Positions 1 to 64,000 of a stretch of 64,000 nt of DNA are shown here, piece after piece (within the stretch, counting starts at the first letter, position 1; each line of letters starts with the position of its first letter). The stretch comes from an uncultured Candidatus Cenarchaeum sp. (lineage in GTDB: Archaea > Thermoproteota > Nitrososphaeria > Nitrososphaerales > Nitrosopumilaceae). The notes below the pieces were generated by a model that saw nothing but the letters and a program-made list of their open reading frames with translations, ran no database searches and was not told where the DNA came from. Position numbers and translations under genes: made by a program. Location of the stretch: NCBI GenBank assembly GCA_958295735.1, contig OY282369.1:1-64000 (forward strand). Direction: 5' to 3'.

Positions 1-363
1 CCAGAACCCGCCGGGCAGGTCGGCATCGGCGGTCACGTACCCGTTCTTGGTGGACACGAACAGCTGGTCCCTCGCGGCCTCGCCGTCGGAGACGAGCTCG
101 GCCACGGCCCGGCCGACGGCCCGCTCGGCCTTCTGGGAGCGGTAGTTTATCGCGGTGTCGATGACGTTGACGCCGGCCCTCACCGACGCCTTTACGGCGT
201 CGACCACCGCCTCGTCGGTGGCCGCGTCCGGCTCGCCGAGGTACGTGCCGATCCCCACGTTGGAGAGAGTCAGGCCGCCCGCCACGCGGTAGTTTCGGCG
301 GTCGGCCCCGCTGGCCGCGGCGAACGCCGCCGTCCCTTCCGGGGTGGCCCTTCCGGTGATCAT
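1..363 (-). CDS. Aldo/keto reductase, N-terminal part (runs off the left edge)
   Basis: The first 121 codons of an NAD(P)H-dependent aldo/keto reductase are visible; the rest lies beyond position 1. The start is the ATG at 363-361. An AT-rich element (rc CACATAAATC, about 389-398) lies roughly 25-30 bp upstream, the usual leaderless archaeal arrangement. The translation shows the family's first strand (LSNVGIGTY), then VIDTAINYR with the catalytic Asp and Tyr of the tetrad, and later the strand VSTKNGY carrying the catalytic Lys. These give the TIM-barrel oxidoreductase assignment; the substrate cannot be told. No neighbour shares its strand in an operon. Confidence 0.85.
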   Translation of the reverse strand, partial: MITGRATPEGTAAFAAASGADRRNYRVAGGLTLSNVGIGTYLGEPDAATDEAVVDAVKASVRAGVNVIDTAINYRSQKAERAVGRAVAELVSDGEAARDQLFVSTKNGYVTADADLPGGFW

Positions 364-1044
364 CGCGCGCCCCGCGTTCCCGCCGGGCGTGATTTATGTG
401 TAGGCCGCGGCGCCGGTCGGATGCGCGCTCCCGTTCCGCGCCGGGCGGCCGGGACGGCGGGGGTTTGCCGGGCGCGCGGATCGGCCCCCGCCGCGCCGGC
501 GGCCGGCGGGGGCGGATCGGGCCGCCCGCGGGGCGCGGAACGGCCGGCATCGCCGCGGAAAAGCGGCGCGGAAGGCGCGGCGCGGGCGGGCGGGGGGCCG
601 GGGGGCCGTGGGGCGCCGCGGCCGGCACGCCGGGCGGCAGGACGGCCTGGCGGGCTTCGGTTCCCCCGCGCGGAACGCCTCGCGCGCGGACTCTTCCGCT
701 CCCTCGAGCGTCCCGAGGATCCTGCCGGCGGGCGCGCGCTCGATCGCCCCCCGCCGCGCCCCGATCGGGTTCAGCTCCGGCGCGCGCGGCGGCGGGTACC
801 CCGAGATCGCGTCCCCGTCGGGGGATTCCGGGAACTTTTCGGCCCCCGCAGGCTCGCGTCGCGTGGCGCTGCCCGCGGGCGTCGGCGCCTTGCCGAATTT
901 CTCGCGGGCGCGCCCCGGGAAGTCGGCGCGGTTGTCGGCGCTCGCCTTGCCGCGGGACGCGAAGAACGCGCCCGCGGCCGGGATCCCGAAGATCCGCCCC
1001 TTCCCGCGTCGGGCAGGGGCGGGGCGGCGGCGGCGAGCCGGAAC
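364..1044. other. Gene-free GC-rich spacer
   Basis: Very GC-rich sequence between the aldo/keto reductase promoter and the first duplicated GHKL-nuclease unit. Long open frames here overlap one another on both strands and have arginine/proline/alanine-rich translations without any recognisable domain, typical of chance frames in GC-rich DNA. I see no promoter-like AT box apart from the reductase's own. Confidence 0.6.
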
Positions 1045-1215
1045 CGCCGCGCGCCTTCCGCAGCGCGGTGCGGGGAGGCTGCCGGCCGCCGCGGCAGGCC
1101 CCGATGCCCGCTGTCCGCTTCCGCGTCCTTCACCAGCCCGCGGGGAAGGCCGCCGGCCGCCGCGGCAGGCCCCGATGCCCCTCGGGGCGGCCGCCGCGCC
1201 CCGATGCCGTCCCGC

Positions 1216-3428
1216 TCACGACGGGCCCAGCGCGCCCCTGTCGGCGCTGGATATCCTGCCGATCAGCGTCGCCAGCCTCGTGATCTCCTTGTGCTTTTCG
1301 ACATAGTCGGCGTACGCCTTTTGGGCGTTCTCGATCAGCTGATCGTACAGAACTATCCGCGCCCCGATCGCGCCGAGCGCGGCTTCCTCCTCCGCGCGTG
1401 TCCTCGAATTTTCCCAGCTTTTCGGATGCCTGCCGAGCACGCAGACGGTTTCGACGGACTCATCCCTGCCGGATTCCATGAGAACCTTGGTCGCCGCGTT
1501 CCTGTATTTTTGGAGCTGGGAAAACAGCGATCCCGTAGTAATCATGTTTGAAAAATGAATCTCCTGACAACCCTTTGCCAGCGCGCGCGGCGGCCGCCGG
1601 TCAGGCGCGCGACGGCAACAAACCGGGCTTGGTGTTCGGCAGGAACTCCCGTCCCGCCTTGAGGGGATTCGCTCGCGCCATCGCCGTCCATGGGGTGGGA
1701 GGGGGGGTTAATGTGTACTAATAGCCAAAAAGAATCGACACTTCATTCATTTTTCATTCACGATATCTACGCCACGCTCGCGCTCGCTTCCGGGCGCTTC
1801 AGTTCTATTATGACGTGCTTGTTCCCGGTCGTCCTGTACTGGATGTCCAGCCTGGCGCGCCTCTCCTCGCCGTCGAGCCCCTCGAACACGGCGTCCAGCG
1901 CCTTTTTCATTCCGGATTCCATGGCTTCCGTGGCGGCGACCCTCTCCCAGGAGGGATCCAGGAGCCAGAGGTGATCGAACAGGTGCTTTTGGATGATTTT
2001 TTCCTTCGCGTTCTGATCTCGCAGGTCGCCGAATTTTTCCATCACCCTCAGGCGGTTCTTGGTGATCTGGTAGTACGCGTCGGCTTCCAGGTCGTCGACC
2101 TGCGAGAACAGCTCCGCCAGGACTTCCAGGTTGCTGACGTCGATGCCGTCCAGGCGGTCCAGCATGTCCCTGAATTTGAGGTTCTCGAACGCGAGTATCC
2201 CGCTCACGAACAGCTGCCTCCTCGTATCGTCGCCGTCCAGCGCCAGCGCGTTGATGCGCCCGAAGATCCTCTCCGCCGGCTTCCTGTGGCGCGGGGGCAG
2301 GCCGTCGAACCACTCGCGGATCGCCGGCATTTCCAGCGCCACCCCGGCGCCCTCCTCGTTCCTAGCCTCCGTCCACCTAGCCTTCACGGCCTCGACGTCC
2401 CGCCGGAGTTTTTCCTTCAGCGCCACGTACCTGGGATCGTCCTCGACGATCAGCTGCCTGCCGGTCGTCGCTATGTCCGGCATGTCGTCCCTGTCCAGGA
2501 AGTCCGCGTATATTTCCCCGACCACGTGCCTGCCGTGCGCTCCCCCTTCGAGGGAGCCCGGCACGCCTTCCTGGGCCATTTTTCCCCTGATCAGTACGGC
2601 GATCCTGTTGAAGCTCCCGCCGCCGGCGTCGTCCTCCAGCTGGCTCGGCTTTTCCACGGTCCCTATCCAGCCGCCGACGCGCTCCGTGATGCCGTCCACT
2701 TTGACCTCGGGATCCAGGCGGAACGTCCTGGACGTCGACCCGGAGAACTCGCTGCGGCCGTCCTCGCCGAACAGCCACACGTACTGCAGTTTTTCGTGGT
2801 AGTTCCTGTCTTCGGCGGTGATGCGCGTCCCGTCGAGCGAGACTTCGAACCGGTGCGCGCCGCCGATGATGCCGAACCTGCGCGCGAGCCTCTTCCTCAG
2901 CGATTCCGGACGGAGCGCCCGCGGCCTGACGTCCGTCAAGGTGATGCGCGTCCCGGCTGCCAGGTCGCCGGCCGCCCCGACGTTCGGGGGGTGGTACGCG
3001 GGGGCCCCGCCGCGCAGCGCGCTTTCGATGTCATTTACCCTCATCTCGAACCCGTGGCTCTCGCCGTCCTTGACGCTGTGCACCGTGACGGTGTTGGCTA
3101 TGGAAAACAGCGACAGTTTTCCTATCCCCTTGCGCCCCATCACGGGCCTGCCGTGGCGGGCGGTCCTCGTTTCCCCCCTTTCCCGGCGCGCGTACCCGGC
3201 GCGCAGGTACTTCTCGTTGGCATCGCCCACGGTCATCCCGCTGCCGTCGTCCTGTATGGTGATCGTCCTGCCCGAGTCCGTGCGTATCTCGACGTGCTCC
3301 GCATCCGCATCCCACGCGTTGGCGACCGCCTCGGCGAGGACCGCGGGGATGCTGCTGTACAGGCTCATGCCCAGATGCTTGAGCGCGTCGAGGCCCACCT
3401 GCATGGTGTACTCGTGCTCGTCTGCCAT
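1216..3428 (-). pseudogene. GHKL ATPase-PD-(D/E)XK nuclease, copy A1, split by a 236-bp MITE
   Basis: This is the upstream twin of the intact gene at 4257-6233. It starts at ATG 3428 (MADEHEYTMQ) and reads through the ATPase and the nuclease core (IIELKRP). It then meets a TAG supplied by the inverted repeat of an inserted element, leaving a 553-residue product. The missing last ~106 codons lie at 1216-1534. Joining 3428-1771 to 1534-1216 gives 1977 nt, exactly the length of the intact copy, so the element sits cleanly between residues corresponding to SV and GS. The truncated product keeps the GHKL motifs (EAVANAWDAD, DDGSGM, GRKGIGK) and the D-x13-E-x-K nuclease signature and might still be made. 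The loss is the C-terminal helical tail. Confidence 0.85.
1535..1770. mobile_element. 236-bp MITE-like insertion inside GHKL-nuclease copy A1
   Basis: Compared with the intact copy at 4257-6233, the interval 1535-1770 is extra DNA. Its ends are imperfect inverted repeats of about 26 bp: GTAGTAATCATGTTTG-A5-TGAAT at 1535-1560, and on the other strand GTAGATATCGTGAATG-A5-TGAAT from 1770 to 1745 (21 of 26 positions match). There is no transposase gene inside. Excision restores the frame exactly, with no net target duplication. The TIR does not resemble those of the IS66, ISH3 or IS630 copies here, so the mobilising transposase is not in this window. Confidence 0.8.
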
Positions 3429-3457
3429 TGCGCTTCGGGCGCTGTCCCGCGCGCCGC

Positions 3458-3465
3458 CTATAATT
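3458..3465 (-). promoter_or_regulatory. TATA box of GHKL-nuclease copy A1
   Basis: AATTATAG on the minus strand, about 30 bp upstream of ATG 3428, with the same surroundings as the promoter of copy A2. The spacing predicts a leaderless transcript. Confidence 0.65.
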
Positions 3466-4256
3466 CTTCCCGAGTCCGCAGTGGCCGGACGCGGCGGCGG
3501 CGCGGCGCGGCCGGAACCGGGGATCGCGGCGGCGGCGCGGCGCGGGAGCGCCCGATCGCGGCGGGCCCCCGCGGACCGCGCGCCTCGCCCGCCCCGCCAC
3601 ACCGCGGAGCGCTACGGCGCGGCGCGGCGGCGGGCGAAGTCCGCATCCCCGCGGCCCCGCCCGCGTGCCGCTCCCGGAAGCGGCCGCGGGCGTGCCGGCC
3701 GGAGGCCGGCGGCCCGCCGTCTGCGGGGGGAATGGGGGCGGCGGCCCGCCGGTTCCGCCCGCTGCCGCGGCAGGGCGGCGGCCCCGGAAGGCCCGGGGAA
3801 TGGGGGCGGCGGCCCGCCGGTTCCGCCCCCGGCACGCGAGCTCGCGCCCGTAGTTTTCCTCGACGGGGAATGGGGGCGGCGGCCCGCCGGTTCCTCCCCG
3901 CGCCCTCAGCAGCGCAGTGCGGGGAGGCCGCCGGGCGCCACGGCAGGCCCCGATGCCCGCCGTCCGCTTCCGCGTCATTCACCGGCCCGCAGGAGGCCGC
4001 CGGGCGCCACGGCAGGACCCGATGCCCCTCGGGGCGGCGGCCGCGCCAGGACGCGCCCCGCGGCGCGGCGCTCCGCCGGACGGGCAAGGCGGGGGCGGCC
4101 GTGGGGCGCGCGCCCGGCTCCGCGTCCCGGCCAGGGGGCGCCCGGCGGGAGGGCGGCCGGGCCCGGCGCGGGATCGCGCGCCGAGCGGGGGCATCCGGTC
4201 CCCGCTTCCCGGCTTTCGGGGATTTTTTCGGCCGCCGCGCCCCGATGCCGTCCCGC
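3466..4256. other. Gene-free spacer between the duplicated units
   Basis: GC-rich DNA with no supportable gene. It contains three direct repeats of GGGGAATGGGGGCGGCGGCC and the following CGCCGGTTCC, starting near 3727, 3795 and 3865 (spacing about 68-70 bp), and the 3'-flank sequence shared with the region before copy A1. Long open frames here are compositional artefacts. Confidence 0.6.
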
Positions 4257-6233
4257 TCACGACGGGCTCAGCGCGCCCCTGTCGGCGCTGGATATCCTGC
4301 CGATCAGCGTCGCCAGCCTCGTGATCTCCTTGTGCTTTTCGACATAGTCGGCGTACGCCTTTTGGGCGTTCTCGATCAGCTGATCGTACAGCACTATCCG
4401 CGCCCCGATCGCGCCGAGTATGGCTTCATCCTCCGCGCGTGTCCTCGAATTTTCCCAGCTTTTCGGATACCTGCCGAGCACGCAGACGATTTCGACGAGC
4501 TCATTCCTGCCGGACTCCTCGAGGACATTGGTCGCCGCGTTCCTGTATTTGCGGATCTGGGGCAGCAGCGATCCCACCACGCTCGCGCTCGCTTCCGGGC
4601 GCTTCAGTTCTATTATGACGTGCTTGTTCCCGGTCGTCCTGTACTGGATGTCCAGCCTGGCGCGCCTCTCCTCGTCGGCTAGCCCCTCGAACACGGCGTC
4701 CAGCGCCTTTTTCATCCCGGATTCCATGGCTTCCGTGGCGGCGACCCTCTCCCAGGAGGGATCCAGGAGCCAGAGGTGATCGAACAGGTGTTCTTGTATT
4801 AGTTTTTCCTTCGCGTTCTGATCGCGCAGGTCGCCGAATTTTTCTATCACCCTCAGGCGGTTCTTGGTGATCTGGTAGTACGCGTCGGCTTCCAGGTCGT
4901 CGACCTGCGAGAACAGCTCCGCCAGGACCCCCAGGTTGCTGACGTCGATGTCGTCCAGGCGGTCCAGCATGTCCCTGAATTTGAGGTTCTCGAACGCGAG
5001 TATCCCGCTCACGAACAGCTGCCTCCTTTCGTCGTCGCTGTGCAGCGCCAGCGCGTTGATGCGCCCGAAGATCCTCTCCGCCGGCTTCCTGTGGCGCGGG
5101 GGCAGGCCGTCGAACCACTCGCGGATCGCCGGCATTTCCAGCGCCGCCCTGGCGCCCTCCTCGTTCCTCGACTCCGTCCACTTTGCCTTCACGGCCTCGA
5201 CGTCCCGCCGGAGTTTTTCCTTCAGCGCCACGTACCTTGGATCGTCCTCGACGATGAGCTGCCTGCCGGTCGTCGCGATGTCCGGCATGTCGTCCCTGTC
5301 CAGGAAGTCCGCGTATATTTCCCCGACCACGTACTTGCTGTACGCTCCCCCCTCGAAGGAGCCCAGCACGTCCTCCTGGGCCATTTTTCCCCTGATCAGT
5401 ACGGCGATCCTGTTGAAGCTCCCGCCGCCGGCATCGTCCTCCAGCTGGCTCGGCTTTTCCACGGTCCCTATCCAGCCGCCGACGCGCTCCGTGATGCCGT
5501 CCACTTTGACCTCGGGATCTAGGCGGAACGTCCTGGACGTCGACCCGGAGAACTCGCTGCGGCCGTTCTCGCCGAACAGCCACACGTACTGCAGTTTTTC
5601 GTGGTAGTTCCTGTCTTCGGCGGTGATGCGCGTCCCGTCGAGCGAGACTTCGAACCTGTGCGCGCCGCCGATGATGCTGAACCTGCGCGCGAGCCTCTTC
5701 CTCAGCGATTTCGGGTAGAACGTCCTCGGCTTGATGTCCGTTAAAGTGATGCGCGTCCCGGCTGCCAGGTCGCCGGCCGCCCCGACGTTCGGGGGGTGGT
5801 ACGCGGGGGCCTTGTCGCGCAGCGCGCTTTCGATGTCATTTACCCTCATCTCGAACCCGTGGCTCTCGCCGTCCTTGACGCTGTGCACCGTGACGGTGTT
5901 GGCTATGGAAAACAGCGACAGTTTTCCTATCCCCTTGCGCCCCATCACGGGCCTGCCGTGGCGGGCGGTCCTCGTTTCCCCCCTTTCCCGGCGCGCGTAC
6001 CCGGCGCGCAGGTACTTCTCGTTGGCGTCGCCCACGGTCATCCCGCTGCCGTCGTCCTGTATGGTGATCGTCCCGCCCGAGTCCGTGCGTATCTCGACAT
6101 GCTCCGCATCCGCATCCCACGCGTTGGCGACCGCCTCGGCGAGGACCGCGGGGATGCTGCTGTACAGGCTCATGCCCAGATGCTTGAGCGCGTCGAGGCC
6201 CACCTGCATGGTGTACTCGTGCTCGTCCGCCAT
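4257..6233 (-). CDS. GHKL ATPase-PD-(D/E)XK nuclease fusion, copy A2 (intact)
   Basis: A 658-residue protein. The N-terminal ~200 residues form a GHKL (gyrase B/Hsp90/MutL-type) ATPase: N-box EAVANAWDAD at 33-42, G1 box DDGSGM at 60-65, glycine-rich GRKGIGK at 98-104, and a later GTRITLTD strand. A middle region follows. Near residues 526-546 the stretch LDIQY...IIELKRP gives D528, E542 and K544, a D-x13-E-x-K arrangement typical of PD-(D/E)XK nucleases, preceded by LWLLDPSW. The last ~100 residues are helical. The start is ATG 6233, about 30 bp below TATA 6264-6271. ATP-dependent nuclease activity in a defence role is inferred from architecture and neighbourhood; I cannot match it to a named system. 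Two shorter-looking relatives (45651 and 48195) share the same layout. Confidence 0.85.
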   Translation of the reverse strand: MADEHEYTMQVGLDALKHLGMSLYSSIPAVLAEAVANAWDADAEHVEIRTDSGGTITIQDDGSGMTVGDANEKYLRAGYARRERGETRTARHGRPVMGRKGIGKLSLFSIANTVTVHSVKDGESHGFEMRVNDIESALRDKAPAYHPPNVGAAGDLAAGTRITLTDIKPRTFYPKSLRKRLARRFSIIGGAHRFEVSLDGTRITAEDRNYHEKLQYVWLFGENGRSEFSGSTSRTFRLDPEVKVDGITERVGGWIGTVEKPSQLEDDAGGGSFNRIAVLIRGKMAQEDVLGSFEGGAYSKYVVGEIYADFLDRDDMPDIATTGRQLIVEDDPRYVALKEKLRRDVEAVKAKWTESRNEEGARAALEMPAIREWFDGLPPRHRKPAERIFGRINALALHSDDERRQLFVSGILAFENLKFRDMLDRLDDIDVSNLGVLAELFSQVDDLEADAYYQITKNRLRVIEKFGDLRDQNAKEKLIQEHLFDHLWLLDPSWERVAATEAMESGMKKALDAVFEGLADEERRARLDIQYRTTGNKHVIIELKRPEASASVVGSLLPQIRKYRNAATNVLEESGRNELVEIVCVLGRYPKSWENSRTRAEDEAILGAIGARIVLYDQLIENAQKAYADYVEKHKEITRLATLIGRISSADRGALSPS

Positions 6234-6263
6234 TGCGCTTCGGGCGCCGTCCCGCGCCGCCGC

Positions 6264-6271
6264 CTATAATT
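6264..6271 (-). promoter_or_regulatory. TATA box of GHKL-nuclease copy A2
   Basis: AATTATAG on the minus strand, 30 bp above ATG 6233. A 92-bp MITE begins 17 bp further upstream (6289). Confidence 0.65.
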
Positions 6272-6288
6272 CTTCCCGAGTCCGCAGT

Positions 6289-6380
6289 GCGTAGACTTGC
6301 GTCCGGACCGAAGCCGCGCCCGGCGGCAGCAGTCCGCCCCGCGATCCCGCGCCCGGATCACAACGGACGCAAGTCTACAC
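6289..6380. mobile_element. 92-bp MITE, copy a
   Basis: Terminal inverted repeats GCGTAGACTTGCGTCCG (6289-6305) and, from the other end, GTGTAGACTTGCGTCCG (6380 back to 6364), around a short core with CGCGCCCGG and a GATC-containing segment shared with the other copies. No target duplication remains visible. It lies 17 bp upstream of the TATA box of the GHKL-nuclease gene; the otherwise identical copy A1 promoter lacks it. Confidence 0.85.
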
Positions 6381-6478
6381 AGCCGGCGCCCGCCCCGTCC
6401 CGGAGCCGGGCGGCCAGCACGGCGGGGGCATCGCCGCGGCGCGGCGCCGGGCGGCGCGGATCGCGCCGGCCGCGCCGG

Positions 6479-7402
6479 TCACCCCGGGGCCGGCGCCCCG
6501 AGCGCGGCGAGCGCCAGCCCCGCGACCAGCAGCGAGCCGGCCGCCCTGGAGAACCAGACGGCGCGCCGCGCGGCCAGCACGGCGAGGGCGTCGCCGCGCG
6601 CGCCCCCCGCCGCGGCGCCGCGGCGCAGCGCCGCGCCGGCGGCCAGGGCCAGCGGGGCCGCCAGCGCCGGCAGCAGCGCCCACGCGGGGAGGGCCCCCGA
6701 CGCGGCCCCGGCGGCCAGCGCGGCGTACGCGGCCGCGGGGAACGCCCAGAACAGGGCGGCGGCGCGGCGCGGGCCGGCCGCGTTGGCCAGCGTCCTCCGG
6801 CCGCCGGCCGCATCGGCCTCCCTGTCGGGGAACGATGCCGCGTACAGCACGGCGGCCGAGAGCGCGCCGACGGCCGCCCCGGCCAGCACCGAGTCGGCCG
6901 CCACGTGCGGCGACTGGACGTACGCGGAGCCCACCACTATGAGCGCGCCCTTCGCGGCCACGAGGATCTCGGAGAGGCCCGCGTCGGCCGCCCTCGTGGA
7001 GTAGAACCAGACCGACGCGGCGGCGAACGCCAGCATTGCCGCTATGGCGGGCCCGTGCTGCACCGCGAGGTACGCGCCGGCGGCGCACCCCGCCGCGAGC
7101 AGCGCGATCCCGGCGCGGCGGACGCTGCGCGGCTCCAGGAGCCCCTCGGGCAGCACGCCCGTGCCGCCGCTCACGCCGGTGCTCCGGCCGGGAGCGTCGA
7201 TGCCCCTGCGGTGGTCCCAGTAGTCGTTGAGGAGGTCGACGCTGGCGTGCAGCGCCAGCACGCCCCCCATCGTGACCGCCGCGCCGGCCGCGTCGAGCGG
7301 GGCGCCGCGCCACGCGGCGAGGGCCAGCCCCGCCGACACCGCCACCACCGAGGACGCGAGGAACCGGAGGCGCGCCGCCCTGAGCCAGGCGGCTGCCGTC
7401 AT
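6479..7402 (-). CDS. UbiA-family membrane prenyltransferase (MenA-like)
   Basis: A 307-residue, strongly hydrophobic protein with about eight membrane segments. It carries the two Asp-rich motifs of UbiA prenyltransferases: NDYWDHRRGID (first, with N-D-x-x-D) and FPDREAD (second). These bind prenyl diphosphate through Mg2+. The family attaches polyprenyl chains to aromatic or quinone head groups, and spacing and flanks look most like MenA-type enzymes, so a role in menaquinone-type or other lipoquinone synthesis is inferred. ATG 7402 is chosen because it overlaps the stop of the upstream DUF2203 gene as ATGA, implying translational coupling. An upstream in-frame start at 7507 would run through that gene and is rejected. 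Confidence 0.88.
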   Translation of the reverse strand: MTAAAWLRAARLRFLASSVVAVSAGLALAAWRGAPLDAAGAAVTMGGVLALHASVDLLNDYWDHRRGIDAPGRSTGVSGGTGVLPEGLLEPRSVRRAGIALLAAGCAAGAYLAVQHGPAIAAMLAFAAASVWFYSTRAADAGLSEILVAAKGALIVVGSAYVQSPHVAADSVLAGAAVGALSAAVLYAASFPDREADAAGGRRTLANAAGPRRAAALFWAFPAAAYAALAAGAASGALPAWALLPALAAPLALAAGAALRRGAAAGGARGDALAVLAARRAVWFSRAAGSLLVAGLALAALGAPAPG

Positions 7403-7794
7403 ACCAGCGTCTCGTCGCTTACCCCTATGGGCTTCCGGCCGCCGAACCCCGAGTCCCGCTCGTGCCAGAATTTTATCTCGCCCTCGCCGGACTTCCAGCA
7501 CAGCCACACGTCCTGGTCGAATCGCCGGGACGGGAAGTCGAGCAGCCCCTCGTCGACGTTCTTCAGCATCGCGCCCGTCTCCTCCAGCTCCTGCACGGAG
7601 CGGTAAAAGTCGGTCACCGCCGCGTTGAGGCGGCGCTTGGCGTCCGCGTACGAGTCCAGCCTCCCCCCGGCCGCCATCTGGGCGGCCTTTTCGGCCCTGG
7701 CCGCATCCGCCTTGCGCGCCACCACGCGCTCGTACCTTTCCGCCACGGCCGGCAGGGCCATGTTGGCCGTCTTTACCGTGAAGTACTCGGGCAT
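7399..7794 (-). CDS. DUF2203 family protein
   Basis: A 131-residue soluble protein beginning MPEYFTVKTAN. It has a helical, Ala/Arg-rich first half (ALPAVAERYERVV) and the characteristic ending in which LEETGAMLKNVDEGLLDFPS is followed by VWLCWKSGEGEIKFWH. This matches the DUF2203 family, whose function is unknown to me. The start is ATG 7794, about 27 bp below an AT box (rc GATTTTTAA, 7821-7829), so the transcript is probably leaderless. It is the first gene of a two-gene operon: its TGA overlaps the ATG of the UbiA prenyltransferase by 4 bp. Confidence 0.82.
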   Translation of the reverse strand: MPEYFTVKTANMALPAVAERYERVVARKADAARAEKAAQMAAGGRLDSYADAKRRLNAAVTDFYRSVQELEETGAMLKNVDEGLLDFPSRRFDQDVWLCWKSGEGEIKFWHERDSGFGGRKPIGVSDETLV

Positions 7795-7832
7795 GCCCGC
7801 GCGCCCGCGCCCCGCCCGGATTAAAAATCTAG

Positions 7833-7924
7833 CTCGGGGGGCCGCTCCAAACCCGGACCGCGCCCGGCGACGGCAAGCCGCCCCCCGATCTCGCGCCCGG
7901 ATCAGCGGGCGCGGGTCCGCGGGG
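7833..7924. mobile_element. Possible decayed 92-bp MITE
   Basis: The core CTCCAAACCCGGACCGCG, CGACGGCAAGCCG and GATCTCGCGCCCGGATCA aligns in order and spacing with the core of the MITE at 27263-27354, but the terminal repeats are no longer recognisable. Extent is extrapolated from the alignment. Confidence 0.4.
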
Positions 7925-8011
7925 GGGCGGCCCGGATCCGCGGCCGCCGGCAGCGGCCCCGCGCCCGCGCCCGCGCGCAAGCCATTAATTGGACAAGCGG
8001 CGCCGCGGTGC

Positions 8012-8986
8012 ATGGCCGGGGCAGCGCAGGCCACGGAGGACTACGTGTCCACGATCAACTCAGTGCTGGCCCCGTCGAGGAGGCCCGGGCACACCGTGCT
8101 GGATCTCTTCGCCGGATGCGGCGGGCTCTCGCTGGGATTCGAGTCGGCGGGGTTCCGGAGCGCCTGGATGGAGTCCGACGGCAAGTGCTGCGAGACGTAC
8201 AACGCCAACCTCCAGGGCCGGTGCGAGAGGCTGGTCATCACCCCGAGCACGGAGATCCCGGAGGCGGACGTGGTGGCGGGGGGCCCGCCGTGCCAGCCGT
8301 TCAGCGCGTCCGGCCGCCAGGCGGGTGACGCGGACTCCAGGAACGGGTTCCCGTCGTTCGTCAGCGCGGTGGAGAGGTCCAGGCCAAGGATGTGGATGTT
8401 CGAGAACGTGAGGGGCATGCTGTACCGCAACAGGGGCTACCTCGAGTCGGTCCTGGGCAGGCTGGGGAGGCTCGGGCATGTGGTCGACTGCCGCGTCCTC
8501 AACGCGGCGGACTACGGGGTCCCGCAGAACAGGCTCAGGGTAATCGCGGCGGGGCACGACGGAAGCTTCGAGTTCCCCGAACCGGCGGGCAGGGCCACCA
8601 CCGCGGGCGAGGCGATGGGCGACACCGCCCGGCTGCACCGGCGCGACTCGAAGTTCCTGACGCCCGGCATGGACAGGTACGTGGCAGAGTACGAAAAGAA
8701 GTCCCAGATCGTGACGCCCAGGGACCTGCACATGGACAAGCCGGCCCGGACGGTCACGTGCAGGAACCTCGCGGGGGCCACCTCCGACATGCACAGGGTG
8801 AGGCTGCCGGACGGCAGGCGCCGGCGGCTCACGGCGAGGGAGGGCGCCAGGCTGCAGAGCTTCCCCGACTGGTTCGAGTTCGCGGGCACCGAGACGGAAG
8901 CGTTCTACCATATAGGCAACGCTGTCCCGCCCATGCTCGCCAGGGCGCTGGCGGCCAGCATCGGGAGGTACCTGGGGGGAGGCTGA
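8012..8986 (+). CDS. DNA (cytosine-5-)-methyltransferase
   Basis: A 324-residue C5-cytosine DNA methyltransferase. Motif I is LDLFAGCGGLS. Motif IV is GGPPCQPFS with catalytic Cys94. Motif VI contains FENVRG, and motif VIII is QNRLRV. The end has LQSFP and the motif X-like IGNAVPPMLA. The variable region between VIII and IX (roughly residues 190-270) is short and should carry the target recognition domain. ATG 8012 follows ATTAATT (about 7984-7990) by some 25 bp, giving a leaderless message. No restriction endonuclease gene is adjacent, so it is a solitary methyltransferase or works with a distant partner. Confidence 0.93.
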   Translation: MAGAAQATEDYVSTINSVLAPSRRPGHTVLDLFAGCGGLSLGFESAGFRSAWMESDGKCCETYNANLQGRCERLVITPSTEIPEADVVAGGPPCQPFSASGRQAGDADSRNGFPSFVSAVERSRPRMWMFENVRGMLYRNRGYLESVLGRLGRLGHVVDCRVLNAADYGVPQNRLRVIAAGHDGSFEFPEPAGRATTAGEAMGDTARLHRRDSKFLTPGMDRYVAEYEKKSQIVTPRDLHMDKPARTVTCRNLAGATSDMHRVRLPDGRRRRLTAREGARLQSFPDWFEFAGTETEAFYHIGNAVPPMLARALAASIGRYLGGG

Positions 8987-10158
8987 TCCGGCGGCGGGCA
9001 AGGCGGGGAAGCGGTCAAGATGATCGCGGGGGCGCCGGGCATGCCGGATAGTCCGGGATCCCCGCGGGAGGCGCGGCGCGGGAAGGGCGGGACAAGGCCG
9101 CCGCCGTCCTCGCCGCGCCGGCCGGCGCGGGGCCCGGCGGGGGGCGGGAAGGGGGCCGGAAGCGCCGCCTCACCGCGGCGAAGGCCTCGCGCGTGATCCG
9201 GCGCGCGGGGGAGGGCCGCCCGGGGGGGCCGCGCGGCGGCGCGCGCGGAAGGGGCGACACACCCTGGGCACCGCGGCCTTTTTTTCACCACGAAACGCGC
9301 GCGAATCCTGCCGTACGTCCTGCTTCCGCTCTACGGCATCTTTACAACGCTTGTGCCGGAATGCCTCCCGGAGCTGTATCAACCACTTGCTTCGTTGCTG
9401 GTGGACAGCAACGCCCTGGCGTTCGTGCTCGCGTTTGGCTTGCTCGACATGCTTCGCCCGGAGTTGTACGTCCGGCACCTCACAGTCGTCGCGCTCAACG
9501 TCGCATTCTGGCTACCTGTCGCGCACGCGGCAGGCTGGCTGCTAGATCGGAGCGATCGGCGGCGGCGGGAAAAAAAGCGGCTGGGCCGATTGCGGACATT
9601 CACCCATTGTTTTCGCGGGCGGGCGCGCCGGCGCGCGCGGCGCCGCCGGAAAGTATTCGCGGCGGGCTCCCGGGACGGATGCCGCCTAGCGTCCGAGTCT
9701 GGCCGGCGCGTCCCTGCGAATCCCGCTGGCTCCGCGATCCCTTCGCCCGCCGCCGGGCGGGCTCGATGCGCGGGCGGCCGCCGCTCGGGCGGGCCCCGGC
9801 GGGCTCCTGCCGCGCTGGGGCCGGGCCGCCAGGCGGGAAAGCGCCCGGCGTGCTGTACGAGGCCGGCCATCCCCCTCGGCGCGAATCCAGATCAATCAGA
9901 GCACTTCCGCACCTGCGACCAGCGGGTATCTGGCCCCGCGCCCGGCGGCGGCAGGGCCCGCGCCACGCAGGGGACATCGGGGGGGCAGGCAACCTCAAAG
10001 TAAGGTTCCCGCGCATCCGCGGCTACACCGGCATGCGGAGCTTGACGCACGGCGCGCGCAGGAGGTGCCGCTCCGCCGCGCCGCGGCCGCCGCAGGCGAG
10101 GTTGTGAGACAGATTGTTTTTCACACAAGGCTAAAAATCGTCGAACCGCGCGCGATCC
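8987..10158. other. Spacer with a lower-GC fragment and a degenerate region
   Basis: The part at about 8987-9280 and 9600-10080 is GC-rich and holds no supportable gene. The segment at about 9285-9585 is visibly less GC-rich and is described separately. Around 10085-10160 AT-richer sequence (TTTTTCACACAAGGC) leads into the first ISH3-type copy. Confidence 0.5.
9290..9583 (+). pseudogene. Fragment of a small membrane protein gene (start lost or non-standard)
   Basis: One frame reads KRARILPYVLLPLYGIFTTL, then VPECLPELYQPLASLLVDSN, ALAFVLAFGLLDMLRPELYV and LNVAFWLPVAHAAGWLLDRS, ending in a basic RRRREKKR. That is two to three membrane-like helices with a basic end, in DNA less GC-rich than its surroundings. 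There is no ATG at the expected point: the codon before KRARI is ACG, and the first usable start is GTG 9353. Downstream the frame runs into GC-rich noncoding DNA. I read it as a decayed or truncated gene; the family is not recognised. Confidence 0.3.
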
Positions 10159-10163
10159 GGCTA

Positions 10164-11817
10164 CAGTTAACGCAAAAGTGGCGGAATCCGCCACCGAGGC
10201 CGGCGGCGATCCAAGGGGCCGGCCACCGGAAGATGCATAAAGGATAGTCCCTGGCGGCTTTTCAACCACCATGAAGAAAAGCCGCCTGGGACGCATCAGG
10301 GGAGTGCCATACCAATATGAACGAATGATCGACATGGTGACCAAAGGCGTGGGCGTCTGCAAGTTCTCGGACGCCCCCAACGCCAAGTACGGGGCGCGCA
10401 ACCTGGTCGGGTGCATCCTGGAGGCGGCCACGGGCAAGGGCAACATGGCCTGCGCCGCGGAGGCCAGGCGGGAGGCGCAGGAGGCTACCTGCACGGCCGG
10501 CGCCGACATGCCGTCGGGCGAGTGGGTGCGCCTGGCGATGCGCGGCGTGACTCCGGGCATGGCGGTCGGGGCGCTGTACGCGCAGATCTGCTACGTGCTG
10601 GCGGAGATGCGCCACGTCGGGAAGATCGACGACGAGCTCGACGTGGCGATCGACTTCCACAACGTGCGGCGCTTCGACAAGAAGCCCGGCCCGGAGCTTG
10701 TCCGCGGCGGGGACAAGGCGTCAAAGTCCAAGGCGTTCTACGAGACGTACTGCACCATACAGTGCCTCGTGGGCGGCCAGAGGCTCACGCTGGGCATGTT
10801 CCCGTACACCTCGGCCGACAGCCACGCCGTGGCCGTGCGCGCCCTGCTCGCCGCCTGCAGGAAGCACGGCGTGCGGCTGGGGAAGGTCATGATGGACCGC
10901 GAGTTCTTTTCGCAGTCAATGGTCTCCCTGCTCCAGGAATCGGGCGTCAAGTGGCTCATGCCGTGCCCGAACACGCCCTACGTAATACGGGCCCTCGCCG
11001 ATTTCGAGGCAGGCAGGCGCGAGCGGGCCTCGGACGCGGTGATTACCTCGTCGGGGGGCCTGAAGTGCCCGTACACGATGGTGGTAACCGAAAGGAGATC
11101 CGGGAGCAAGAAGGACGACTGGCGCAAGGAGCCGCACGAAAAATACATCGCGTTCGCCACCAACGATCCGGGCATCGACGTGGACAAGTACTCCAAGCGC
11201 TGGGGCATAGAGACGAACTACCGGATGCTGGAATCGATGCGGGTCAAGACACGGAGCACCGGGCACGGTCCCCGGGTCACGTGCGTGGCCATCACCATAA
11301 TGCTCTTCAACGCGTGGGTGCTGGTTGGCGCGCTGGCCGGGCTGCCGGGCGACGCGGCCCGCGCGGGGCGCCCGATCAGGCTGCACTCGGCGCTGGTCGC
11401 CATGGCCGTCCTGGTGTGGTACCCGGACACGGGCCCGGGCCCGCCGCCAATCGCTCCGTAGATAGTTTCTCCGCGGGTGGCCGCGCCGCGGGTGGCCGCG
11501 CCGCGGGTGGCCGCGCCGCGGCCCGCCCCGATCCTCCCGCGCGGCCCGCCGCGCCCGGCGGCGATCGCCCGCGCCATTCCCCGCGCGGCCGCCGCCGTTC
11601 CCGCGCCGCCCGTTCCGCCGGGGGATCCCGCGCGCCGCATCGCGCGCGGCCGCGCCCCTGCCCCGGCCCGCCGCGACTTTCCGCCGCCGCGCCCCGGGGC
11701 GCGCCGCCATAACCGCCGCGATCCCGCCCAACGCGGCCGCGGCCCGCCAGACCTCGCGTTTCCGGGGATTTTCGGGCCGGAAACGGCGTGCCGTGCGGCA
11801 TACATTTGCGTTAACTG
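10164..11817 (+). mobile_element. ISH3-type insertion sequence, copy 1 (of a tandem pair)
   Basis: The ends are CAGTTAACGCAAA (10164 onward) and its inverse TTTGCGTTAACTG (to 11817). The element is preceded by GGCTA (10159-10163) and followed by GGCTA (11818-11822), a 5-bp target duplication. It contains one transposase gene. The 3' noncoding part holds about three copies of a 15-bp GC-rich repeat (CCGCGGGTGGCCGCG). Confidence 0.88.
10271..11461 (+). CDS. ISH3-type (IS4-related) DDE transposase
   Basis: A 396-residue transposase. Catalytic-core features in order: AIDFHNVRRFDKK (first Asp), KVMMDREFFSQ (second Asp, the DR-F-F signature), LMPCPNTP, and YSKRWGIETNYRMLESMRVK, which contains the Y-x2-R-x3-E-x6-K/R signature with the catalytic Glu. 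This order and the KRWxIETxYR block are typical of ISH3 and related IS4-group archaeal transposases. A TATA-like CATAAAGGA (about 10235) lies upstream of ATG 10271. It differs from copy 2 at only a handful of residues. Confidence 0.9.
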   Translation: MKKSRLGRIRGVPYQYERMIDMVTKGVGVCKFSDAPNAKYGARNLVGCILEAATGKGNMACAAEARREAQEATCTAGADMPSGEWVRLAMRGVTPGMAVGALYAQICYVLAEMRHVGKIDDELDVAIDFHNVRRFDKKPGPELVRGGDKASKSKAFYETYCTIQCLVGGQRLTLGMFPYTSADSHAVAVRALLAACRKHGVRLGKVMMDREFFSQSMVSLLQESGVKWLMPCPNTPYVIRALADFEAGRRERASDAVITSSGGLKCPYTMVVTERRSGSKKDDWRKEPHEKYIAFATNDPGIDVDKYSKRWGIETNYRMLESMRVKTRSTGHGPRVTCVAITIMLFNAWVLVGALAGLPGDAARAGRPIRLHSALVAMAVLVWYPDTGPGPPPIAP

Positions 11818-11822
11818 GGCTA

Positions 11823-13461
11823 CAGTTAACGCAAAAGTGGCGGAATCCGCCACCGAGGCCGGCGGCGATCCAAGGGGCCGGCCACCGGAAGATGCATAAA
11901 GGATAGTCCCTGGCGGCTTTTCAACCACCATGAAGAAAAGCCGCCTGGGACGCATCAGGGGAGTGCCATACCAATATGAACGAATGATCGACATGGTGAC
12001 CAAAGGCGTGGGCGTCTGCAAGTTCTCGGACGCCCCCAACGCCAAGTACGGGGCGCGCAACCTGGTCGGGTGCATCCTGGAGGCGGCCACGGGCAAGGGC
12101 AACATGGCCTGCGCCGCGGAGGCCAGGCGGGAGGCGCAGGAGGCTACCTGCACGGCCGTCGCCGACATGCCGTCGGGCGAGTGGGTGCGCCTGGCGATGC
12201 GCGGCGTGACTCCGGGCATGGCGGTCGGGGCGCTGTACGCGCAGATCTGCTACGTGCTGGCGGAGATGCGGCGCGTCGGGAAGATCGACGACGAGCTCGA
12301 CGTGGCGATCGACTTCCACAACGTGCGGCGCTTCGACAAGAAGCCCGGCCCGGAGCTCGTCCGCGGCGGGGACAAGGCGTCAAAGTCCAAGGCGTTCTAC
12401 GAGACGTACTGCACCATACAGTGCCTCGTGGACGGCCAGAGGCTCACGCTGGGCATGTTCCCGTACACCTCGGCCGACAGCCACGCCGTGGCCGTGCGCG
12501 CCCTGCTCGCCTCCTGCAGGGAGCACGGCGTGCGGCTGGGGAAGGTCATGATGGACCGCGAGTTCTTTTCGCAGTCAATGGTCTCCCTGCTCCAGGAATC
12601 GGGCGTCAAGTGGCTCATGCCGTGCCCGAACACGCCCTACGTAATACGGGCCCTCGCCGATTTCGAGGCAGGCAGGCGCGAGCGGGCCTCGGACGCGGTG
12701 ATCACCTCGTCGGGGGGCCTGAAGTGCCCGTACACGATGGTGGTAACCGAAAGGAGATCCGGGAGCAAGAAGGACGACTGGCGCAAGGAGCCGCACGAAA
12801 AATACATCGCGTTCGCCACCAACGATCCGGGCATCGACGTGGACAAGTACTCCAAGCGCTGGGGCATAGAGACGAACTACCGGATGCTGGAATCGATGCG
12901 GGTCAAGACACGGAGCACCGGGCACGGTCCCCGGGTCATGTGCATGGCCATCACCATAATGCTCTTCAACGCGTGGGTGCTGGTCGGCGCGCTGGCCGGG
13001 CTGCCGGGCGACGCGGCCCGCGCGGGGCGCCCGATCAGGCTGCACTCGGCGCTGGTCGCCATGGCCGTCCTGGTGTGGTACCCGGACACGGGCCCTGGCC
13101 CGCCGCCAATTGCTCCGTAGGTGGTTTCTCCGCGGGTGGCCGCGCCGCGGGTGGCCGCGCCGCGCCCCGCCCCGATCCTCCCGCGCGGCCCGCCGCGCCC
13201 GGCGGCGATCGCCCGCGCCATTCCCCGCGCGGCCGCCGCCGTTCCCGCGCCGCCCGTTCCGCCGGGGGATCCCGCGCGCCGCATCGCGCGCGGCCGCGCC
13301 CCTGCCCCGGCCCGCCGCGACTTTCCGCCGCCGCGCCCCGGGCCGCGCCGCCATAACCGCCGCGATCCCGCCCAACGCGGCCGCGGCCCGCCAGACCTCG
13401 CGTTTCCTGGTATTTTCGGGCCGGAAACGGCGTGCCGTGCGGCATACATTTGCGTTAACTG
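11823..13461 (+). mobile_element. ISH3-type insertion sequence, copy 2
   Basis: Same ends as copy 1 (CAGTTAACGCAAA and inverse). It is flanked by GGCTA at 11818-11822 (shared with copy 1) and GGCTA at 13462-13466. It is 15 bp shorter than copy 1, accounted for by one fewer 15-bp repeat unit after the transposase gene. Confidence 0.88.
11930..13120 (+). CDS. ISH3-type DDE transposase, copy 2
   Basis: A 396-residue transposase with the same catalytic blocks as the gene at 10271-11461 (AIDFHNVRRFDKK, MMDREFFSQ, KRWGIETNYRMLE). Differences are few, for example Ala to Val in TAVADMPS and a K-to-E change in the CREHGVRLG segment. Both copies are full length and could be active. Confidence 0.9.
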   Translation: MKKSRLGRIRGVPYQYERMIDMVTKGVGVCKFSDAPNAKYGARNLVGCILEAATGKGNMACAAEARREAQEATCTAVADMPSGEWVRLAMRGVTPGMAVGALYAQICYVLAEMRRVGKIDDELDVAIDFHNVRRFDKKPGPELVRGGDKASKSKAFYETYCTIQCLVDGQRLTLGMFPYTSADSHAVAVRALLASCREHGVRLGKVMMDREFFSQSMVSLLQESGVKWLMPCPNTPYVIRALADFEAGRRERASDAVITSSGGLKCPYTMVVTERRSGSKKDDWRKEPHEKYIAFATNDPGIDVDKYSKRWGIETNYRMLESMRVKTRSTGHGPRVMCMAITIMLFNAWVLVGALAGLPGDAARAGRPIRLHSALVAMAVLVWYPDTGPGPPPIAP

Positions 13462-13505
13462 GGCTAATCGCGAGCTTTTTATGCATGCCCAGCAGACCAA
13501 AATTC

Positions 13506-13763
13506 ATGGTTACGGCATCGGCCACGGTTGGCGCGGCGGACAGGGCCGAAGCGGGATTCTCCGCAACGCCCCACGGCGACGGCCGACGCAGCGCGGCGGT
13601 CTGCGCCCCTCAGCCGATGTTGCGGCTGACGGGTAACCACAACTCGGCCGCAACGCCCCCGCACCGGAGCGAGGTAGTGGCCTCCATGGAGGGGGCCGGT
13701 GTGGAGGAACAAAGTCCTCAGAGGAACAAAGTCCTCAGAGGAACAAACACTAGTCCGCCGTGA
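13506..13763 (+). CDS. Small hypothetical protein (uncertain)
   Basis: An 85-residue frame beginning MVTASATVGAADRAE. The only support is position: an AT box CTTTTTATGC (about 13475-13484) stands about 25-30 bp upstream of ATG 13506, as for the real leaderless genes here. The composition is unremarkable, no domain is recognisable, and the last third is encoded by a 17-bp tandem repeat (NKVLRGTN). It may be spurious or a remnant cut by the ISH3 insertion immediately upstream. Confidence 0.3.
   Translation: MVTASATVGAADRAEAGFSATPHGDGRRSAAVCAPQPMLRLTGNHNSAATPPHRSEVVASMEGAGVEEQSPQRNKVLRGTNTSPP
13705..13750. repeat. 17-bp tandem repeat with internal dyad
   Basis: AGGAACAAAGTCCTCAG occurs at 13705 and 13722, with a third partial copy at 13739. 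Each unit contains GAGGA...TCCTC, a short inverted repeat, so the array could form small hairpins. Confidence 0.75.
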
Positions 13764-14077
13764 GCCGCGCGGGCACCATGCATGGGCTTGGGCGGCTTGG
13801 CCAATATATTGTGATCTTCGCCGGCGCTGTGTAGTTTCACGTCCGCTCGCCAACCACGCCCACGAGCAACCAGCCTGTCATCCACACGGGCACGGTCAAA
13901 TAACGTATCCGTGTCTGCGCCCGGCGCGGCGGGGGCGCGCGCTCCCGACTGCCGGTGGGTCTGCCGCGGACGCAAGCGCGGCGCCATGCGACGTGCAGAC
14001 GCTTTTCCTCCCGGCCCCGCCCGCCGCCAACGGGAAGGGCTGCACCCACCGGCATCGCGCCGCCGCGAGGAAATGAA
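13764..14077. other. Spacer before the N6-adenine methyltransferase
   Basis: About 310 bp with an AT-rich patch (CCAATATATTGTGATC near 13800). An open frame crosses it and ends in TGA at 14074-14076, just before the methyltransferase start, but its translation is low-complexity and I do not support it as a gene. Confidence 0.45.
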
Positions 14078-16876
14078 TTGTCTGGTCAAGCCGGGCACAC
14101 CCACGAGCAGGCAGTCAACGGGAAAATAGCGGAAATATTGAACCGGCGGCACGGCTGGACGGCCAAGGCGGAGCGATCTAGAAGAATCGTAGGCAACAGA
14201 GGACTAACGCCAGACATCGTAGTAGAGGCTCACGGGACGGCGGTCGTCGTCGAGACGGAATATCCTCCGGCCGCCGGACTGGACGGCGACGTAGATAGGT
14301 TAGCTGAGAAGGAAATCGTAGGAATCGGCCCGATATCCTCCACGATCGGGATGAAAATCCCGAAAGATCTAAAACAGCTCGACGGCGGTGAGCTAGAATC
14401 GTCACTGTCCGCACGGTCAGACTTTCAGTATTACGTCAAATACCGAGACTGCTCCAAGTTTCCGTCCTCCGGATACTTGAAGGGATCCCTGTCCGACTTG
14501 GCGGCTGCGATAAACCTGACATCTATCCCATGGGACAGAATACACAAATGCGTGTCCACGATGCAGAACAGCATAAAGGAGATCTCGAACAAACTTGAGC
14601 AGACAGATGACACAGTCAAGAAGGCCATCTGCACGCACATGCGGCAGAACCCGTCAGTCCAGACGTGGGACATGGCTGGCCTAATAATCCTCAACGCGGG
14701 AATATTCTACGAGGGATTGGCCGCCAAGCACGACAAGGTTGTTCCACTTTCTGCACTGTCAGTCCTGCACAGATTGCCGCAAAAAAACATAACCGACGCG
14801 TGGGACAACGTGATGGGCAAGATTGACTACGTGCCCATATTCAGGGATGCCGTCGAGATAGTACGGTCGCTTCCAGCGGGAATCGCCGGAGATGTGCTAG
14901 ACGCGATGCATCTGACGGTATCAACCATAGTCGCCCTCAAAGTGTCCAAATCGGGAGACGTTTACGGCTCCCTGTACCAAAGCATGCTGGAAGATCGGAA
15001 GAAGATAGCCGCGTTTTACACGAGGCCGGAAGCAGCCGCGCTCCTGACCGGCTTGGTGATGCCTCCTAGCGACGACATCGCATGGAAGGACGATGAGTGG
15101 GTCAAGGGCTTGCGCATAGCTGACTTTGCTTGCGGGACTGGCATGCTGCTGACACACGCGTATCACCACATAAGGCACAGCACGCGCGCCGACATGTCCG
15201 AGCTGCACAAGCACGTGATGGAAAACTGTTTTTACGGCTACGACATAATGCCTACGGCCACGCATCTGACCGTGTCCAATCTTGCCGGACTCTCGCCAGA
15301 CGAGCTGTTCGACATGTCACACATCTACACGCTGCCCATGGGCAAGAAGGTGGGCGGAGCGGGATATAATCTAGGCTCCCTGGACCTGATAGAGCAGCTT
15401 GAGCATTTCACCGACGCAGGGATACGACACGGCGGGCACGGAAGTGCATCGACGGGGACAGTGGCGGTGCGGCACCGATCCTGCGACTATATACTCATGA
15501 ATCCGCCCTACGCTAGGGCCACAAACCACGGGGGAAGCCACACAGATCCAGTGCCGCCGTTTGCAGTGTTTGGAAATACCCGCGAGGTGCAACAGGCAAT
15601 GGCGGATCGCTGCAAAAAAATATATTCGAACACATGCGCGCATGGCAATGCCGGCCTCGCCTCGTATTTTGTCGCCATTTGTGACAAAAAGTTAAAGCTG
15701 GAGGGAGCGATGGGACTGATACTTCCTTCCACCGTCCTCACCGGCGCGGCGTGGAGTGGGGTAAGGCAGTTGTTGGCAGAATGGTATGACGACATAACGC
15801 TGATACTGGCAGGCGGAAACAGAGGCACGTATTCGTCGGATACCCACATAAACGAGACTCTGCTGATCGCGCGCCACCGTGAAGCGAGTAGAGCATCGGG
15901 GGATGACAAGGCCAGGATCAAGCTGGTTTTGCTTGAACGAATTCCAGCATCTCGGCTCGAGGCCATAGAGATTGCCAAGCAGATACGGATGGCCACGCCT
16001 GTCCGAATGGAAAACGACGTAGGGGACACGTCGGTGAAGGTGGGCAACTGCGTTGTGGGAAGAATGCTAGACTGCCCAACCGACGGTGACAAGTGGTGGG
16101 TAGGCAATGTCCTGCATGCCGGGCTCTTTTCGCTTGCCTATAAAGTGACCCGCGGGCTGGACGGGATATCCATGACGGGACTGAACAGGTTAGGAAATCT
16201 TGGAAAGATTGACCGCGACATAGCTGACAACAAGCCCGGTCTCCGCGCGCCTTTCCAAAAGACAGAATACCGTAAAGAATCAAAATATGCCTGCCTGTGG
16301 GGCAACGATTCTGATCTGCAGCAGGCCATGGTGGTGGTTCCCGACTGTTCCTTGGAAGCAAAACACAATGTTGGCGCTTCGCACGTGAACGAGGCTTGGC
16401 GCACCGCAACGCGCGTACACATAAACAGGCAAGTGGGATACGCATCACAGAGGCTTATCGCCGCGTACACGCGAAATCCGACGCTGGGTGGTAGCGGGTG
16501 GCCGAACATGATGCTAGACGAATCTCATGAAAAGGCGTTCACGGTGTGGTGCAACTCGCTGTTTGGCATACTCACATATTGGATGATTGCTGGTTCCCAG
16601 CAAGGTGGAAGAGGCCGAATGAGCAAGATCGCATTTGAAACATTTCCTGTGCTGGATTTTGCAAGACTTTCTAAAAAGCAACTTGCAAAGTTCGATCGCC
16701 TGTTTGATAAGACATGCGTCAAAGAATTGCTTCCAATAAACAGGATTGAGCAAGATGCAACAAGGCAGAGTCTGGACAAGGGGATTCTAGGCATATTGGG
16801 AATCGAAATGAAGTTAGACCCGATATACAAGCAGCTGGTGAGAGAGCCGCAGTTTGCCCGCAAGTTGCAGAAATAA
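14078..16876 (+). CDS. Large N6-adenine DNA methyltransferase (type IIG / PglX-like)
   Basis: A 932-residue protein. SAM motif I is ADFACGTG at 348-355. The catalytic motif IV NPPY is at 475-478 (LMNPPYARATNHGG). Such Eco57I/type IIG-like methylases modify adenine N6. The N-terminal ~60 residues contain GLTPDIVVEAHGTAVVVETE, which recalls a PD-(D/E)XK core but lacks a clear ExK, so an active nuclease is uncertain. A target-recognition-like region follows the core (about 660-900). There is no ATG near the conserved N-terminus; the TTG at 14078 is preceded by GAGG with 7 bp spacing and is chosen. Codon use is far less GC-rich than in surrounding genes, suggesting recent acquisition. Flanking genes do not form an obvious system with it. 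Confidence 0.85.
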   Translation: MSGQAGHTHEQAVNGKIAEILNRRHGWTAKAERSRRIVGNRGLTPDIVVEAHGTAVVVETEYPPAAGLDGDVDRLAEKEIVGIGPISSTIGMKIPKDLKQLDGGELESSLSARSDFQYYVKYRDCSKFPSSGYLKGSLSDLAAAINLTSIPWDRIHKCVSTMQNSIKEISNKLEQTDDTVKKAICTHMRQNPSVQTWDMAGLIILNAGIFYEGLAAKHDKVVPLSALSVLHRLPQKNITDAWDNVMGKIDYVPIFRDAVEIVRSLPAGIAGDVLDAMHLTVSTIVALKVSKSGDVYGSLYQSMLEDRKKIAAFYTRPEAAALLTGLVMPPSDDIAWKDDEWVKGLRIADFACGTGMLLTHAYHHIRHSTRADMSELHKHVMENCFYGYDIMPTATHLTVSNLAGLSPDELFDMSHIYTLPMGKKVGGAGYNLGSLDLIEQLEHFTDAGIRHGGHGSASTGTVAVRHRSCDYILMNPPYARATNHGGSHTDPVPPFAVFGNTREVQQAMADRCKKIYSNTCAHGNAGLASYFVAICDKKLKLEGAMGLILPSTVLTGAAWSGVRQLLAEWYDDITLILAGGNRGTYSSDTHINETLLIARHREASRASGDDKARIKLVLLERIPASRLEAIEIAKQIRMATPVRMENDVGDTSVKVGNCVVGRMLDCPTDGDKWWVGNVLHAGLFSLAYKVTRGLDGISMTGLNRLGNLGKIDRDIADNKPGLRAPFQKTEYRKESKYACLWGNDSDLQQAMVVVPDCSLEAKHNVGASHVNEAWRTATRVHINRQVGYASQRLIAAYTRNPTLGGSGWPNMMLDESHEKAFTVWCNSLFGILTYWMIAGSQQGGRGRMSKIAFETFPVLDFARLSKKQLAKFDRLFDKTCVKELLPINRIEQDATRQSLDKGILGILGIEMKLDPIYKQLVREPQFARKLQK

Positions 16877-17471
16877 GATCTGGAATGCACGGCATGCGAC
16901 GAGCCGCGGACGCCCATGGATGAGAGGCTGTCCCGCCGGGCTCTAGTCCGAGGGCAAGAAGGGACCGAGCGGCATGAAAGGCTTGATGCGTGACGCTCAG
17001 GAAAGACCGCCCGGGCTACAGATACACAGACTAGTGGCCGAGCAGCCTGCAAAGTCAGATGGTCTCCCTCCCCCCCCCCCCCCGTGTCCGACACCCCCTC
17101 CAGCAACGCCTATGCGAACAGCCGGCAAAGTCAGATGGTCTCTTCCCCTACGCGGCGAACGTTCTGGAGGGGCAGAAGGCCGGATGCGAACAGCCGGCAA
17201 AGTCAGATGGTCTCTTCCCCTACGCGGCGAACGTTCTGGAGGGGCAGAAGGCCGGATGCGAACAGCCGGCAAAGTCAGATGGTCTCTTCCCCCCCCCCCC
17301 GCTGGCACGGACCAGGATCAAAGGCGCCATCGCGCCCGCGGCCGGCAGGCAACCGACTCCGCATGTTACGCTACTGTAGTCTATCTCACAATCATGACCA
17401 CTATGACCCCGGCGGAGCAGTTTTTCACGCCTAAAATTCGAATTATGGGATGGACTAGCCCGCCGGTCACG
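16877..17471. other. Spacer carrying a 72-bp repeat array and poly-C tracts
   Basis: No supportable gene lies between the methyltransferase stop and the NAD kinase promoter. The middle is occupied by a tandem repeat array with homopolymer C runs, listed separately. The last part (TTTTTCACGCCTAAAATTCG near 17420-17440) is AT-richer and could hold a terminator or promoter, but nothing decisive is visible. Confidence 0.5.
17039..17299. repeat. 72-bp tandem repeat with C14 and C11 tracts
   Basis: The motif CAGCCGGCAAAGTCAGATGG and the following TCTC appears at about 17041 (one mismatch), 17117, 17189 and 17261. The last three are exactly 72 bp apart and the DNA between them is identical, so this is a minisatellite and not a CRISPR. 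The first copy is followed by 14 C (17070-17083), the last by 11 C (17289-17299); the middle units have four C then TACGCGG, suggesting homopolymer expansion at the array edges. Confidence 0.85.
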
Positions 17472-17480
17472 CTTTTATTT
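17472..17480 (+). promoter_or_regulatory. TATA box of the NAD kinase gene
   Basis: CTTTTATTT, about 25-29 bp upstream of ATG 17501, predicting a leaderless mRNA. Confidence 0.6.
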
Positions 17481-17500
17481 GGCTGGGGCCGCCGGGCCGC

Positions 17501-18505
17501 ATGCACGTGGGGATATACTCGAAGGACGCCCCCGAGGGCTCCGTGAAGAGGGTCAAGGCGGCCCTGGACGAGGCCGGCGTGCGCTTCACGCTGCTCGGGG
17601 CCCGCAGGCCGAGGGCCGGCGGCGTCGACTGCGTGGTGGTGATGGGCGGCGACAAGGGGGTGAGGAGGTACTTCCACCGCACATTCGACTCGACCATACC
17701 CGTGCTGGGCCTGCACGAGGCCGAGTCCAGCGGGTTCCTGGCCCAGATCGACTCCAAGGAGCTCCCCGCCCACGCGGGGAGGCTCCGCGGGGGGGACTAC
17801 GCCGTGGAGGAGGTGCCCAGGCTGGGGGTGAAGATAGACGGCAGGAGCGTCTACCCCGTGCTCAACGACGTGGCCGTGTTCCCGTCGAAGAGCGCGATGC
17901 TCATGGAGCACACGCTGCGCGTCAACGGCCAGGAGGTCTGGCACGACAGCAGCGACGGGGTGATACTGTCCACGCCCATGGGCTCCTCGGCGTACTCCAT
18001 GTCCGCCGGCGGCCCCGTCGTGTTCCAGGACTCCGCCGTCTTCGAGATCATCTCCGTGAACTCGCTGGACGTGACGAGGAGGCCCATCATAGTGCCGGAC
18101 GGCAGCTCGGTGGACGTGGAGGAGATCTCCTCGCGCCTCCACTGCGAGGCCGTCCTGGACGGGATAGACAGGTGCGCCGTGAGGGGGTCCGTGTCGTGCG
18201 CCAAGTTCGCCCCGTACGCGCGGATAGTCCGCCTGAGGAAGGCCACGGCGGCCATCTCCGCGCTGGCCAGGAAGGTGCACCTGGCAGAAGAGCTCCTCAG
18301 CATGCCCCCCAGCTCCAAGCTCATACTCAAGACGCTCGAGTACGAGGGCCAGCTGACCCAGAGGGACCTGGTGCGCAAGACCATGCTGCCGGACAGGACG
18401 GTGCGGCTCGCGCTGCGCCACCTGCTGGAAAGGAGGTACGTGAGGCGCCGCGTCTCGGCGAGGGACGCGAGGCAGAAGATCTACGAGATCTCGGGGATCG
18501 GCTGA
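17501..18505 (+). CDS. NAD kinase-like protein fused to a C-terminal winged helix
   Basis: A 334-residue protein. The first ~240 residues match the NAD kinase fold: VVVMGGDKGVRRYF (49-52 is GGDK where bacterial enzymes have GGDG), VLNDVAVFP (the N-D substrate motif), DGVILSTPMGSSAYS and GGPVV. These bind NAD and ATP for NADP+ synthesis. From about residue 265 to the end, LKTLEYEGQLTQRDLVRKTM plus LRHLLERRYVRRR forms a winged helix-turn-helix, a fusion I associate with thaumarchaeal homologues. The Gly to Lys change in the phosphate-binding motif is odd and could alter phosphate-donor use. The gene is convergent with CTP synthase and the 3' ends overlap by 25 bp. Confidence 0.85.
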   Translation: MHVGIYSKDAPEGSVKRVKAALDEAGVRFTLLGARRPRAGGVDCVVVMGGDKGVRRYFHRTFDSTIPVLGLHEAESSGFLAQIDSKELPAHAGRLRGGDYAVEEVPRLGVKIDGRSVYPVLNDVAVFPSKSAMLMEHTLRVNGQEVWHDSSDGVILSTPMGSSAYSMSAGGPVVFQDSAVFEIISVNSLDVTRRPIIVPDGSSVDVEEISSRLHCEAVLDGIDRCAVRGSVSCAKFAPYARIVRLRKATAAISALARKVHLAEELLSMPPSSKLILKTLEYEGQLTQRDLVRKTMLPDRTVRLALRHLLERRYVRRRVSARDARQKIYEISGIG

Positions 18506-20145
18506 GCGCCTGGCGCCGGCGCCCCGCCCCCCGCGGCGGCCGCGGCCCGCACGAACGCCTCGAAGGCCTTCTCGGGGAAGCCGGGCCTGCTGCTGAACTC
18601 GGGGTGGTACTGCACGCCCATGAAGAACCGGCGCGAGGGCACCTCCAGCACTTCCATGAGGCGCCCCCCGCCGCTCCTCCCGGTGAAGCGCATCCCGCCC
18701 TCGGCGAACCGCCGGGCGTACGAGTTGTTGAACTCGTAGCGGTGCCGGTGGCGCCGCCGTATGGACGTGGAGCCGTACACGCGGGCCGCCCCCGAGCCGC
18801 CCTCCAGTTCGATGTCGCAGGCGCCCAGCCGCAGCGTGCCGCCCGTCCCCCCGCCGGCGGCCTGCCCGGGCAGCAGGCAGACCACCGGATCGGCCGCGTC
18901 CGGCTCCATCTCGGTCGAGCCCGCCCCGCCCATCCCCAGCTCGTGCCGCGCGAACGCGACGGCGGCCAGCTGGAAGCCGAAGCATATGCCGAGGTACGGG
19001 ATGCCGGAGGCCAGCGCGTGGGCGGCCGCCGATATTATCCCGCCTGCGCCGCGCGTCCCGAACCCCCCGGGGACCAGCACCCCGCCGTACCCGGACAGCG
19101 CCTCGGCGGCCCTCCCTTCCAGCGCCTCCGAGTCCAGCCAGTCTATCTCGACGCGCGCGCCGGCCGCGGCCCCGGCGTGCTCCAGCGCGTGGTTCACGCT
19201 GACGTAGCTGTCCGCCAGGGAGACGTACTTGCCGACCATCGCGATGCGGGCGGGGGGCCGCCGCTCCCCCGCGCCGGGCGCCAGCGATCCGACTATGCGG
19301 TTCCACCCGTCCCAGCCGGCCGCCGAGTCGACCAGGCCCACCTTGCCGAACTTTGTGAGCAGGGATCCCACTATCCCCTGGTCGTACAGGATCTGCGGCA
19401 CCTGGAATATGGTGGGCGCGTCGTGGCACGACAGGACGTCCTGGCGGGCCACGTTGGAGAAGAGCGCTATCTTCTCCTTCGTCTTTTCTTCCAGCGGCGC
19501 GGTGCACCGGACGGCCAAATAGTCGGGCTGTATGCCTATGCGGCGCAGCTCCTGCACGCTGTGCTGGGTGGGCTTTGTCTTCTGCTCGCCGACCACCTCC
19601 AGGGACGGGGCCAGCGTGACGTGGACGAACGCGACGCTCCGCGGGCCCTCCTCGGCGCGCATCTGGCGGAGGGCCTCCAGGAAGGGCAGGCTTTCGATGT
19701 CGCCGACGGTCCCGCCGCACTCGACGACCAGCGTGTCCAGCCCCTCGCCCCCCGCTATGCCCCGCAAGCGGGACTTTATCTCGTCGGTGACGTGCGGGAT
19801 TATCTGCACGCACGCCCCCAGGTACCCGCCGCCGCGCTCGGCCTCTATGACGGACGAGTACACCTGTGCCGTGGTGATGTTGTGGCTGCGCGGCATGTCC
19901 TGGTTCAGGAAGCGCTCGTAGTTGCCGATGTCCATGTCGCACTCCCCGCCGTCCTCGGTGACGAAGACCTCGCCGTGGGCCACGGGGTTCATCGTGCCGG
20001 CGTCGTAGTTCAGGTACGGGTCGATCTTCACGCAGGAGACCTTCTGGTTGGACAGCTGCAGCAGCTTGGCCACGGACGAGGCGACGACGCCCTTGCCGAG
20101 CCCGGACATCACCCCCCCGGTGACGAAGACGTACCTGGCCCCCAC
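18481..20145 (-). CDS. pyrG: CTP synthase
   Basis: A 554-residue CTP synthase converting UTP to CTP with glutamine and ATP. The synthetase domain begins [20 protein letters not shown] (P-loop), with [19 protein letters not shown] and [16 protein letters not shown]. The C-terminal class I glutamine amidotransferase domain contains [10 protein letters not shown] (nucleophile Cys) and VQYHPEF (His, Glu). The length is close to the family norm, with a small insertion rich in Gly/Ala in the amidotransferase half. The start is GTG 20145, about 22-28 bp below TTAAAA (20167-20172). The stop lies inside the end of the convergent NAD kinase gene. Confidence 0.96.
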
Positions 20146-20173
20146 GCCCCCTCCGCGGCGGGACGGGTTTTAA

Positions 20174-20523
20174 CCCTTTATCGGGAGCGGGCGGGCGGGC
20201 GCCCCCGCGCGCCGGGGGGGGCGCCGGCGCCCCCCGGGGCGCGCGGATCGGGGGCGGCCGCGGGGGCGGCGGGGGCGGCCCGGGCGGGGCCCCGCGCCCC
20301 GGATCCGCGCCCGGCGCCGGGAGGGTGCCGGCCCCGTGCCGGCCTCGGCGCGCGCTTGCCTTTCCCCGTTCCGCCGCCCGCCGCGCCCCCCGGCGGCCGC
20401 GGCCGGCCCGCGCGCGGCGCGATCACGGCAGGATCGGGAATGCTTCGGCGCGCGACAGGGCGGTCCGGGGGCGCGGCGGGCGGGGAGGGGATGCGGGCGT
20501 GCGCCGCCGGCCTCGGAAGTAGG
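20174..20523. other. GC-rich spacer
   Basis: About 350 bp between the divergent CTP synthase and deaminase promoters. The composition is extreme (long G/C-only runs). I see nothing beyond the two flanking TATA elements. Confidence 0.6.
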
Positions 20524-20525
20524 TG

Positions 20526-20533
20526 TTTATATT
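20526..20533 (+). promoter_or_regulatory. TATA box of the dCTP/dCMP deaminase gene
   Basis: TTTATATT, 26-30 bp above ATG 20556. Three other ATGs (20535, 20540, 20545) are too close to the box to be first codons of a leaderless message, which decides the start. Confidence 0.7.
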
Positions 20534-20555
20534 CATGCCATGGCATGCCAACGTC

Positions 20556-22022
20556 ATGGCTAGCAGGCCCCGGCCGGAACTGGTAATCGGACTGGTCGCG
20601 CCCCTGGGGGTGGACCTGGATCGGATCTACGGCCTCGTTGCGGAAGCCCTGGCGGCGGTGGGATACGATGCGGAAAAGTTGATCTTCGGCGAGGAGCTCC
20701 CGGGGTTTGTGGGGCGGGGGAGCGGCGGGCGGAACGGCGCCGAGCACGGCAGGGTGGAGTACTTGATGGATCGCGCGGCCGAGCTGCGCGCAGTGGCGGG
20801 CGGCGGCGCCGTGGCCGTCTTGTCGGAGAACATGATACAGGAATCCAGGAAGCGCAAAACGGGCTCGCCCAAAAAGCCGTTCCACGACCACGCGTACGTC
20901 TTGCTGTCGGTGAAGCACCCGGCGGAGGTGGAAAATCTCAGGAGGCTCTACGGGAAGAGCTTCTGGCTCATCTCCGCGCACCTGTCGCTGGAGGGGCAGA
21001 TCGCGAGGCTCGCGGGAAGCCTCGGATCGCGCGCCGAGGGCCTGATCAGGCGGGACTACCACGACGACGAAAGGGCCTGGGGGCATGACGTGCGGGGGAC
21101 CTTCCAGATGGGCGACTTTTTCGTCAACGCCGCCGATTGGGACGTGGCGCGGGAGCAGATCGGCCGGTACATAGAGATCATGTTCGGGAACACGTACCAC
21201 ACGCCGTACGCAGACGAGTACGGCATGTTCCTCGCGACGGCAAGCGCCAGGAGATCGTCCTCCCTGTCGAGGCAGGTGGGGGCCGTCATAACGGACGCTG
21301 CGGGCGCCGTGGTCTCCGCAGGCACCAACGACGTCCCAAAGGCGGGGGGCGGCATGTACGAGGAGGGCGGCGGGGCCGACCACAGGGAGTTCGCGCGCGG
21401 CTACGACTCCAACCACGCGCAAAAGTTGGGAATGCTCCGGGACATGCTGGCCCGGCTCGGGGAGGAGGGCTGGCTCGCCGCAGGGCGCAGGGAAATGGGC
21501 GCCGAGGGCCTGCTGGAGGCCGCGCTGCGATCCCGCAGGATAAGGGGCATGCGGTTCATGGGCCTCACCGAGTACGGCAGGGAAGTCCACGCCGAAATGG
21601 CCGCGCTGGTGGACGCGGCGAGGAGGGGCATCCCGGTCGACGGATGCACCATGTACTGCACCACGTTCCCGTGCCACATGTGCGCGAAGCACATAGTCGC
21701 GTCGGGGATAGGCACGCTCGTCTACCATGTGCAGTACCCCAAGAGCTACGCGGCCGACCTGTTCGTCGACTCGATCAGCGTGGGCGACTGGAAGGGGGAC
21801 AAGGTCCACTTCAGGCCGCACTTCAACGTATCGCCAAACCGCTACATGGACCTGTTTTCCATGCTGGACCGCAAGGACGAGTCGACCGGCAGGGCGATCC
21901 CGTGGAACGGCGCGGAGTCCATGCCGCGGCTGTGGGAGCCGAAGGAGTTCCACGAGGAAGAGGACGCCAACATAGAAAACCTGATCAGGGCGCTGGCGCA
22001 GAAAGGCGTGCGCCGGCCGTAG
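20556..22022 (+). CDS. Antiphage-type dCTP/dCMP deaminase with N-terminal P-loop-like domain
   Basis: A 488-residue protein. The C-terminal half is a zinc-dependent deoxycytidylate deaminase: SLSRQVGAVITD, EVHAEMAAL (H345 and E347), and TTFPCHMCAKHI (C373 and C376), giving the H-A-E and P-C-x2-C zinc site. The N-terminal ~200 residues (LVIGLVAPLGVDLDRI... LISAHLSLEGQIARL) resemble the nucleotide-kinase-like domain found in phage-defence dCTP deaminases, which deplete dCTP on infection; a classical GKS/T P-loop is not present. Housekeeping dCMP deaminases are only ~150-200 residues, so the size supports the defence type. It is a single gene with its own promoter. The defence role is inferred from family architecture. 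Confidence 0.82.
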   Translation: MASRPRPELVIGLVAPLGVDLDRIYGLVAEALAAVGYDAEKLIFGEELPGFVGRGSGGRNGAEHGRVEYLMDRAAELRAVAGGGAVAVLSENMIQESRKRKTGSPKKPFHDHAYVLLSVKHPAEVENLRRLYGKSFWLISAHLSLEGQIARLAGSLGSRAEGLIRRDYHDDERAWGHDVRGTFQMGDFFVNAADWDVAREQIGRYIEIMFGNTYHTPYADEYGMFLATASARRSSSLSRQVGAVITDAAGAVVSAGTNDVPKAGGGMYEEGGGADHREFARGYDSNHAQKLGMLRDMLARLGEEGWLAAGRREMGAEGLLEAALRSRRIRGMRFMGLTEYGREVHAEMAALVDAARRGIPVDGCTMYCTTFPCHMCAKHIVASGIGTLVYHVQYPKSYAADLFVDSISVGDWKGDKVHFRPHFNVSPNRYMDLFSMLDRKDESTGRAIPWNGAESMPRLWEPKEFHEEEDANIENLIRALAQKGVRRP

Positions 22023-22559
22023 CCGCGCGCGCAGGGCGGCCCCCGCCCCGGTGCGGCGGGCCCCGCGGGCGTCGGCAGGGCGGCCGGTTGCGCGCTCGCC
22101 GCCTCGCCCTCCGCCGGCCGCGTCCCGCGGCCGCCTTGTCGGGCCTGCGCGCTGCGCAATCCTTGCCGGGCGGCCGGTTCCCTCGGACTGATGCGCCTAG
22201 ATCCGGATGTTCCCGACTGCCGTCGCGGTGGAATATAACGCGAAGCCGCTGCCGCGGGAATGGCGGCCCCGCGCGAGGACAGCGCGGGCCCGAAGGCCGT
22301 GATCGCGGCGCGGGATGCCCGGATCGCGGCGCCGGCGGCCGCAGAACGGGGGGCCGGGCTCGCACGGCGCGGGAATCCAACCGCGCTCTCGCCGGCGGTT
22401 TCCGCGTTAGGCGCCGAGCGGAACGACTGCCGCGGGCGGAAGGGCGGGATCCGGCAGTAGGCCCGCTCTTTCGGGCGGCGACCGCGGCGTTCCGCGCAAA
22501 ACGGGCCCGCCGGCCGGGCACGGGGCGTCTCGCGTCGCGGCAAGCCCTGCAGTCGGCAC
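22023..22559. other. GC-rich spacer
   Basis: About 540 bp between the deaminase and the IS66 remnant. Open frames overlap on both strands without recognisable products. I see no AT box and no repeat. Confidence 0.5.
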
Positions 22560-23412
22560 CCGATCTCAGAGTGCCCCGGATGCGGTGGCTGCCTGGAGAA
22601 AATGACCGGCGTACAAAAGCCTGCGGGCGGCTTCGATCAGGACTGGCGCATGATCGCCTCGCAGATCGTGCCGCACGGGCGGCGCTCCCGATGCGAGAGT
22701 CTTCGAGGCCCCGACGCCGTTTCCGCACGTCGCCCCGCCGGGCTCCGCCGCGCTCGGCGCCGCCGCTGCCCTTTTCGCGCAGCTGCGCGGGCGCAACGAT
22801 CGCGCGCATTTTCACAGATGCGTTCTTCTGACGTCCCGGCCGCGGCTATGGCGCCGGCCCGCAGGGCCGTGCCGGACGAGCCAAGCGGGCAGACGGCTTT
22901 CGTCGTGCGGGAGTTCCCGAAGTGGCGGGACGCCCGCATGGGCGGTACAGGCTCCAGGACCGGCAGTGGACAGGACGGACCGCCCGGCTGTCGGCCGTGT
23001 CCTACGCCGTACGGGCGGTCCTCGCGCCCACCCGAGGGCGGCGATCATGGAGCACTCCGCCGGCTGCCCGGCAAGGCGGTGGCGGCCGACGGGCTGCGGG
23101 CGTACCGCGGCGAGTACCCGCAGCTGCGGAGGTGCCGCGGGCGCCCGCTTGACAAGGGCGAGGTCGTCGCCGCGGGCGGCGGCGCGGGGGACGAGACGAG
23201 GCATGATCGGCTCAGGGAGTGCCGCTGCAAGATACTCCGCGTGAATACGCTGGCGCCGCTCACCGTGATGCATCTTACCGGCGGGATCCGCGGCATCGTG
23301 CCGGCGTACCCGGACGGTAAGCCCAGGACGCGCCCCGCCAACGCCATACCGCACATGCTCGCGTTCTTCGAATGCCGCGGCATGCGGCCCCGCAACAGCA
23401 CTGCCGGGCCCG
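22560..23412 (+). pseudogene. Decayed IS66-type transposase remnant
   Basis: Pieces line up in order with the intact transposase at 23640-25370 despite frame breaks. ECPGCGGCLEK matches the zinc-ribbon segment TCPVCCGPLEK. GFDQDWRMIASQIV matches DFDQFWRVVTAMIE. Then DGLRAYRGEYPQLRRC, KILRVNTLAPLTVMHL, AYPDGKPRTRPANA and FECRGMRPRN match the second half of the catalytic domain. The middle (around the first catalytic Asp) is deleted. Its divergence shows an older IS66 invasion; a MITE abuts its 3' end. Confidence 0.75.
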
Positions 23413-23413
23413 C

Positions 23414-23504
23414 GTGTAGACTTACGCCCAAACCGAAACCGCGCCTAGCAACGGCAACCGCCCCCCGATCTCACGCCCAGATCACAATGGGCGTGAGTCC
23501 ACGC
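23414..23504. mobile_element. 92-bp-family MITE, copy b (91 bp)
   Basis: Ends GTGTAGACTTACGCCC (23414-23429) and, from the right, GCGTGGACTCACGCCC (23504-23489), with the shared core CGCCTAGCAACGGCAA and GATCTCACGCCCAGATCACA. Eight bases separate it from IS66 copy 1; those same eight bases are that element's target duplication, so before the IS66 insertion this MITE also ended 18 bp above the TATA box of the first small-array gene. Confidence 0.85.
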
Positions 23505-23512
23505 ACCGGCCG

Positions 23513-25645
23513 GTACACACTTACCTCCCCCCCCCCCTCCCGCCGCGACTTGGCCGCCCGGGCGGGCCCGCGCGCCGCGCAAGCTTAGGCTGGCCTAAGG
23601 GTCGATTTGTATAATTGTGGCGAGTTTGGGCCTGCCGGCATGGCGGAATCCGGGGTGGCGCTGTTGCGCAAGGAACTGGCGGCCGCGTTAGAAAAGATCG
23701 CCGGGCTGGAAGCCGAGGCCGCGGAGCGGGCGGCCGAGATCGCGATGCTGAAGGCCAAGTCCACGGAGCAGGCGCTGCTGCGCAAGGAACTTGCGGCCTC
23801 GCTCGAAAAGATCGCCGGGCTGGAAGCCGAGGCCGCGGAGCGGGCGGCCGAGATCGCGATGCTGAAGGCCAAGTCCACGGAGCAGGCGCTGCTGCGCAAG
23901 GAACTGGCGGCCGCGTTGGAAAAGATCGCCGGGCTGGAAGCCGAGAACGCCGGGCTGAAGGCCAAGGCCGCCGAGCAGGCGGTCAGGCTTGCCGTGTGCG
24001 ACGGCCCGAACGCGCCCTCGTCGTCCCTCACCACGTACGGCCCCCGGCGGAACGCCTGGCGCAAGGAGCGGGGCTACAAGGGGAGCGACGGGGCCGGGAG
24101 CGACGGCAAGCCCGCTCCGGACGGCGGCGCCCCGCGCAAGATGGGCCCGCCCCAAGGGCACAAGGGCGTCTCGCACTGCAACAAGCCCGAGTTCACCATG
24201 AAGTGCGGGATCCTGACGTGCCCCGTGTGCTGCGGCCCCCTGGAGAAGTTCGACAGGTGGCGAAAGCTGGTCAACGACTTCGATCAGTTCTGGCGCGTGG
24301 TCACCGCGATGATCGAGGTGGAGACGGGCTGGTGCGGCAGGTGCGAGAAGTACTACGAGGCCCAGGCGCCGTTTCCGAAGGGCACCTCGTGCGGCCCGAG
24401 GGCGCTCGGCCTCATAATGGCGCTGTTCGAGATGGGCTGCACGGACGCGAGGATCGCCGGCTTTATCGAGTCCACGTTCTACTTCCGCATCTCGGAGGCG
24501 GCCGTGGCGAAGGCCCGGAGGGCCATGGCGGGCGCGTCGAAGAAGCAGCTGGAGGAGATCAAGTGGGCGTTCAGCGAGAGCATGTTCGTGCACATGGACG
24601 AGACCGGGTTCAAGATCGGCGTGCTGGGCAAGACCGGCTACGTCTGGGTGGCCGTCGTGGGCAACGCCGTGTGGGTGCACTTCGCGCCCACCCGGGGGGC
24701 GGCGGTCCTGAGGGAGCACTTCGGCTGGCTGTCCCGCAGGGCGGTGGTGGCCGACGGGCTGCCGGCGTACCGCGCGTGGTTCCAGCATCTGCAGAGATGC
24801 TGCAGGCACCTGCTCGCCAAGGGCGAGGCCGTCGCCGTGGACGGCGACCCGGGGGACGAGGCGAGGCACGACTGGATGCAGGGGTACTACCACAAGATAC
24901 ACGGCATCAAGACGCTGGCGCCGTTCACCGTGACGTACCTGGCCAAGGAGTTCCACGACGCCGTGTCGGCGTACCCCGACGGCAAGCTGAAGACGCACCT
25001 CGCCAACGCCGAGCCGCACGTGCTCACGTTCATGGGATTCCGCGGCATGCCGCCCCACAACAACCCCGCCGAGCTCGCCATACGCGACCTCATAGTGACG
25101 CAGCGCAACGCGCACCACAAGATCTCCACGCCGGAGGGGCGCAAGACGTTCTCCGAGCTGGTCACGATCGGGGGCACCGCCCGCATGAACGGCATGTTCC
25201 CGGGCAGGGCCTTCACCGAGATCGCCCGCAATCGCGACTGGAAAATGTTCGACCCCGGCCCGTGGGCCGGGCCCGACTGGTGCGTCTTCGATGACCCCGC
25301 ATCCGGGCTGGTGCGCCCGCCCGGCTCCGCGGCGGGGCGGGCGCCGGCTCCGGCAGCGGCGTCCGCCTGACCGGCCCCAACGGATCTGCCGGGCGCGCGC
25401 GGGCGGCGTCAGCCCGCGTCAGGCATCGGGACGGAGCGCCGTACCGGGGCGGCCGCGCGCCGAAAATGCCCCGAACCCTGCCGCGATCGCGCGGCGCGCG
25501 CCGATCGGGGCAGCCCGGGCGCGCGGGGGGCGGCGCCCGCCCGCCGAAGGATCCCCGCTCCGGCCGCGATCGCGCGGCGCGCGCCGATCGGGGCAGCCCG
25601 GGCGCGCGGGGGGCGCCGGGAGGGGGGGGGGAGGTAAGTGTGTAC
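23513..25645 (+). mobile_element. IS66-type insertion sequence, copy 1
   Basis: A 2133-bp element with terminal inverted repeats GTACACACTTACCTC-C10-11-TCCCG at both ends, flanked by the 8-bp direct repeat ACCGGCCG (23505-23512 and 25646-25653). An 8-bp duplication is the IS66-family hallmark. The right subterminal region has an ~89-bp direct repeat (GATCGGGGCAGCCCGGGCGC at about 25502 and 25590). Confidence 0.93.
23640..25370 (+). CDS. IS66-type transposase
   Basis: A 576-residue protein. Residues ~5-110 are a coiled coil built from a 38-residue repeat (LLRKELAAALEKIAGLEAEA...STEQA), two and a half copies here. A zinc-ribbon-like segment follows (CGILTCPVCCGPLEK, WCGRCEKYY). The DDE core has FVHMDETGFKIG, KTGYVWV, VVADGLPAYRAWF and the C-terminal block PHNNPAELAIRDLIVTQRN, whose N-N-x-A-E arrangement is typical of IS66. 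An upstream in-frame start at 23607 is rejected: GTATAATTG at about 23601-23609 looks like the TATA box, 30 bp above ATG 23640. No tnpA/tnpB accessory genes are present, so it is a single-gene IS66 derivative. Confidence 0.9.
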   Translation: MAESGVALLRKELAAALEKIAGLEAEAAERAAEIAMLKAKSTEQALLRKELAASLEKIAGLEAEAAERAAEIAMLKAKSTEQALLRKELAAALEKIAGLEAENAGLKAKAAEQAVRLAVCDGPNAPSSSLTTYGPRRNAWRKERGYKGSDGAGSDGKPAPDGGAPRKMGPPQGHKGVSHCNKPEFTMKCGILTCPVCCGPLEKFDRWRKLVNDFDQFWRVVTAMIEVETGWCGRCEKYYEAQAPFPKGTSCGPRALGLIMALFEMGCTDARIAGFIESTFYFRISEAAVAKARRAMAGASKKQLEEIKWAFSESMFVHMDETGFKIGVLGKTGYVWVAVVGNAVWVHFAPTRGAAVLREHFGWLSRRAVVADGLPAYRAWFQHLQRCCRHLLAKGEAVAVDGDPGDEARHDWMQGYYHKIHGIKTLAPFTVTYLAKEFHDAVSAYPDGKLKTHLANAEPHVLTFMGFRGMPPHNNPAELAIRDLIVTQRNAHHKISTPEGRKTFSELVTIGGTARMNGMFPGRAFTEIARNRDWKMFDPGPWAGPDWCVFDDPASGLVRPPGSAAGRAPAPAAASA

Positions 25646-25663
25646 ACCGGCCGGCAAGTCACG

Positions 25664-25670
25664 TTTATAT
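25664..25670 (+). promoter_or_regulatory. TATA box of small-array gene 1
   Basis: TTTATAT, 30 bp upstream of TTG 25694 and 18 bp downstream of the right end of IS66 copy 1. The gap consists of the 8-bp target duplication plus 10 bp. Confidence 0.65.
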
Positions 25671-25693
25671 TAATTCGGCGCGCAGTTAGGCCG

Positions 25694-25906
25694 TTGATCA
25701 GATTCAAGGAAGGCCCGTTGAAAGAGAACATGAAAGAGGCCATGAAGCGCGCCGAGAAGATTCCGGTGTGGAGAAAAAACCTGATACTTGGGCGCGACCC
25801 GGAGCGCTACATGCCCGAACACCTGAAGGGCAGGGGGCCCTACTGGACGTGGGAATACGACGAGGAGTCGTCCCCGCTCGCTCCCGAAAAGAGCCCTCCC
25901 GAGTAG
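25694..25906 (+). CDS. Small unknown protein, array copy 1
   Basis: A 70-residue protein not recognised from any family I know. After a basic N-terminus (MIRFKEGPLKENMKEAMKRA), the core is EKIPVWRKNLILGRDPERY, MPEHLKGRGPYWTWEYDEES, then a Pro/Ser/Glu tail APEKSPPE. The aromatic cluster PYWTWEY and the acidic patch suggest a small folded domain. TTG 25694 is taken as the start because it is 30 bp below the TATA box; an ATG at 25730 (MKEAMKR) is the alternative. The four copies differ mostly in the first 15 residues, while the core is almost invariant, which argues for selection on the protein or for very recent duplication. Confidence 0.6.
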   Translation: MIRFKEGPLKENMKEAMKRAEKIPVWRKNLILGRDPERYMPEHLKGRGPYWTWEYDEESSPLAPEKSPPE

Positions 25907-26212
25907 CGCGCGGCGCCGGTCCTGGCGCCCGGCCCCGGCCGGCAGGGCCGCCCCGGATGCGGGGGAAGGCGATCGGGCAGCATGTCGTGTGATGCCGCCC
26001 CACAGCGGGCCGGCGCCGGCACCCGCGGCGTCCCCGGGGGCGGCGCGCGCGGTTCGCGCGCGGCCAAGACCCCGGCGGGGTACGTGGCCGCGTACCCGCG
26101 GGCGCGGTGACGCTTTCGCTGATCCTGATTCGCGCCTGAAGGGCGGGGGCTGCCGGCATCGTGCGCGGCCGGCCGGGCCACGCTTATATCAAGCCGGCTC
26201 GCAGGCAGGCCG

Positions 26213-26425
26213 TTGATCAGAATCAAGGAAGGCCCGTCGAAAGATAACATGAGAGAGGCCATGAAGCGCGCCGAGAAGATTCCGGTGTGGAGAAAAAACC
26301 TGATGCTTGGGCGCGACCCGGAGCGCTACATGCCCGAACACCTGAAGGGCAGGGGGCCCTACTGGACGTGGGAATACGACGAGGAGTCGTCCCCGCTCGC
26401 TCCCGAAAAGAGCCCTCCCGAGTAG
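26213..26425 (+). CDS. Small unknown protein, array copy 2
   Basis: Seventy residues, differing from copy 1 in the N-terminus (IRIKEGPSKDNMREAMKR) and by Leu to Met in RKNLMLGRDP. The TATA element CTTATAT at 26183-26189 lies 30 bp above TTG 26213. No insertion interrupts its promoter, giving the ancestral arrangement GGCCGGGCCACG before the TATA box. Confidence 0.6.
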   Translation: MIRIKEGPSKDNMREAMKRAEKIPVWRKNLMLGRDPERYMPEHLKGRGPYWTWEYDEESSPLAPEKSPPE

Positions 26426-26731
26426 CACGCGGCGCCGGTCCTGGCGCCCGGCCCCGGCCGGCAGGGCCGCCCCGGATGCGGGGGAAGGCGATCGGGCAGC
26501 ATGTCGTGCGATGCCGCCCCACAGCGGGCCGGCGCCGGCACCCGCGGCGTCCCCGGGGGCGGCGCGCGCGGTTCGCGCGCGGCCAAGACCCCGGCGGGGT
26601 ACGTGGCCGCGTACCCGCGGGCGCGGTGACGCTTTCGCTGATCCTGATTCGCGCCTGAAGGGCGGGGGCTGCCGGCATCGTGCACGGCCGGCCGGGCCAT
26701 GCTTATATCAAGCCGGCTCGCAGGCAGGCCG

Positions 26732-26989
26732 TTGATCAGAATCAAGGAAGGCTCGATGAAAGAGACCATAAAAGAGGCCATGAAGCGCGCCGAGAAGATT
26801 CCGGTGTGGAGAAAAAACCTGATAATTGGGCGCGACCCGGAGCGCTACATGCCCGAGCACTTGAAGGGCAGGGGGCCCTACTGGACGTGGGAATACGACG
26901 AGGAGTCGTCCCCGCTCGCTCCCGAAAAGAGCCCTCCCGAAAAGAGCCCTCCCGAAAAGAGCCCTCCCGAAAAGAGCCCTCCCGAGTAG
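26732..26989 (+). CDS. Small unknown protein, array copy 3 (extended repeat tail)
   Basis: Eighty-five residues. The core matches the other copies (EKIPVWRKNLIIGRDPERYM). The tail is expanded: the 15-bp unit encoding EKSPP is present four times (about 26925-26984), against once in the other three copies. The N-terminus also diverges (KEGSMKETIKEAMKR). The TATA box is at about 26702-26708 and the TTG start 30 bp below. Confidence 0.6.
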   Translation: MIRIKEGSMKETIKEAMKRAEKIPVWRKNLIIGRDPERYMPEHLKGRGPYWTWEYDEESSPLAPEKSPPEKSPPEKSPPEKSPPE

Positions 26990-27262
26990 CGCGCGGCGCC
27001 GGTCCGGGCGCCCGGCCCCGGCCGGCAGGGCCGCCCCGGATGCGGGGGAAGGCGATCGGGCAGCATGTCGTGTGATGCCGCCCCACAGCGGGCCGGCGCC
27101 GGCACCCGCGGCGTCCCCGGGGGCGGCGCGCGCGGTTCGCGCGCGGCCAAGACCCCGGCGGGGTACGGGGCCGCGTACCCGCGGGCCGCGGGCGCGATGA
27201 CGCTTTCGCTGATCCTGATTCGCGCCTGAAGGGCGGGAGCTGCCGGCATCGTGCACGGCCGG

Positions 27263-27354
27263 GTGTAGACTTACGTCCAAACCGGAACCACGCCTAGCAA
27301 CGGCAAGCCACCTCATGATCTCACGCCCAGATCACGATGGACGTAAGTCTACAC
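27263..27354. mobile_element. 92-bp MITE, copy c
   Basis: Perfect-looking termini GTGTAGACTTACGTCCA at 27263 and its inverse TGGACGTAAGTCTACAC ending at 27354. The 8-bp direct repeat ACGGCCGG flanks it (27255-27262 and 27355-27362). The right end is 18 bp above the TATA box CTTATAT (27373-27379) of array copy 4, the same position taken by IS66 copy 1 relative to array copy 1. Confidence 0.93.
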
Positions 27355-27402
27355 ACGGCCGGCCGGGCCACGCTTATATCAAGCCGGCTCGCAGGCAGGC
27401 CG

Positions 27403-27615
27403 TTGATCAGAATCAAGGAAGGCCCGTCGAAAGATAACATGAGAGAGGCCATGAAGCGCGCCGAGAAGATTCCGGTGTGGAGAAAAAACCTGATACTTGG
27501 GCGCGACCCGGAGCGCTACATGCCCGAACACCTGAAGGGCAGGGGGCCCTACTGGACGTGGGAATACGACGAGGAGTCGTCCCCGCTCGCTCCCGAAAAG
27601 AGCCCTCCCGAGTAG
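27403..27615 (+). CDS. Small unknown protein, array copy 4
   Basis: Seventy residues, virtually identical to copies 1 and 2 (IRIKEGPSKDNMREAMKR... KNLILGRDPERYM... EKSPPE). TTG 27403 lies 30 bp below TATA 27373-27379. A longer in-frame reading starting inside the MITE (27337) is rejected because it would include the promoter. Confidence 0.6.
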   Translation: MIRIKEGPSKDNMREAMKRAEKIPVWRKNLILGRDPERYMPEHLKGRGPYWTWEYDEESSPLAPEKSPPE

Positions 27616-28027
27616 CGCGCGGCGCCGGTCCGGGCGCCCGGCCCCGCCGGCAGGGCCGCCTCCGGCGTCGTCGTAGCCTTCCCGCACCACGCGGCTGGTC
27701 CGGGCGCCCGGCCCCGCCGGCAGGGCCGCCCCGGATGCGGGGGAAGGCGATCGGGCAGCATGTCGTGTGATGCCGCCCCACAGCGGGCCGGCGCCGCGCG
27801 GTTAGCGCGAATGGCCGGAATTCCCCAGAACGCGCCGGCCTGCCGGGCGCGGGGAAAAGCGGCGCCGGGGGGGCCCGCCGGATGCCGCGCCGAGGACGGC
27901 GGGATCGGGGGGCGCCCCGCGGGCGGGCGGATCGGGAGCGGCCCCGCGGCGCGCGCCCCGCGCGGGAGGGGGCGCGGGATCAAGGGCGGGTGCCGGCGGG
28001 GAAAGGGCCGCGGGGGCGCGCCCCCGC
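27616..28027. other. GC-rich spacer between the small-gene array and trpA
   Basis: The first ~180 bp are array-derived sequence; the rest (27795-28027) is GC-rich DNA with no AT box and no supportable gene. As the trp operon ends here, a terminator is expected, but no clear T-rich run is visible in the minus-strand direction. Confidence 0.5.
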
Positions 28028-28885
28028 CTACGCGGGGCCGCGGGGAAAGGGCCGCCGGCCCCGCGGCAGCGTCGGCTCCTTGAGCCCGCGCACCAGCGAG
28101 GCCACCTCGTCCTCGAGCCTGCGCGGCGGCACGGTCCCGGCCAGCCGCAGTATGGCGCTGCCCACTATTACGGCGTCGGCGCCGGCCCCGACGAACCGGG
28201 CCACGTCCCCCGGCGCCGAGACGCCGAACCCCGCCCCCACGGGGATGCGGCCCCCCGCGGCCCTCCTCGCCGCGCGCACGGCCCGCAGCGCGTATTCCGG
28301 GGGCCCCCCCTCCCTGGCCCCCGTGGTGCCGTACACGGCCACCAAATACAGGAACCCCGAGGAGCGGGAGGCGAGCAGCCGGAGCCTGCCCGGGGGGGTG
28401 TTGGGCGCGGCCAGGAGGACGGCATCGAGCCCCGCGGCCGCCGCCGCCGCCGCGTACCCGGCCGACTCGTCGACCGGGATGTCCGGCACTATGAGCCCGT
28501 CGGCGCCGGCCCGCGCCGCGTCCGCGGCGAACCTGGCGTAGCCGCGCCTGTGCAGTATGTTGGCGTACGTCATTATCGCCAGCGGCAGGCCGGGCTCCTC
28601 CTTCCTGGCGCGGCGCACGAACGCGAGCGCGCCGTCCACGGTCGTCCCGCCCCGCAGCGAGGCCGCCGCGGCATCCCGTATGACGGGCCCGTCGGCGAGC
28701 GGGTCGGAGAACGGCAGGCCCACCTCGACCACGTCGGCCCCGCCCCTGACTATCCCCCTGAACACGGAGAGGGCGCCGCGGCCGGGCGGGTAGCCGGCCA
28801 TCGTGTACGCCACGAGCGCCCGCTCGCCCCGCGACGCCAGCCGGTCGAGCGCGGCGCGGATCCGGCCCCCGCCCCCCGCGGTCAC
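28028..28885 (-). CDS. trpA: Tryptophan synthase alpha chain
   Basis: A 285-residue TIM-barrel enzyme cleaving indole-3-glycerol phosphate to indole and glyceraldehyde 3-phosphate. Landmarks: [30 protein letters not shown] (catalytic Glu and Asp), [28 protein letters not shown], and [14 protein letters not shown] with the phosphate-binding [14 protein letters not shown] 28885 overlaps the TGA of trpB as GTGA. It is the last gene of trpEGDCBA. The C-terminus is extended and Arg/Pro-rich. Confidence 0.95.
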
Positions 28886-30051
28886 GCCCCTTCCCCCCCC
28901 GCCGCGGCGCGCCCGCGCACCACCCCCACGTCCTTGTCGCCCCTGCCGGACAGCGTGACCACCACCGACTTTGACCCCCCCATGCGGCGGGCCACCTTCA
29001 CCGCCTCGGCCACCGCGTGCGCCGACTCGAGCGCCGGTATTATCCCCTCGGCGGTGGCCAGGGCGCGGAAGGCCGCCACCGCCTCCTCGTCGGTGGCGCT
29101 CGCGTACCGGACGCGCCCCGACTCCTTGAGGAACGCGTGCTCGGGCCCCACCCCGGGATAGTCCAGGCCGGCCGAGACGCTGTGCGTCCCGCCCACCTGC
29201 CCGTCGGCGTCCTGCAGCAGGTACGTCATCATCCCGTGCAGCACGCCGGGGCTCCCGGCGCCGAGGGTCGCCGAGTGCATCCCCGTGCCCAGGCCCCTCC
29301 CCGCCGCCTCCACCCCCACGAGCTCGGCCCCCGTCCGCAGCAGCGGGCGGAACGTCCCTATCGCGTTGGAGCCGCCCCCCACGCAGGCCACCGCCGCGTC
29401 CGGCGCGCCGCGCATCTGGCGGCGTATCTCCTTCCCAATGACGCCCTGAAAGTCCGCGACCATCCCGGGGTACGGGCGGGGCCCGACGGCCGAGCCCAAG
29501 AGGTAGTGCGTGTCCGAGACGTTGGCCGTCCAGTCCCGGATGGCCTCGCTTATGGCGTCCTTCAGGGTCCGGCTGCCCGTGTCCACCGTCCGCACCCTCG
29601 ACCCGAGCAGGCCCATCCGGTACACGTTGAGGCTCTGCCGCCCCGCGTCCTTGCTCCCCATGTACACCTCGGAGCGGATCCCGAGGCAGGCGCAGGCCAT
29701 CGCCGTGGCCACCCCGTGCTGGCCGGCCCCCGTCTCCGCCACCACCCTGCGCTTGCCCATCCTCCTGGCCAGGAGGGCCTGCCCCATCGTGTTGTTGATC
29801 TTGTGCGCCCCGCCGTGCAGCAGGTCCTCCCTCTTGAGGTATATGCGGGCCCCGCCGGCCATCCTGGTCAGGTTCCGCGCGAAGTACAGCGGCGTGGGCC
29901 TCCCCGCGTAGTCCTTCAGGTATCCGGCCAGCTCCGCGCGGAACCGGCGGTCCGCCTTGGCCGCGGCGTACCCTTCTTCCAGCTCGTCCAGCGCGGGGAC
30001 GAGCGTCTCGGGGACGTACCGCCCGCCGAACGGGCCGAACCTGCCCCTCAC
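28882..30051 (-). CDS. trpB: Tryptophan synthase beta chain
   Basis: A 389-residue PLP enzyme condensing indole with serine. It begins [16 protein letters not shown], the typical TrpB1 start. The PLP lysine lies in [13 protein letters not shown], followed by [12 protein letters not shown] and the phosphate loop [23 protein letters not shown] and the terminal LSGRGDKD also match. GTG 30051 overlaps the trpC stop as GTGA and gives the conserved N-terminus. The open frame extends far upstream as an anti-frame of trpC, trimmed here. Confidence 0.96.
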
Positions 30052-30836
30052 CGCGCCCCCACCAGCCCGCGCACCCGCCCCTCCACGTCGGCGGCGCCCA
30101 TTATCCCCGAGCCCACCAGGAACGCGTCGGCCCCCGCCCTCCTCAGCCTGGACACGTCGGCCGGCGAGGCCACCCCGCTCTCGGACACCACGGGGCGCCC
30201 GTCCCTGGCCGCCCCCCGCAGCACGCGCTCCGTCACGCCCAGGTCGACCTCCAGCGTGTCCAGGTCGCGGTTGTTTATCCCCAGCACGTCGGCCCCCGAG
30301 GACAGCGCGCGCTCGAACTCGCCCGCCGTGTGCGCTTCTAGCAGCGCGTCCATCCCCGCCCCGTGCGCGCGGTCCACGAGGCTCCCCATGTCGTCCACGT
30401 GGCCCCCGTCGGCCAGCGACTGCATCAGCAGCACGCAGTCGGCCCCCGCCGCCGCGCCCGCGTCCACCTGCGCGGGATCCACCACTATGTCCTTCATGAC
30501 GACGGGGACGTCGACCGCCGCGCGCGCCCGCCGCAGGAACTCCGGCGAGCCGCCGAACAGCCGCGGCTGCGTCAGGACGGACACGGCGCAGGCGCCGCCG
30601 GCCTCCATGCTCGCCGCCATCCCGGCGGGATCGGCGGCGGCGCGCAACACCCCGGCCGACGGCGAGGAGAACTTGACCTCGGCTATCACGGGGGACAGGG
30701 GCGCCTTTTCCCGGATGGCCCGCCGCAGGAGGCCGCGCCGGGGGCGCGGCGCCCCATCCCGTTCCGTCCGGTACACGCCCTCCGCCACGCACTCCCTGGA
30801 GTTGGCCGCCAGCCTCGCCAGCATCCCGCCGCTCAC
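30048..30836 (-). CDS. trpC: Indole-3-glycerol phosphate synthase
   Basis: A 262-residue TIM barrel closing the indole ring of CdRP. Conserved parts: [14 protein letters not shown] (catalytic Lys), [56 protein letters not shown] and [16 protein letters not shown] 30836 ([10 protein letters not shown]) is preferred because it makes the same GTGA overlap as all other junctions; ATG 30824 is the alternative, 4 residues shorter. No phosphoribosylanthranilate isomerase domain is fused. Confidence 0.93.
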
Positions 30837-31891
30837 GCCGGCCGCCCCCGCTCCAGGGCCTCCCCGGCCCCGTGCTCCCGCGCGAACCTGCGCAGGAGCC
30901 CGGCCGCGGCGCCCCCCTCCACCGCCTCGGTCGCGGCGGCCAGCCCGTCCGCCAGCCCGTCCGCCAGCCCCGCCACCGCGAGCGCCATGCCGGCGTTGAG
31001 GGCGGCCGTCTCCCGCACGGCCCTGGGCGCGGTGCCGTCCACGGCGCCGGCGAACGCGGCGAACGCCTCGCCCGGCGAGGAGGCCGCCAGGTCCCCGGGG
31101 AGCGAGCGCGCGAGCCCGAGGGCCCAAGGGTCTACGGCCTCCGTCACCGGATCTTCCCCGGCGCTCACCGTGCACGCCAGCCCGCGGGAGTCCGTGGTGA
31201 GCTCGTCGGCCCCGCCCGACGACGTCACCGCCGCGGCGCGCTCGGCGCCGCGCGCCGCGAGCAGGCGCGGGACGCGCTCCAGCATGCCCCCCGGCGTGAC
31301 CCCCACCAGCTGCCTCCGCACGCCGGCCGGGTTGCACAGGGGCCCGAGCAGGTTGAACGCGGTGCGCCTTCCCGCCAGCATCCGCGCCCGCGCGACATGC
31401 CGCATGGACGGGTGGAACGCGGGCGCGAACATGAAGCATATGCCCAGCCGTTCAAAGTCCGAGGCGGCCTCGCCCGGGGGCGCGTCCGGCCGGCACCCGA
31501 GCCGCTCGAAGACGTCGGCGCTCCCCCACGAGCCCCGCCTGCTGGAGCGGTTGCCGTGCTTGGCGACGGGGGCCCCCGCCGCGGCGCATATGAAGGCGGC
31601 CGCCGTCGAGACGTTGAACGTGCGGCCGCCGTCGCCGCCCGTCCCGCACACGTCCACGGGGGAGCGGCGGCGCGCGCCGGGCAGGTCCGCCCGGATCGCG
31701 CCCGCGTCCAGCGCGTCCAGCATGCCGAGCAGCTCCTCGTCGGTCTCGCCCTTCTCCGCGAGGGCGGCGAGGAACGCGGCCCCGTCCCCGTCGCTCGCGC
31801 GCCCCGACAGGAGCTCGGCGGCGGCGGCGCGCGCCTCCCCGCGGCCCATGTGCCCCCCGGCGGCCAGCCGCGCCGCCGTCCCCGCGATCAC
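30833..31891 (-). CDS. trpD: Anthranilate phosphoribosyltransferase
   Basis: A 352-residue protein transferring phosphoribosyl from PRPP to anthranilate. It carries [17 protein letters not shown] (PRPP-binding GTGGD), [35 protein letters not shown] and [12 protein letters not shown], all family signatures. GTG 31891 overlaps the trpG stop as GTGA. Near the C-terminus the segment [11 protein letters not shown] comes from a short repeat. The open frame upstream of GTG 31891 is antisense to trpG and is excluded. Confidence 0.94.
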
Positions 31892-32499
31892 CGGCGCCCC
31901 CTCCCCGCCCACTCTTCGGCCATGCCGTAAAAGTTGGCCATCACGCGCGCGCCGTCCTCGGTCATTATCGACTCGGGGTGGAACTGCACCCCGTGCACGG
32001 GGTGGCTCCTGTGGCTGACGGCCATCACCTCCGAGTCGTCCTCGGCCACCGCCGTCACCCGCAGCGAGCCCGGCATGGAGGAGCGCTCGCCCACCAGGGA
32101 ATGGTACCGCGTGGCGCGGAACGGGTTGCGCACCCCGGCGAACAGCGGCCGGCTCCCGTCGTGCCGCACCGGGCTCGTCTTGCCGTGCCGCACCCGCGCG
32201 GCGCCGACCACGCGGCCGCCGTACGCCCGCACTATCCCCTGGTGGCCGAGGCACACCCCGAGCAGCGGCTTGCGCGGGCCGGCCTCCCTTATCACCTCCA
32301 TGCAGGAGCCGAAGTACCGCGCGTCCTCCGGGGTGCCCGGCCCGGGCGAGATGACCACCGCGTCGTAGTCCGGGCCGGCCGCCCGCCCCGGCCGCACGCG
32401 GTCGTTCCGCACCACGTCGCACTCCGCGCCGAGCCCGCCCAAATACTGCGCGATGTTGTACACGAACGAGTCGTAGTTGTCCACTATGAGGAACCTCAC
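31888..32499 (-). CDS. trpG: Anthranilate synthase, glutamine amidotransferase subunit
   Basis: A 203-residue class I amidotransferase. RFLIVDNYDSFVYN opens the protein, VISPGPGTPEDA forms the oxyanion strand, PLLGVCLGHQGI contains the nucleophile Cys, and VQFHPESIMTEDG provides His and Glu. It feeds ammonia from glutamine to TrpE. GTG 32499 overlaps the trpE stop as GTGA. A folate-pathway role (PabA-type) is possible for this family, but trp context and pairing with TrpE settle it. Confidence 0.94.
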   Translation of the reverse strand: MRFLIVDNYDSFVYNIAQYLGGLGAECDVVRNDRVRPGRAAGPDYDAVVISPGPGTPEDARYFGSCMEVIREAGPRKPLLGVCLGHQGIVRAYGGRVVGAARVRHGKTSPVRHDGSRPLFAGVRNPFRATRYHSLVGERSSMPGSLRVTAVAEDDSEVMAVSHRSHPVHGVQFHPESIMTEDGARVMANFYGMAEEWAGRGRR

Positions 32500-33887
32500 C
32501 CGGCGGCCGCCTCCTCCAGCGCCTGGAGCATCGAGCCGGCCTTGTGCCGCGTCTCCGCGTATTCCGCGTCCGGCACCGAATCGGCCACTATCCCGGCGCC
32601 GGCCTGCACGAACCCCGCGTCCCCGTCGAAGAACGCGCTGCGTATGGCGATGGCGAAGTCGCAGCAGCCGTTGTGGGAAAAGTACCCGACCGCCCCGGCG
32701 TACGGACCCCTCGGGGCCCGCTCCAGCTCGTCAATCACCTCCATGGCGCGCACCTTCGGCGCGCCGGACACGGTCCCCGCCGGGAAGACGGCCCGCAGCG
32801 CGTCGTACATGTCGGCGCCGTCCCGGAGGTCGCCGGCCACGTGCGTCACCATGTGCTGCACGTGGCTGAACCGGCGCACCGCCATCAGCTGGTCCACCCC
32901 CACCGAGCCGTACCCGCAGACCCTCCCCAGGTCGTTCCGCCCCAGGTCGACGAGCATCGTGTGCTCGGCCAGCTCCTTCTCGTCGCGCAACAGCTGCCCG
33001 GCCAGTTCCGCGTCCCGCCGCGCGTCCCCCGTCACGGGCCGCGTCCCGGCTATCGGGAACGTCTCGGCCCTCCTCCCCGTCACCCGCACCAGCATCTCCG
33101 GCGAGGCGCCCACCACGGCGCGCTCCCCCTGCCCCACGTGGTACATGTACGGGGAGGGGTTGAGCCGGCGCAGGGCGCCGTACACCGCCGCGCGGTCCCC
33201 GCGCGCCCTGAACGAGAACCTCCGGGACAGCACCACCTGGAAGACGTCCCCGGAACGGACGTACCGCTTGGCCGCCTCGACGGCCCGCCCGAACTCCTCC
33301 GGGCCGGTCTCCTCCGCAATGCCGGAGACCTCGAACGCTTCCCCCTCCGGCGGGGGGGCAGCCAGGGCCCTCCGGACCTCGGCGAGCCTGTCCGCCCCGG
33401 GATAGCTGAAGTAGAAGGTCTCCCCCCTGGCGTTGTCCCGCACTATGCCGTCGTCGTACACGCCGAACTCGAGGAGGGGGCCATCCGGCAGCCCGTGCCT
33501 GGCCGGCACGTCCTCCGCGAGCCGCGCGGCGTCGTAGCTTATGGTCCCCGCGGCCCCGCCCGCGTACCGGTACGGCGCGGCGCCGGCCCCCGAGCCGACC
33601 ATCTCCTTCACCACGGAGAACGGGTCGCCGGTGCGGACCGTCCTCGCCGTTTCGTACCGCCCCGGGCCGTCCGCCTCGAGCACCTCCGTCCTGTCCGCGT
33701 ACCCCCGTATTATGGCGGGCGGCCCGAACCCCATCACCGAGGTCTCGGCGAGCGCGTCCGGGCCCGACAGGGACTCGAACAGGAACGAGTGGGAGTAGCC
33801 GCGCGAGACGCGGCGGTACAGGCTAAACTGGTCCTCTGCCCCGTCGAGGGGCACGAGCGCGGGCCGCGCATCCCCAAAGGCGTCCAC
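32496..33887 (-). CDS. trpE: Anthranilate synthase component I
   Basis: A 463-residue chorismate-utilising enzyme forming anthranilate, first gene of the operon. Signatures: FPIAGTRPVTG, EKELAEHTMLVDLGRNDLGR, GTVSGAPKVRAMEVIDELE and GYFSHNGCCDFAIAIRSAFF (chorismate and Mg2+ site). The likely start is GTG 33887 (MDAFGDARPALVPLDGAEDQ), 26-33 bp below TATTTAAA; the longer in-frame extension runs through the promoter and an upstream MITE and is rejected. The N-terminal feedback-binding SYSH-type motif appears as YSHSFLFES, so tryptophan inhibition is plausible. Confidence 0.94.
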   Translation of the reverse strand: MDAFGDARPALVPLDGAEDQFSLYRRVSRGYSHSFLFESLSGPDALAETSVMGFGPPAIIRGYADRTEVLEADGPGRYETARTVRTGDPFSVVKEMVGSGAGAAPYRYAGGAAGTISYDAARLAEDVPARHGLPDGPLLEFGVYDDGIVRDNARGETFYFSYPGADRLAEVRRALAAPPPEGEAFEVSGIAEETGPEEFGRAVEAAKRYVRSGDVFQVVLSRRFSFRARGDRAAVYGALRRLNPSPYMYHVGQGERAVVGASPEMLVRVTGRRAETFPIAGTRPVTGDARRDAELAGQLLRDEKELAEHTMLVDLGRNDLGRVCGYGSVGVDQLMAVRRFSHVQHMVTHVAGDLRDGADMYDALRAVFPAGTVSGAPKVRAMEVIDELERAPRGPYAGAVGYFSHNGCCDFAIAIRSAFFDGDAGFVQAGAGIVADSVPDAEYAETRHKAGSMLQALEEAAAG

Positions 33888-33912
33888 CCATGCCGCGTTG
33901 CGGCCAGGAGGG

Positions 33913-33920
33913 TATTTAAA
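33913..33920 (-). promoter_or_regulatory. TATA box of the trpEGDCBA operon
   Basis: TTTAAATA on the minus strand. A 92-bp MITE starts 18 bp upstream (33939), its 8-bp target duplication plus 10 bp separating it from the box. No leader peptide or obvious operator is seen. Confidence 0.7.
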
Positions 33921-33938
33921 ACTTGGCGGCGCGGATGC

Positions 33939-34030
33939 GTGTAGACTTACGTCCAAATCAAAACCACGCCTAGCGGCAACAATCCGCTCCGCGATCCCAC
34001 GCCTAGATCACAATGGACGTAAGTCTACAC
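33939..34030. mobile_element. 92-bp MITE, copy d
   Basis: Ends GTGTAGACTTACGTCCA at 33939 and the inverse TGGACGTAAGTCTACAC to 34030, flanked by the 8-bp direct repeat GCGGATGC (33931-33938 and 34031-34038). It is placed just upstream of the trp promoter. Confidence 0.93.
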
Positions 34031-34273
34031 GCGGATGCTTGGCGGGGGAGGGCGGATCCGGGTCCGCCGGGCGGCGCGGGGCAACTTCGCGGGCCGGCGG
34101 GGGCGCCCGAGCGGATCCGGGTCCGGGCGGGGGCGCGGGGCAGATTCGCGGACGCGGGCCGGCTCGCTTGGCCGGTTGGCGCCAAACCTACAGCGCTGGA
34201 CCTCGCAGGACGGGACACGCGCGGCGGCGGGCCTTACAGAACCAATAATAACCAACCATTGGCGACCCGCGCC

Positions 34274-36832
34274 GTGAAAGCGTTCCACACGGTGGCCGTG
34301 CCGCACGACGACATCATGCGGAAGAAGCTCACCATGGACGTCTTTGCGGCCGACCTGTGGGACGCGTTTCGTGGAAGGGGATCGGAAGCGTACACGGATC
34401 CGGCGACCTTCTTCAAGAAGACCCACATGACGGCGAATCTCGAGAAGATCATCCGCGGCGTGCAGACGCGCCTCGACGGCGACGGCGGGGACGGCTTCCA
34501 GCACATCGAGACGCCGTTCGGCGGAGGCAAGACGCACGCGCTGATCGCAATGTACCACAAGGCGAAGGAGTGGGGCGCCAAATCCGTGGTCGTGGTGGGA
34601 ACCTCGATGGGCCACGAGGAGACCATATGGGGCAAGATCGAGGAGCAGCTGGACGGGAGGATCGACGTCCTGTCGGGGCAGCTGGCACCGGGGAGGGAAA
34701 AGCTGGAACGGGTAATTGAAAAGCACGGTCCCGTCCTGATCCTGATAGACGAGCTGGTGCAGCACGCATCGGTCGCGGCGGGAGTAAGGCTGGGCGACAC
34801 CACGATGGCGGCCCAGATCATAGCGTTCGTCCAGCAGCTCAGCGAGGTCGCGTCCACGCTGAGCCGCCTGTGCGTGGTCGCCAGCCTTCCGGCGAGCGTA
34901 TACGAGATGCCAGACAGGAAGACGGCGGAAGACCTGCTGCGGATGATACGCAAGGTGTCCGGCCGCAAGGAGAAGAAGATTACCCCCGTTGACCCCAACG
35001 ACATTCCGGACATCATACGTTCAAGGCTGTTCTCGTCCACCGAGGACGAGATCAGGGAAGGCTCAGCGGAAGCGATATCCAGATTTGTCGACTACTGCGA
35101 AAAAGAGCACATACTGCCCCCCGGCAGGACCGCCGTGCAGTACCGGAAGGAATTCGAAGGCACGTACCCCTTCCTGCCCCAGGTGTTCGAGGTGCTGTAC
35201 CACAACTGGGGCAGCTTTCCGACATTCCAGAGGACCAGGGGCGTGCTCCGGCTACTCTCGTTGGTGGTATACTCGCTCAAGGACAGCGACAGGCAATACA
35301 TCACGCTGTCCGACTTTGACCTCAAGGACGACGAAATCAGGAGGGAGTTGCTGGAGCACATCGGCGACGAGTTTGACAGCGTAATATCGAAAGACATAAC
35401 CAGTTCCGATTCGGGAGCCAGGCGCGCGGACCAGGACGTCGGCCAGGCGCACATGGGGCTTCTCCTCGGCACGAGGGCGGCGGTGGCCATATTCATGTGC
35501 TCGTTTTCCAGCGGCGGCACCAACGGCGCAACCATAAACCAGATCAAGCAGGCGGCGTGCGGCACAGGAGAGCTCTCCAGCATGGTTGGAGACGTGGTGG
35601 GCGGCTTCAGGAGCAAAATGTCGTACGTAAAGAGCGACGACGATCGGTACCTGTTCACCAGCGAGCCCAACATAAACCGCCTCAAGATCGACAGGATGGA
35701 GAGCGTCAAGGAGGAAGAGATGCGCGAAGGCGAGAGGGAGGTTTTGGAGGCCAACGTCGGGTCCCAGCCCATGCGCACCGTTGTGTGGCCCGCCGGGCCG
35801 AGGGACGTGGACGACTCGCCCACGCTGAAGCTCGCCATAATGCAGGACGACGACGCGGAGAAATGCGAGAACATGCTGGAAAGCAAGGGCGAAGCGCCCA
35901 GAGTGCACAGAAACTCAATGTTTTTCCTGTGCCCTGCTGGCGTGGAAAGAGACCAGTTTGCCGACTCGTTAAAGGGCAAGATAGCGCTGGAGAAGATCTT
36001 GGCCGATCCCATAACCCTCAAGCCGGAGCAGAAAAAGGATGTCGAGAACGACTTAGGAAAAGAAAAGGGCGGCCTAGGACACCTGATCAGAAAATACTAC
36101 AGGATCCTCTACATCCCGAACAGCCAAGATCTGGAGAGGTACGACATGGGCATTCCCATAGCCGGCGAGTCGACTGGAATCGCAGAACAAGTTTTCGAGG
36201 CGCTAAAGTCCCAGCAACAGGTGCACGAGAGCATCGGGCCACGGGTCATGAAGACGGAGCATCTAGGGGAACGCGAGCACGCAGAGACAGCAAGCATGTA
36301 CGAACGCATGCTGAGTATGAGGGGGAGCCGGCGGCCCATTGACAGAAGCGTCGTAAAGGAAGCGATCAGGCAGGGGGTCGACAAGAAGGTGTTCGGCATC
36401 GGAACGCTGGTCGACGGATCGCCCGCCTGCACGCATTTCGGCGGCGACGCGCCCGTCGAGTTTTCCGACGGCGAGGTGATCATCAACGCGTCCGTATGCG
36501 AAAGGCAGGCGGCGGCGAGGATCGCCGAACAGGGCCCTGGGCATCCTGATCATGGACAAGACGAAGCGGGCGGCGGCGCCCGGCGGTACAATGGCAGCAA
36601 CGGTGGTGCACCGGATCTCGCCTCACGCGGCGGCAGAAAGGAAATAGATCTCGACTTCGATGTCCCGGAGGGCAAGATGAGCGACGCGTGGGGCATCTTG
36701 AAGCTTGTCAACGAAAGATTCCGTTCCATACACTTCAGGATCAACGCCAAGGACGGATCAATGACGGATGTCGACGTTAGCAAGATATCGGAAGCGCTGA
36801 GGCAGATGGGAACACAGCACAAGCTAAAGTGA
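34274..36832 (+). CDS. DUF499-type AAA ATPase of a methyltransferase/helicase defence module
   Basis: An 852-residue P-loop ATPase. Walker A is PFGGGKTH at 81-88 (ETPFGGGKTHALIAMYHKA) and Walker B is LILIDE at 155-160. VVVVGTSM, LSRLCVVASLP and the long helical middle match DUF499 (COG1483-like) proteins, which occur with DUF1156 adenine methylases and large helicases. The start is GTG 34274, about 26 bp below AATAATAA (34245-34252), giving a leaderless message. It is convergent with the methylase gene, 3' ends overlapping by 9 bp. The role is probably an ATP-driven component of a restriction or exclusion system; this is inferred from context. Confidence 0.8.
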   Translation: MKAFHTVAVPHDDIMRKKLTMDVFAADLWDAFRGRGSEAYTDPATFFKKTHMTANLEKIIRGVQTRLDGDGGDGFQHIETPFGGGKTHALIAMYHKAKEWGAKSVVVVGTSMGHEETIWGKIEEQLDGRIDVLSGQLAPGREKLERVIEKHGPVLILIDELVQHASVAAGVRLGDTTMAAQIIAFVQQLSEVASTLSRLCVVASLPASVYEMPDRKTAEDLLRMIRKVSGRKEKKITPVDPNDIPDIIRSRLFSSTEDEIREGSAEAISRFVDYCEKEHILPPGRTAVQYRKEFEGTYPFLPQVFEVLYHNWGSFPTFQRTRGVLRLLSLVVYSLKDSDRQYITLSDFDLKDDEIRRELLEHIGDEFDSVISKDITSSDSGARRADQDVGQAHMGLLLGTRAAVAIFMCSFSSGGTNGATINQIKQAACGTGELSSMVGDVVGGFRSKMSYVKSDDDRYLFTSEPNINRLKIDRMESVKEEEMREGEREVLEANVGSQPMRTVVWPAGPRDVDDSPTLKLAIMQDDDAEKCENMLESKGEAPRVHRNSMFFLCPAGVERDQFADSLKGKIALEKILADPITLKPEQKKDVENDLGKEKGGLGHLIRKYYRILYIPNSQDLERYDMGIPIAGESTGIAEQVFEALKSQQQVHESIGPRVMKTEHLGEREHAETASMYERMLSMRGSRRPIDRSVVKEAIRQGVDKKVFGIGTLVDGSPACTHFGGDAPVEFSDGEVIINASVCERQAAARIAEQGPGHPDHGQDEAGGGARRYNGSNGGAPDLASRGGRKEIDLDFDVPEGKMSDAWGILKLVNERFRSIHFRINAKDGSMTDVDVSKISEALRQMGTQHKLK

Positions 36833-39584
36833 CGTGCGCGAATGTGCGTGAGTTCGGGGCGGTAGCCTTGTTTGGTTGGGATCTCTCAAGAGAGTGCTAT
36901 CCATGATGGTTTCCCGGCTGGAGAGAAAACCGCTAAGCAACCTTGATTCAGGACTTCCCGGATTCGCTTCCACCAAAGCTTGGGCAACCTTGTAAAAAAC
37001 ATCAGATCCCCCAAACCCGCTCTCCTCAAGAATACGCAACATGTTCTGCTTCTTGTTGCACTTCCACAGCAAGGCTGACCTGTGCAGGACATCTATCATC
37101 TCGTGCGATCCAATGTCTTCTATCTTGCGCTCATTCGGCTCCAGTACTTTGACGAACGCCTTGTCCTTTTTGATGAGCCCCTTGGAGGACTCGCGCTCCA
37201 GATCTAAGCCTACGCTCTGGGCCAGCTTGAGCGCGTCTCCAAACTGTACCCTTGAGTGGCCATAGGCGTAGCGCCACAATACATAAAATCGCGTTATTTG
37301 CGACACTTCTCCGCCAAAGCCGCCCCGCAGTACGTGGTTTATGGCATAGTCGGTCACTATCTTGCGCACGTCGTTTAAGAGTCTGATTGTGGTGACCGGT
37401 TCGTCGCTGTCGTCAGTCACTTTTTCGTATCGGCCAAAGACCTGTATGGATGCCCCCATGGCAGATATAAAAAAATCGGCTCCAGACATTCGCTGTTTCC
37501 AGATCGTTTCCAGCTTGCTCTCAACGCGTGCCGCCATGTCTTTTTTCACATCGCGGTAAAAGCCGTGTTCTTCTTTCTTGCTCTTACGCGCAACCATGTA
37601 GATGGAGCTGGCAAGGGCGGCAGAGTCGTTCGCTATCATTCGGCCTTTCATTTCTGTCCTAATTGGCCATGCGCCAGTTATTAGCAAGCCAGATTCCAGA
37701 ATTGAGTTGATCAACGTCTCCCAGCCGTCGGTCGACTTGTGCGCATATACTATTACCGCGATTCCGTCATTCTTTAATACTCTGTATATTTCTTTAAATG
37801 ACTGTGAAAGGCCATTTTCAAAGTCGTCTTTTGTCTTGATTGTCGGGATCGCGCTCTTGACCTCCGTTTTTTCTTTTCTGAGAACCAAAGTGAAGTTTGC
37901 TACAACTTCATCAGATTTGGGAGTAAGCGGAGTAGAGAACAATTCGGGATACAGGTGTCCTATGCTCCTCTTTAGCCAGACATAGAAAAAATCTGACAGT
38001 GTTGAATAGAATATGTTGTCGTAGTAAGGAGGATCGGTAAACACTGCGTCAAAATAGTTGTCCGGATAAGACAGCCCAAGTGCAGATTCTTGCGCTATCT
38101 TGGCAGCTGGTTTTTCTATGTTCGACGAATGTTCTACTACTTTCAACACCCAGTCTTGCATGCTCTTCCATCCGCTGTTTGCGAAAGGGTTGATCTCCAC
38201 ATAATGCCAGATCATCGCAAATGATTGGCGTCCAAAAATGCTTTGGATCTTTTCGCCCATTACATCATATCGCGCAAGATTGGAAGCCCTGTCTGCAAGT
38301 TTGTCTAGCATGATTCCAAGATATGTGACTACGACACGTGCGTATTCCTCGCCATACCCGGAATTCAGCATCAGGCTGTGGGCTTGTCGGATTTTTTCTG
38401 CAAACGTTATCATTGACAGCATCTGCCGCGGGTTGAAAAGGTGCTTCCACCTCGTCAATCCGTACAGCATTATTTCTGTTGTTTGCCAATATATCCCACC
38501 CTGTTTGTATTCCGCGCCGTCAGGTGTTTGGATCACCTCGTCGGGGATCGGATCAAGATCATAGTCAGCATACAGAATGTCTCGTTTTGCTTTCAAGTAT
38601 TCGTGGGCTTCTTTGCAAACGGCCAGATCGGAACTGTTGCTGGGGCGGTATGTCTTGCCCGGCGTGCCGGTTTTACTCAGTATGACCACTATCTGCTTGT
38701 CCCAGCTTGCCTTTTTCCAGAAAATTTTTTTCATCGTTTTAGGATCTATCACGCTCCCGCACGCAATGCAGACTGCCGTCGCTTTTGATATTGTGCCCTT
38801 GTCGGGATCAAAGCCGCCCGGCATGGGATCGTAGCCGTCTCCTACTATCCGAAACAGAATCGTTCTTCCTTTGGCGTACGGGCATGCTGCCACCTTTTTG
38901 TGCGGTTTTCGGGCCAGCCAGTAGTTCGGCATAAGCGGTATCTCGGCACCGCACTCACGGTTCTGGCACGGGACAGTCCTCGCCGTTATGTACCCCGCCG
39001 GTTTTGCGGTGTCCGCTTGTGGGTAGAATTTCCCGATCTCTTCAAGCGCCTCGTCCAGTACCCAGTCCGACCATTTTTTGACATCTTTAAGCAGGCCGTT
39101 GTCGGCATGCTTTGCGGCCATATTGTTCTCTGTTGATCTGTTGCCGAATTTTTGCGGGAACTCGAGGATGCATTTTTGGATCAGTACCGACACGGGGTTG
39201 ATGTCCCCCGAATATGTCTCGCAACCCAACCGCAACGCTTCCAGTGGGATCCCCCCCCCCCCCCCCGAATGGATCAAGAACCTTGGGCGGCACGCCGCCG
39301 TTGTTATCCAGTATCTCTTTTCGCGCCCTTTCTAAAAGATCGTGGTTCAGGGAGTTTTCCCACTCCGACAACCGCACTACGAAGTCGCTTTGAGATCCAC
39401 TTTTTGTGTCCGCTTGGAGATTCACCAGCGAGGCGTATATGGTAGCGCGGGACGAGGCGAGCGGGCGCCTAGCCCACCATATGTGCAGGGTTGATATGTG
39501 GCCGTGCCGAATGTATTTTTCCCTAGCAGATTGTGAGGAGACTTCTTCGACGGGGAACGCATCCCCTATCAGCCTGCGCTTCAT
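36824..39584 (-). CDS. DUF1156 N6-adenine methyltransferase, frame broken at a G16 tract
   Basis: Two frames make one 919-residue protein if the G tract at 39251-39266 loses one base. The 5' part (ATG 39584, MKRRLIGDAFPVEEVSSQSA... HIWWARRPLASSRATIYASL) is the DUF1156 N-terminus and ends in LDPF-GGGG, the start of SAM motif I. The 3' part resumes with IPLEALRLGCETYSGDINPV. Then come zinc-ribbon cysteines (VPCQNRECGAEIPL, AVCIACGSVID), motif IV FTDPPYYDNIF, and YRVLKNDGIAVIVYAHKS. As written, the first frame passes the tract by 1 nt and reads out of frame. It overlaps the helicase stop by ATGA. The gene is markedly AT-richer than its neighbours. It is either a phase-OFF allele or a sequencing error in the homopolymer. 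Confidence 0.85.
39251..39266 (-). repeat. G16 homopolymer in SAM motif I of the DUF1156 methyltransferase
   Basis: Sixteen C on the plus strand, i.e. G16 in the coding direction, directly after codons for L-D-P-F and before I-P-L-E. Fifteen or eighteen G would keep the frame; sixteen does not. Confidence 0.9.
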
Positions 39585-42500
39585 TGCGCCTTTTCACGCA
39601 TCTCTTCGGCGCTTACGAGGTACTTGACCACCTCCTTGCTTGCCTTTAGGTTTTTTGCGGGATTCTGGAATACGAGCAACTTGGCGCGCTGTTCCTTGCG
39701 CGCGTTCCATACCACGTACAGGTAGTACGCATCCCCCATCTGCGATGCGTGGTACCATTCGTTGGTGCTCAGCGCCACCTCGCCCTCCCCCGCCCGCGCC
39801 TTGACCTCGATGTACCTAATCCCGCCGTCCGGATCGGTCGACCTCACGTCGAACCCGAGGTTGTCCTTTGAGACGTCTTCCGGCGTCCTGCCGGCGTCGG
39901 CCTCGTGCTTGAGCGCCGCCATCATCCCCGCCGCCTCCACGTCCGGATCCCGCCGCATGCCCTGGGTTCCTGCCGCAACAAGCGGCTTTACGCGGATCAT
40001 CCCCACGAACGACGGCGTGCTCATGGTGAGGCTCTTCTCCTTCCTTATCGATTCTTCAAGGTCGTCCTTGGCCTCCTCGTGCTTGCGCTTCCTGTCGGTC
40101 TTGTACCTTATCGCGATGGCCATGTTCTCGCCGGCGTCCCTGCGGTTGTGCAGGTCGATCAGGTCGTTGTCGCATTCTATGATCGACTGGCGGAGGGACT
40201 CGACGCCGTACTTTTGCTTTATCGCCGACTGGCGGTCGCGCTCCTTCTGGAGTACCTCGCGGTATCCCGCCAGCGACTCCATGACGCCGGCCTCCGCGCC
40301 CGCCTTGATCGCGCCCACGTCCCCGCCCGATCCGCCCCTTTCGTCGGATTCCAGGAGATCCCACACGAGGGTGGGCTGGGCGGGCCTCACTCGGCCGGAT
40401 GCCAGATCTGCAAAGTGCGCGAAGATCTTCCGGCCCGCCGCCTGTCCCGTACCGTCCTTGATCTCGCCCTCGTGGAAGACTACGTGGCCGTCGGATCCCT
40501 CCGGATCCAGAAAGACGGCCCCCTTCTGCAGTTCCGGGCCGAACCTGCGGCCGATCCACTCCAGCACGGCCTCGAAGATCGGGTGGCCGAAGGTGACGAA
40601 CTCTGCGTCCTGGTGCTTGAAGCCGATCTCCTTGTCGAACGTCGCCTTCGGGTACGCCTTCAGGGCGGAGCCGTGGTTCCTCTTGAACTCCTCCTCGTCG
40701 CATATGCGCCTGATCTCGTACGGCACGGAGTCGATCGACGCGAAGCCGTCGGCCCTGTCGCGCATCCTGCCGCCCGCGCGCGAGAGGGCCCTGCTGAAGA
40801 GCTGCTTCGTGTACTGCGGGATCAGCTTGTTCTCCATCGCCTTGTTCCTCATCTCCAGGATCGCCGTGTGGTCTATGTATTTGGTCGCGAGGCTGTCGCC
40901 GAGTTGGGCCTTGATGGCCTCCAGGCGTTCCGGGTCCTGCACGCCCACGTCTATCTCCCTCAGGATCTCGTCGTGGTCCCGCGTGCTGGCGGCCGCCTCG
41001 ATCATGAGCTGGGACAGGCTGCGGCCGGGGAGGATCTCGCTTATGACGTCGAACACCTTGTCGCTGTTGAGATCCCTCTTCATCTCGTCCAGTTTTTTCA
41101 GCAGCGCGGCCATGACCTTGCCCTCCCTGGTCTCCGATGCCACCATGTTGAAGACGGTCACCTCCCGCTGCTGGCCGTACCTGTGGATGCGCCCCATCCG
41201 CTGCTCCAGCCTGTTGGTGTTCCACGGCAGATCGTAGTTGATCATCAAGTGGCAGAACTGCAGGTTTATTCCCTCGCCCGCGGCCTCTGTGGCCACCATT
41301 ACCCGCGTCTCGTTCCTGAACACCGCCTCCGCCCTTATGCGTTCCTCCAGCGGCATCCCGCCGTGTATGGTGTTGACGGTGTAGCCCCACCGCTCCACCT
41401 TCTTCTCCAGGTACGTGAGGGTGTCCTTCGACTCCGTGAATATCAGGATCTTGTCGTCGCGGTGGTCCGCGTCCATCTCGCCCAGCATGCGCCTCAGCTG
41501 GGAGAGCTTGGTCTCGTCCCCGCTCTCGATTATCCGCTCGGTGCGCCCGATGAGGCGGACCAGGGTGGCGATCTCGGCCCTCAGCTCCTCCAGGCTGCCC
41601 GCCGTGCTCAGGGTCTCCCACATCTCCTCCTCGCGCCACCTGTCGCCCTCGCTCATGTCCTCCACCACGTCGAGCGCCGTGAAGGTGTGATCCTCCCGCT
41701 CGCCGCGCGCCCTGCCAGCCCCCTCGATCATCTCCTCCAGCCTCTTCCTCCTCCGCGACAGGGACATCAGCAGCGCGTACATGCTCGATGCGAACCGCCT
41801 CTGCAGTATTATCAGGGCGAAGCCGATGTTCCGCTTCTTGAAGGCCGCCAGCGCCCTGTTGTACTGCTCCCTGACGTACTCGGACATCTCGTTGTACAGC
41901 TCCTTTTCGTCGTCCGAGAGCCGCACGTCCGGCGTCATGATCCGGCGCGGCACGAACAGGGGCTTCCCCTCGAAGTCCGTCATGTCCTCCTTCATCCTGC
42001 GCAGGAACAGCGGGTTGTCCATGTTCCGGATGGACTCCTTTATCATGTCGGGGGTCCTGAAGAATCCCGGGTTCAGCAGGTCCAGGAACAGCCTGAAGTT
42101 CTCGGGATCCCCCTTGTGGGGGGTGGCGGTGAGGAACAGCAGGTGCTCGCTGTTCCTGGAGAGGATCTCCCCCAGCCTGTACCTTTCCGTCTTGTCCGTC
42201 TTGTCGCCGTACTTTGAGGCGCTCATCTTGTGCGCCTCGTCCACCACTATCAGGTCGAACTCCGAGTCCGCCAGCGGCCGGACCACGTCGTCGCGCTTGG
42301 CAAAGTCGATCGACGTTATCATCTGGTTCTCCTTCTTCCAGACGTTCTCGGCGAAGTGGGAGTTCACGTACTCGCGCGAGACCACCACGAACGCCTCCTC
42401 GAACCGCTCCTTGAGCTCCCTGCGCCACTGGTCCTTGAGGTGCCCCGGGACGACTATGAGCGTCCTGCGTATGATCCGCCTCATCTTCAGCTCCTTGATT

Positions 42501-42916
42501 ATGAGCCCTGCCATGATCGTCTTCCCGGCCCCCGGATCGTGGGCCAGCAGGAACCGGATCTTGGGCATCCTCAGGACGTAGCCGTAGACCGCCTCGATCT
42601 GGTGCGGCAGCGGATCGACCTTGGAGGCGTTCATGGCGAGGAGCGGGTCGTACAGCGACGCCAGGCGGTACCTCTTCGCCTCCAGCGCCAGGAAGACCTC
42701 CCGCGCGTCGCTTGAAAAGTCGGTCGGCACGCTCTGGATGCTGACGCGCGCCAGATCCGCGTGCGGGATCATCTGGTCGACGTGCGCGTTGGACGGGACG
42801 GTGGACGCCACGAGGCGGACGTACGACTCCCTCGCGTCGACGAACTTGACGGCGATGGGCTCCGGCCACATGGGGCCCACCACGACTATTCCCGGCTTCA
42901 GATCGTCCGCCTTCAA
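39581..42916 (-). CDS. SNF2/DEAD-type helicase with C-terminal DUF3883 domain
   Basis: A 1111-residue superfamily 2 ATPase. LPHQIEAVYG precedes Walker A DPGAGKT at 127-133; DEAH is at 226-229 (LIVVDEAHKMSA); motif III is LFLTATPHKGD. The second RecA domain has KILIFTESKDTLTYL, MVATEAAGEGINLQF and RLEQRMGRIHRYGQ. Near residues 1010-1090, DNLGFDVRS... IRYIEVKARAGEGEVALS looks like DUF3883, related to restriction-endonuclease folds. TTG 42916 (MKADDLKPGIVVVGP) is chosen as it lies about 28 bp below the AT box at 42939-42950. It is first of a two-gene operon with the methyltransferase. It resembles DrmD-type helicases of class 1 DISARM, but I find no DUF1998 or PLD gene in this window. Confidence 0.85.
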   Translation of the reverse strand: MKADDLKPGIVVVGPMWPEPIAVKFVDARESYVRLVASTVPSNAHVDQMIPHADLARVSIQSVPTDFSSDAREVFLALEAKRYRLASLYDPLLAMNASKVDPLPHQIEAVYGYVLRMPKIRFLLAHDPGAGKTIMAGLIIKELKMRRIIRRTLIVVPGHLKDQWRRELKERFEEAFVVVSREYVNSHFAENVWKKENQMITSIDFAKRDDVVRPLADSEFDLIVVDEAHKMSASKYGDKTDKTERYRLGEILSRNSEHLLFLTATPHKGDPENFRLFLDLLNPGFFRTPDMIKESIRNMDNPLFLRRMKEDMTDFEGKPLFVPRRIMTPDVRLSDDEKELYNEMSEYVREQYNRALAAFKKRNIGFALIILQRRFASSMYALLMSLSRRRKRLEEMIEGAGRARGEREDHTFTALDVVEDMSEGDRWREEEMWETLSTAGSLEELRAEIATLVRLIGRTERIIESGDETKLSQLRRMLGEMDADHRDDKILIFTESKDTLTYLEKKVERWGYTVNTIHGGMPLEERIRAEAVFRNETRVMVATEAAGEGINLQFCHLMINYDLPWNTNRLEQRMGRIHRYGQQREVTVFNMVASETREGKVMAALLKKLDEMKRDLNSDKVFDVISEILPGRSLSQLMIEAAASTRDHDEILREIDVGVQDPERLEAIKAQLGDSLATKYIDHTAILEMRNKAMENKLIPQYTKQLFSRALSRAGGRMRDRADGFASIDSVPYEIRRICDEEEFKRNHGSALKAYPKATFDKEIGFKHQDAEFVTFGHPIFEAVLEWIGRRFGPELQKGAVFLDPEGSDGHVVFHEGEIKDGTGQAAGRKIFAHFADLASGRVRPAQPTLVWDLLESDERGGSGGDVGAIKAGAEAGVMESLAGYREVLQKERDRQSAIKQKYGVESLRQSIIECDNDLIDLHNRRDAGENMAIAIRYKTDRKRKHEEAKDDLEESIRKEKSLTMSTPSFVGMIRVKPLVAAGTQGMRRDPDVEAAGMMAALKHEADAGRTPEDVSKDNLGFDVRSTDPDGGIRYIEVKARAGEGEVALSTNEWYHASQMGDAYYLYVVWNARKEQRAKLLVFQNPAKNLKASKEVVKYLVSAEEMREKAQ

Positions 42917-42950
42917 GCTTTTGGCGGGGCCCCTCCCGATTATATCATTA

Positions 42951-43468
42951 TTGCGAGGCAGGCGCGTCCACGAACCGCCCCCGGGCCGCGCCCCTCGCCC
43001 ACCTTCGGCCGGCCTCGCCCGCGCTGCGGCGGATGGCGGGGAGCGATCGCGCGCCTCCGGCCGTCCCGCCGGTCGCCTCCCGGCAGCTGCCGGCCCCGTC
43101 CCGCGCGCCACGCGCGGGGCCGGCGGCCACCCGCGGCAGCCGGCAAGACTCCCGTCCCCCGCGGCCCGGATGCCCGCCGTGCGGACAGCGGCCCCGCGGA
43201 CAGCGGCCCCGCGGACAGCGGCCCCGCGGCTTTGCCTCTTCCCGGGTTTCCCGCAGAACGCTCCAGACCGCGCGCCTTTGGCGGGAGGCGCCGGCAGGCT
43301 GCGGCGGCGGGGCAGGCAATCGGCTACACTCCAAGGGGCATTGCGGGGCAGCGCGGTGAGGCCGGCAGGCTGCGGCGCGGGCCCCGGTCCGCCCGCCGGA
43401 TGCGCCCAAACTGCAGGGCAACACCCCACGCGGCGCGGCGGGGGAACCGGCAGGTCCGCGCCGGCCGC
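42951..43468. other. Spacer homologous to the upstream region of GHKL-nuclease copy B2
   Basis: From about 43240 to 43468 the sequence matches 47930-48158 (GGGCCCCGGTCCGCCCGCCG, GAACCGGCAGGTCCGCGCCG), so this is the original upstream flank of the GHKL-nuclease gene at 45651, now separated from it by IS66 copy 2. No gene is supportable. Confidence 0.65.
43191..43235. repeat. 15-bp tandem repeat, three units
   Basis: GCGGACAGCGGCCCC occurs three times in direct succession (43191, 43206, 43221). It is not shared with the homologous flank near 47900. Confidence 0.75.
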
Positions 43469-45601
43469 GTACACACTTACCTCCCCCCCCCCCTCCCGCC
43501 GCGACTTGGCCGCCCGGGCGGGCCCGCGCGCCGCGCAAGCTTAGGCTGGCCTAAGGGTCGATTTGTATAATTGTGGCGAGTTTGGGCCTGCCGGCATGGC
43601 GGAATCCGGGGTGGCGCTGCTGCGCAAGGAACTGGCGGCCGCGTTAGAAAAGATCGCCGGGCTGGAAGCCGAGGCCGCGGAGCGGGCGGCCGAGATCGCG
43701 ATGCTGAAGGCCAAGTCCACGGAGCAGGCGCTGCTGCGCAAGGAACTTGCGGCCTCGCTCGAAAAGATCGCCGGGCTGGAAGCCGAGGCCGCGGAGCGGG
43801 CGGCCGAGATCGCGATGCTGAAGGCCAAGTCCACGGAGCAGGCGCTGCTGCGCAAGGAACTGGCGGCCGCGTTGGAAAAGATCGCCGGGCTGGAAGCCGA
43901 GAACGCCGGGCTGAAGGCCAAGGCCGCCGAGCAGGCGGTCAGGCTTGCCGTGTGCGACGGCCCGAACGCGCCCTCGTCGTCCCTCACCACGTACGGCCCC
44001 CGGCGGAACGCCTGGCGCAAGGAGCGGGGCTACAAGGGGAGCGACGGGGCCGGGAGCGACGGCAAGCCCGCTCCGGACGGCGGCGCCCCGCGCAAGATGG
44101 GCCCGCCCCAAGGGCACAAGGGCGTCTCGCACTGCAACAAGCCCGAGTTCACCATGAAGTGCGGGATCCTGACGTGCCCCGTGTGCTGCGGCCCCCTGGA
44201 GAAGTTCGACAGGTGGCGAAAGCTGGTCAACGACTTCGATCAGTTCTGGCGCGTGGTCACCGCGATGATCGAGGTGGAGACGGGCTGGTGCGGCAGGTGC
44301 GAGAAGTACTACGAGGCCCAGGCGCCGTTTCCGAAGGGCACCTCGTGCGGCCCGAGGGCGCTCGGCCTCATAATGGCGCTGTTCGAGATGGGCTGCACGG
44401 ACGCGAGGATCGCCGGCTTTATCGAGTCCACGTTCTACTTCCGCATCTCGGAGGCGGCCGTGGCGAAGGCCCGGAGGGCCATGGCGGGCGCGTCGAAGAA
44501 GCAGCTGGAGGAGATCAAGTGGGCGTTCAGCGAGAGCATGTTCGTGCACATGGACGAGACCGGGTTCAAGATCGGCGTGCTGGGCAAGACCGGCTACGTC
44601 TGGGTGGCCGTCGTGGGCAACGCCGTGTGGGTGCACTTCGCGCCCACCCGGGGGGCGGCGGTCCTGAGGGAGCACTTCGGCTGGCTGTCCCGCAGGGCGG
44701 TGGTGGCCGACGGGCTGCCGGCGTACCGCGCGTGGTTCCAGCATCTGCAGAGATGCTGCAGGCACCTGCTCGCCAAGGGCGAGGCCGTCGCCGTGGACGG
44801 CGACCCGGGGGACGAGGCGAGGCACGACTGGATGCAGGGGTACTACCACAAGATACACGGCATCAAGACGCTGGCGCCGTTCACCGTGACGTACCTGGCC
44901 AAGGAGTTCCACGACGCCGTGTCGGCGTACCCCGACGGCAAGCTGAAGACGCACCTCGCCAACGCCGAGCCGCACGTGCTCACGTTCATGGGATTCCGCG
45001 GCATGCCGCCCCACAACAACCCCGCCGAGCTCGCCATACGCGACCTCATAGTGACGCAGCGCAACGCGCACCACAAGATCTCCACGCCGGAGGGGCGCAA
45101 GACGTTCTCCGAGCTGGTCACGATCGGGGGCACCGCCCGCATGAACGGCATGTTCCCGGGCAGGGCCTTCACCGAGATCGCCCGCAATCGCGACTGGAAA
45201 ATGTTCGACCCCGGCCCGTGGGCCGGGCCCGACTGGTGCGTCTTCGATGACCCCGCATCCGGGCTGGTGCGCCCGCCCGGCTCCGCGGCGGGGCGGGCGC
45301 CGGCTCCGGCAGCGGCGTCCGCCTGACCGGCCCCAACGGATCTGCCGGGCGCGCGCGGGCGGCGTCAGCCCGCGTCAGGCATCGGGACGGAGCGCCGTAC
45401 CGGGGCGGCCGCGCGCCGAAAATGCCCCGAACCCTGCCGCGATCGCGCGGCGCCCGCCGATCGGGGCAGCCCGGGCGCGCGGGGGGCGGCGCCCGCCCGC
45501 CGAAGGATCCCCGCTCCGGCCGCGATCGCGCGGCGCGCGCCGATCGGGGCAGCCCGGGCGCGCGGGGGGCGCCGGGAGGGGGGGGGGAGGTAAGTGTGTA
45601 C
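43469..45601 (+). mobile_element. IS66-type insertion sequence, copy 2
   Basis: 2133 bp, essentially identical to copy 1, with the same termini (GTACACACTTACC). The 8-bp direct repeat CCGGCCGC flanks it (43461-43468 and 45602-45609). It sits 49 bp upstream of the ATG of a GHKL-nuclease gene, 19 bp above its TATA box. The uninterrupted target is seen upstream of the paralogue at 48195. Confidence 0.93.
43596..45326 (+). CDS. IS66-type transposase, copy 2
   Basis: A 576-residue protein, the same as the copy at 23640-25370 apart from silent or single differences. Start ATG 43596 below GTATAATTG. It retains the full coiled coil and all DDE-region motifs (FVHMDETGFK, VVADGLPAYR, PHNNPAELAIRD). 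The near-identity of copies 1 and 2 indicates recent transposition. Confidence 0.9.
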   Translation: MAESGVALLRKELAAALEKIAGLEAEAAERAAEIAMLKAKSTEQALLRKELAASLEKIAGLEAEAAERAAEIAMLKAKSTEQALLRKELAAALEKIAGLEAENAGLKAKAAEQAVRLAVCDGPNAPSSSLTTYGPRRNAWRKERGYKGSDGAGSDGKPAPDGGAPRKMGPPQGHKGVSHCNKPEFTMKCGILTCPVCCGPLEKFDRWRKLVNDFDQFWRVVTAMIEVETGWCGRCEKYYEAQAPFPKGTSCGPRALGLIMALFEMGCTDARIAGFIESTFYFRISEAAVAKARRAMAGASKKQLEEIKWAFSESMFVHMDETGFKIGVLGKTGYVWVAVVGNAVWVHFAPTRGAAVLREHFGWLSRRAVVADGLPAYRAWFQHLQRCCRHLLAKGEAVAVDGDPGDEARHDWMQGYYHKIHGIKTLAPFTVTYLAKEFHDAVSAYPDGKLKTHLANAEPHVLTFMGFRGMPPHNNPAELAIRDLIVTQRNAHHKISTPEGRKTFSELVTIGGTARMNGMFPGRAFTEIARNRDWKMFDPGPWAGPDWCVFDDPASGLVRPPGSAAGRAPAPAAASA

Positions 45602-45620
45602 CCGGCCGCGGGAGTCACTG

Positions 45621-45627
45621 TTAATAA
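45621..45627 (+). promoter_or_regulatory. TATA box of GHKL-nuclease copy B1
   Basis: TTAATAA, 30 bp above ATG 45651; the paralogue at 48195 has TTAATAT at 48166-48172 with similar flanks. IS66 copy 2 ends 19 bp upstream. Confidence 0.65.
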
Positions 45628-45650
45628 GGCCCGCCCGCCCGTACGCGGCC

Positions 45651-47657
45651 ATGGCGGCGTACGCGATGACCATCTCCAGGAACACCATAGACAAGCTCGG
45701 CGTCAAGCTGTACGACAAGGTGTCGGACGTCATAGCGGAGCTCATCTCCAACGCGTACGACGCCGATGCCGAGAACGTGACGGTGAGCGTCCCAATAGGA
45801 AAGGTGCTGGCCTACAGCAAGGACGGCGAGATCCGGGATCGCGGGCACAAGATAACCATAGAGGACGACGGGCACGGCATGGATCCCGACGAAGCCAACA
45901 GGTTTTACCTGAAAGTCGGGACGGATCGAAGGACGGACGGGCGCCGCGGACGCGGGGGGGCCAGATCCCCGCAGAAGAAGCGGGCCGTCATGGGCAGGAA
46001 GGGGATAGGAAAGCTTTCGTCGTTCGGGATATGCAAAAAGATCGAGGTCTGGTCGGCCGGGGGCCCCAGGTGGAAAGACGGGTACAGGATATCGCATTTT
46101 ACGATGTGCTACGACGACATACTGCAGGACACCGATGCCGATTACGAGCCAATGCGGGGCAGCCAGGACCGCTGCTGGTCGGAGACGGCGGGAACGAGGG
46201 TAACAATGTCCGACTTCCTCACCAGGAGGATACCAGACATGGACGTATTCGCGCGCCAGATCACCAGGAAATTCAGCCTGGGGCTGCCCGACTTCCAAAT
46301 CGCGGTGCGCGACACGGCATCCGGGCGGAGGATCGGCATCGCGGACATGAAGATAGACATAGCGGACGGCACGAAGATCACGCTGGACGAGGATCTCGAC
46401 GCCGGCGGCCAAAAGCTTCACGTCGGGGGATGGGTTGCGTATTCCAAGCATCCGTACAAAAACGAGGAGGTGGCGGGAATCCGGATCTACGCGCGGGGAA
46501 AGCTGGCCGCCGTGACCCGGGACTTCGGACACGGGGCGGGGTTTACGGGCGAGCACAGCATACGATCATACCTCGTGGGCGAGATACACGCTGACTGGCT
46601 CGACACGGAAGAGGATCTGGTAGCCAGCGACAGGCAGGACATACTGTGGTCGTCCGACAAGGGCGAGGAATTCAAGGCGTGGGGGCAGAAGGTCGTGGGA
46701 CGTCTGGGGCGAAACGCCGAAAAAACCGTGCGCGACACGACATACCGCATGTTCGCGGACAAGTCGAATTTCGAGCAGGCTGCCAGGGAGCGGTTCAAGG
46801 ACAAGGAAGTCTACGAGGCCGCAATAAACTTGGGAAAAGCGGTCGGAAGAATCGCCGACAGGGGCATGCTGGACAATCCCGAGTATGTAGACGGCCTGCT
46901 GGAACTGATCTTGGCCGTTGCGCCAAGCAAGATGCTGGTGGAAAAACTCGCTTTTATAGCAAACGAGGCAAACCCGCACGCCCTCAAGATCATGTCGTCG
47001 CTTTTTGGCGATGCCAAAATCGCCGAAATGGCGTGGATGGGCCAAGTTGCGGACGTCAGGGTGCGAACTCTGAATAGGCTCACGAGCGCGATAAGGGATG
47101 ATCCAGATCCCGCCGAGAACGAGATGCACAGGATACTGGAAGAGGCCCCGTGGCTGATCAACCCGCGGTGGACCATACTGCAGTCGAACCAAACCTTGGA
47201 AAATTTCAGGGAGGCGTTCCAGGCATGGTACAGGAAAAAACACGGCGTCAAGATCGTAACAACCGCGATAAATAGCGCGAACAGGAGGCCCGACTTCGTT
47301 CTGATGTCAGCATCCAACGTGATCGAGGTGGTCGAGATCAAGAAACCCAAGCATGTTTTGGGAGACGAAGAAATGGAAAGGCTCAACGCGTACGTGGATG
47401 CGATAGACGAGTTCATGTCAGTCCACCAAGTGATTCCTAATGTTGCCAAGTGTCATGTAACGCTTGTTTGCGACGGCGAGAACCTCAAGGGCACCAAGAA
47501 AGGCGCATATACCAACTTGGTTAATCAAAGACAGTTGACTCAAATTACGTGGGAGGAGCTTTTGGTAGGAGCCAAAAATTCCCACGAGGACTTTCTCCGC
47601 TTCAACAGCAGGCGAGGAAACCGCGCAGATCCGACGCGGGGCAGCGACCGGCCATAG
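45651..47657 (+). CDS. GHKL ATPase-PD-(D/E)XK nuclease fusion, copy B1 (intact)
   Basis: A 668-residue protein with the same plan as the pair at 1216-6233 but clearly divergent. N-box ELISNAYDAD (30-39), G1 box DDGHGM (71-76) and GRKGIGK (114-120) define a GHKL ATPase. The middle includes RQDILWSSDKG. The C-terminal nuclease core reads RPDFVLMSASNVIEVVEIKK, with D548, E562 and K564: the same D-x13-E-x-K spacing as in copy A2, preceded by APWLINPRW, which parallels LWLLDPSW there. After it come NVAKCHVTLVCDG and ITWEELLVGAKNSHEDFLRF. It starts at ATG 45651. Defence function is inferred from fold combination and neighbours. Confidence 0.85.
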   Translation: MAAYAMTISRNTIDKLGVKLYDKVSDVIAELISNAYDADAENVTVSVPIGKVLAYSKDGEIRDRGHKITIEDDGHGMDPDEANRFYLKVGTDRRTDGRRGRGGARSPQKKRAVMGRKGIGKLSSFGICKKIEVWSAGGPRWKDGYRISHFTMCYDDILQDTDADYEPMRGSQDRCWSETAGTRVTMSDFLTRRIPDMDVFARQITRKFSLGLPDFQIAVRDTASGRRIGIADMKIDIADGTKITLDEDLDAGGQKLHVGGWVAYSKHPYKNEEVAGIRIYARGKLAAVTRDFGHGAGFTGEHSIRSYLVGEIHADWLDTEEDLVASDRQDILWSSDKGEEFKAWGQKVVGRLGRNAEKTVRDTTYRMFADKSNFEQAARERFKDKEVYEAAINLGKAVGRIADRGMLDNPEYVDGLLELILAVAPSKMLVEKLAFIANEANPHALKIMSSLFGDAKIAEMAWMGQVADVRVRTLNRLTSAIRDDPDPAENEMHRILEEAPWLINPRWTILQSNQTLENFREAFQAWYRKKHGVKIVTTAINSANRRPDFVLMSASNVIEVVEIKKPKHVLGDEEMERLNAYVDAIDEFMSVHQVIPNVAKCHVTLVCDGENLKGTKKGAYTNLVNQRQLTQITWEELLVGAKNSHEDFLRFNSRRGNRADPTRGSDRP

Positions 47658-48165
47658 ACGGCGGCGTGGCCCGGCGCCTCGCGCTCCCCGGAAATTGGCC
47701 GGCAACCAAGGCCTGCGGCTTCCTGCCCCGCGCTTCCACGCCCTTTCCCGCGCGCGAAGGCGCGGAGGTCATGCGGCGGCCCGGGCCCCGCAGCCCCGCC
47801 CACGCACCCCGCAGAGCAGGCGGCGCTTCTGGCGCACGCTTCCAGCGCGGTTCCGCGGGCCGGCATTAGTTCGCTCACCCGCCAGCTTCCGGCGCGGACC
47901 GCGGCCCCGCGGATTTGCTCCTTGCCAGGTTTTCTCGCGGATTGCGCCAGACCGCGCACCATCCGGGAGGCGTCGGCAGATCCGCGGCGGCGGGGCGTTC
48001 AATCGGCCGCGCTCGCGGGCATTTCGGGGCGGCGCGGCGAGGCCGACAGGCCGCGGCACGGGCCCCGGTCCGCCCGCCGGATGCGCCCAAACGGCCGGCC
48101 GGCCGGCCCCGCACGCGGCGCGGTGGGGGGAACCGGCAGGTCCGCGCCGGCCGCGGGCGTCACGG
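47658..48165. other. Spacer between GHKL-nuclease copies B1 and B2
   Basis: About 500 bp of GC-rich DNA. The second half (from about 47930) is duplicated at 43240-43468, showing that the unit copied in this tandem duplication included at least 220 bp of upstream DNA. No gene is supportable. Confidence 0.6.
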
Positions 48166-50929
48166 TTAATATGCCCGGCGGCGCGCACGCGGCCATGGCG
48201 GCGTACGCGATGACCGTCTCCAGGAACACCGTGGACAAGCTCGGCGTCAACCTGTACGACGGGGTGTCGGACGTCGTGGCGGAACTCGTCTCCAACGCGT
48301 ACGATGCCGATGCCGAGAACGTGACGGTGCGCGCCCCGATGGGGGAGGCGCTGGCCTACAACAAGGACGGCGAGATCCGGGATCGCGGGCACGAGATAAC
48401 CGTGGAGGACGACGGGCACGGCATGGATCCCGGCGAGGCCGACGGGTTCTACCTGGAGGTCGGGACGGATCGGAGGACGGACGGGCGCCGCGGGCGCGGG
48501 GGAGCCAGATCCCCGAAGAAGGGGAGGGCCGTCATGGGCAGGAAGGGGATAGGAAAGCTCGCGCCGTTCGGGATATGCAGAAAGATCGAGGTCCGGTCGG
48601 CCGGGGGCCCCAAGGGGGAAAACGGGTACAGGGTTTCGCATTTTACCATGCGTTACGGCGACATGCCGAAAGGCGCCGATGCTGATTACGAGCCAGTGCC
48701 GGGCAGCGAAGACCGCCGCTGGTCAAGGACGCCCGGAACGAGGATAACGATGTCGGACTTTCTCGCCAGGAAGGTCCCCGACGGCGACGCGTTCGCGCGC
48801 CAAATCGGCAGGAAATTCAGCCTCGGAATGCCCGACTTCCGGATCTCCGCGCACGACGCGGCGTCCGGGCGGAAGTTCGGCATCGCGGGCACGGAGGTAG
48901 ACGTCGCCGACGGCACGAAAATCGCCCTGGACGAGCGGATCGACGCGGGGGGCCAAAAGCTCCGCGTCGCGGGGTGGGTCGCGTATTCCGAGCATCCGTA
49001 CGAGAACGAGGAGGTGGCCGGAGTCCGCATCTACGCGCGTGGAAGGCTGGCGGCCGCGACCCGGGACTTCGGGCGCGGGGCCGGGTTCGCGGGCGAGCAC
49101 GGCATCCGGTCACGCCTCGTGGGCGAGATGCACGCGGACTGGCTCGACGCCGAGGAGGATCTGATAGCCAGCGGCAGGCGGGACGTGCTGTGGTCGTCGG
49201 ACAGGGGCGAGGCGTTCAGGGAGTGGGGGCGGGAGGTCGTGGGGCGGCTCGGGAGAAGCGCCGAAAAGGCCGTGCGCGACGCCGCATACCGCGCGTTCGC
49301 GGACAAGTCGGACTTCGAGCGGGCGGCCGGGGAGCGGTTCAGGGACGAGAAAGTCGCGGAGGCGGCGGTCAGCGCGGGGAAGGCGGTCGGGAGGATCGCC
49401 GACAGGGACGCGCTGGACAATCCCGAGCACGCGGCCGGCCTGCAGGAGCTGATCCTGGCGGCCGCGCCGAGCAGGATGCTGGTGGAGAAACTCGCGCTCG
49501 TGGCGAGCGAGGCTGGCCCGCGCGCCGTCGGGAACATGTCGCGGCTTTTCGCCGACGCCAGAATCGCCGAAATTGCGCAGATGGGCCAGGTTGCGGACGC
49601 GAGGCTGGGCGCTTTGGGGAGGCTCGCGGACGCGGCGGGGGAGAATCACGGTTCCGCCGAGATCGAGGTGTGGAGGATGCTGGAAGAGGCCCCGTGGATG
49701 ATCAACCCGCGGTGGACCGTGCTGGAGTCAAGCCGAACCTTGGAGAACTTCAGGGATGTGTTTCAATCATGGTACAGAAAAAAACACGGCGTCGAGATCG
49801 TGACGACCGCCGCAAACGGCGCAGGCAAAAGGCCCGACTTTGTCCTGATGTCGGCATCCAACACGATCGAGGTGGTTGAAATCAAAAAACCCAAGCACGT
49901 TTTGGGAAACGAAGATGTAGAAACGCTCATCGGGTACGTAGATGCAATAGACGAGTTCATGCCGCACCACAGGGAGGCGGATAACATTGCCAAGTGCCAC
50001 GTAACGCTCATTTGCGACGGCAGGAACTTCGCGGGTGCCAAGAAACGCGCATACAACAACCTGGTTAGTGAAAAGGTACACACTTACCTCCCCCCCCCCT
50101 CCCGCCGCGACTTGGCCGCCCGGGCGGGCCCGCGCGCCGCGCAAGCTTAGGCTGGCCTAAGGGTCGATTTGTATAATTGTGGCGGGTTTGGGCCTGCCGG
50201 CATGGCGGAATCCGGGGCGGCGCTGCTGCGCAAGGAACTGGCGGCCGCGTTGGAAAAGATCGCCGGGCTGGAAGCCGAGGCCGCGGAGCGGGCGGCCGAG
50301 ATCGCGATGCTGAAGGCCAAGTCCACGGAGCAGGCGCTGCTGCGCAAGGAACTGGCGGCCGCGTTGGAAAAGATCGCCGGGCTGGAAGCCGAGAACTCCG
50401 GGCTGAAGGCCAAGGCCGCCGAGCAGGCGGTCAGGCTTGCCGTGTGCGACGGCCCGAACGCGCCCTCGTCGTCCCTCACCACGTACGGCCCCCGGCGGAA
50501 CGCCTGGCGCAAGGAGCGGGGCTACAAGGGGAGCGACGGGGCCGGATCCGACGGCAAGCCCGCTCCGGACGGCGGCGCCCCGCGCAAGATGGGCCCGCCC
50601 CAAGGGCACAAGGGCGTCTCGCACTGCAACAAGCCCGAGTTCACCATGAAGTGCGGGATCCTGACGTGCCCCGTGTGCTGCGGCCCCCTGGAGAAGTTCG
50701 ACAGGTGGCGAAAGCTGGTCAACGACTTCGATCAGTTCTGGCGCGTGGTCACCGCGATGATCGAGGTGGAGACGGGCTGGTGCGGCAGGTGCGAGAAGTA
50801 CTACGAGGCCCAGGCGCCGTTTCCGAAGGGCACCTCGTGCGGCCCGAGGGCGCTCGGCCTCATAATGGCGCTGTTCGAGATGGGCTGCACGGACGCGAGG
50901 ATCGCCGGCTTTATCGAGTCCACGTTCTA

Positions 50930-52229
50930 TAGCCGCGTAAATAAGTAACTGAGCTAATCGCGGGCGTTCATTCGGGTTGTTTTTGCGGACGCGGCGCGCC
51001 GGCACGCGCGGGGCCCGACCGCGCGCGGCGCCGTCAGATGATCTTCGCGACGGGCTCCCTGAACAGAAACCGCGTGACGTCCAGGTGGAACCGGTGCGTC
51101 CTCAGGTATTCCATCGACTTCGCGATCCTCGCGTCCACCGTCGGGTAGACCTGGTGCGCGTGCGGCTGCCGCTTGAGCGTGTTCCAGCAGGATTCGACCG
51201 GGTTGAGTTCGGGCCACCCGGTGGGGAAGTACCCGATGCGCACGAGTCCCTCGTTGTCCTTTACGAACTCGTTCGTGCCGATCGATCGGTGCGGCGTCGC
51301 CCTGTCCACGAGCAGCGCCGCCGGGCCGTGCCGTGCCGTCACGCGCCTGAAGAACTTGATCGTCGTCTCCGTGTCGAACCTCTGCGCGTTCATGAACACC
51401 TGGTCGCCGTTCATGGACAGCGCCCCGAAGATCATCCTGCGCGTGTGGTTCCCCGTGTACCACTCGTAGGCCCGCTTCCCGACCAGCGTCCACAAGCTCC
51501 GCCTGGGCTGGTAGTCGTGCAGCAGGCTGCTCTCGTCCACCACGAACGGCAGAAATCCGTCGTTTTCCGCCTTTTGGAGCCAATGTTTCAGCCATTTTTG
51601 CCACTTTGCTACGTTTTCGACCGACTCCCTCCTGGCGTGCACCGGCTCGGGGACCTTGGGGGAATAGCCGCCGTCGCGCAGCTTGCGGCGCACCGCCCCC
51701 TCGCTGTACGCGATGCCGGTCTTCTCCTTCACCTTCTCCGCGAGCAGCTTCGGGAACCTGGACAGCGTGTCCCCCTCTTCCATGAATTCGGTGAGCTTCC
51801 GGTTTGTTATCTTGGGCGGGCGGCCGGGGCGGGGGCGATCGCTAAGGCCCTTGAGCCCTTCCCGCAGGTAGCGCTCGTGCCACGCCCTGATCGTGTTGTA
51901 CGACTTGTACATGATCCTCGCGACTTCCCTGTAGCTTTCCTTCTCGATCACGATCCTGCAGATTCCGTGGATCCTCGTCCTCTTGCGGGGATCCTTTTCC
52001 GTCGCGAGGGCGTGCATGAGCTCCGCGCGGGTCAGCATGCCGTGCCCTCGAAAACAATCTAAATGAACGTTCCGGATCGGCCGGGCGTTTTTTCCTAATT
52101 ATTGCGCAATTTGATCCCTCGCGACTAGGGGCGAGGCACCCGCGAAAAACGGCCCGAATCAGCCCCCAGACTAGCTCAATTACTTATTCCGCCGCCGAAG
52201 ACCAGCTCAGTTACTTATTTCCGTGGCTA
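50930..52229 (-). mobile_element. IS630-type insertion sequence, copy 1
   Basis: 1300 bp with inverted ends TAGCC-R-CG-K-AAATAAGTAACTGAGCT, duplicating the target dinucleotide TA (50928-50929 and 52230-52231), as expected for IS630/Tc1-mariner elements. The target is the IS66 transposase gene. Confidence 0.92.
51034..52038 (-). CDS. IS630-type DDE transposase, copy 1
   Basis: A 334-residue protein. The N-terminal helix-turn-helix region (SYREVARIMYKSYNTIRAWH, then LSDRPRPGRPPKI) is the winged-helix pair of IS630 proteins. The DDE core: PFVVDESSLL (first Asp), ALLVDRATPHRS (second), and GWPELNPVESCWNTLKR (the third acidic residue in the P-E-L-N-P-x-E signature). The start is ATG 52038. It differs from copy 2 at one position near the N-terminus (RKRTR versus RKVTR). 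Confidence 0.9.
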   Translation of the reverse strand: MLTRAELMHALATEKDPRKRTRIHGICRIVIEKESYREVARIMYKSYNTIRAWHERYLREGLKGLSDRPRPGRPPKITNRKLTEFMEEGDTLSRFPKLLAEKVKEKTGIAYSEGAVRRKLRDGGYSPKVPEPVHARRESVENVAKWQKWLKHWLQKAENDGFLPFVVDESSLLHDYQPRRSLWTLVGKRAYEWYTGNHTRRMIFGALSMNGDQVFMNAQRFDTETTIKFFRRVTARHGPAALLVDRATPHRSIGTNEFVKDNEGLVRIGYFPTGWPELNPVESCWNTLKRQPHAHQVYPTVDARIAKSMEYLRTHRFHLDVTRFLFREPVAKII

Positions 52230-53557
52230 TACTTCCGCATCTCGGAGGCGGCCGTGGCGAAGGCCCGGAGGGCCATGGCGGGCGCGTCGAAGAAGCAGCT
52301 GGAGGAGATCAAGTGGGCGTTCAGCGAGAGCATGTTCGTGCACATGGACGAGACCGGGTTCAAGATCGGCGTGCTGGGCAAGACCGGCTACGTCTGGGTG
52401 GCCGTCGTGGGCAACGCCGTGTGGGTGCACTTCGCGCCCACCCGGGGGGCGGCGGTCCTGAGGGAGCACTTCGGCTGGCTGTCCCGCAGGGCGGTGGTGG
52501 CCGACGGGCTGCCGGCGTACCGCGCGTGGTTCCAGCATCTGCAGAGATGCTGCAGGCACCTGCTCGCCAAGGGCGAGGCCGTCGCCGTGGACGGCGACCC
52601 GGGGGACGAGGCGAGGCACGACTGGATGCAGGGGTACTACCACAAGATACGCGGCATCAAGACGCTGGCGCCGTTCACCGTGACGTACCTGGCCAGGGAG
52701 TTCCACGACGCCGTGTCGGCGTACCCCGACGGCAAGCTGAAGACGCACCTCGCCAACGCCGAGCCGCACGTGCTCACGTTCATGGGATTCCGCGGCATGC
52801 CGCCCCACAACAACCCCGCCGAGCTCGCCATACGCGACCTCATAGTGACGCAGCGCAACGCGCACCACAAGATCTCCACGCCGGAGGGGCGCAAGGCGTT
52901 CTCCGAGCTGGTCACGATCGGGGGCACCGCCCGCATGAACGGCATGTTCCCGGGCAGGGCCTTCACCGAGATCGCCCGCAACTCCGACTGGAAAATGTTC
53001 GACCCCGGCCCGTGGGCCGGGCCCGACTGGTGCGTCTTCGATGACCCCGCATCCGGGCTGGTGCGCCCGCCCGGCTCCGCGGCGGGGCGGGCGCCGGCTC
53101 CGGCAGCGGCGTCCGCCTGACCGGCCCCAGCGGATCTGCCGGGCGCGCGCGGGCGGCGTCAGCCCGCGTCAGGCATCGGGACGGAGCGCCGTACCGGGGC
53201 GGCCGCGCGCCGAAAATGCCCCGAACCCGGCCGCGATCGCGCGGCGCCCGCCGATCGGGGCAGCCCGGGCGCGCGGGGGGCGGCGCCCGCCCGCCGAAGG
53301 ATCCCCGCTCCGGCCGCGATCGCGCGGCGCCCGCCGATCGGGGCAGGCCGGGCGCGCGGGGGGCGCCGGGAGGGGGGGGAGGTAAGTGTGTACGTGAAAA
53401 GCAGTTGACCCGGATTACGTGGGAGGAACTCCTGTCGGGTGCCAAAAACGCCCACGAGGACTTTCTCCGCCTCAACGGCAAACTTGGAAGCCGCGCGGGA
53501 CGGGCGCGGGGCGGCGGCCGGTCCGGCCCTCCCCAAGCGCGGGTTTTGAACGCGTGA

Positions 53558-54325
53558 GCGCGCGGCCGGGGGAGCATCGCGCGAACATCCACGCGGCCAA
53601 GCGTTCGGATCTCCGCGGCGGCGAAGCCGGGAGGACGACCCGCGCGCCGCGGCGGATCGCCGCCAAGGCGGAGATCCCGCGCGGAACGCCCGCGGAACCG
53701 GGCATCGGGGCGCGGAAGAGGCGCAGGTCGGCGCGCGGGCGGGCCGACTGCGCGCGCCGGGGGAAGAGACGAGGTTCAGGGCAGCCAAGTGCGCCGGGGG
53801 AAGAGGCGAGGTTCAGGGCAGCCAAGTGCGCCGGGGGAAAGGCGGGCGGCAACCCAACCGTCCCGCGGCCGGCGCCCTTTTTCGCGATGCTTCCCACGCA
53901 CGACTCGCGGAAGGCGGCCGCGTCGGCAGACGCCATGGCGGGGCGGGGGCGGGCCCGCCGTGGGCACGTTCGCGGCGCGCGGGGCGCTCCCGGCAACTGC
54001 CGGATCGGCGGCGCGCGCGCGGGCCGCGGGCGGCGCGGGGACCGCCCGGATGCCCGCCGCGCCCGTGACCGCCTCGCCGGAGGCCGCGCCGGGGCGGAGC
54101 CTCCGCGGGGAGCCGCCGCGCCCTGAAGCAGCGGCGCGCGGGCCGCGGCATCGGGGCGGCGCGGCGACGCCCCTCAGGGGCGGGACCTTCCGGCAGCCCC
54201 GCGCCCGTGCCGCGACGTCAGGGCGCCTCCAAAAAAACGCCGCGGCGCGCCGGCTCCGCGGGCGCGGGACGGCGCTTGCCGCGCCCGCCGGAGGATTTCC
54301 GGCGCCGCCGCGGCGCACGCCGACG
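53558..54325. other. GC-rich spacer with a 37-bp repeat
   Basis: About 770 bp without a supportable gene. It includes the tandem repeat listed separately and extremely GC-rich sequence. The downstream end adjoins the stop of the minus-strand pair. Confidence 0.55.
53754..53840. repeat. 37-bp tandem repeat, two and a third units
   Basis: GCGCCGGGGGAAGAG and the following GACGAGGTTCAGGGCAGCC recur with a period of 37 bp at 53754, 53791 and (partly) 53828. Confidence 0.8.
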
Positions 54326-55039
54326 TCAGGGCGATTCCTGCGCGCTTACCAGCACGCCCCTGATGCACGCGGAGGGGAAGTTGAACAGATCGAATATGCC
54401 GATGCATGCATCGACGGCGAGCTCGTCGCGTTCCAGCCACAGCTCGTAGGGGGTTTTCACCGCTCTGACCACCTCGATCGGGTCCGTGCGGCAGTTGTGC
54501 CGCTCCAAGGCGGGCAGGGGGCCGTCAAACTTTAAGATGCGGCCGCTCGTGCCGTGCAGCCTGATCAGGATCCCCACGCGATCCCCGAAGACGCCCCTGG
54601 ATGCGAGCCTGGACGCGAACAGGAATATCTCGGTCAGCTGGTGTATCGTGGACCTGAAGTCGAGGAACGGGGGATCGGGCCGGGGATTCTGCCGCGCATA
54701 GTCCCACGGGACGAACGGGGGCGGGGCATCGTCCCACCTGTCCTCCGGCATCCCCAAGTGGTGGACGAACAGGCCGCCGCGGTGAAACCTGAACGTGGAC
54801 AGGTAGAACACGTAGTGCATGGATGACTCTAGGCGCGCATCCACGATTTTGTAATCGCTGAACCGCGTCTTCTTCAAGAACGGGTAGGGCATACCACGGC
54901 GCTGCACCTGGCTGTCCTCGATCAGGCGCACCAGCTCGCCGAACGTGGCGTTTTTCCCGTCGGGCCGGTCGGCCCGCGGCCTCAGCACGATCTCCCAGTA
55001 GCCGCGTTCTTTGATTTTCTTCATCACCTCGGTTCTCAA
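54326..55039 (-). CDS. Unknown protein coupled to an AlbA_2/Schlafen-type gene
   Basis: A 237-residue soluble protein of no family I recognise. Features: basic start MRTEVMKKIKERGYWEIVLRP, GKNATFGELVRLIEDSQVQR, an aromatic stretch ESSMHYVFYLSTFRFHRGGL with LFVHHLGMPEDRW, then FRSTIHQLTEIFLFASRLAS and ERDELAVDACIGIFDLFNFP. TTG 55039 overlaps the upstream TGA as TTGA and has GGAGGG just before it, so it is preferred; ATG 55024 is the alternative. Tight coupling makes it the dedicated partner of the AlbA_2 protein. Confidence 0.7.
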   Translation of the reverse strand: MRTEVMKKIKERGYWEIVLRPRADRPDGKNATFGELVRLIEDSQVQRRGMPYPFLKKTRFSDYKIVDARLESSMHYVFYLSTFRFHRGGLFVHHLGMPEDRWDDAPPPFVPWDYARQNPRPDPPFLDFRSTIHQLTEIFLFASRLASRGVFGDRVGILIRLHGTSGRILKFDGPLPALERHNCRTDPIEVVRAVKTPYELWLERDELAVDACIGIFDLFNFPSACIRGVLVSAQESP

Positions 55040-55620
55040 GATTCCCTCCCCTCCCCGAACGCGTCTTCGCGTGCACGGTTGTACGATTTGAACCTCCCGA
55101 GTTGCCTGAGAATTCCCTTGTCGGTGGCGTCGTCCATGACCTCCCCGAATTCTGCGGCCGACGGGACCGCGACGCTCTCGGCCACGCGCCGGGGCCTCAC
55201 GCACATCTGGCCGGCGCGTATGCCGCTCGCGCCCTTCTTGAAGGTGACGGGCACGTCGGCAAACTCGCAAATCTGGATCGCAACAAAGTGTCTTTCGCCG
55301 TCAGAAAACTCCCGGACGTCTGCATCTATGTGAGGATCGGCGTGAGCGTTCAGAAACTTGGCTACGGCGTCTTTTTTGCAGGTGGCGCTGTCATCTTTGG
55401 AAAGGCCGGCGGGGAAGAATTTGTTTGCGGAGGCGGCCTCTTTGACTCCGATTATGATGTACCCGCCGGCCGCGAGATTGGCCATGGCTGAGGCCGCTTT
55501 TGTGATCTGCAGTTTTAGGCCTTTCCATGGCAGGCCTTCCTTGTATTCAAGATCGCGCATTTCCGAGATCTGGTTCGCCATCAGGTAATTCCACGGCGCA
55601 TCCATGTTAGCAAACAACAC
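55036..55620 (-). CDS. AlbA_2 (Schlafen-type) putative nucleic-acid-binding protein
   Basis: A 194-residue protein built on the AlbA_2/Schlafen fold: RDLEYKEGLPW then LQITKAASAMANLAAGGYII and IGVKEAASANKFFPAG, the family's E-x-K, A-x-A-N-x-x-G-G-x-I-I-I-G-V pattern. Later FVAIQICEFADVPVTFKKG and MCVRPRRVAESV match the usual end of the domain. These domains bind or cleave RNA/DNA and occur in several defence genes; no ATPase is fused here. GTG 55620 lies 20-27 bp below TTTAAAT (55640-55647); ATG 55605 is the alternative. First gene of the pair. Confidence 0.78.
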   Translation of the reverse strand: MLFANMDAPWNYLMANQISEMRDLEYKEGLPWKGLKLQITKAASAMANLAAGGYIIIGVKEAASANKFFPAGLSKDDSATCKKDAVAKFLNAHADPHIDADVREFSDGERHFVAIQICEFADVPVTFKKGASGIRAGQMCVRPRRVAESVAVPSAAEFGEVMDDATDKGILRQLGRFKSYNRAREDAFGEGRES

Positions 55621-55639
55621 TCAGTTGTCTACGTACACT

Positions 55640-55647
55640 GATTTAAA
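55640..55647 (-). promoter_or_regulatory. TATA box of the AlbA_2 pair
   Basis: GTTTAAAT on the minus strand, set at the archaeal distance from GTG 55620. Confidence 0.55.
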
Positions 55648-55873
55648 CACAGCGAATAAAGCAAGGCGCGAGGCAGGCTTTCTTCGCCGGGCGCGGATCC
55701 GGGGCGCGCGGCCCCGCGCCCGGATCGGCAGGGGCGCCCCGCCCGGCCGGCCGGCCGGCCGGGAAAAGCGCGCCCGCGGCGGCCCGCGCGGGGGAGGGGC
55801 GGGCCCGGCCCCGGGGCCCAAGCGGCGCGGATCTCCAAGTCGGTATTTATGGCAGCGGCGGCGGCCCCTTGCC

Positions 55874-56944
55874 ATGGCGTCGCGCGGCAGCTACAAGCTG
55901 ATCGACGTGTTCGCCGGCATGGGATGCGCATCGCTCGGGTTCAGGAGGGCGGGGTTCGAGATCGCCGCGGCCGTGGAGATCGACCCGGCGAGGTGCGACG
56001 TCTACGAGAGCAACCTGCGCGTGAGGCCGATCCGGGGGGACGTGCTCGGGGTGGGCGGGGCGCAGATCCTGCGCGCCGCCAAGGCGCGCAAGAACGGCAG
56101 GTTCTGCATGGTCGGGTGCCCGCCGTGCCAGTCGTTCAGCAAGCTGTCCGACACCACGCGGGTCGATGCGGGGTCCGATCCCAGGAGCGCGTACGCCGGG
56201 AGGTTCGCGGAGATCGCGGAAGAGACGCGCCCGGCCGCGATCGTGTTCGAAAACGTCGCCTGGATGGCGAACGGCCCCGGGAAGAGGTTCTTCCGCTCGT
56301 ACCTGCGAAAGATCGGGGCGCTGGGGTACGAGACCGTCTTCAGGGTGGTGAACGCGGCGGACTACAGCGTGCCGCAGAACAGGAACCGCGTCATCGCGAT
56401 ATCGATGAAAAAGCGCCTCATGACGGGGCAGGCCAGGTCCTCGCTGGAGAAATTCCTTGGCGGCAAAAAGCTGAAGCGCAGGACGGTCAGGGACGCGATA
56501 GGCGATCTCAGCCCGCTCGGGGCCGGCCGGGCGGACGCGGGCGATCGCCTGCATTTCTCCAGGAGCCACGGCCCCAAGGTGCTGTCCATGATAAGGGCGG
56601 TGCCGAAGGACGGGGGGAGCCGGTCGGAGATGCCGCGGGAGATGTGGCTGGAATGCCACAAAAAAATCAGCCACGGCGCCGACAGCGTCTACGGCAGGAT
56701 GCGGTGGGACGCGCCCGCCCCCACCATGACCTGCCGCTGCACCACGCCGGCGTGCGGGCGGTTCATACACCCGACCCAGGACAGGGGGATCTCGGTGCGC
56801 GAGGCCATGCGCATCCAGACGATCCCGGACAGCTTCAAGATCGGGATCGAGAGCAGGCGGGCGGCCGAGGAGATGATCGGGGACGCGGTGCCCGTGCTCC
56901 TGGCGGAAAGGATAGGGCGGAAGCTGCTGCAGGTGCTCCCCTAG
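55874..56944 (+). CDS. DNA (cytosine-5-)-methyltransferase, second type
   Basis: A 356-residue C5 methyltransferase, different from the one at 8012. Motif I is LIDVFAGMGCASLGF, motif IV VGCPPCQSFSK with catalytic Cys85, motif VI IVFENVAWM, motif VIII VPQNRNRVIAIS. The C-terminal part has the target recognition region (about 190-280) and then RIQTIPDSF and IGDAVPVLLAERI (motif X). ATG 55874 follows TATTTAT (about 55843-55849) by 25 bp. No cognate endonuclease is adjacent; the AlbA_2 pair is divergent from it. Confidence 0.93.
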   Translation: MASRGSYKLIDVFAGMGCASLGFRRAGFEIAAAVEIDPARCDVYESNLRVRPIRGDVLGVGGAQILRAAKARKNGRFCMVGCPPCQSFSKLSDTTRVDAGSDPRSAYAGRFAEIAEETRPAAIVFENVAWMANGPGKRFFRSYLRKIGALGYETVFRVVNAADYSVPQNRNRVIAISMKKRLMTGQARSSLEKFLGGKKLKRRTVRDAIGDLSPLGAGRADAGDRLHFSRSHGPKVLSMIRAVPKDGGSRSEMPREMWLECHKKISHGADSVYGRMRWDAPAPTMTCRCTTPACGRFIHPTQDRGISVREAMRIQTIPDSFKIGIESRRAAEEMIGDAVPVLLAERIGRKLLQVLP

Positions 56945-57142
56945 GCCTGCGCCTCCGGCCGGGAGGCCGCGGCGGCGCGGGGCGGCCCCAGCGCGATCCC
57001 GCGATGCGCGCGGCCGCGCCCCGGCCCGACTTCCCGCCGCAGCCGCCCCCGCGGCGGCCGCGGCGGGCGGCCCTCCGCGCCCGGAACCGGGGCCGCGCGG
57101 CCGGCAGGCTTCCGGGGTAATGAACCGTCCCAGTACGGTACA
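56945..57142. other. Short GC-rich spacer
   Basis: No feature beyond the TATA element of the downstream zinc-binding protein (CTTAAAT, 57143-57149). Confidence 0.5.
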
Positions 57143-57171
57143 CTTAAATCGCGGGGTTTCGGGGGTCGGGC

Positions 57172-57423
57172 ATGAGCCAAAGACGCAACGGACGCGCGCC
57201 GGGCGGCGCCCCGCGCCAGCCGCCGCGCGGCTGGGGCTGGCTTCCGGCCCCGGGCGCCCGGCACGCGGACAACAGCAGCGCCCTGCCCGCCGGGTGCAGC
57301 GAGTGCGGGAGGGGCCTGTCCGACGGGTACACGCTGACCGGCTACGCCGCGGGCGGCGGGGCCCCCGCGCTCCTCTGCGAGATGCACCTGCCCGAGCCGG
57401 CGGCTAGCCGGCGGGCCGCGTGA
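57172..57423 (+). CDS. Small zinc-ribbon protein
   Basis: An 83-residue protein with a basic, Pro/Gly-rich first half and a zinc-binding second half: [20 protein letters not shown] ... LLCEMHLPE. The C-x2-C pair and the later C-x2-H give four ligands. ATG 57172 lies 26-29 bp below CTTAAAT. Its 3' end overlaps that of convergent ilvD by 20 bp. Nucleic-acid or protein binding is likely; the family is not identified. Confidence 0.7.
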
Positions 57424-59095
57424 CGGCGCCGCCGGCAGCCGAGCCCACCAGGGACGCGTATTTCGCGAGCGCGCCCGAGGTGTAGTTGGGCGCGGGCCGC
57501 CTCCAGCGGCCCCGCCTCTTTTCCAGTTCCCCCGGATCCACCCCCAGGTCGATCCGGCCCGCCTCCGTGTCTATCGTTATAGTGTCGCCGTCCTCCACCA
57601 GCGCGATGGGGCCCCCCTCGAAGGCCTCGGGGGCCGCGTGCCCCACCATGAACCCGCGCGTCCCGCCGGAGAACCGCCCGTCCGTGACCATCGCCACCCT
57701 GCGGCCCAGCCCCTGCCCCACGAGGGCGGCCGTGGTCGCCAGCATCTCCCTCATCCCGGGGCCGCCCCGCGGCCCCTCGTACCGTATCACCACGACGTCG
57801 CCCTCGCCCACGCCCCCGCGCGAGGCCGACTCGAAGGCGAGCTCTTCCCTGTCGAAGGTGCGCGCCCTGCCCTCGAACCTGGCCATCTCCACGCCGGCGG
57901 TCTTGATGACCGCGCCGTCCGGCGCGAGCGTCCCGCGCAGCACGACGGCCGTGCCCGACGGGTGGATGGGGTCGTCCACGCCGCGCACCACGCCGCGCGG
58001 CGCCGCCGCCGGCGCGGGGGGGGCGTCCCGCAGGTTCTCCCGCACCGTGCGCCCCGTGACCGTGAGGCAGCCCCCGTCGAGCAGCCCCCGCTCCAGCAGC
58101 CGCCCCATCACGAGCGGTATGCCCCCCGCGCGGTCCAGCGAGCTCATGGCGTGGCCCCCGCCCGGCTTCATGTCCGCGATGTGCGGCGTCCTCCTCCTCA
58201 CGCGCTCAAAGTCGGCGTACTCCAGGCCCACGCCCGCCTCGGCGGCCAGGGCCAGCAGGTGCAGCACGCCGTTGGTCGACCCGCCCACCGCGTTGAGCAT
58301 CGCTATCGCGTTCTCGAACGCCCCGAACGTGAGTATGTCCCTCGGCCTCACGCCGGCATCCAGCAGCCGGGCGCAGGCCGCGCCGGCCTCCCGCGCCGCG
58401 GCGGCGCGCCTCGCGTCCTCGGCGGGGGGCGAGGCGCTGCCGGGAAGGGCGAGGCCGATGGCCTCGGATATCGAGGCCATCGTGTTGGCGGTGAACATGC
58501 CGCCGCACGAGCCGGCGCCGGGGCACGCGGCGCCCTCTATCTCGCGCAGCTCCGCGTCCGACAGCTTGCCGGCGCCGTGCGCCCCCACCGCCTCGTACAC
58601 GTCGACTATGGTGAGCTCCTCGCCCCCCAGCGCGCCGGGCATCATGGTCCCGCCGTACACGAACACGGACGGCAGGTCGAGCCTGGCCATCGCCATCATC
58701 GTCCCCGGCAGCGACTTGTCGCAGCCGGCTATCCCGACCAGCGCGTCGTACTGGTGCGCCCTGACCATGAGCTCTATGGAATCGGCGATGACCTCCCGGG
58801 AGACCAGCGAGGACTTCATCCCCTCGTGGCCCATCGCGATGCCGTCGCTGACGGCTATGGTGGAAAAGGCGCGCGGGGTGGCCCCGCCCGCGGACACGCC
58901 CTCCTTGGCCTCGCCGGCCAGCCCCTGGAGGTGGACATTGCACGGGGTGGCCTCGTTGCCCGTGTGGCACACGCCCACCATCGGCCTCGCCAGGTCGGCG
59001 TCGCCGAGGCCCATGGCCCTGTACATGGCCCTGTGCGGGGCCCGCGAGGCGCCCTCCAGCACGTTCCTGCTGGATATGCGGGGCTCGGGGGCCAT
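57404..59095 (-). CDS. ilvD: Dihydroxy-acid dehydratase
   Basis: A 563-residue iron-sulfur dehydratase making the 2-oxo acids of branched-chain amino acid synthesis. Family landmarks: [50 protein letters not shown] (cluster Cys), [17 protein letters not shown] (cluster Cys), [33 protein letters not shown]. The length is normal. ATG 59095 lies about 25 bp below TATTATAG (59117-59124). It is monocistronic as far as can be seen. Confidence 0.95.
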
Positions 59096-59124
59096 CGCCG
59101 GCCGCCCCCGCCGAGGCTATAATA

Positions 59125-60053
59125 GTCTTGGAGGGGCGGGGCCGCGCGCCCGCCGGTTGCGGGCGCGAAAACGCCCCCGCCGATCCAAGTTCGCGCCCCC
59201 CGGCGGGCCCTGCCCGGCGGGGCCGCTTCGCGCGCGCCCGCCTCCCGCCGCCGCGCCGCGCCCCGCGGCGGCCGGCCCGCGCGCCGCGCCCTGGCCCCTT
59301 TCCGGCGGGGGGCCGCTCCCGGAGCGCCCGCCCGCGCCCCTTTTCGGCGGGGGGCTGCTCCCGGAGCGCCCGCCCGCGCCCCTTTTCGGCGGGGGGCTGC
59401 TCCCGGAGCGCCCGCCCGCGCCCCGGTTCCGCCCCCGGCCTCCCGGTCCCGTCCCCCGGCGCGGCCGCCTGCCGCGCTCCCGGGTTCGGCCGCCTCCTGC
59501 CGGCCGCCGGCGCGGCGGGAACCGATCCGCGCGGCCGGCAAATCCCGCCGTTCTGGCCGCCCGGCCCGGCCCGAAACGGGAGCGCGTTTTCGTCTTCTGG
59601 CGCGGAGCCCCCCGCGGGCGCGGGGGTCGCGCGGGTGACCGCCCCGAGGCAGGCGGGCGGGGCCGTCCCCGGGGAGGCGGGCGGGAAAAGGTTCGGCGCG
59701 CCGGCGGCGGGCGACGGCGCCGACCATGCCGCGAAGCGCCCGGGGAGGGCCAGGATCGACTGCGGGCGGGGAGGATGGCGCCCGATCTGGAGAGGGCGCC
59801 CGAGATCACGCATCGGGCCAGGGCGGCGCAACGCGGGACGTTCCAGGTGGGATTCGAGGCGGCGGGCCCGTCCCGGGCGGAGCCGGAACGCGGGGCGCCG
59901 GAGGGGATGCGCCGGTCAGGCGCCGGCACGGTGGCGGCCGACGGCGCGGGCGGCCCAGGGCACGCGGGGAACCCACGCGGCAACGGCGCGCTTATAACGA
60001 CGCGGGGCGGGGGAAAGATGCAGGAGGGATGGGGGAAAGAACGCCCAACCGCA
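59125..60053. other. GC-rich spacer with a 42-bp minisatellite
   Basis: About 930 bp between the ilvD promoter and the HTH-ImmA gene. The minisatellite is listed separately. Overlapping open frames on both strands have low-complexity translations and are not supported. Confidence 0.55.
59295..59424. repeat. 42-bp tandem repeat, three units
   Basis: The units contain CTTTTCGGCGGGGGGCTGCT and CCCGGAGCGCCCGCCCGCGC. GGAGCGCC recurs at 59321, 59363 and 59405, a 42-bp period. The first unit has diverged slightly. Confidence 0.85.
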
Positions 60054-60063
60054 ACTATAAAGG
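60054..60063 (+). promoter_or_regulatory. Possible TATA box of the HTH-ImmA gene
   Basis: ACTATAAAGG. No in-frame start codon lies at the leaderless distance (~60084); the best start is GTG 60161, so the mRNA would have a leader of roughly 75 nt if this box is used. Confidence 0.4.
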
Positions 60064-60160
60064 TCAAGATCGGCTGGAAGGTGGGCCAGCGGGCAAGGGA
60101 GAGGGGCGGCCGGGCGGCAACAGGCGGCGGACGCAGAGCAGGCGGCGGCAGGCCATAGGC

Positions 60161-61364
60161 GTGAGGCCCGAGGTGGTGCGATGGCTCGTAGAGGACAGCG
60201 GCTGGGACATTGGGGAGCTGGCAGAAAAGATCCCCGTTTCCGAGGAGCAGATCAGGGGCTGGATGGAGGGGGGGGGAGAAGAAAGAGATCGGCCTGACGG
60301 AACTGAGAAAGCTGGCAAAGAAAATAAAGCGGCCCGTCGAGGCGTTTCTACTAAAAAAGCCGCCCAAGGATAACAGGCCGACCGACTACAGGATGCTTGC
60401 CGGCGCGAACGGGAAGCGTCTGTCCCACAAGACCATCGCGTCGATCAGAGAGGCGCGCTGGCTACAATCGGTCGCAAAGGAGATGATGGAAGAGATGGAG
60501 ATGTGCACGCGGCCCAAGATTGGATCCGGGACAACGCCGGGCTGGCCCAAGGAGGCGGCCAGAGTGGAGATGGAACGGCTAAAGGCAGCGGCCCCCGGAC
60601 GCCTCAGGACCGCTGCGTCTAACAAGTTCTATAAAGAACTAAGAAAGGCCATCGAATCCCTCAACGTGCTGGTATTCCAGGCGCCCATCGACGTGGAAGA
60701 GGTGCGCGGGCTCGCGCTCTCGGGAGCAGAGCCGAACGCGATACTGGTGAGCAGCAAGGACGGGTACGAGGCCAGGATATTCTCGCTGCTCCACGAATAC
60801 GGACACCTGCTGCTGCGGAAGGGCGACGGGATGTGCAACCCGGCGGCAGACGGGAGGATGGGCGGGAGGAGTGACGAAGATGCAGAACGGTGGCGCGACC
60901 CGGCGGCAGACGGGAGGATGGGCGGGAGGAGTGACGAAGATGCAGAACGGTGGTGCAACCACTTTGCAGCGGAGGCACTCATGCCCGAAGAGGAGTTCAG
61001 GGAAGAAATCCGCAGGCACGAAGACAAAGGAATGGATACGCGAGAGATCATCGGCCGGCTGGCCAAAAGATTCAGAACAAGCAAGCAAGCGACTACAATA
61101 CGCGCCATAAACATGACTAGCGGAAAACGGGCTGACGACTACCGGCACTTTTTGAAAGAGATGCCAAGCGGGCACACATCCAAGTCAAGCGGCGGCGGGG
61201 GCGGCCTGAGCGCGGCCAAGAAGTGCGTAATCAGAAAGGGTAACATGTTCGTCTCGCTGGTTTTTGAGGCAAGCGAGCGTGAAAAGATCACCACCAGGGA
61301 TGTGATCAACTATCTAGAAATCAGCGTGGGGCAGATAGGCGAGGTATGGGAGGCCGCAGGCTGA
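60161..61364 (+). CDS. HTH-ImmA/IrrE metallopeptidase-type regulator, frame broken at a G9 tract
   Basis: Removing one G from the run at 60268-60276 joins two frames into a 400-residue protein. The N-terminus RPEVVRWLVEDSGWDIGELA, EKIPVSEEQIRGWMEG is an XRE-type helix-turn-helix, and the next frame continues GEKKEIGLTELRKLAKKIKR, PVEAFLLKKPPKD, as in COG2856 proteins. The ImmA/IrrE domain follows, with LLHEYGHLLLR (HExxH zinc motif) and WCNHFAAEALMP. An in-frame 60-bp tandem duplication (20 residues, PAADGRMGGRSDEDAERW) lies between them. Such proteins regulate or cleave partners of adjacent toxins; here the partner is the DUF4411 gene starting 1 bp downstream. GTG 60161 is the best start. 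Confidence 0.78.
60268..60276 (+). repeat. G9 homopolymer inside the HTH-ImmA gene
   Basis: Nine G following ATGGA. Eight (or five) would keep the HTH and peptidase parts in one frame; nine does not. Confidence 0.85.
60841..60960 (+). repeat. In-frame 60-bp tandem duplication
   Basis: Two 60-bp units (60841-60900 and 60901-60960) differing at two positions near their ends, adding 20 residues right after the HEYGH zinc motif of the ImmA domain. Confidence 0.92.
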
Positions 61365-61635
61365 TATGGGCGATACCTACGTCATAGACTCCAGCCCTCT
61401 CATAGAACTAGAGAGGCTGTATCCAGTGTGGACATTTCCAACGCTTTGGGAGAAATTTGCCGTGTTGGCGGAGGAGGGGCGCGCTATTGCTCCAATTGAA
61501 GTGAGAAAAGAGGTGTGCAGTAAAAAGGGATTTCTCTGTGACTGGTGCAAGGAGCGTGAAGGGATGTTCCATAAAATAGTCGGCGAGGCGTGGAATGCGG
61601 TTGAGGAGATCGTTGAAAAATACCCCGGCCACGTA

Positions 61636-62935
61636 TAGCCACGGAAATAAGTAACTGAGCTGGTCTTCGGCGGCGGAATAAGTAATTGAGCTAGTCTGGG
61701 GGCTGATTCGGGCCGTTTTTCGCGGGTGCCTCGCCCCTAGTCGCGAGGGATCAAATTGCGCAATAATTAGGAAAAAACGCCCGGCCGATCCGGAACGTTC
61801 ATTTAGATTGTTTTCGAGGGCACGGCATGCTGACCCGCGCGGAGCTCATGCACGCCCTCGCGACGGAAAAGGATCCGCGCAAGGTGACGAGGATCCACGG
61901 AATCTGCAGGATCGTGATCGAGAAGGAAAGCTACAGGGAAGTCGCGAGGATCATGTACAAGTCGTACAACACGATCAGGGCGTGGCACGAGCGCTACCTG
62001 CGGGAAGGGCTCAAGGGCCTTAGCGATCGCCCCCGCCCCGGCCGCCCGCCCAAGATAACAAACCGGAAGCTCACCGAATTCATGGAAGAGGGGGACACGC
62101 TGTCCAGGTTCCCGAAGCTGCTCGCGGAGAAGGTGAAGGAGAAGACCGGCATCGCGTACAGCGAGGGGGCGGTGCGCCGCAAGCTGCGCGACGGCGGCTA
62201 TTCCCCCAAGGTCCCCGAGCCGGTGCACGCCAGGAGGGAGTCGGTCGAAAACGTAGCAAAGTGGCAAAAATGGCTGAAACATTGGCTCCAAAAGGCGGAA
62301 AACGACGGATTTCTGCCGTTCGTGGTGGACGAGAGCAGCCTGCTGCACGACTACCAGCCCAGGCGGAGCTTGTGGACGCTGGTCGGGAAGCGGGCCTACG
62401 AGTGGTACACGGGGAACCACACGCGCAGGATGATCTTCGGGGCGCTGTCCATGAACGGCGACCAGGTGTTCATGAACGCGCAGAGGTTCGACACGGAGAC
62501 GACGATCAAGTTCTTCAGGCGCGTGACGGCACGGCACGGCCCGGCGGCGCTGCTCGTGGACAGGGCGACGCCGCACCGATCGATCGGCACGAACGAGTTC
62601 GTAAAGGACAACGAGGGACTCGTGCGCATCGGGTACTTCCCCACCGGGTGGCCCGAACTCAACCCGGTCGAATCCTGCTGGAACACGCTCAAGCGGCAGC
62701 CGCACGCGCACCAGGTCTACCCGACGGTGGACGCGAGGATCGCGAAGTCGATGGAATACCTGAGGACGCACCGGTTCCACCTGGACGTCACGCGGTTTCT
62801 GTTCAGGGAGCCCGTCGCGAAGATCATCTGACGGCGCCGCGCGCGGTCGGGCCCCGCGCGTGCCGGCGCGCCGCGTCCGCAAAAACAACCCGAATGAACG
62901 CCCGCGATTAGCTCAGTTACTTATTTACGCGGCTA
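61636..62935 (+). mobile_element. IS630-type insertion sequence, copy 2
   Basis: 1300 bp, same ends as copy 1, with the TA dinucleotide duplicated (61634-61635 and 62936-62937). It is inserted in the opposite orientation to copy 1 relative to the window. Confidence 0.92.
61827..62831 (+). CDS. IS630-type DDE transposase, copy 2
   Basis: A 334-residue protein, practically identical to the gene at 51034-52038, with all catalytic blocks intact (VVDESSLL, LLVDRATPHRS, PELNPVESCW). Start ATG 61827. The noncoding flanks inside the element (about 190 bp left, 100 bp right) also match copy 1. Confidence 0.9.
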   Translation: MLTRAELMHALATEKDPRKVTRIHGICRIVIEKESYREVARIMYKSYNTIRAWHERYLREGLKGLSDRPRPGRPPKITNRKLTEFMEEGDTLSRFPKLLAEKVKEKTGIAYSEGAVRRKLRDGGYSPKVPEPVHARRESVENVAKWQKWLKHWLQKAENDGFLPFVVDESSLLHDYQPRRSLWTLVGKRAYEWYTGNHTRRMIFGALSMNGDQVFMNAQRFDTETTIKFFRRVTARHGPAALLVDRATPHRSIGTNEFVKDNEGLVRIGYFPTGWPELNPVESCWNTLKRQPHAHQVYPTVDARIAKSMEYLRTHRFHLDVTRFLFREPVAKII

Positions 62936-63201
62936 TAGAAACCGAGAGCAAGAATATGGCGGATCGTTACGTTATAGCTTTGGCGGCCCACACGGGAGGG
63001 CCGTTCAAGCCGGTCATCATCACCCAAGAGAGGGGAAAGAGTCCTACGGGTCCCGACACAGCTGCTGGCGGCCCTCGGCGCAGAGGCCCCGACGGCAGTC
63101 AAAAAGAAACGCGGACGAAGATTCCCGACATAGCGGCCGGTTACGGCATAAAATGCGACGACTTGTTCGGGCTATTCAGGCGGGAAGAGTGGATCTTCTG
63201 A

Positions 63202-63604
63202 CCCACAAAATGCGCGATCGTGGAGGCCGGGAGTGCGGGCCGAGGACTGGACGCATGCCTGAGGTTGAAAATGCACCCCCGTTTCGTGCCGGGCCGAGCG
63301 CCAAAACGGCCGGGATTTGTCGGGCGAACGGATCGGTTCCCGCGGCGCCGGCGGCCGACAGGCGGCGCCCCGATCCGCCGGCACGTTCCGCGGCAACGGC
63401 GGGCCGGAGCGCCGATCTCTCGTCGCCGGCCCGCGCGCCGCCCCGCGCGCGCCGGCCGCGCCGTGCAGGACGGCCGCCCCGGACCTGCGCGGCGCGGCCC
63501 GCCCACGGATCGGCGCGCCGCCGCGATCCGCGGGCGTGACCGGCCCCGCCCGGGGCCGGAACGGCATCGGGCGCGGGCGTTGCTGCCGGCCGCGCCGCCT
63601 CGGC
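63202..63604. other. GC-rich spacer
   Basis: About 400 bp between the DUF4411 stop and the transposase remnant. Nothing recognisable; open frames on both strands look compositional. Confidence 0.45.
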
Positions 63605-64000
63605 GCGCGCCGGATGCCTGAAACGCGCCAGGTCGCGCGCCGGAGGTAGCGGCCCCGCTTGCCCGTGTCCGTCATGGTGATCTCCAGCGCGAACTTTGCC
63701 GTCAGCGTCGCGAATTCGGACGGCGCCCGGCGCTCCTCTGCCGGCCGGCGCCCCGATTCCGCGGCATCCGCATCGGCGGCGCGGTTCGGCGCGCGCCGCG
63801 CGTTGCGGCGGACCATGGCGAAGCACACCATGAGCGTCCTGATAGACCGGTTCCTGCCGCTCGTCGCGGGCAGGATCCGCTCGGTCGGCTCGTGGGCGTT
63901 CCCTGTCCTCCAGCGTTGCCCGTACGGGCCGGGGACGTCCGTCCTCACGGTCCTCCCGATCCCGCCCTGCCCGGCGCTGGCGGCGAGCGCGGGGTACTTC
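63605..64000 (-). pseudogene. C-terminal remnant of a DDE transposase (runs off the right edge)
   Basis: Reading leftward from 64000: KYPALAASAGQGGIGRTVRT, GPYGQRWRTGNAHEPTERIL, PATSGRNRSIRTLMVCFAMV RRNARRAPN. The block RWxxxNAxExxER..PxTSGRN..VR and the hydrophobic LMVCFAMV resemble the end of IS4/ISH-group transposases (compare KRWGIETNYRMLE in the ISH3-type copies), but several conserved residues are lost and no clear stop follows, so it is a decayed fragment. It continues outside the window. Confidence 0.5.

Follow-up and report, generated by a model that had tools for sequence, protein, structure and literature searches.

Simple-repeat slippage inside the reading frame of DNA methyltransferases, type III mod genes among them, is the basis of the phase-variable methyltransferases (phasevarions) described in Neisseria, Haemophilus and Helicobacter (PMC13076061, PMC11868660), and surface proteins and restriction-modification (RM) genes are the two classes which dominate bacterial phase variation (PMC11868660). 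Poly-G contingency loci are known in Campylobacter, where poly-G tracts are longer, more numerous and more variable in some species (PMC539331). Hma is a candidate (putative) defence system formed by a helicase, HmaA, a methylase, HmaB, and an ATPase, HmaC (PMC8565338). In the archaeon Cenarchaeum symbiosum A a survey counted 25 RM loci and 22 type IIM methyltransferases (PMC10609329). The text of the survey does not mention homopolymer tracts or phase variation, and the term phasevarion occurs only in its reference list. No archaeal case of homopolymer phase variation was found in the open-access literature searched, and a 2025 review leaves the archaeal distribution of the phenomenon to future work (PMC11868660). 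The locus described here resides in a relative of the sponge archaeon Cenarchaeum, in a stretch of 64,000 nucleotides (the window; positions 1 to 64,000 of contig OY282369.1, assembly GCA_958295735.1), and features a run of 16 Gs which breaks the hmaB gene of a complete Hma locus.

The hmaB gene and the length of the motif I loop

The occurrence of exactly 16 C residues on the plus strand, thus of 16 Gs on the coding strand of hmaB, is confirmed (Table 1). The upstream frame encodes 106 residues, and at n=16 runs on to only 165 aa. The downstream frame is open for 808 codons, and n=15 joins the two parts (106+5+808) into a protein of 919 residues, as the earlier note had stated. The tract is far above chance. 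G-runs of >=9 gave 31 overlapping matches in the window against 4.6 (sd 3.35) in shuffled sequences, none of 100 shuffles reaching 31, and about 0.01 run of exactly 16 G is expected from base composition in 592 kb. PADLOC profiles assign both halves of the interrupted gene to HmaB, and the neighbouring genes to HmaA and HmaC. The paper which named Hma calls HmaB an m5C methyltransferase (PMC8565338), whereas in the PADLOC library HmaB is a DNA-adenine methylase, and the DPPY motif would fit an amino-methyltransferase (N6-adenine or N4-cytosine). Two tandem GHKL-ATPase paralogues, listed by PADLOC as REase_II, are next to the Hma locus, and may be further defence genes. No Rfam match was found in the 34-46 kb interval.

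Table 1. Coordinates of the features of the window and of G-runs elsewhere. L numbers denote single stretches of sequence; G000 is the genome hosting the window, G001 a genome of the same genus.
Position	Record	Strand	Feature	Evidence
39251-39266	window	-	G16 tract in motif I of hmaB; ON length 15 by family consensus, assembled length OFF	run count, alignment of homologues
39267-39584	window	-	hmaB 5' part, DUF1156 domain, ends ...KVLDPF	Pfam DUF1156 6.6e-23, PADLOC HmaB 7.2e-23
36824-39250	window	-	hmaB 3' part in the other frame, IPLEALRLGCE... with DPPY motif, open to the stop at 36824	PADLOC HmaB 4.6e-95
39087-39584	window	-	ORF as read at n=16, 165-aa truncated product	ORF reading
39581-43474	window	-	hmaA, SNF2-type helicase; profile match covers residues 190-1261, so the true start is probably near 42.9 kb	PADLOC HmaA 7.7e-202
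34013-36832	window	+	hmaC, DUF499 ATPase, convergent with hmaB	PADLOC HmaC 5.8e-96
43469-45601	window		IS66-like element copy upstream of hmaA; end tracts G11 (43483-43493, leading strand) and G10 (45578-45587, lagging strand)	
23513-25645	window		second copy of the same element; end tracts G11 (leading) and G10 (lagging)	
50076-50104	window		lone end of the IS66-like element	
17070-17083	window	-	G14 tract, leading strand, in a repeat region	
17289-17300	window	-	G12 tract, leading strand, in the same repeat region	
45594-47657, 47922-50150	window		tandem GHKL-ATPase paralogues	PADLOC REase_II
2659897	G000		G17 in a type III Mod	flagged in-gene
2467661	G000		G13 in a type IIG enzyme	flagged in-gene
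631723	G000		G11 in an Eco57I-type methylase	flagged in-gene
1179996	G000		C12 (coding strand) in a D12 methylase with a further in-frame stop	flagged in-gene
3092812	G000		C13, in frame, N6_N4 methylase	in or at the start of the gene
1997688	G000		G13, in frame with an upstream ATG, second type III Mod	in or at the start of the gene
2253947	G000		G14, five codons after an ATG, out of frame, DndB	in or at the start of the gene
600734, 2176393, 2316532, 2376700, 2480531, 2509251, 2522416, 2769523, 2799029, 2813978, 2828655, 3063113, 3146851 and others	G000		giant NHL-repeat surface-type proteins	
1189-1977	L058		SspD, G-run upstream	
1031-2020	L065		Cas7-like protein, G-run upstream	
2-2044	L061		ResIII helicase, G-run upstream	
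15165-17129	L050		GHKL ATPase, G-run upstream	
2986 (about 1.061 Mb of G001)	L190		G12, in frame inside a Methyltransf_11-like gene	
1465-2004	L066		apparent relative in G000 of the L190 gene, with a G13 about 68 nt upstream	

Homologues of HmaB were taken from 300 genomes of the class and, by scanning with an alignment, from GTDB contigs, a scan with one protein having found nothing. In all the 57 sequences in which motif I could be read exactly five residues (15 nt), typically AGGGS or AGGGA, separate DP(F) from the IP(L/F)E-like motif, and the longest G-run is 5. The homologues are tract-free but in frame. Only n=15 corresponds to the length of the family. The earlier note had regarded 18 as a second length able to restore the protein, but n=18 would insert a sixth residue into a loop which never varies in this sample, and may not restore activity. 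In this genome the G-run fills the whole loop, though free growth from a short run would have left the flanking Ala and Ser/Ala codons in place. This suggests that the length was held near 15 while the run grew.

Distribution and instability of long G-runs

The tract, which the earlier note had viewed alone, is one of a class. The genome (3.17 Mb, ~70% GC, one contig) contains 129 G-runs of >=12, the highest number found in a sample of 300 genomes of the order, 261 of which have none. Runs lie on the minus strand from about 2.90 Mb through the record start to 1.29 Mb, and on the plus strand from 1.36 to 2.88 Mb, and 124 of 129 obey this rule (p 8e-31). The only cdc6/orc1 gene found lies at 1.328 Mb, at one switch point, and the other switch point is half a genome away. 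Taking cdc6 to mark the origin, the G strand is the leading strand, and long G-runs locate origin and terminus. In 592 kb sampled the overall skew is nil (-0.009), and runs up to 10 show no excess of G over C on that strand, but G>=11 outnumber C>=11 by 87 to 6. A chance effect of high GC can thus be rejected. The stretches were chosen around runs of >=12, and absolute counts at >=12 are biased upward, but strand was not a criterion. Gene orientation does not account for the bias either, since 237 of 426 predicted genes (56%), against 96% of the tracts, are on the leading strand. Sequencing or assembly errors are not expected to follow the replication strand. Conservation of tracts across the genus was not found. 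G001, which is taken to be C. symbiosum A (2,045,086 bp; 2.05 Mb in PMC10609329), has 10 tracts of G>=12, and with its cdc6 at 1.816 Mb 7 of the 10 are on the leading strand, which is not significant. One of them is in frame inside a methyltransferase-like gene which does not read as a DNA methyltransferase. Another genome of the same family, G176, has 81 runs of G>=12, but several are near contig ends and counts in the reversed-pattern control are unequal, and these may be either a sequencing artefact or the mark of another G-run-rich lineage.

Instability of the tracts is directly visible among insertion sequences. An IS66-like element, 47 ends of which were identified genome-wide, carries a G-run at each end, always in opposite orientations, and each insertion places one run on the leading and one on the lagging strand. 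In 18 simple copies the length without the two runs is 2112 nt every time, and ten copies compared in full differ by 0-18 substitutions. In contrast, the runs vary from 8 to 13. Counting every matched end, leading-strand runs reach >=11 in 12 of 25, lagging-strand runs in 1 of 22 (Fisher p 0.001), variances being 2.17 and 0.54, respectively. Within 22 pairs the leading end is longer in 14, the lagging end in 3 (Wilcoxon p 0.009). Both element orientations occur, so the difference is not a property of one end. The paired ends thus represent a natural experiment on which replication strand destabilises G-runs in archaea.

Genes hosting or flanked by tracts

Since a codon-usage gene finder confused strands at ~70% GC, coding on both sides of a tract was assessed by an amino acid composition score. 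The score flags about 70% of positions inside predicted genes, 96-97% below 66% GC, 81% at 66-70% and 42% above 70%, and as the calibration genes were found with the same score the expectation is approximate. With this caveat, tracts are depleted in genes. The five flagged in-gene tracts are all in DNA methyltransferases, HmaB among them (Table 1), a group which makes up, by a rough estimate (33 genes of 1.5 kb), 2.5% of the coding sequence. Three more tracts are located in, or at the starts of, an N6_N4 methylase, a second type III Mod and DndB, though for the last two the start codon was chosen by us. Leaving out the broken D12 gene, phase is OFF in 5 and ON in 2 genes, about the 2:1 ratio expected at random. 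Ten stretches with methyltransferases lacking a tract have no G- or C-run over 8. A tract near a PglX-like methyltransferase lies in non-coding-looking sequence far past the matched domain, and was not counted.

Intergenic tracts favour the 5' sense side of genes (within 100 nt, 27 of 45 neighbours). The largest set precedes a paralogous family of giant NHL-repeat proteins, with open frames of several thousand residues and signal-peptide-like starts. The G-run is usually 19-36 nt before the start, hinting at a possible promoter or leader phase variation. G>=11 runs were found within 120 nt in 16 of 22 leading-strand leaders, and in none of the two lagging-strand ones. Yet, these leaders are homologous, and therefore not independent. 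Tracts are also found within about 10-150 nt upstream of defence-type genes, which match SspD, a Cas7-like protein, a ResIII helicase and a GHKL ATPase. Similarly, two tracts upstream of a methyltransferase in stretch L087 read as leader, not internal.

Interpretation and comparison with known systems

Data are best accounted for, with reasonable though not full confidence, by the hypothesis that the G16 tract is a slippage-prone contingency site in hmaB, which supports the candidate-switch reading of the earlier note. Most likely, slipped-strand mispairing at leading-strand G-runs above about 10 nt changes their length by single bases, though a selected polar DNA element might also be at the origin of the strand bias. 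According to this view, at n=15 the 919-aa methyltransferase, with a motif I loop of five glycines, is plausibly made and active. At n=16, as in the assembly, translation leaves the frame in motif I, and a product of at most 165 aa lacking the DPPY catalytic motif is made. A population would therefore include cells with and without HmaB methylation. In most genes such runs are plausibly removed by selection, but persist in DNA methyltransferases, at DndB and in leaders of defence and giant surface-protein genes. The origin of the tract is a general mutational process, and its retention in hmaB is the part that may be selected. Length changes have been observed for the class, not for hmaB, and, in the absence of reads or of a second strain, switching, its selection and its consequences on methylation are inferred. 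No closely related genome with the same gene was found, nor any match in viral contigs. A broader scenario, about as likely as not, is that a sponge-symbiont archaeal lineage runs a genome-wide poly-G contingency system. G-runs expanded by strand-specific slippage would be kept at DNA methyltransferases (type II, IIG, III and Hma), at DndB and in leaders of giant surface proteins, and the population would be a mosaic of methylomes and surfaces. If so, an archaeon related to an animal symbiont has evolved the same bet-hedging solution known in bacterial commensals and pathogens, at the same gene classes.

Neutral decay is the main alternative, although an unlikely one. In this scenario hmaB is a young pseudogene, recently broken by a mutational bias which expands leading-strand G-runs. 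Most tracts are indeed intergenic, or reside in IS ends and tandem repeats, the D12 methylase has a further in-frame stop, and hmaB is a lower-GC (0.50), probably recently acquired accessory gene, which could simply be dying. The prevalence of OFF genes is predicted by decay as well as by random phase. Yet, D12 apart, tract-bearing defence genes show no other disabling change in the stretches read, hmaB is otherwise intact over 919 residues, in-gene tracts fall in methyltransferases and not at random over genes, and a run matching the conserved 15-nt loop (+1) is not what free growth in a dead gene would produce.

It seems improbable that the assembly is off by one, and that the tract is a fixed 15 and the gene simply ON. 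Runs of this length are hard to count with any sequencing method, and the technology used is not known. However, tracts obey the replication strand, and the absence of indels outside the G-runs in 18 IS copies indicates that indel errors, at short runs at least, are rare. A true 15 would still be a run of unstable length, and would change the present state, not the nature, of the site. Even less likely is a programmed recoding, in which slippage of RNA polymerase or ribosomes, which a run of this length could promote, would yield a fraction of in-frame product from every cell, making the tract a dosage device. The downstream frame is fully open, but no homologue keeps a slippery run at this site, and tracts elsewhere are located in leaders and IS ends, where recoding has no meaning.

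The features reported resemble those of the phasevarions of Neisseria, Haemophilus and Helicobacter in the simple repeats inside methyltransferase reading frames, type III mod genes among them, and in the two main target classes. They differ because the host is an archaeon, Hma, IIG and DndB genes are among the targets, tracts are almost confined to the leading strand genome-wide, and neither switching nor a regulon has been demonstrated. As in Campylobacter, many G-runs of variable length occur in one genome, which in this case is that of a ~70% GC archaeon, with a marked leading-strand bias, many tracts in leaders and IS ends and few in coding sequences. Relative to the Hma system, HmaA, HmaB and HmaC genes are all present within 10 kb, but hmaC is convergent to hmaAB, and hmaB is interrupted by a homopolymer not seen in 57 homologues. 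The genome taken to be C. symbiosum A, which belongs to the same genus, has 10 tracts of G>=12 against 129.
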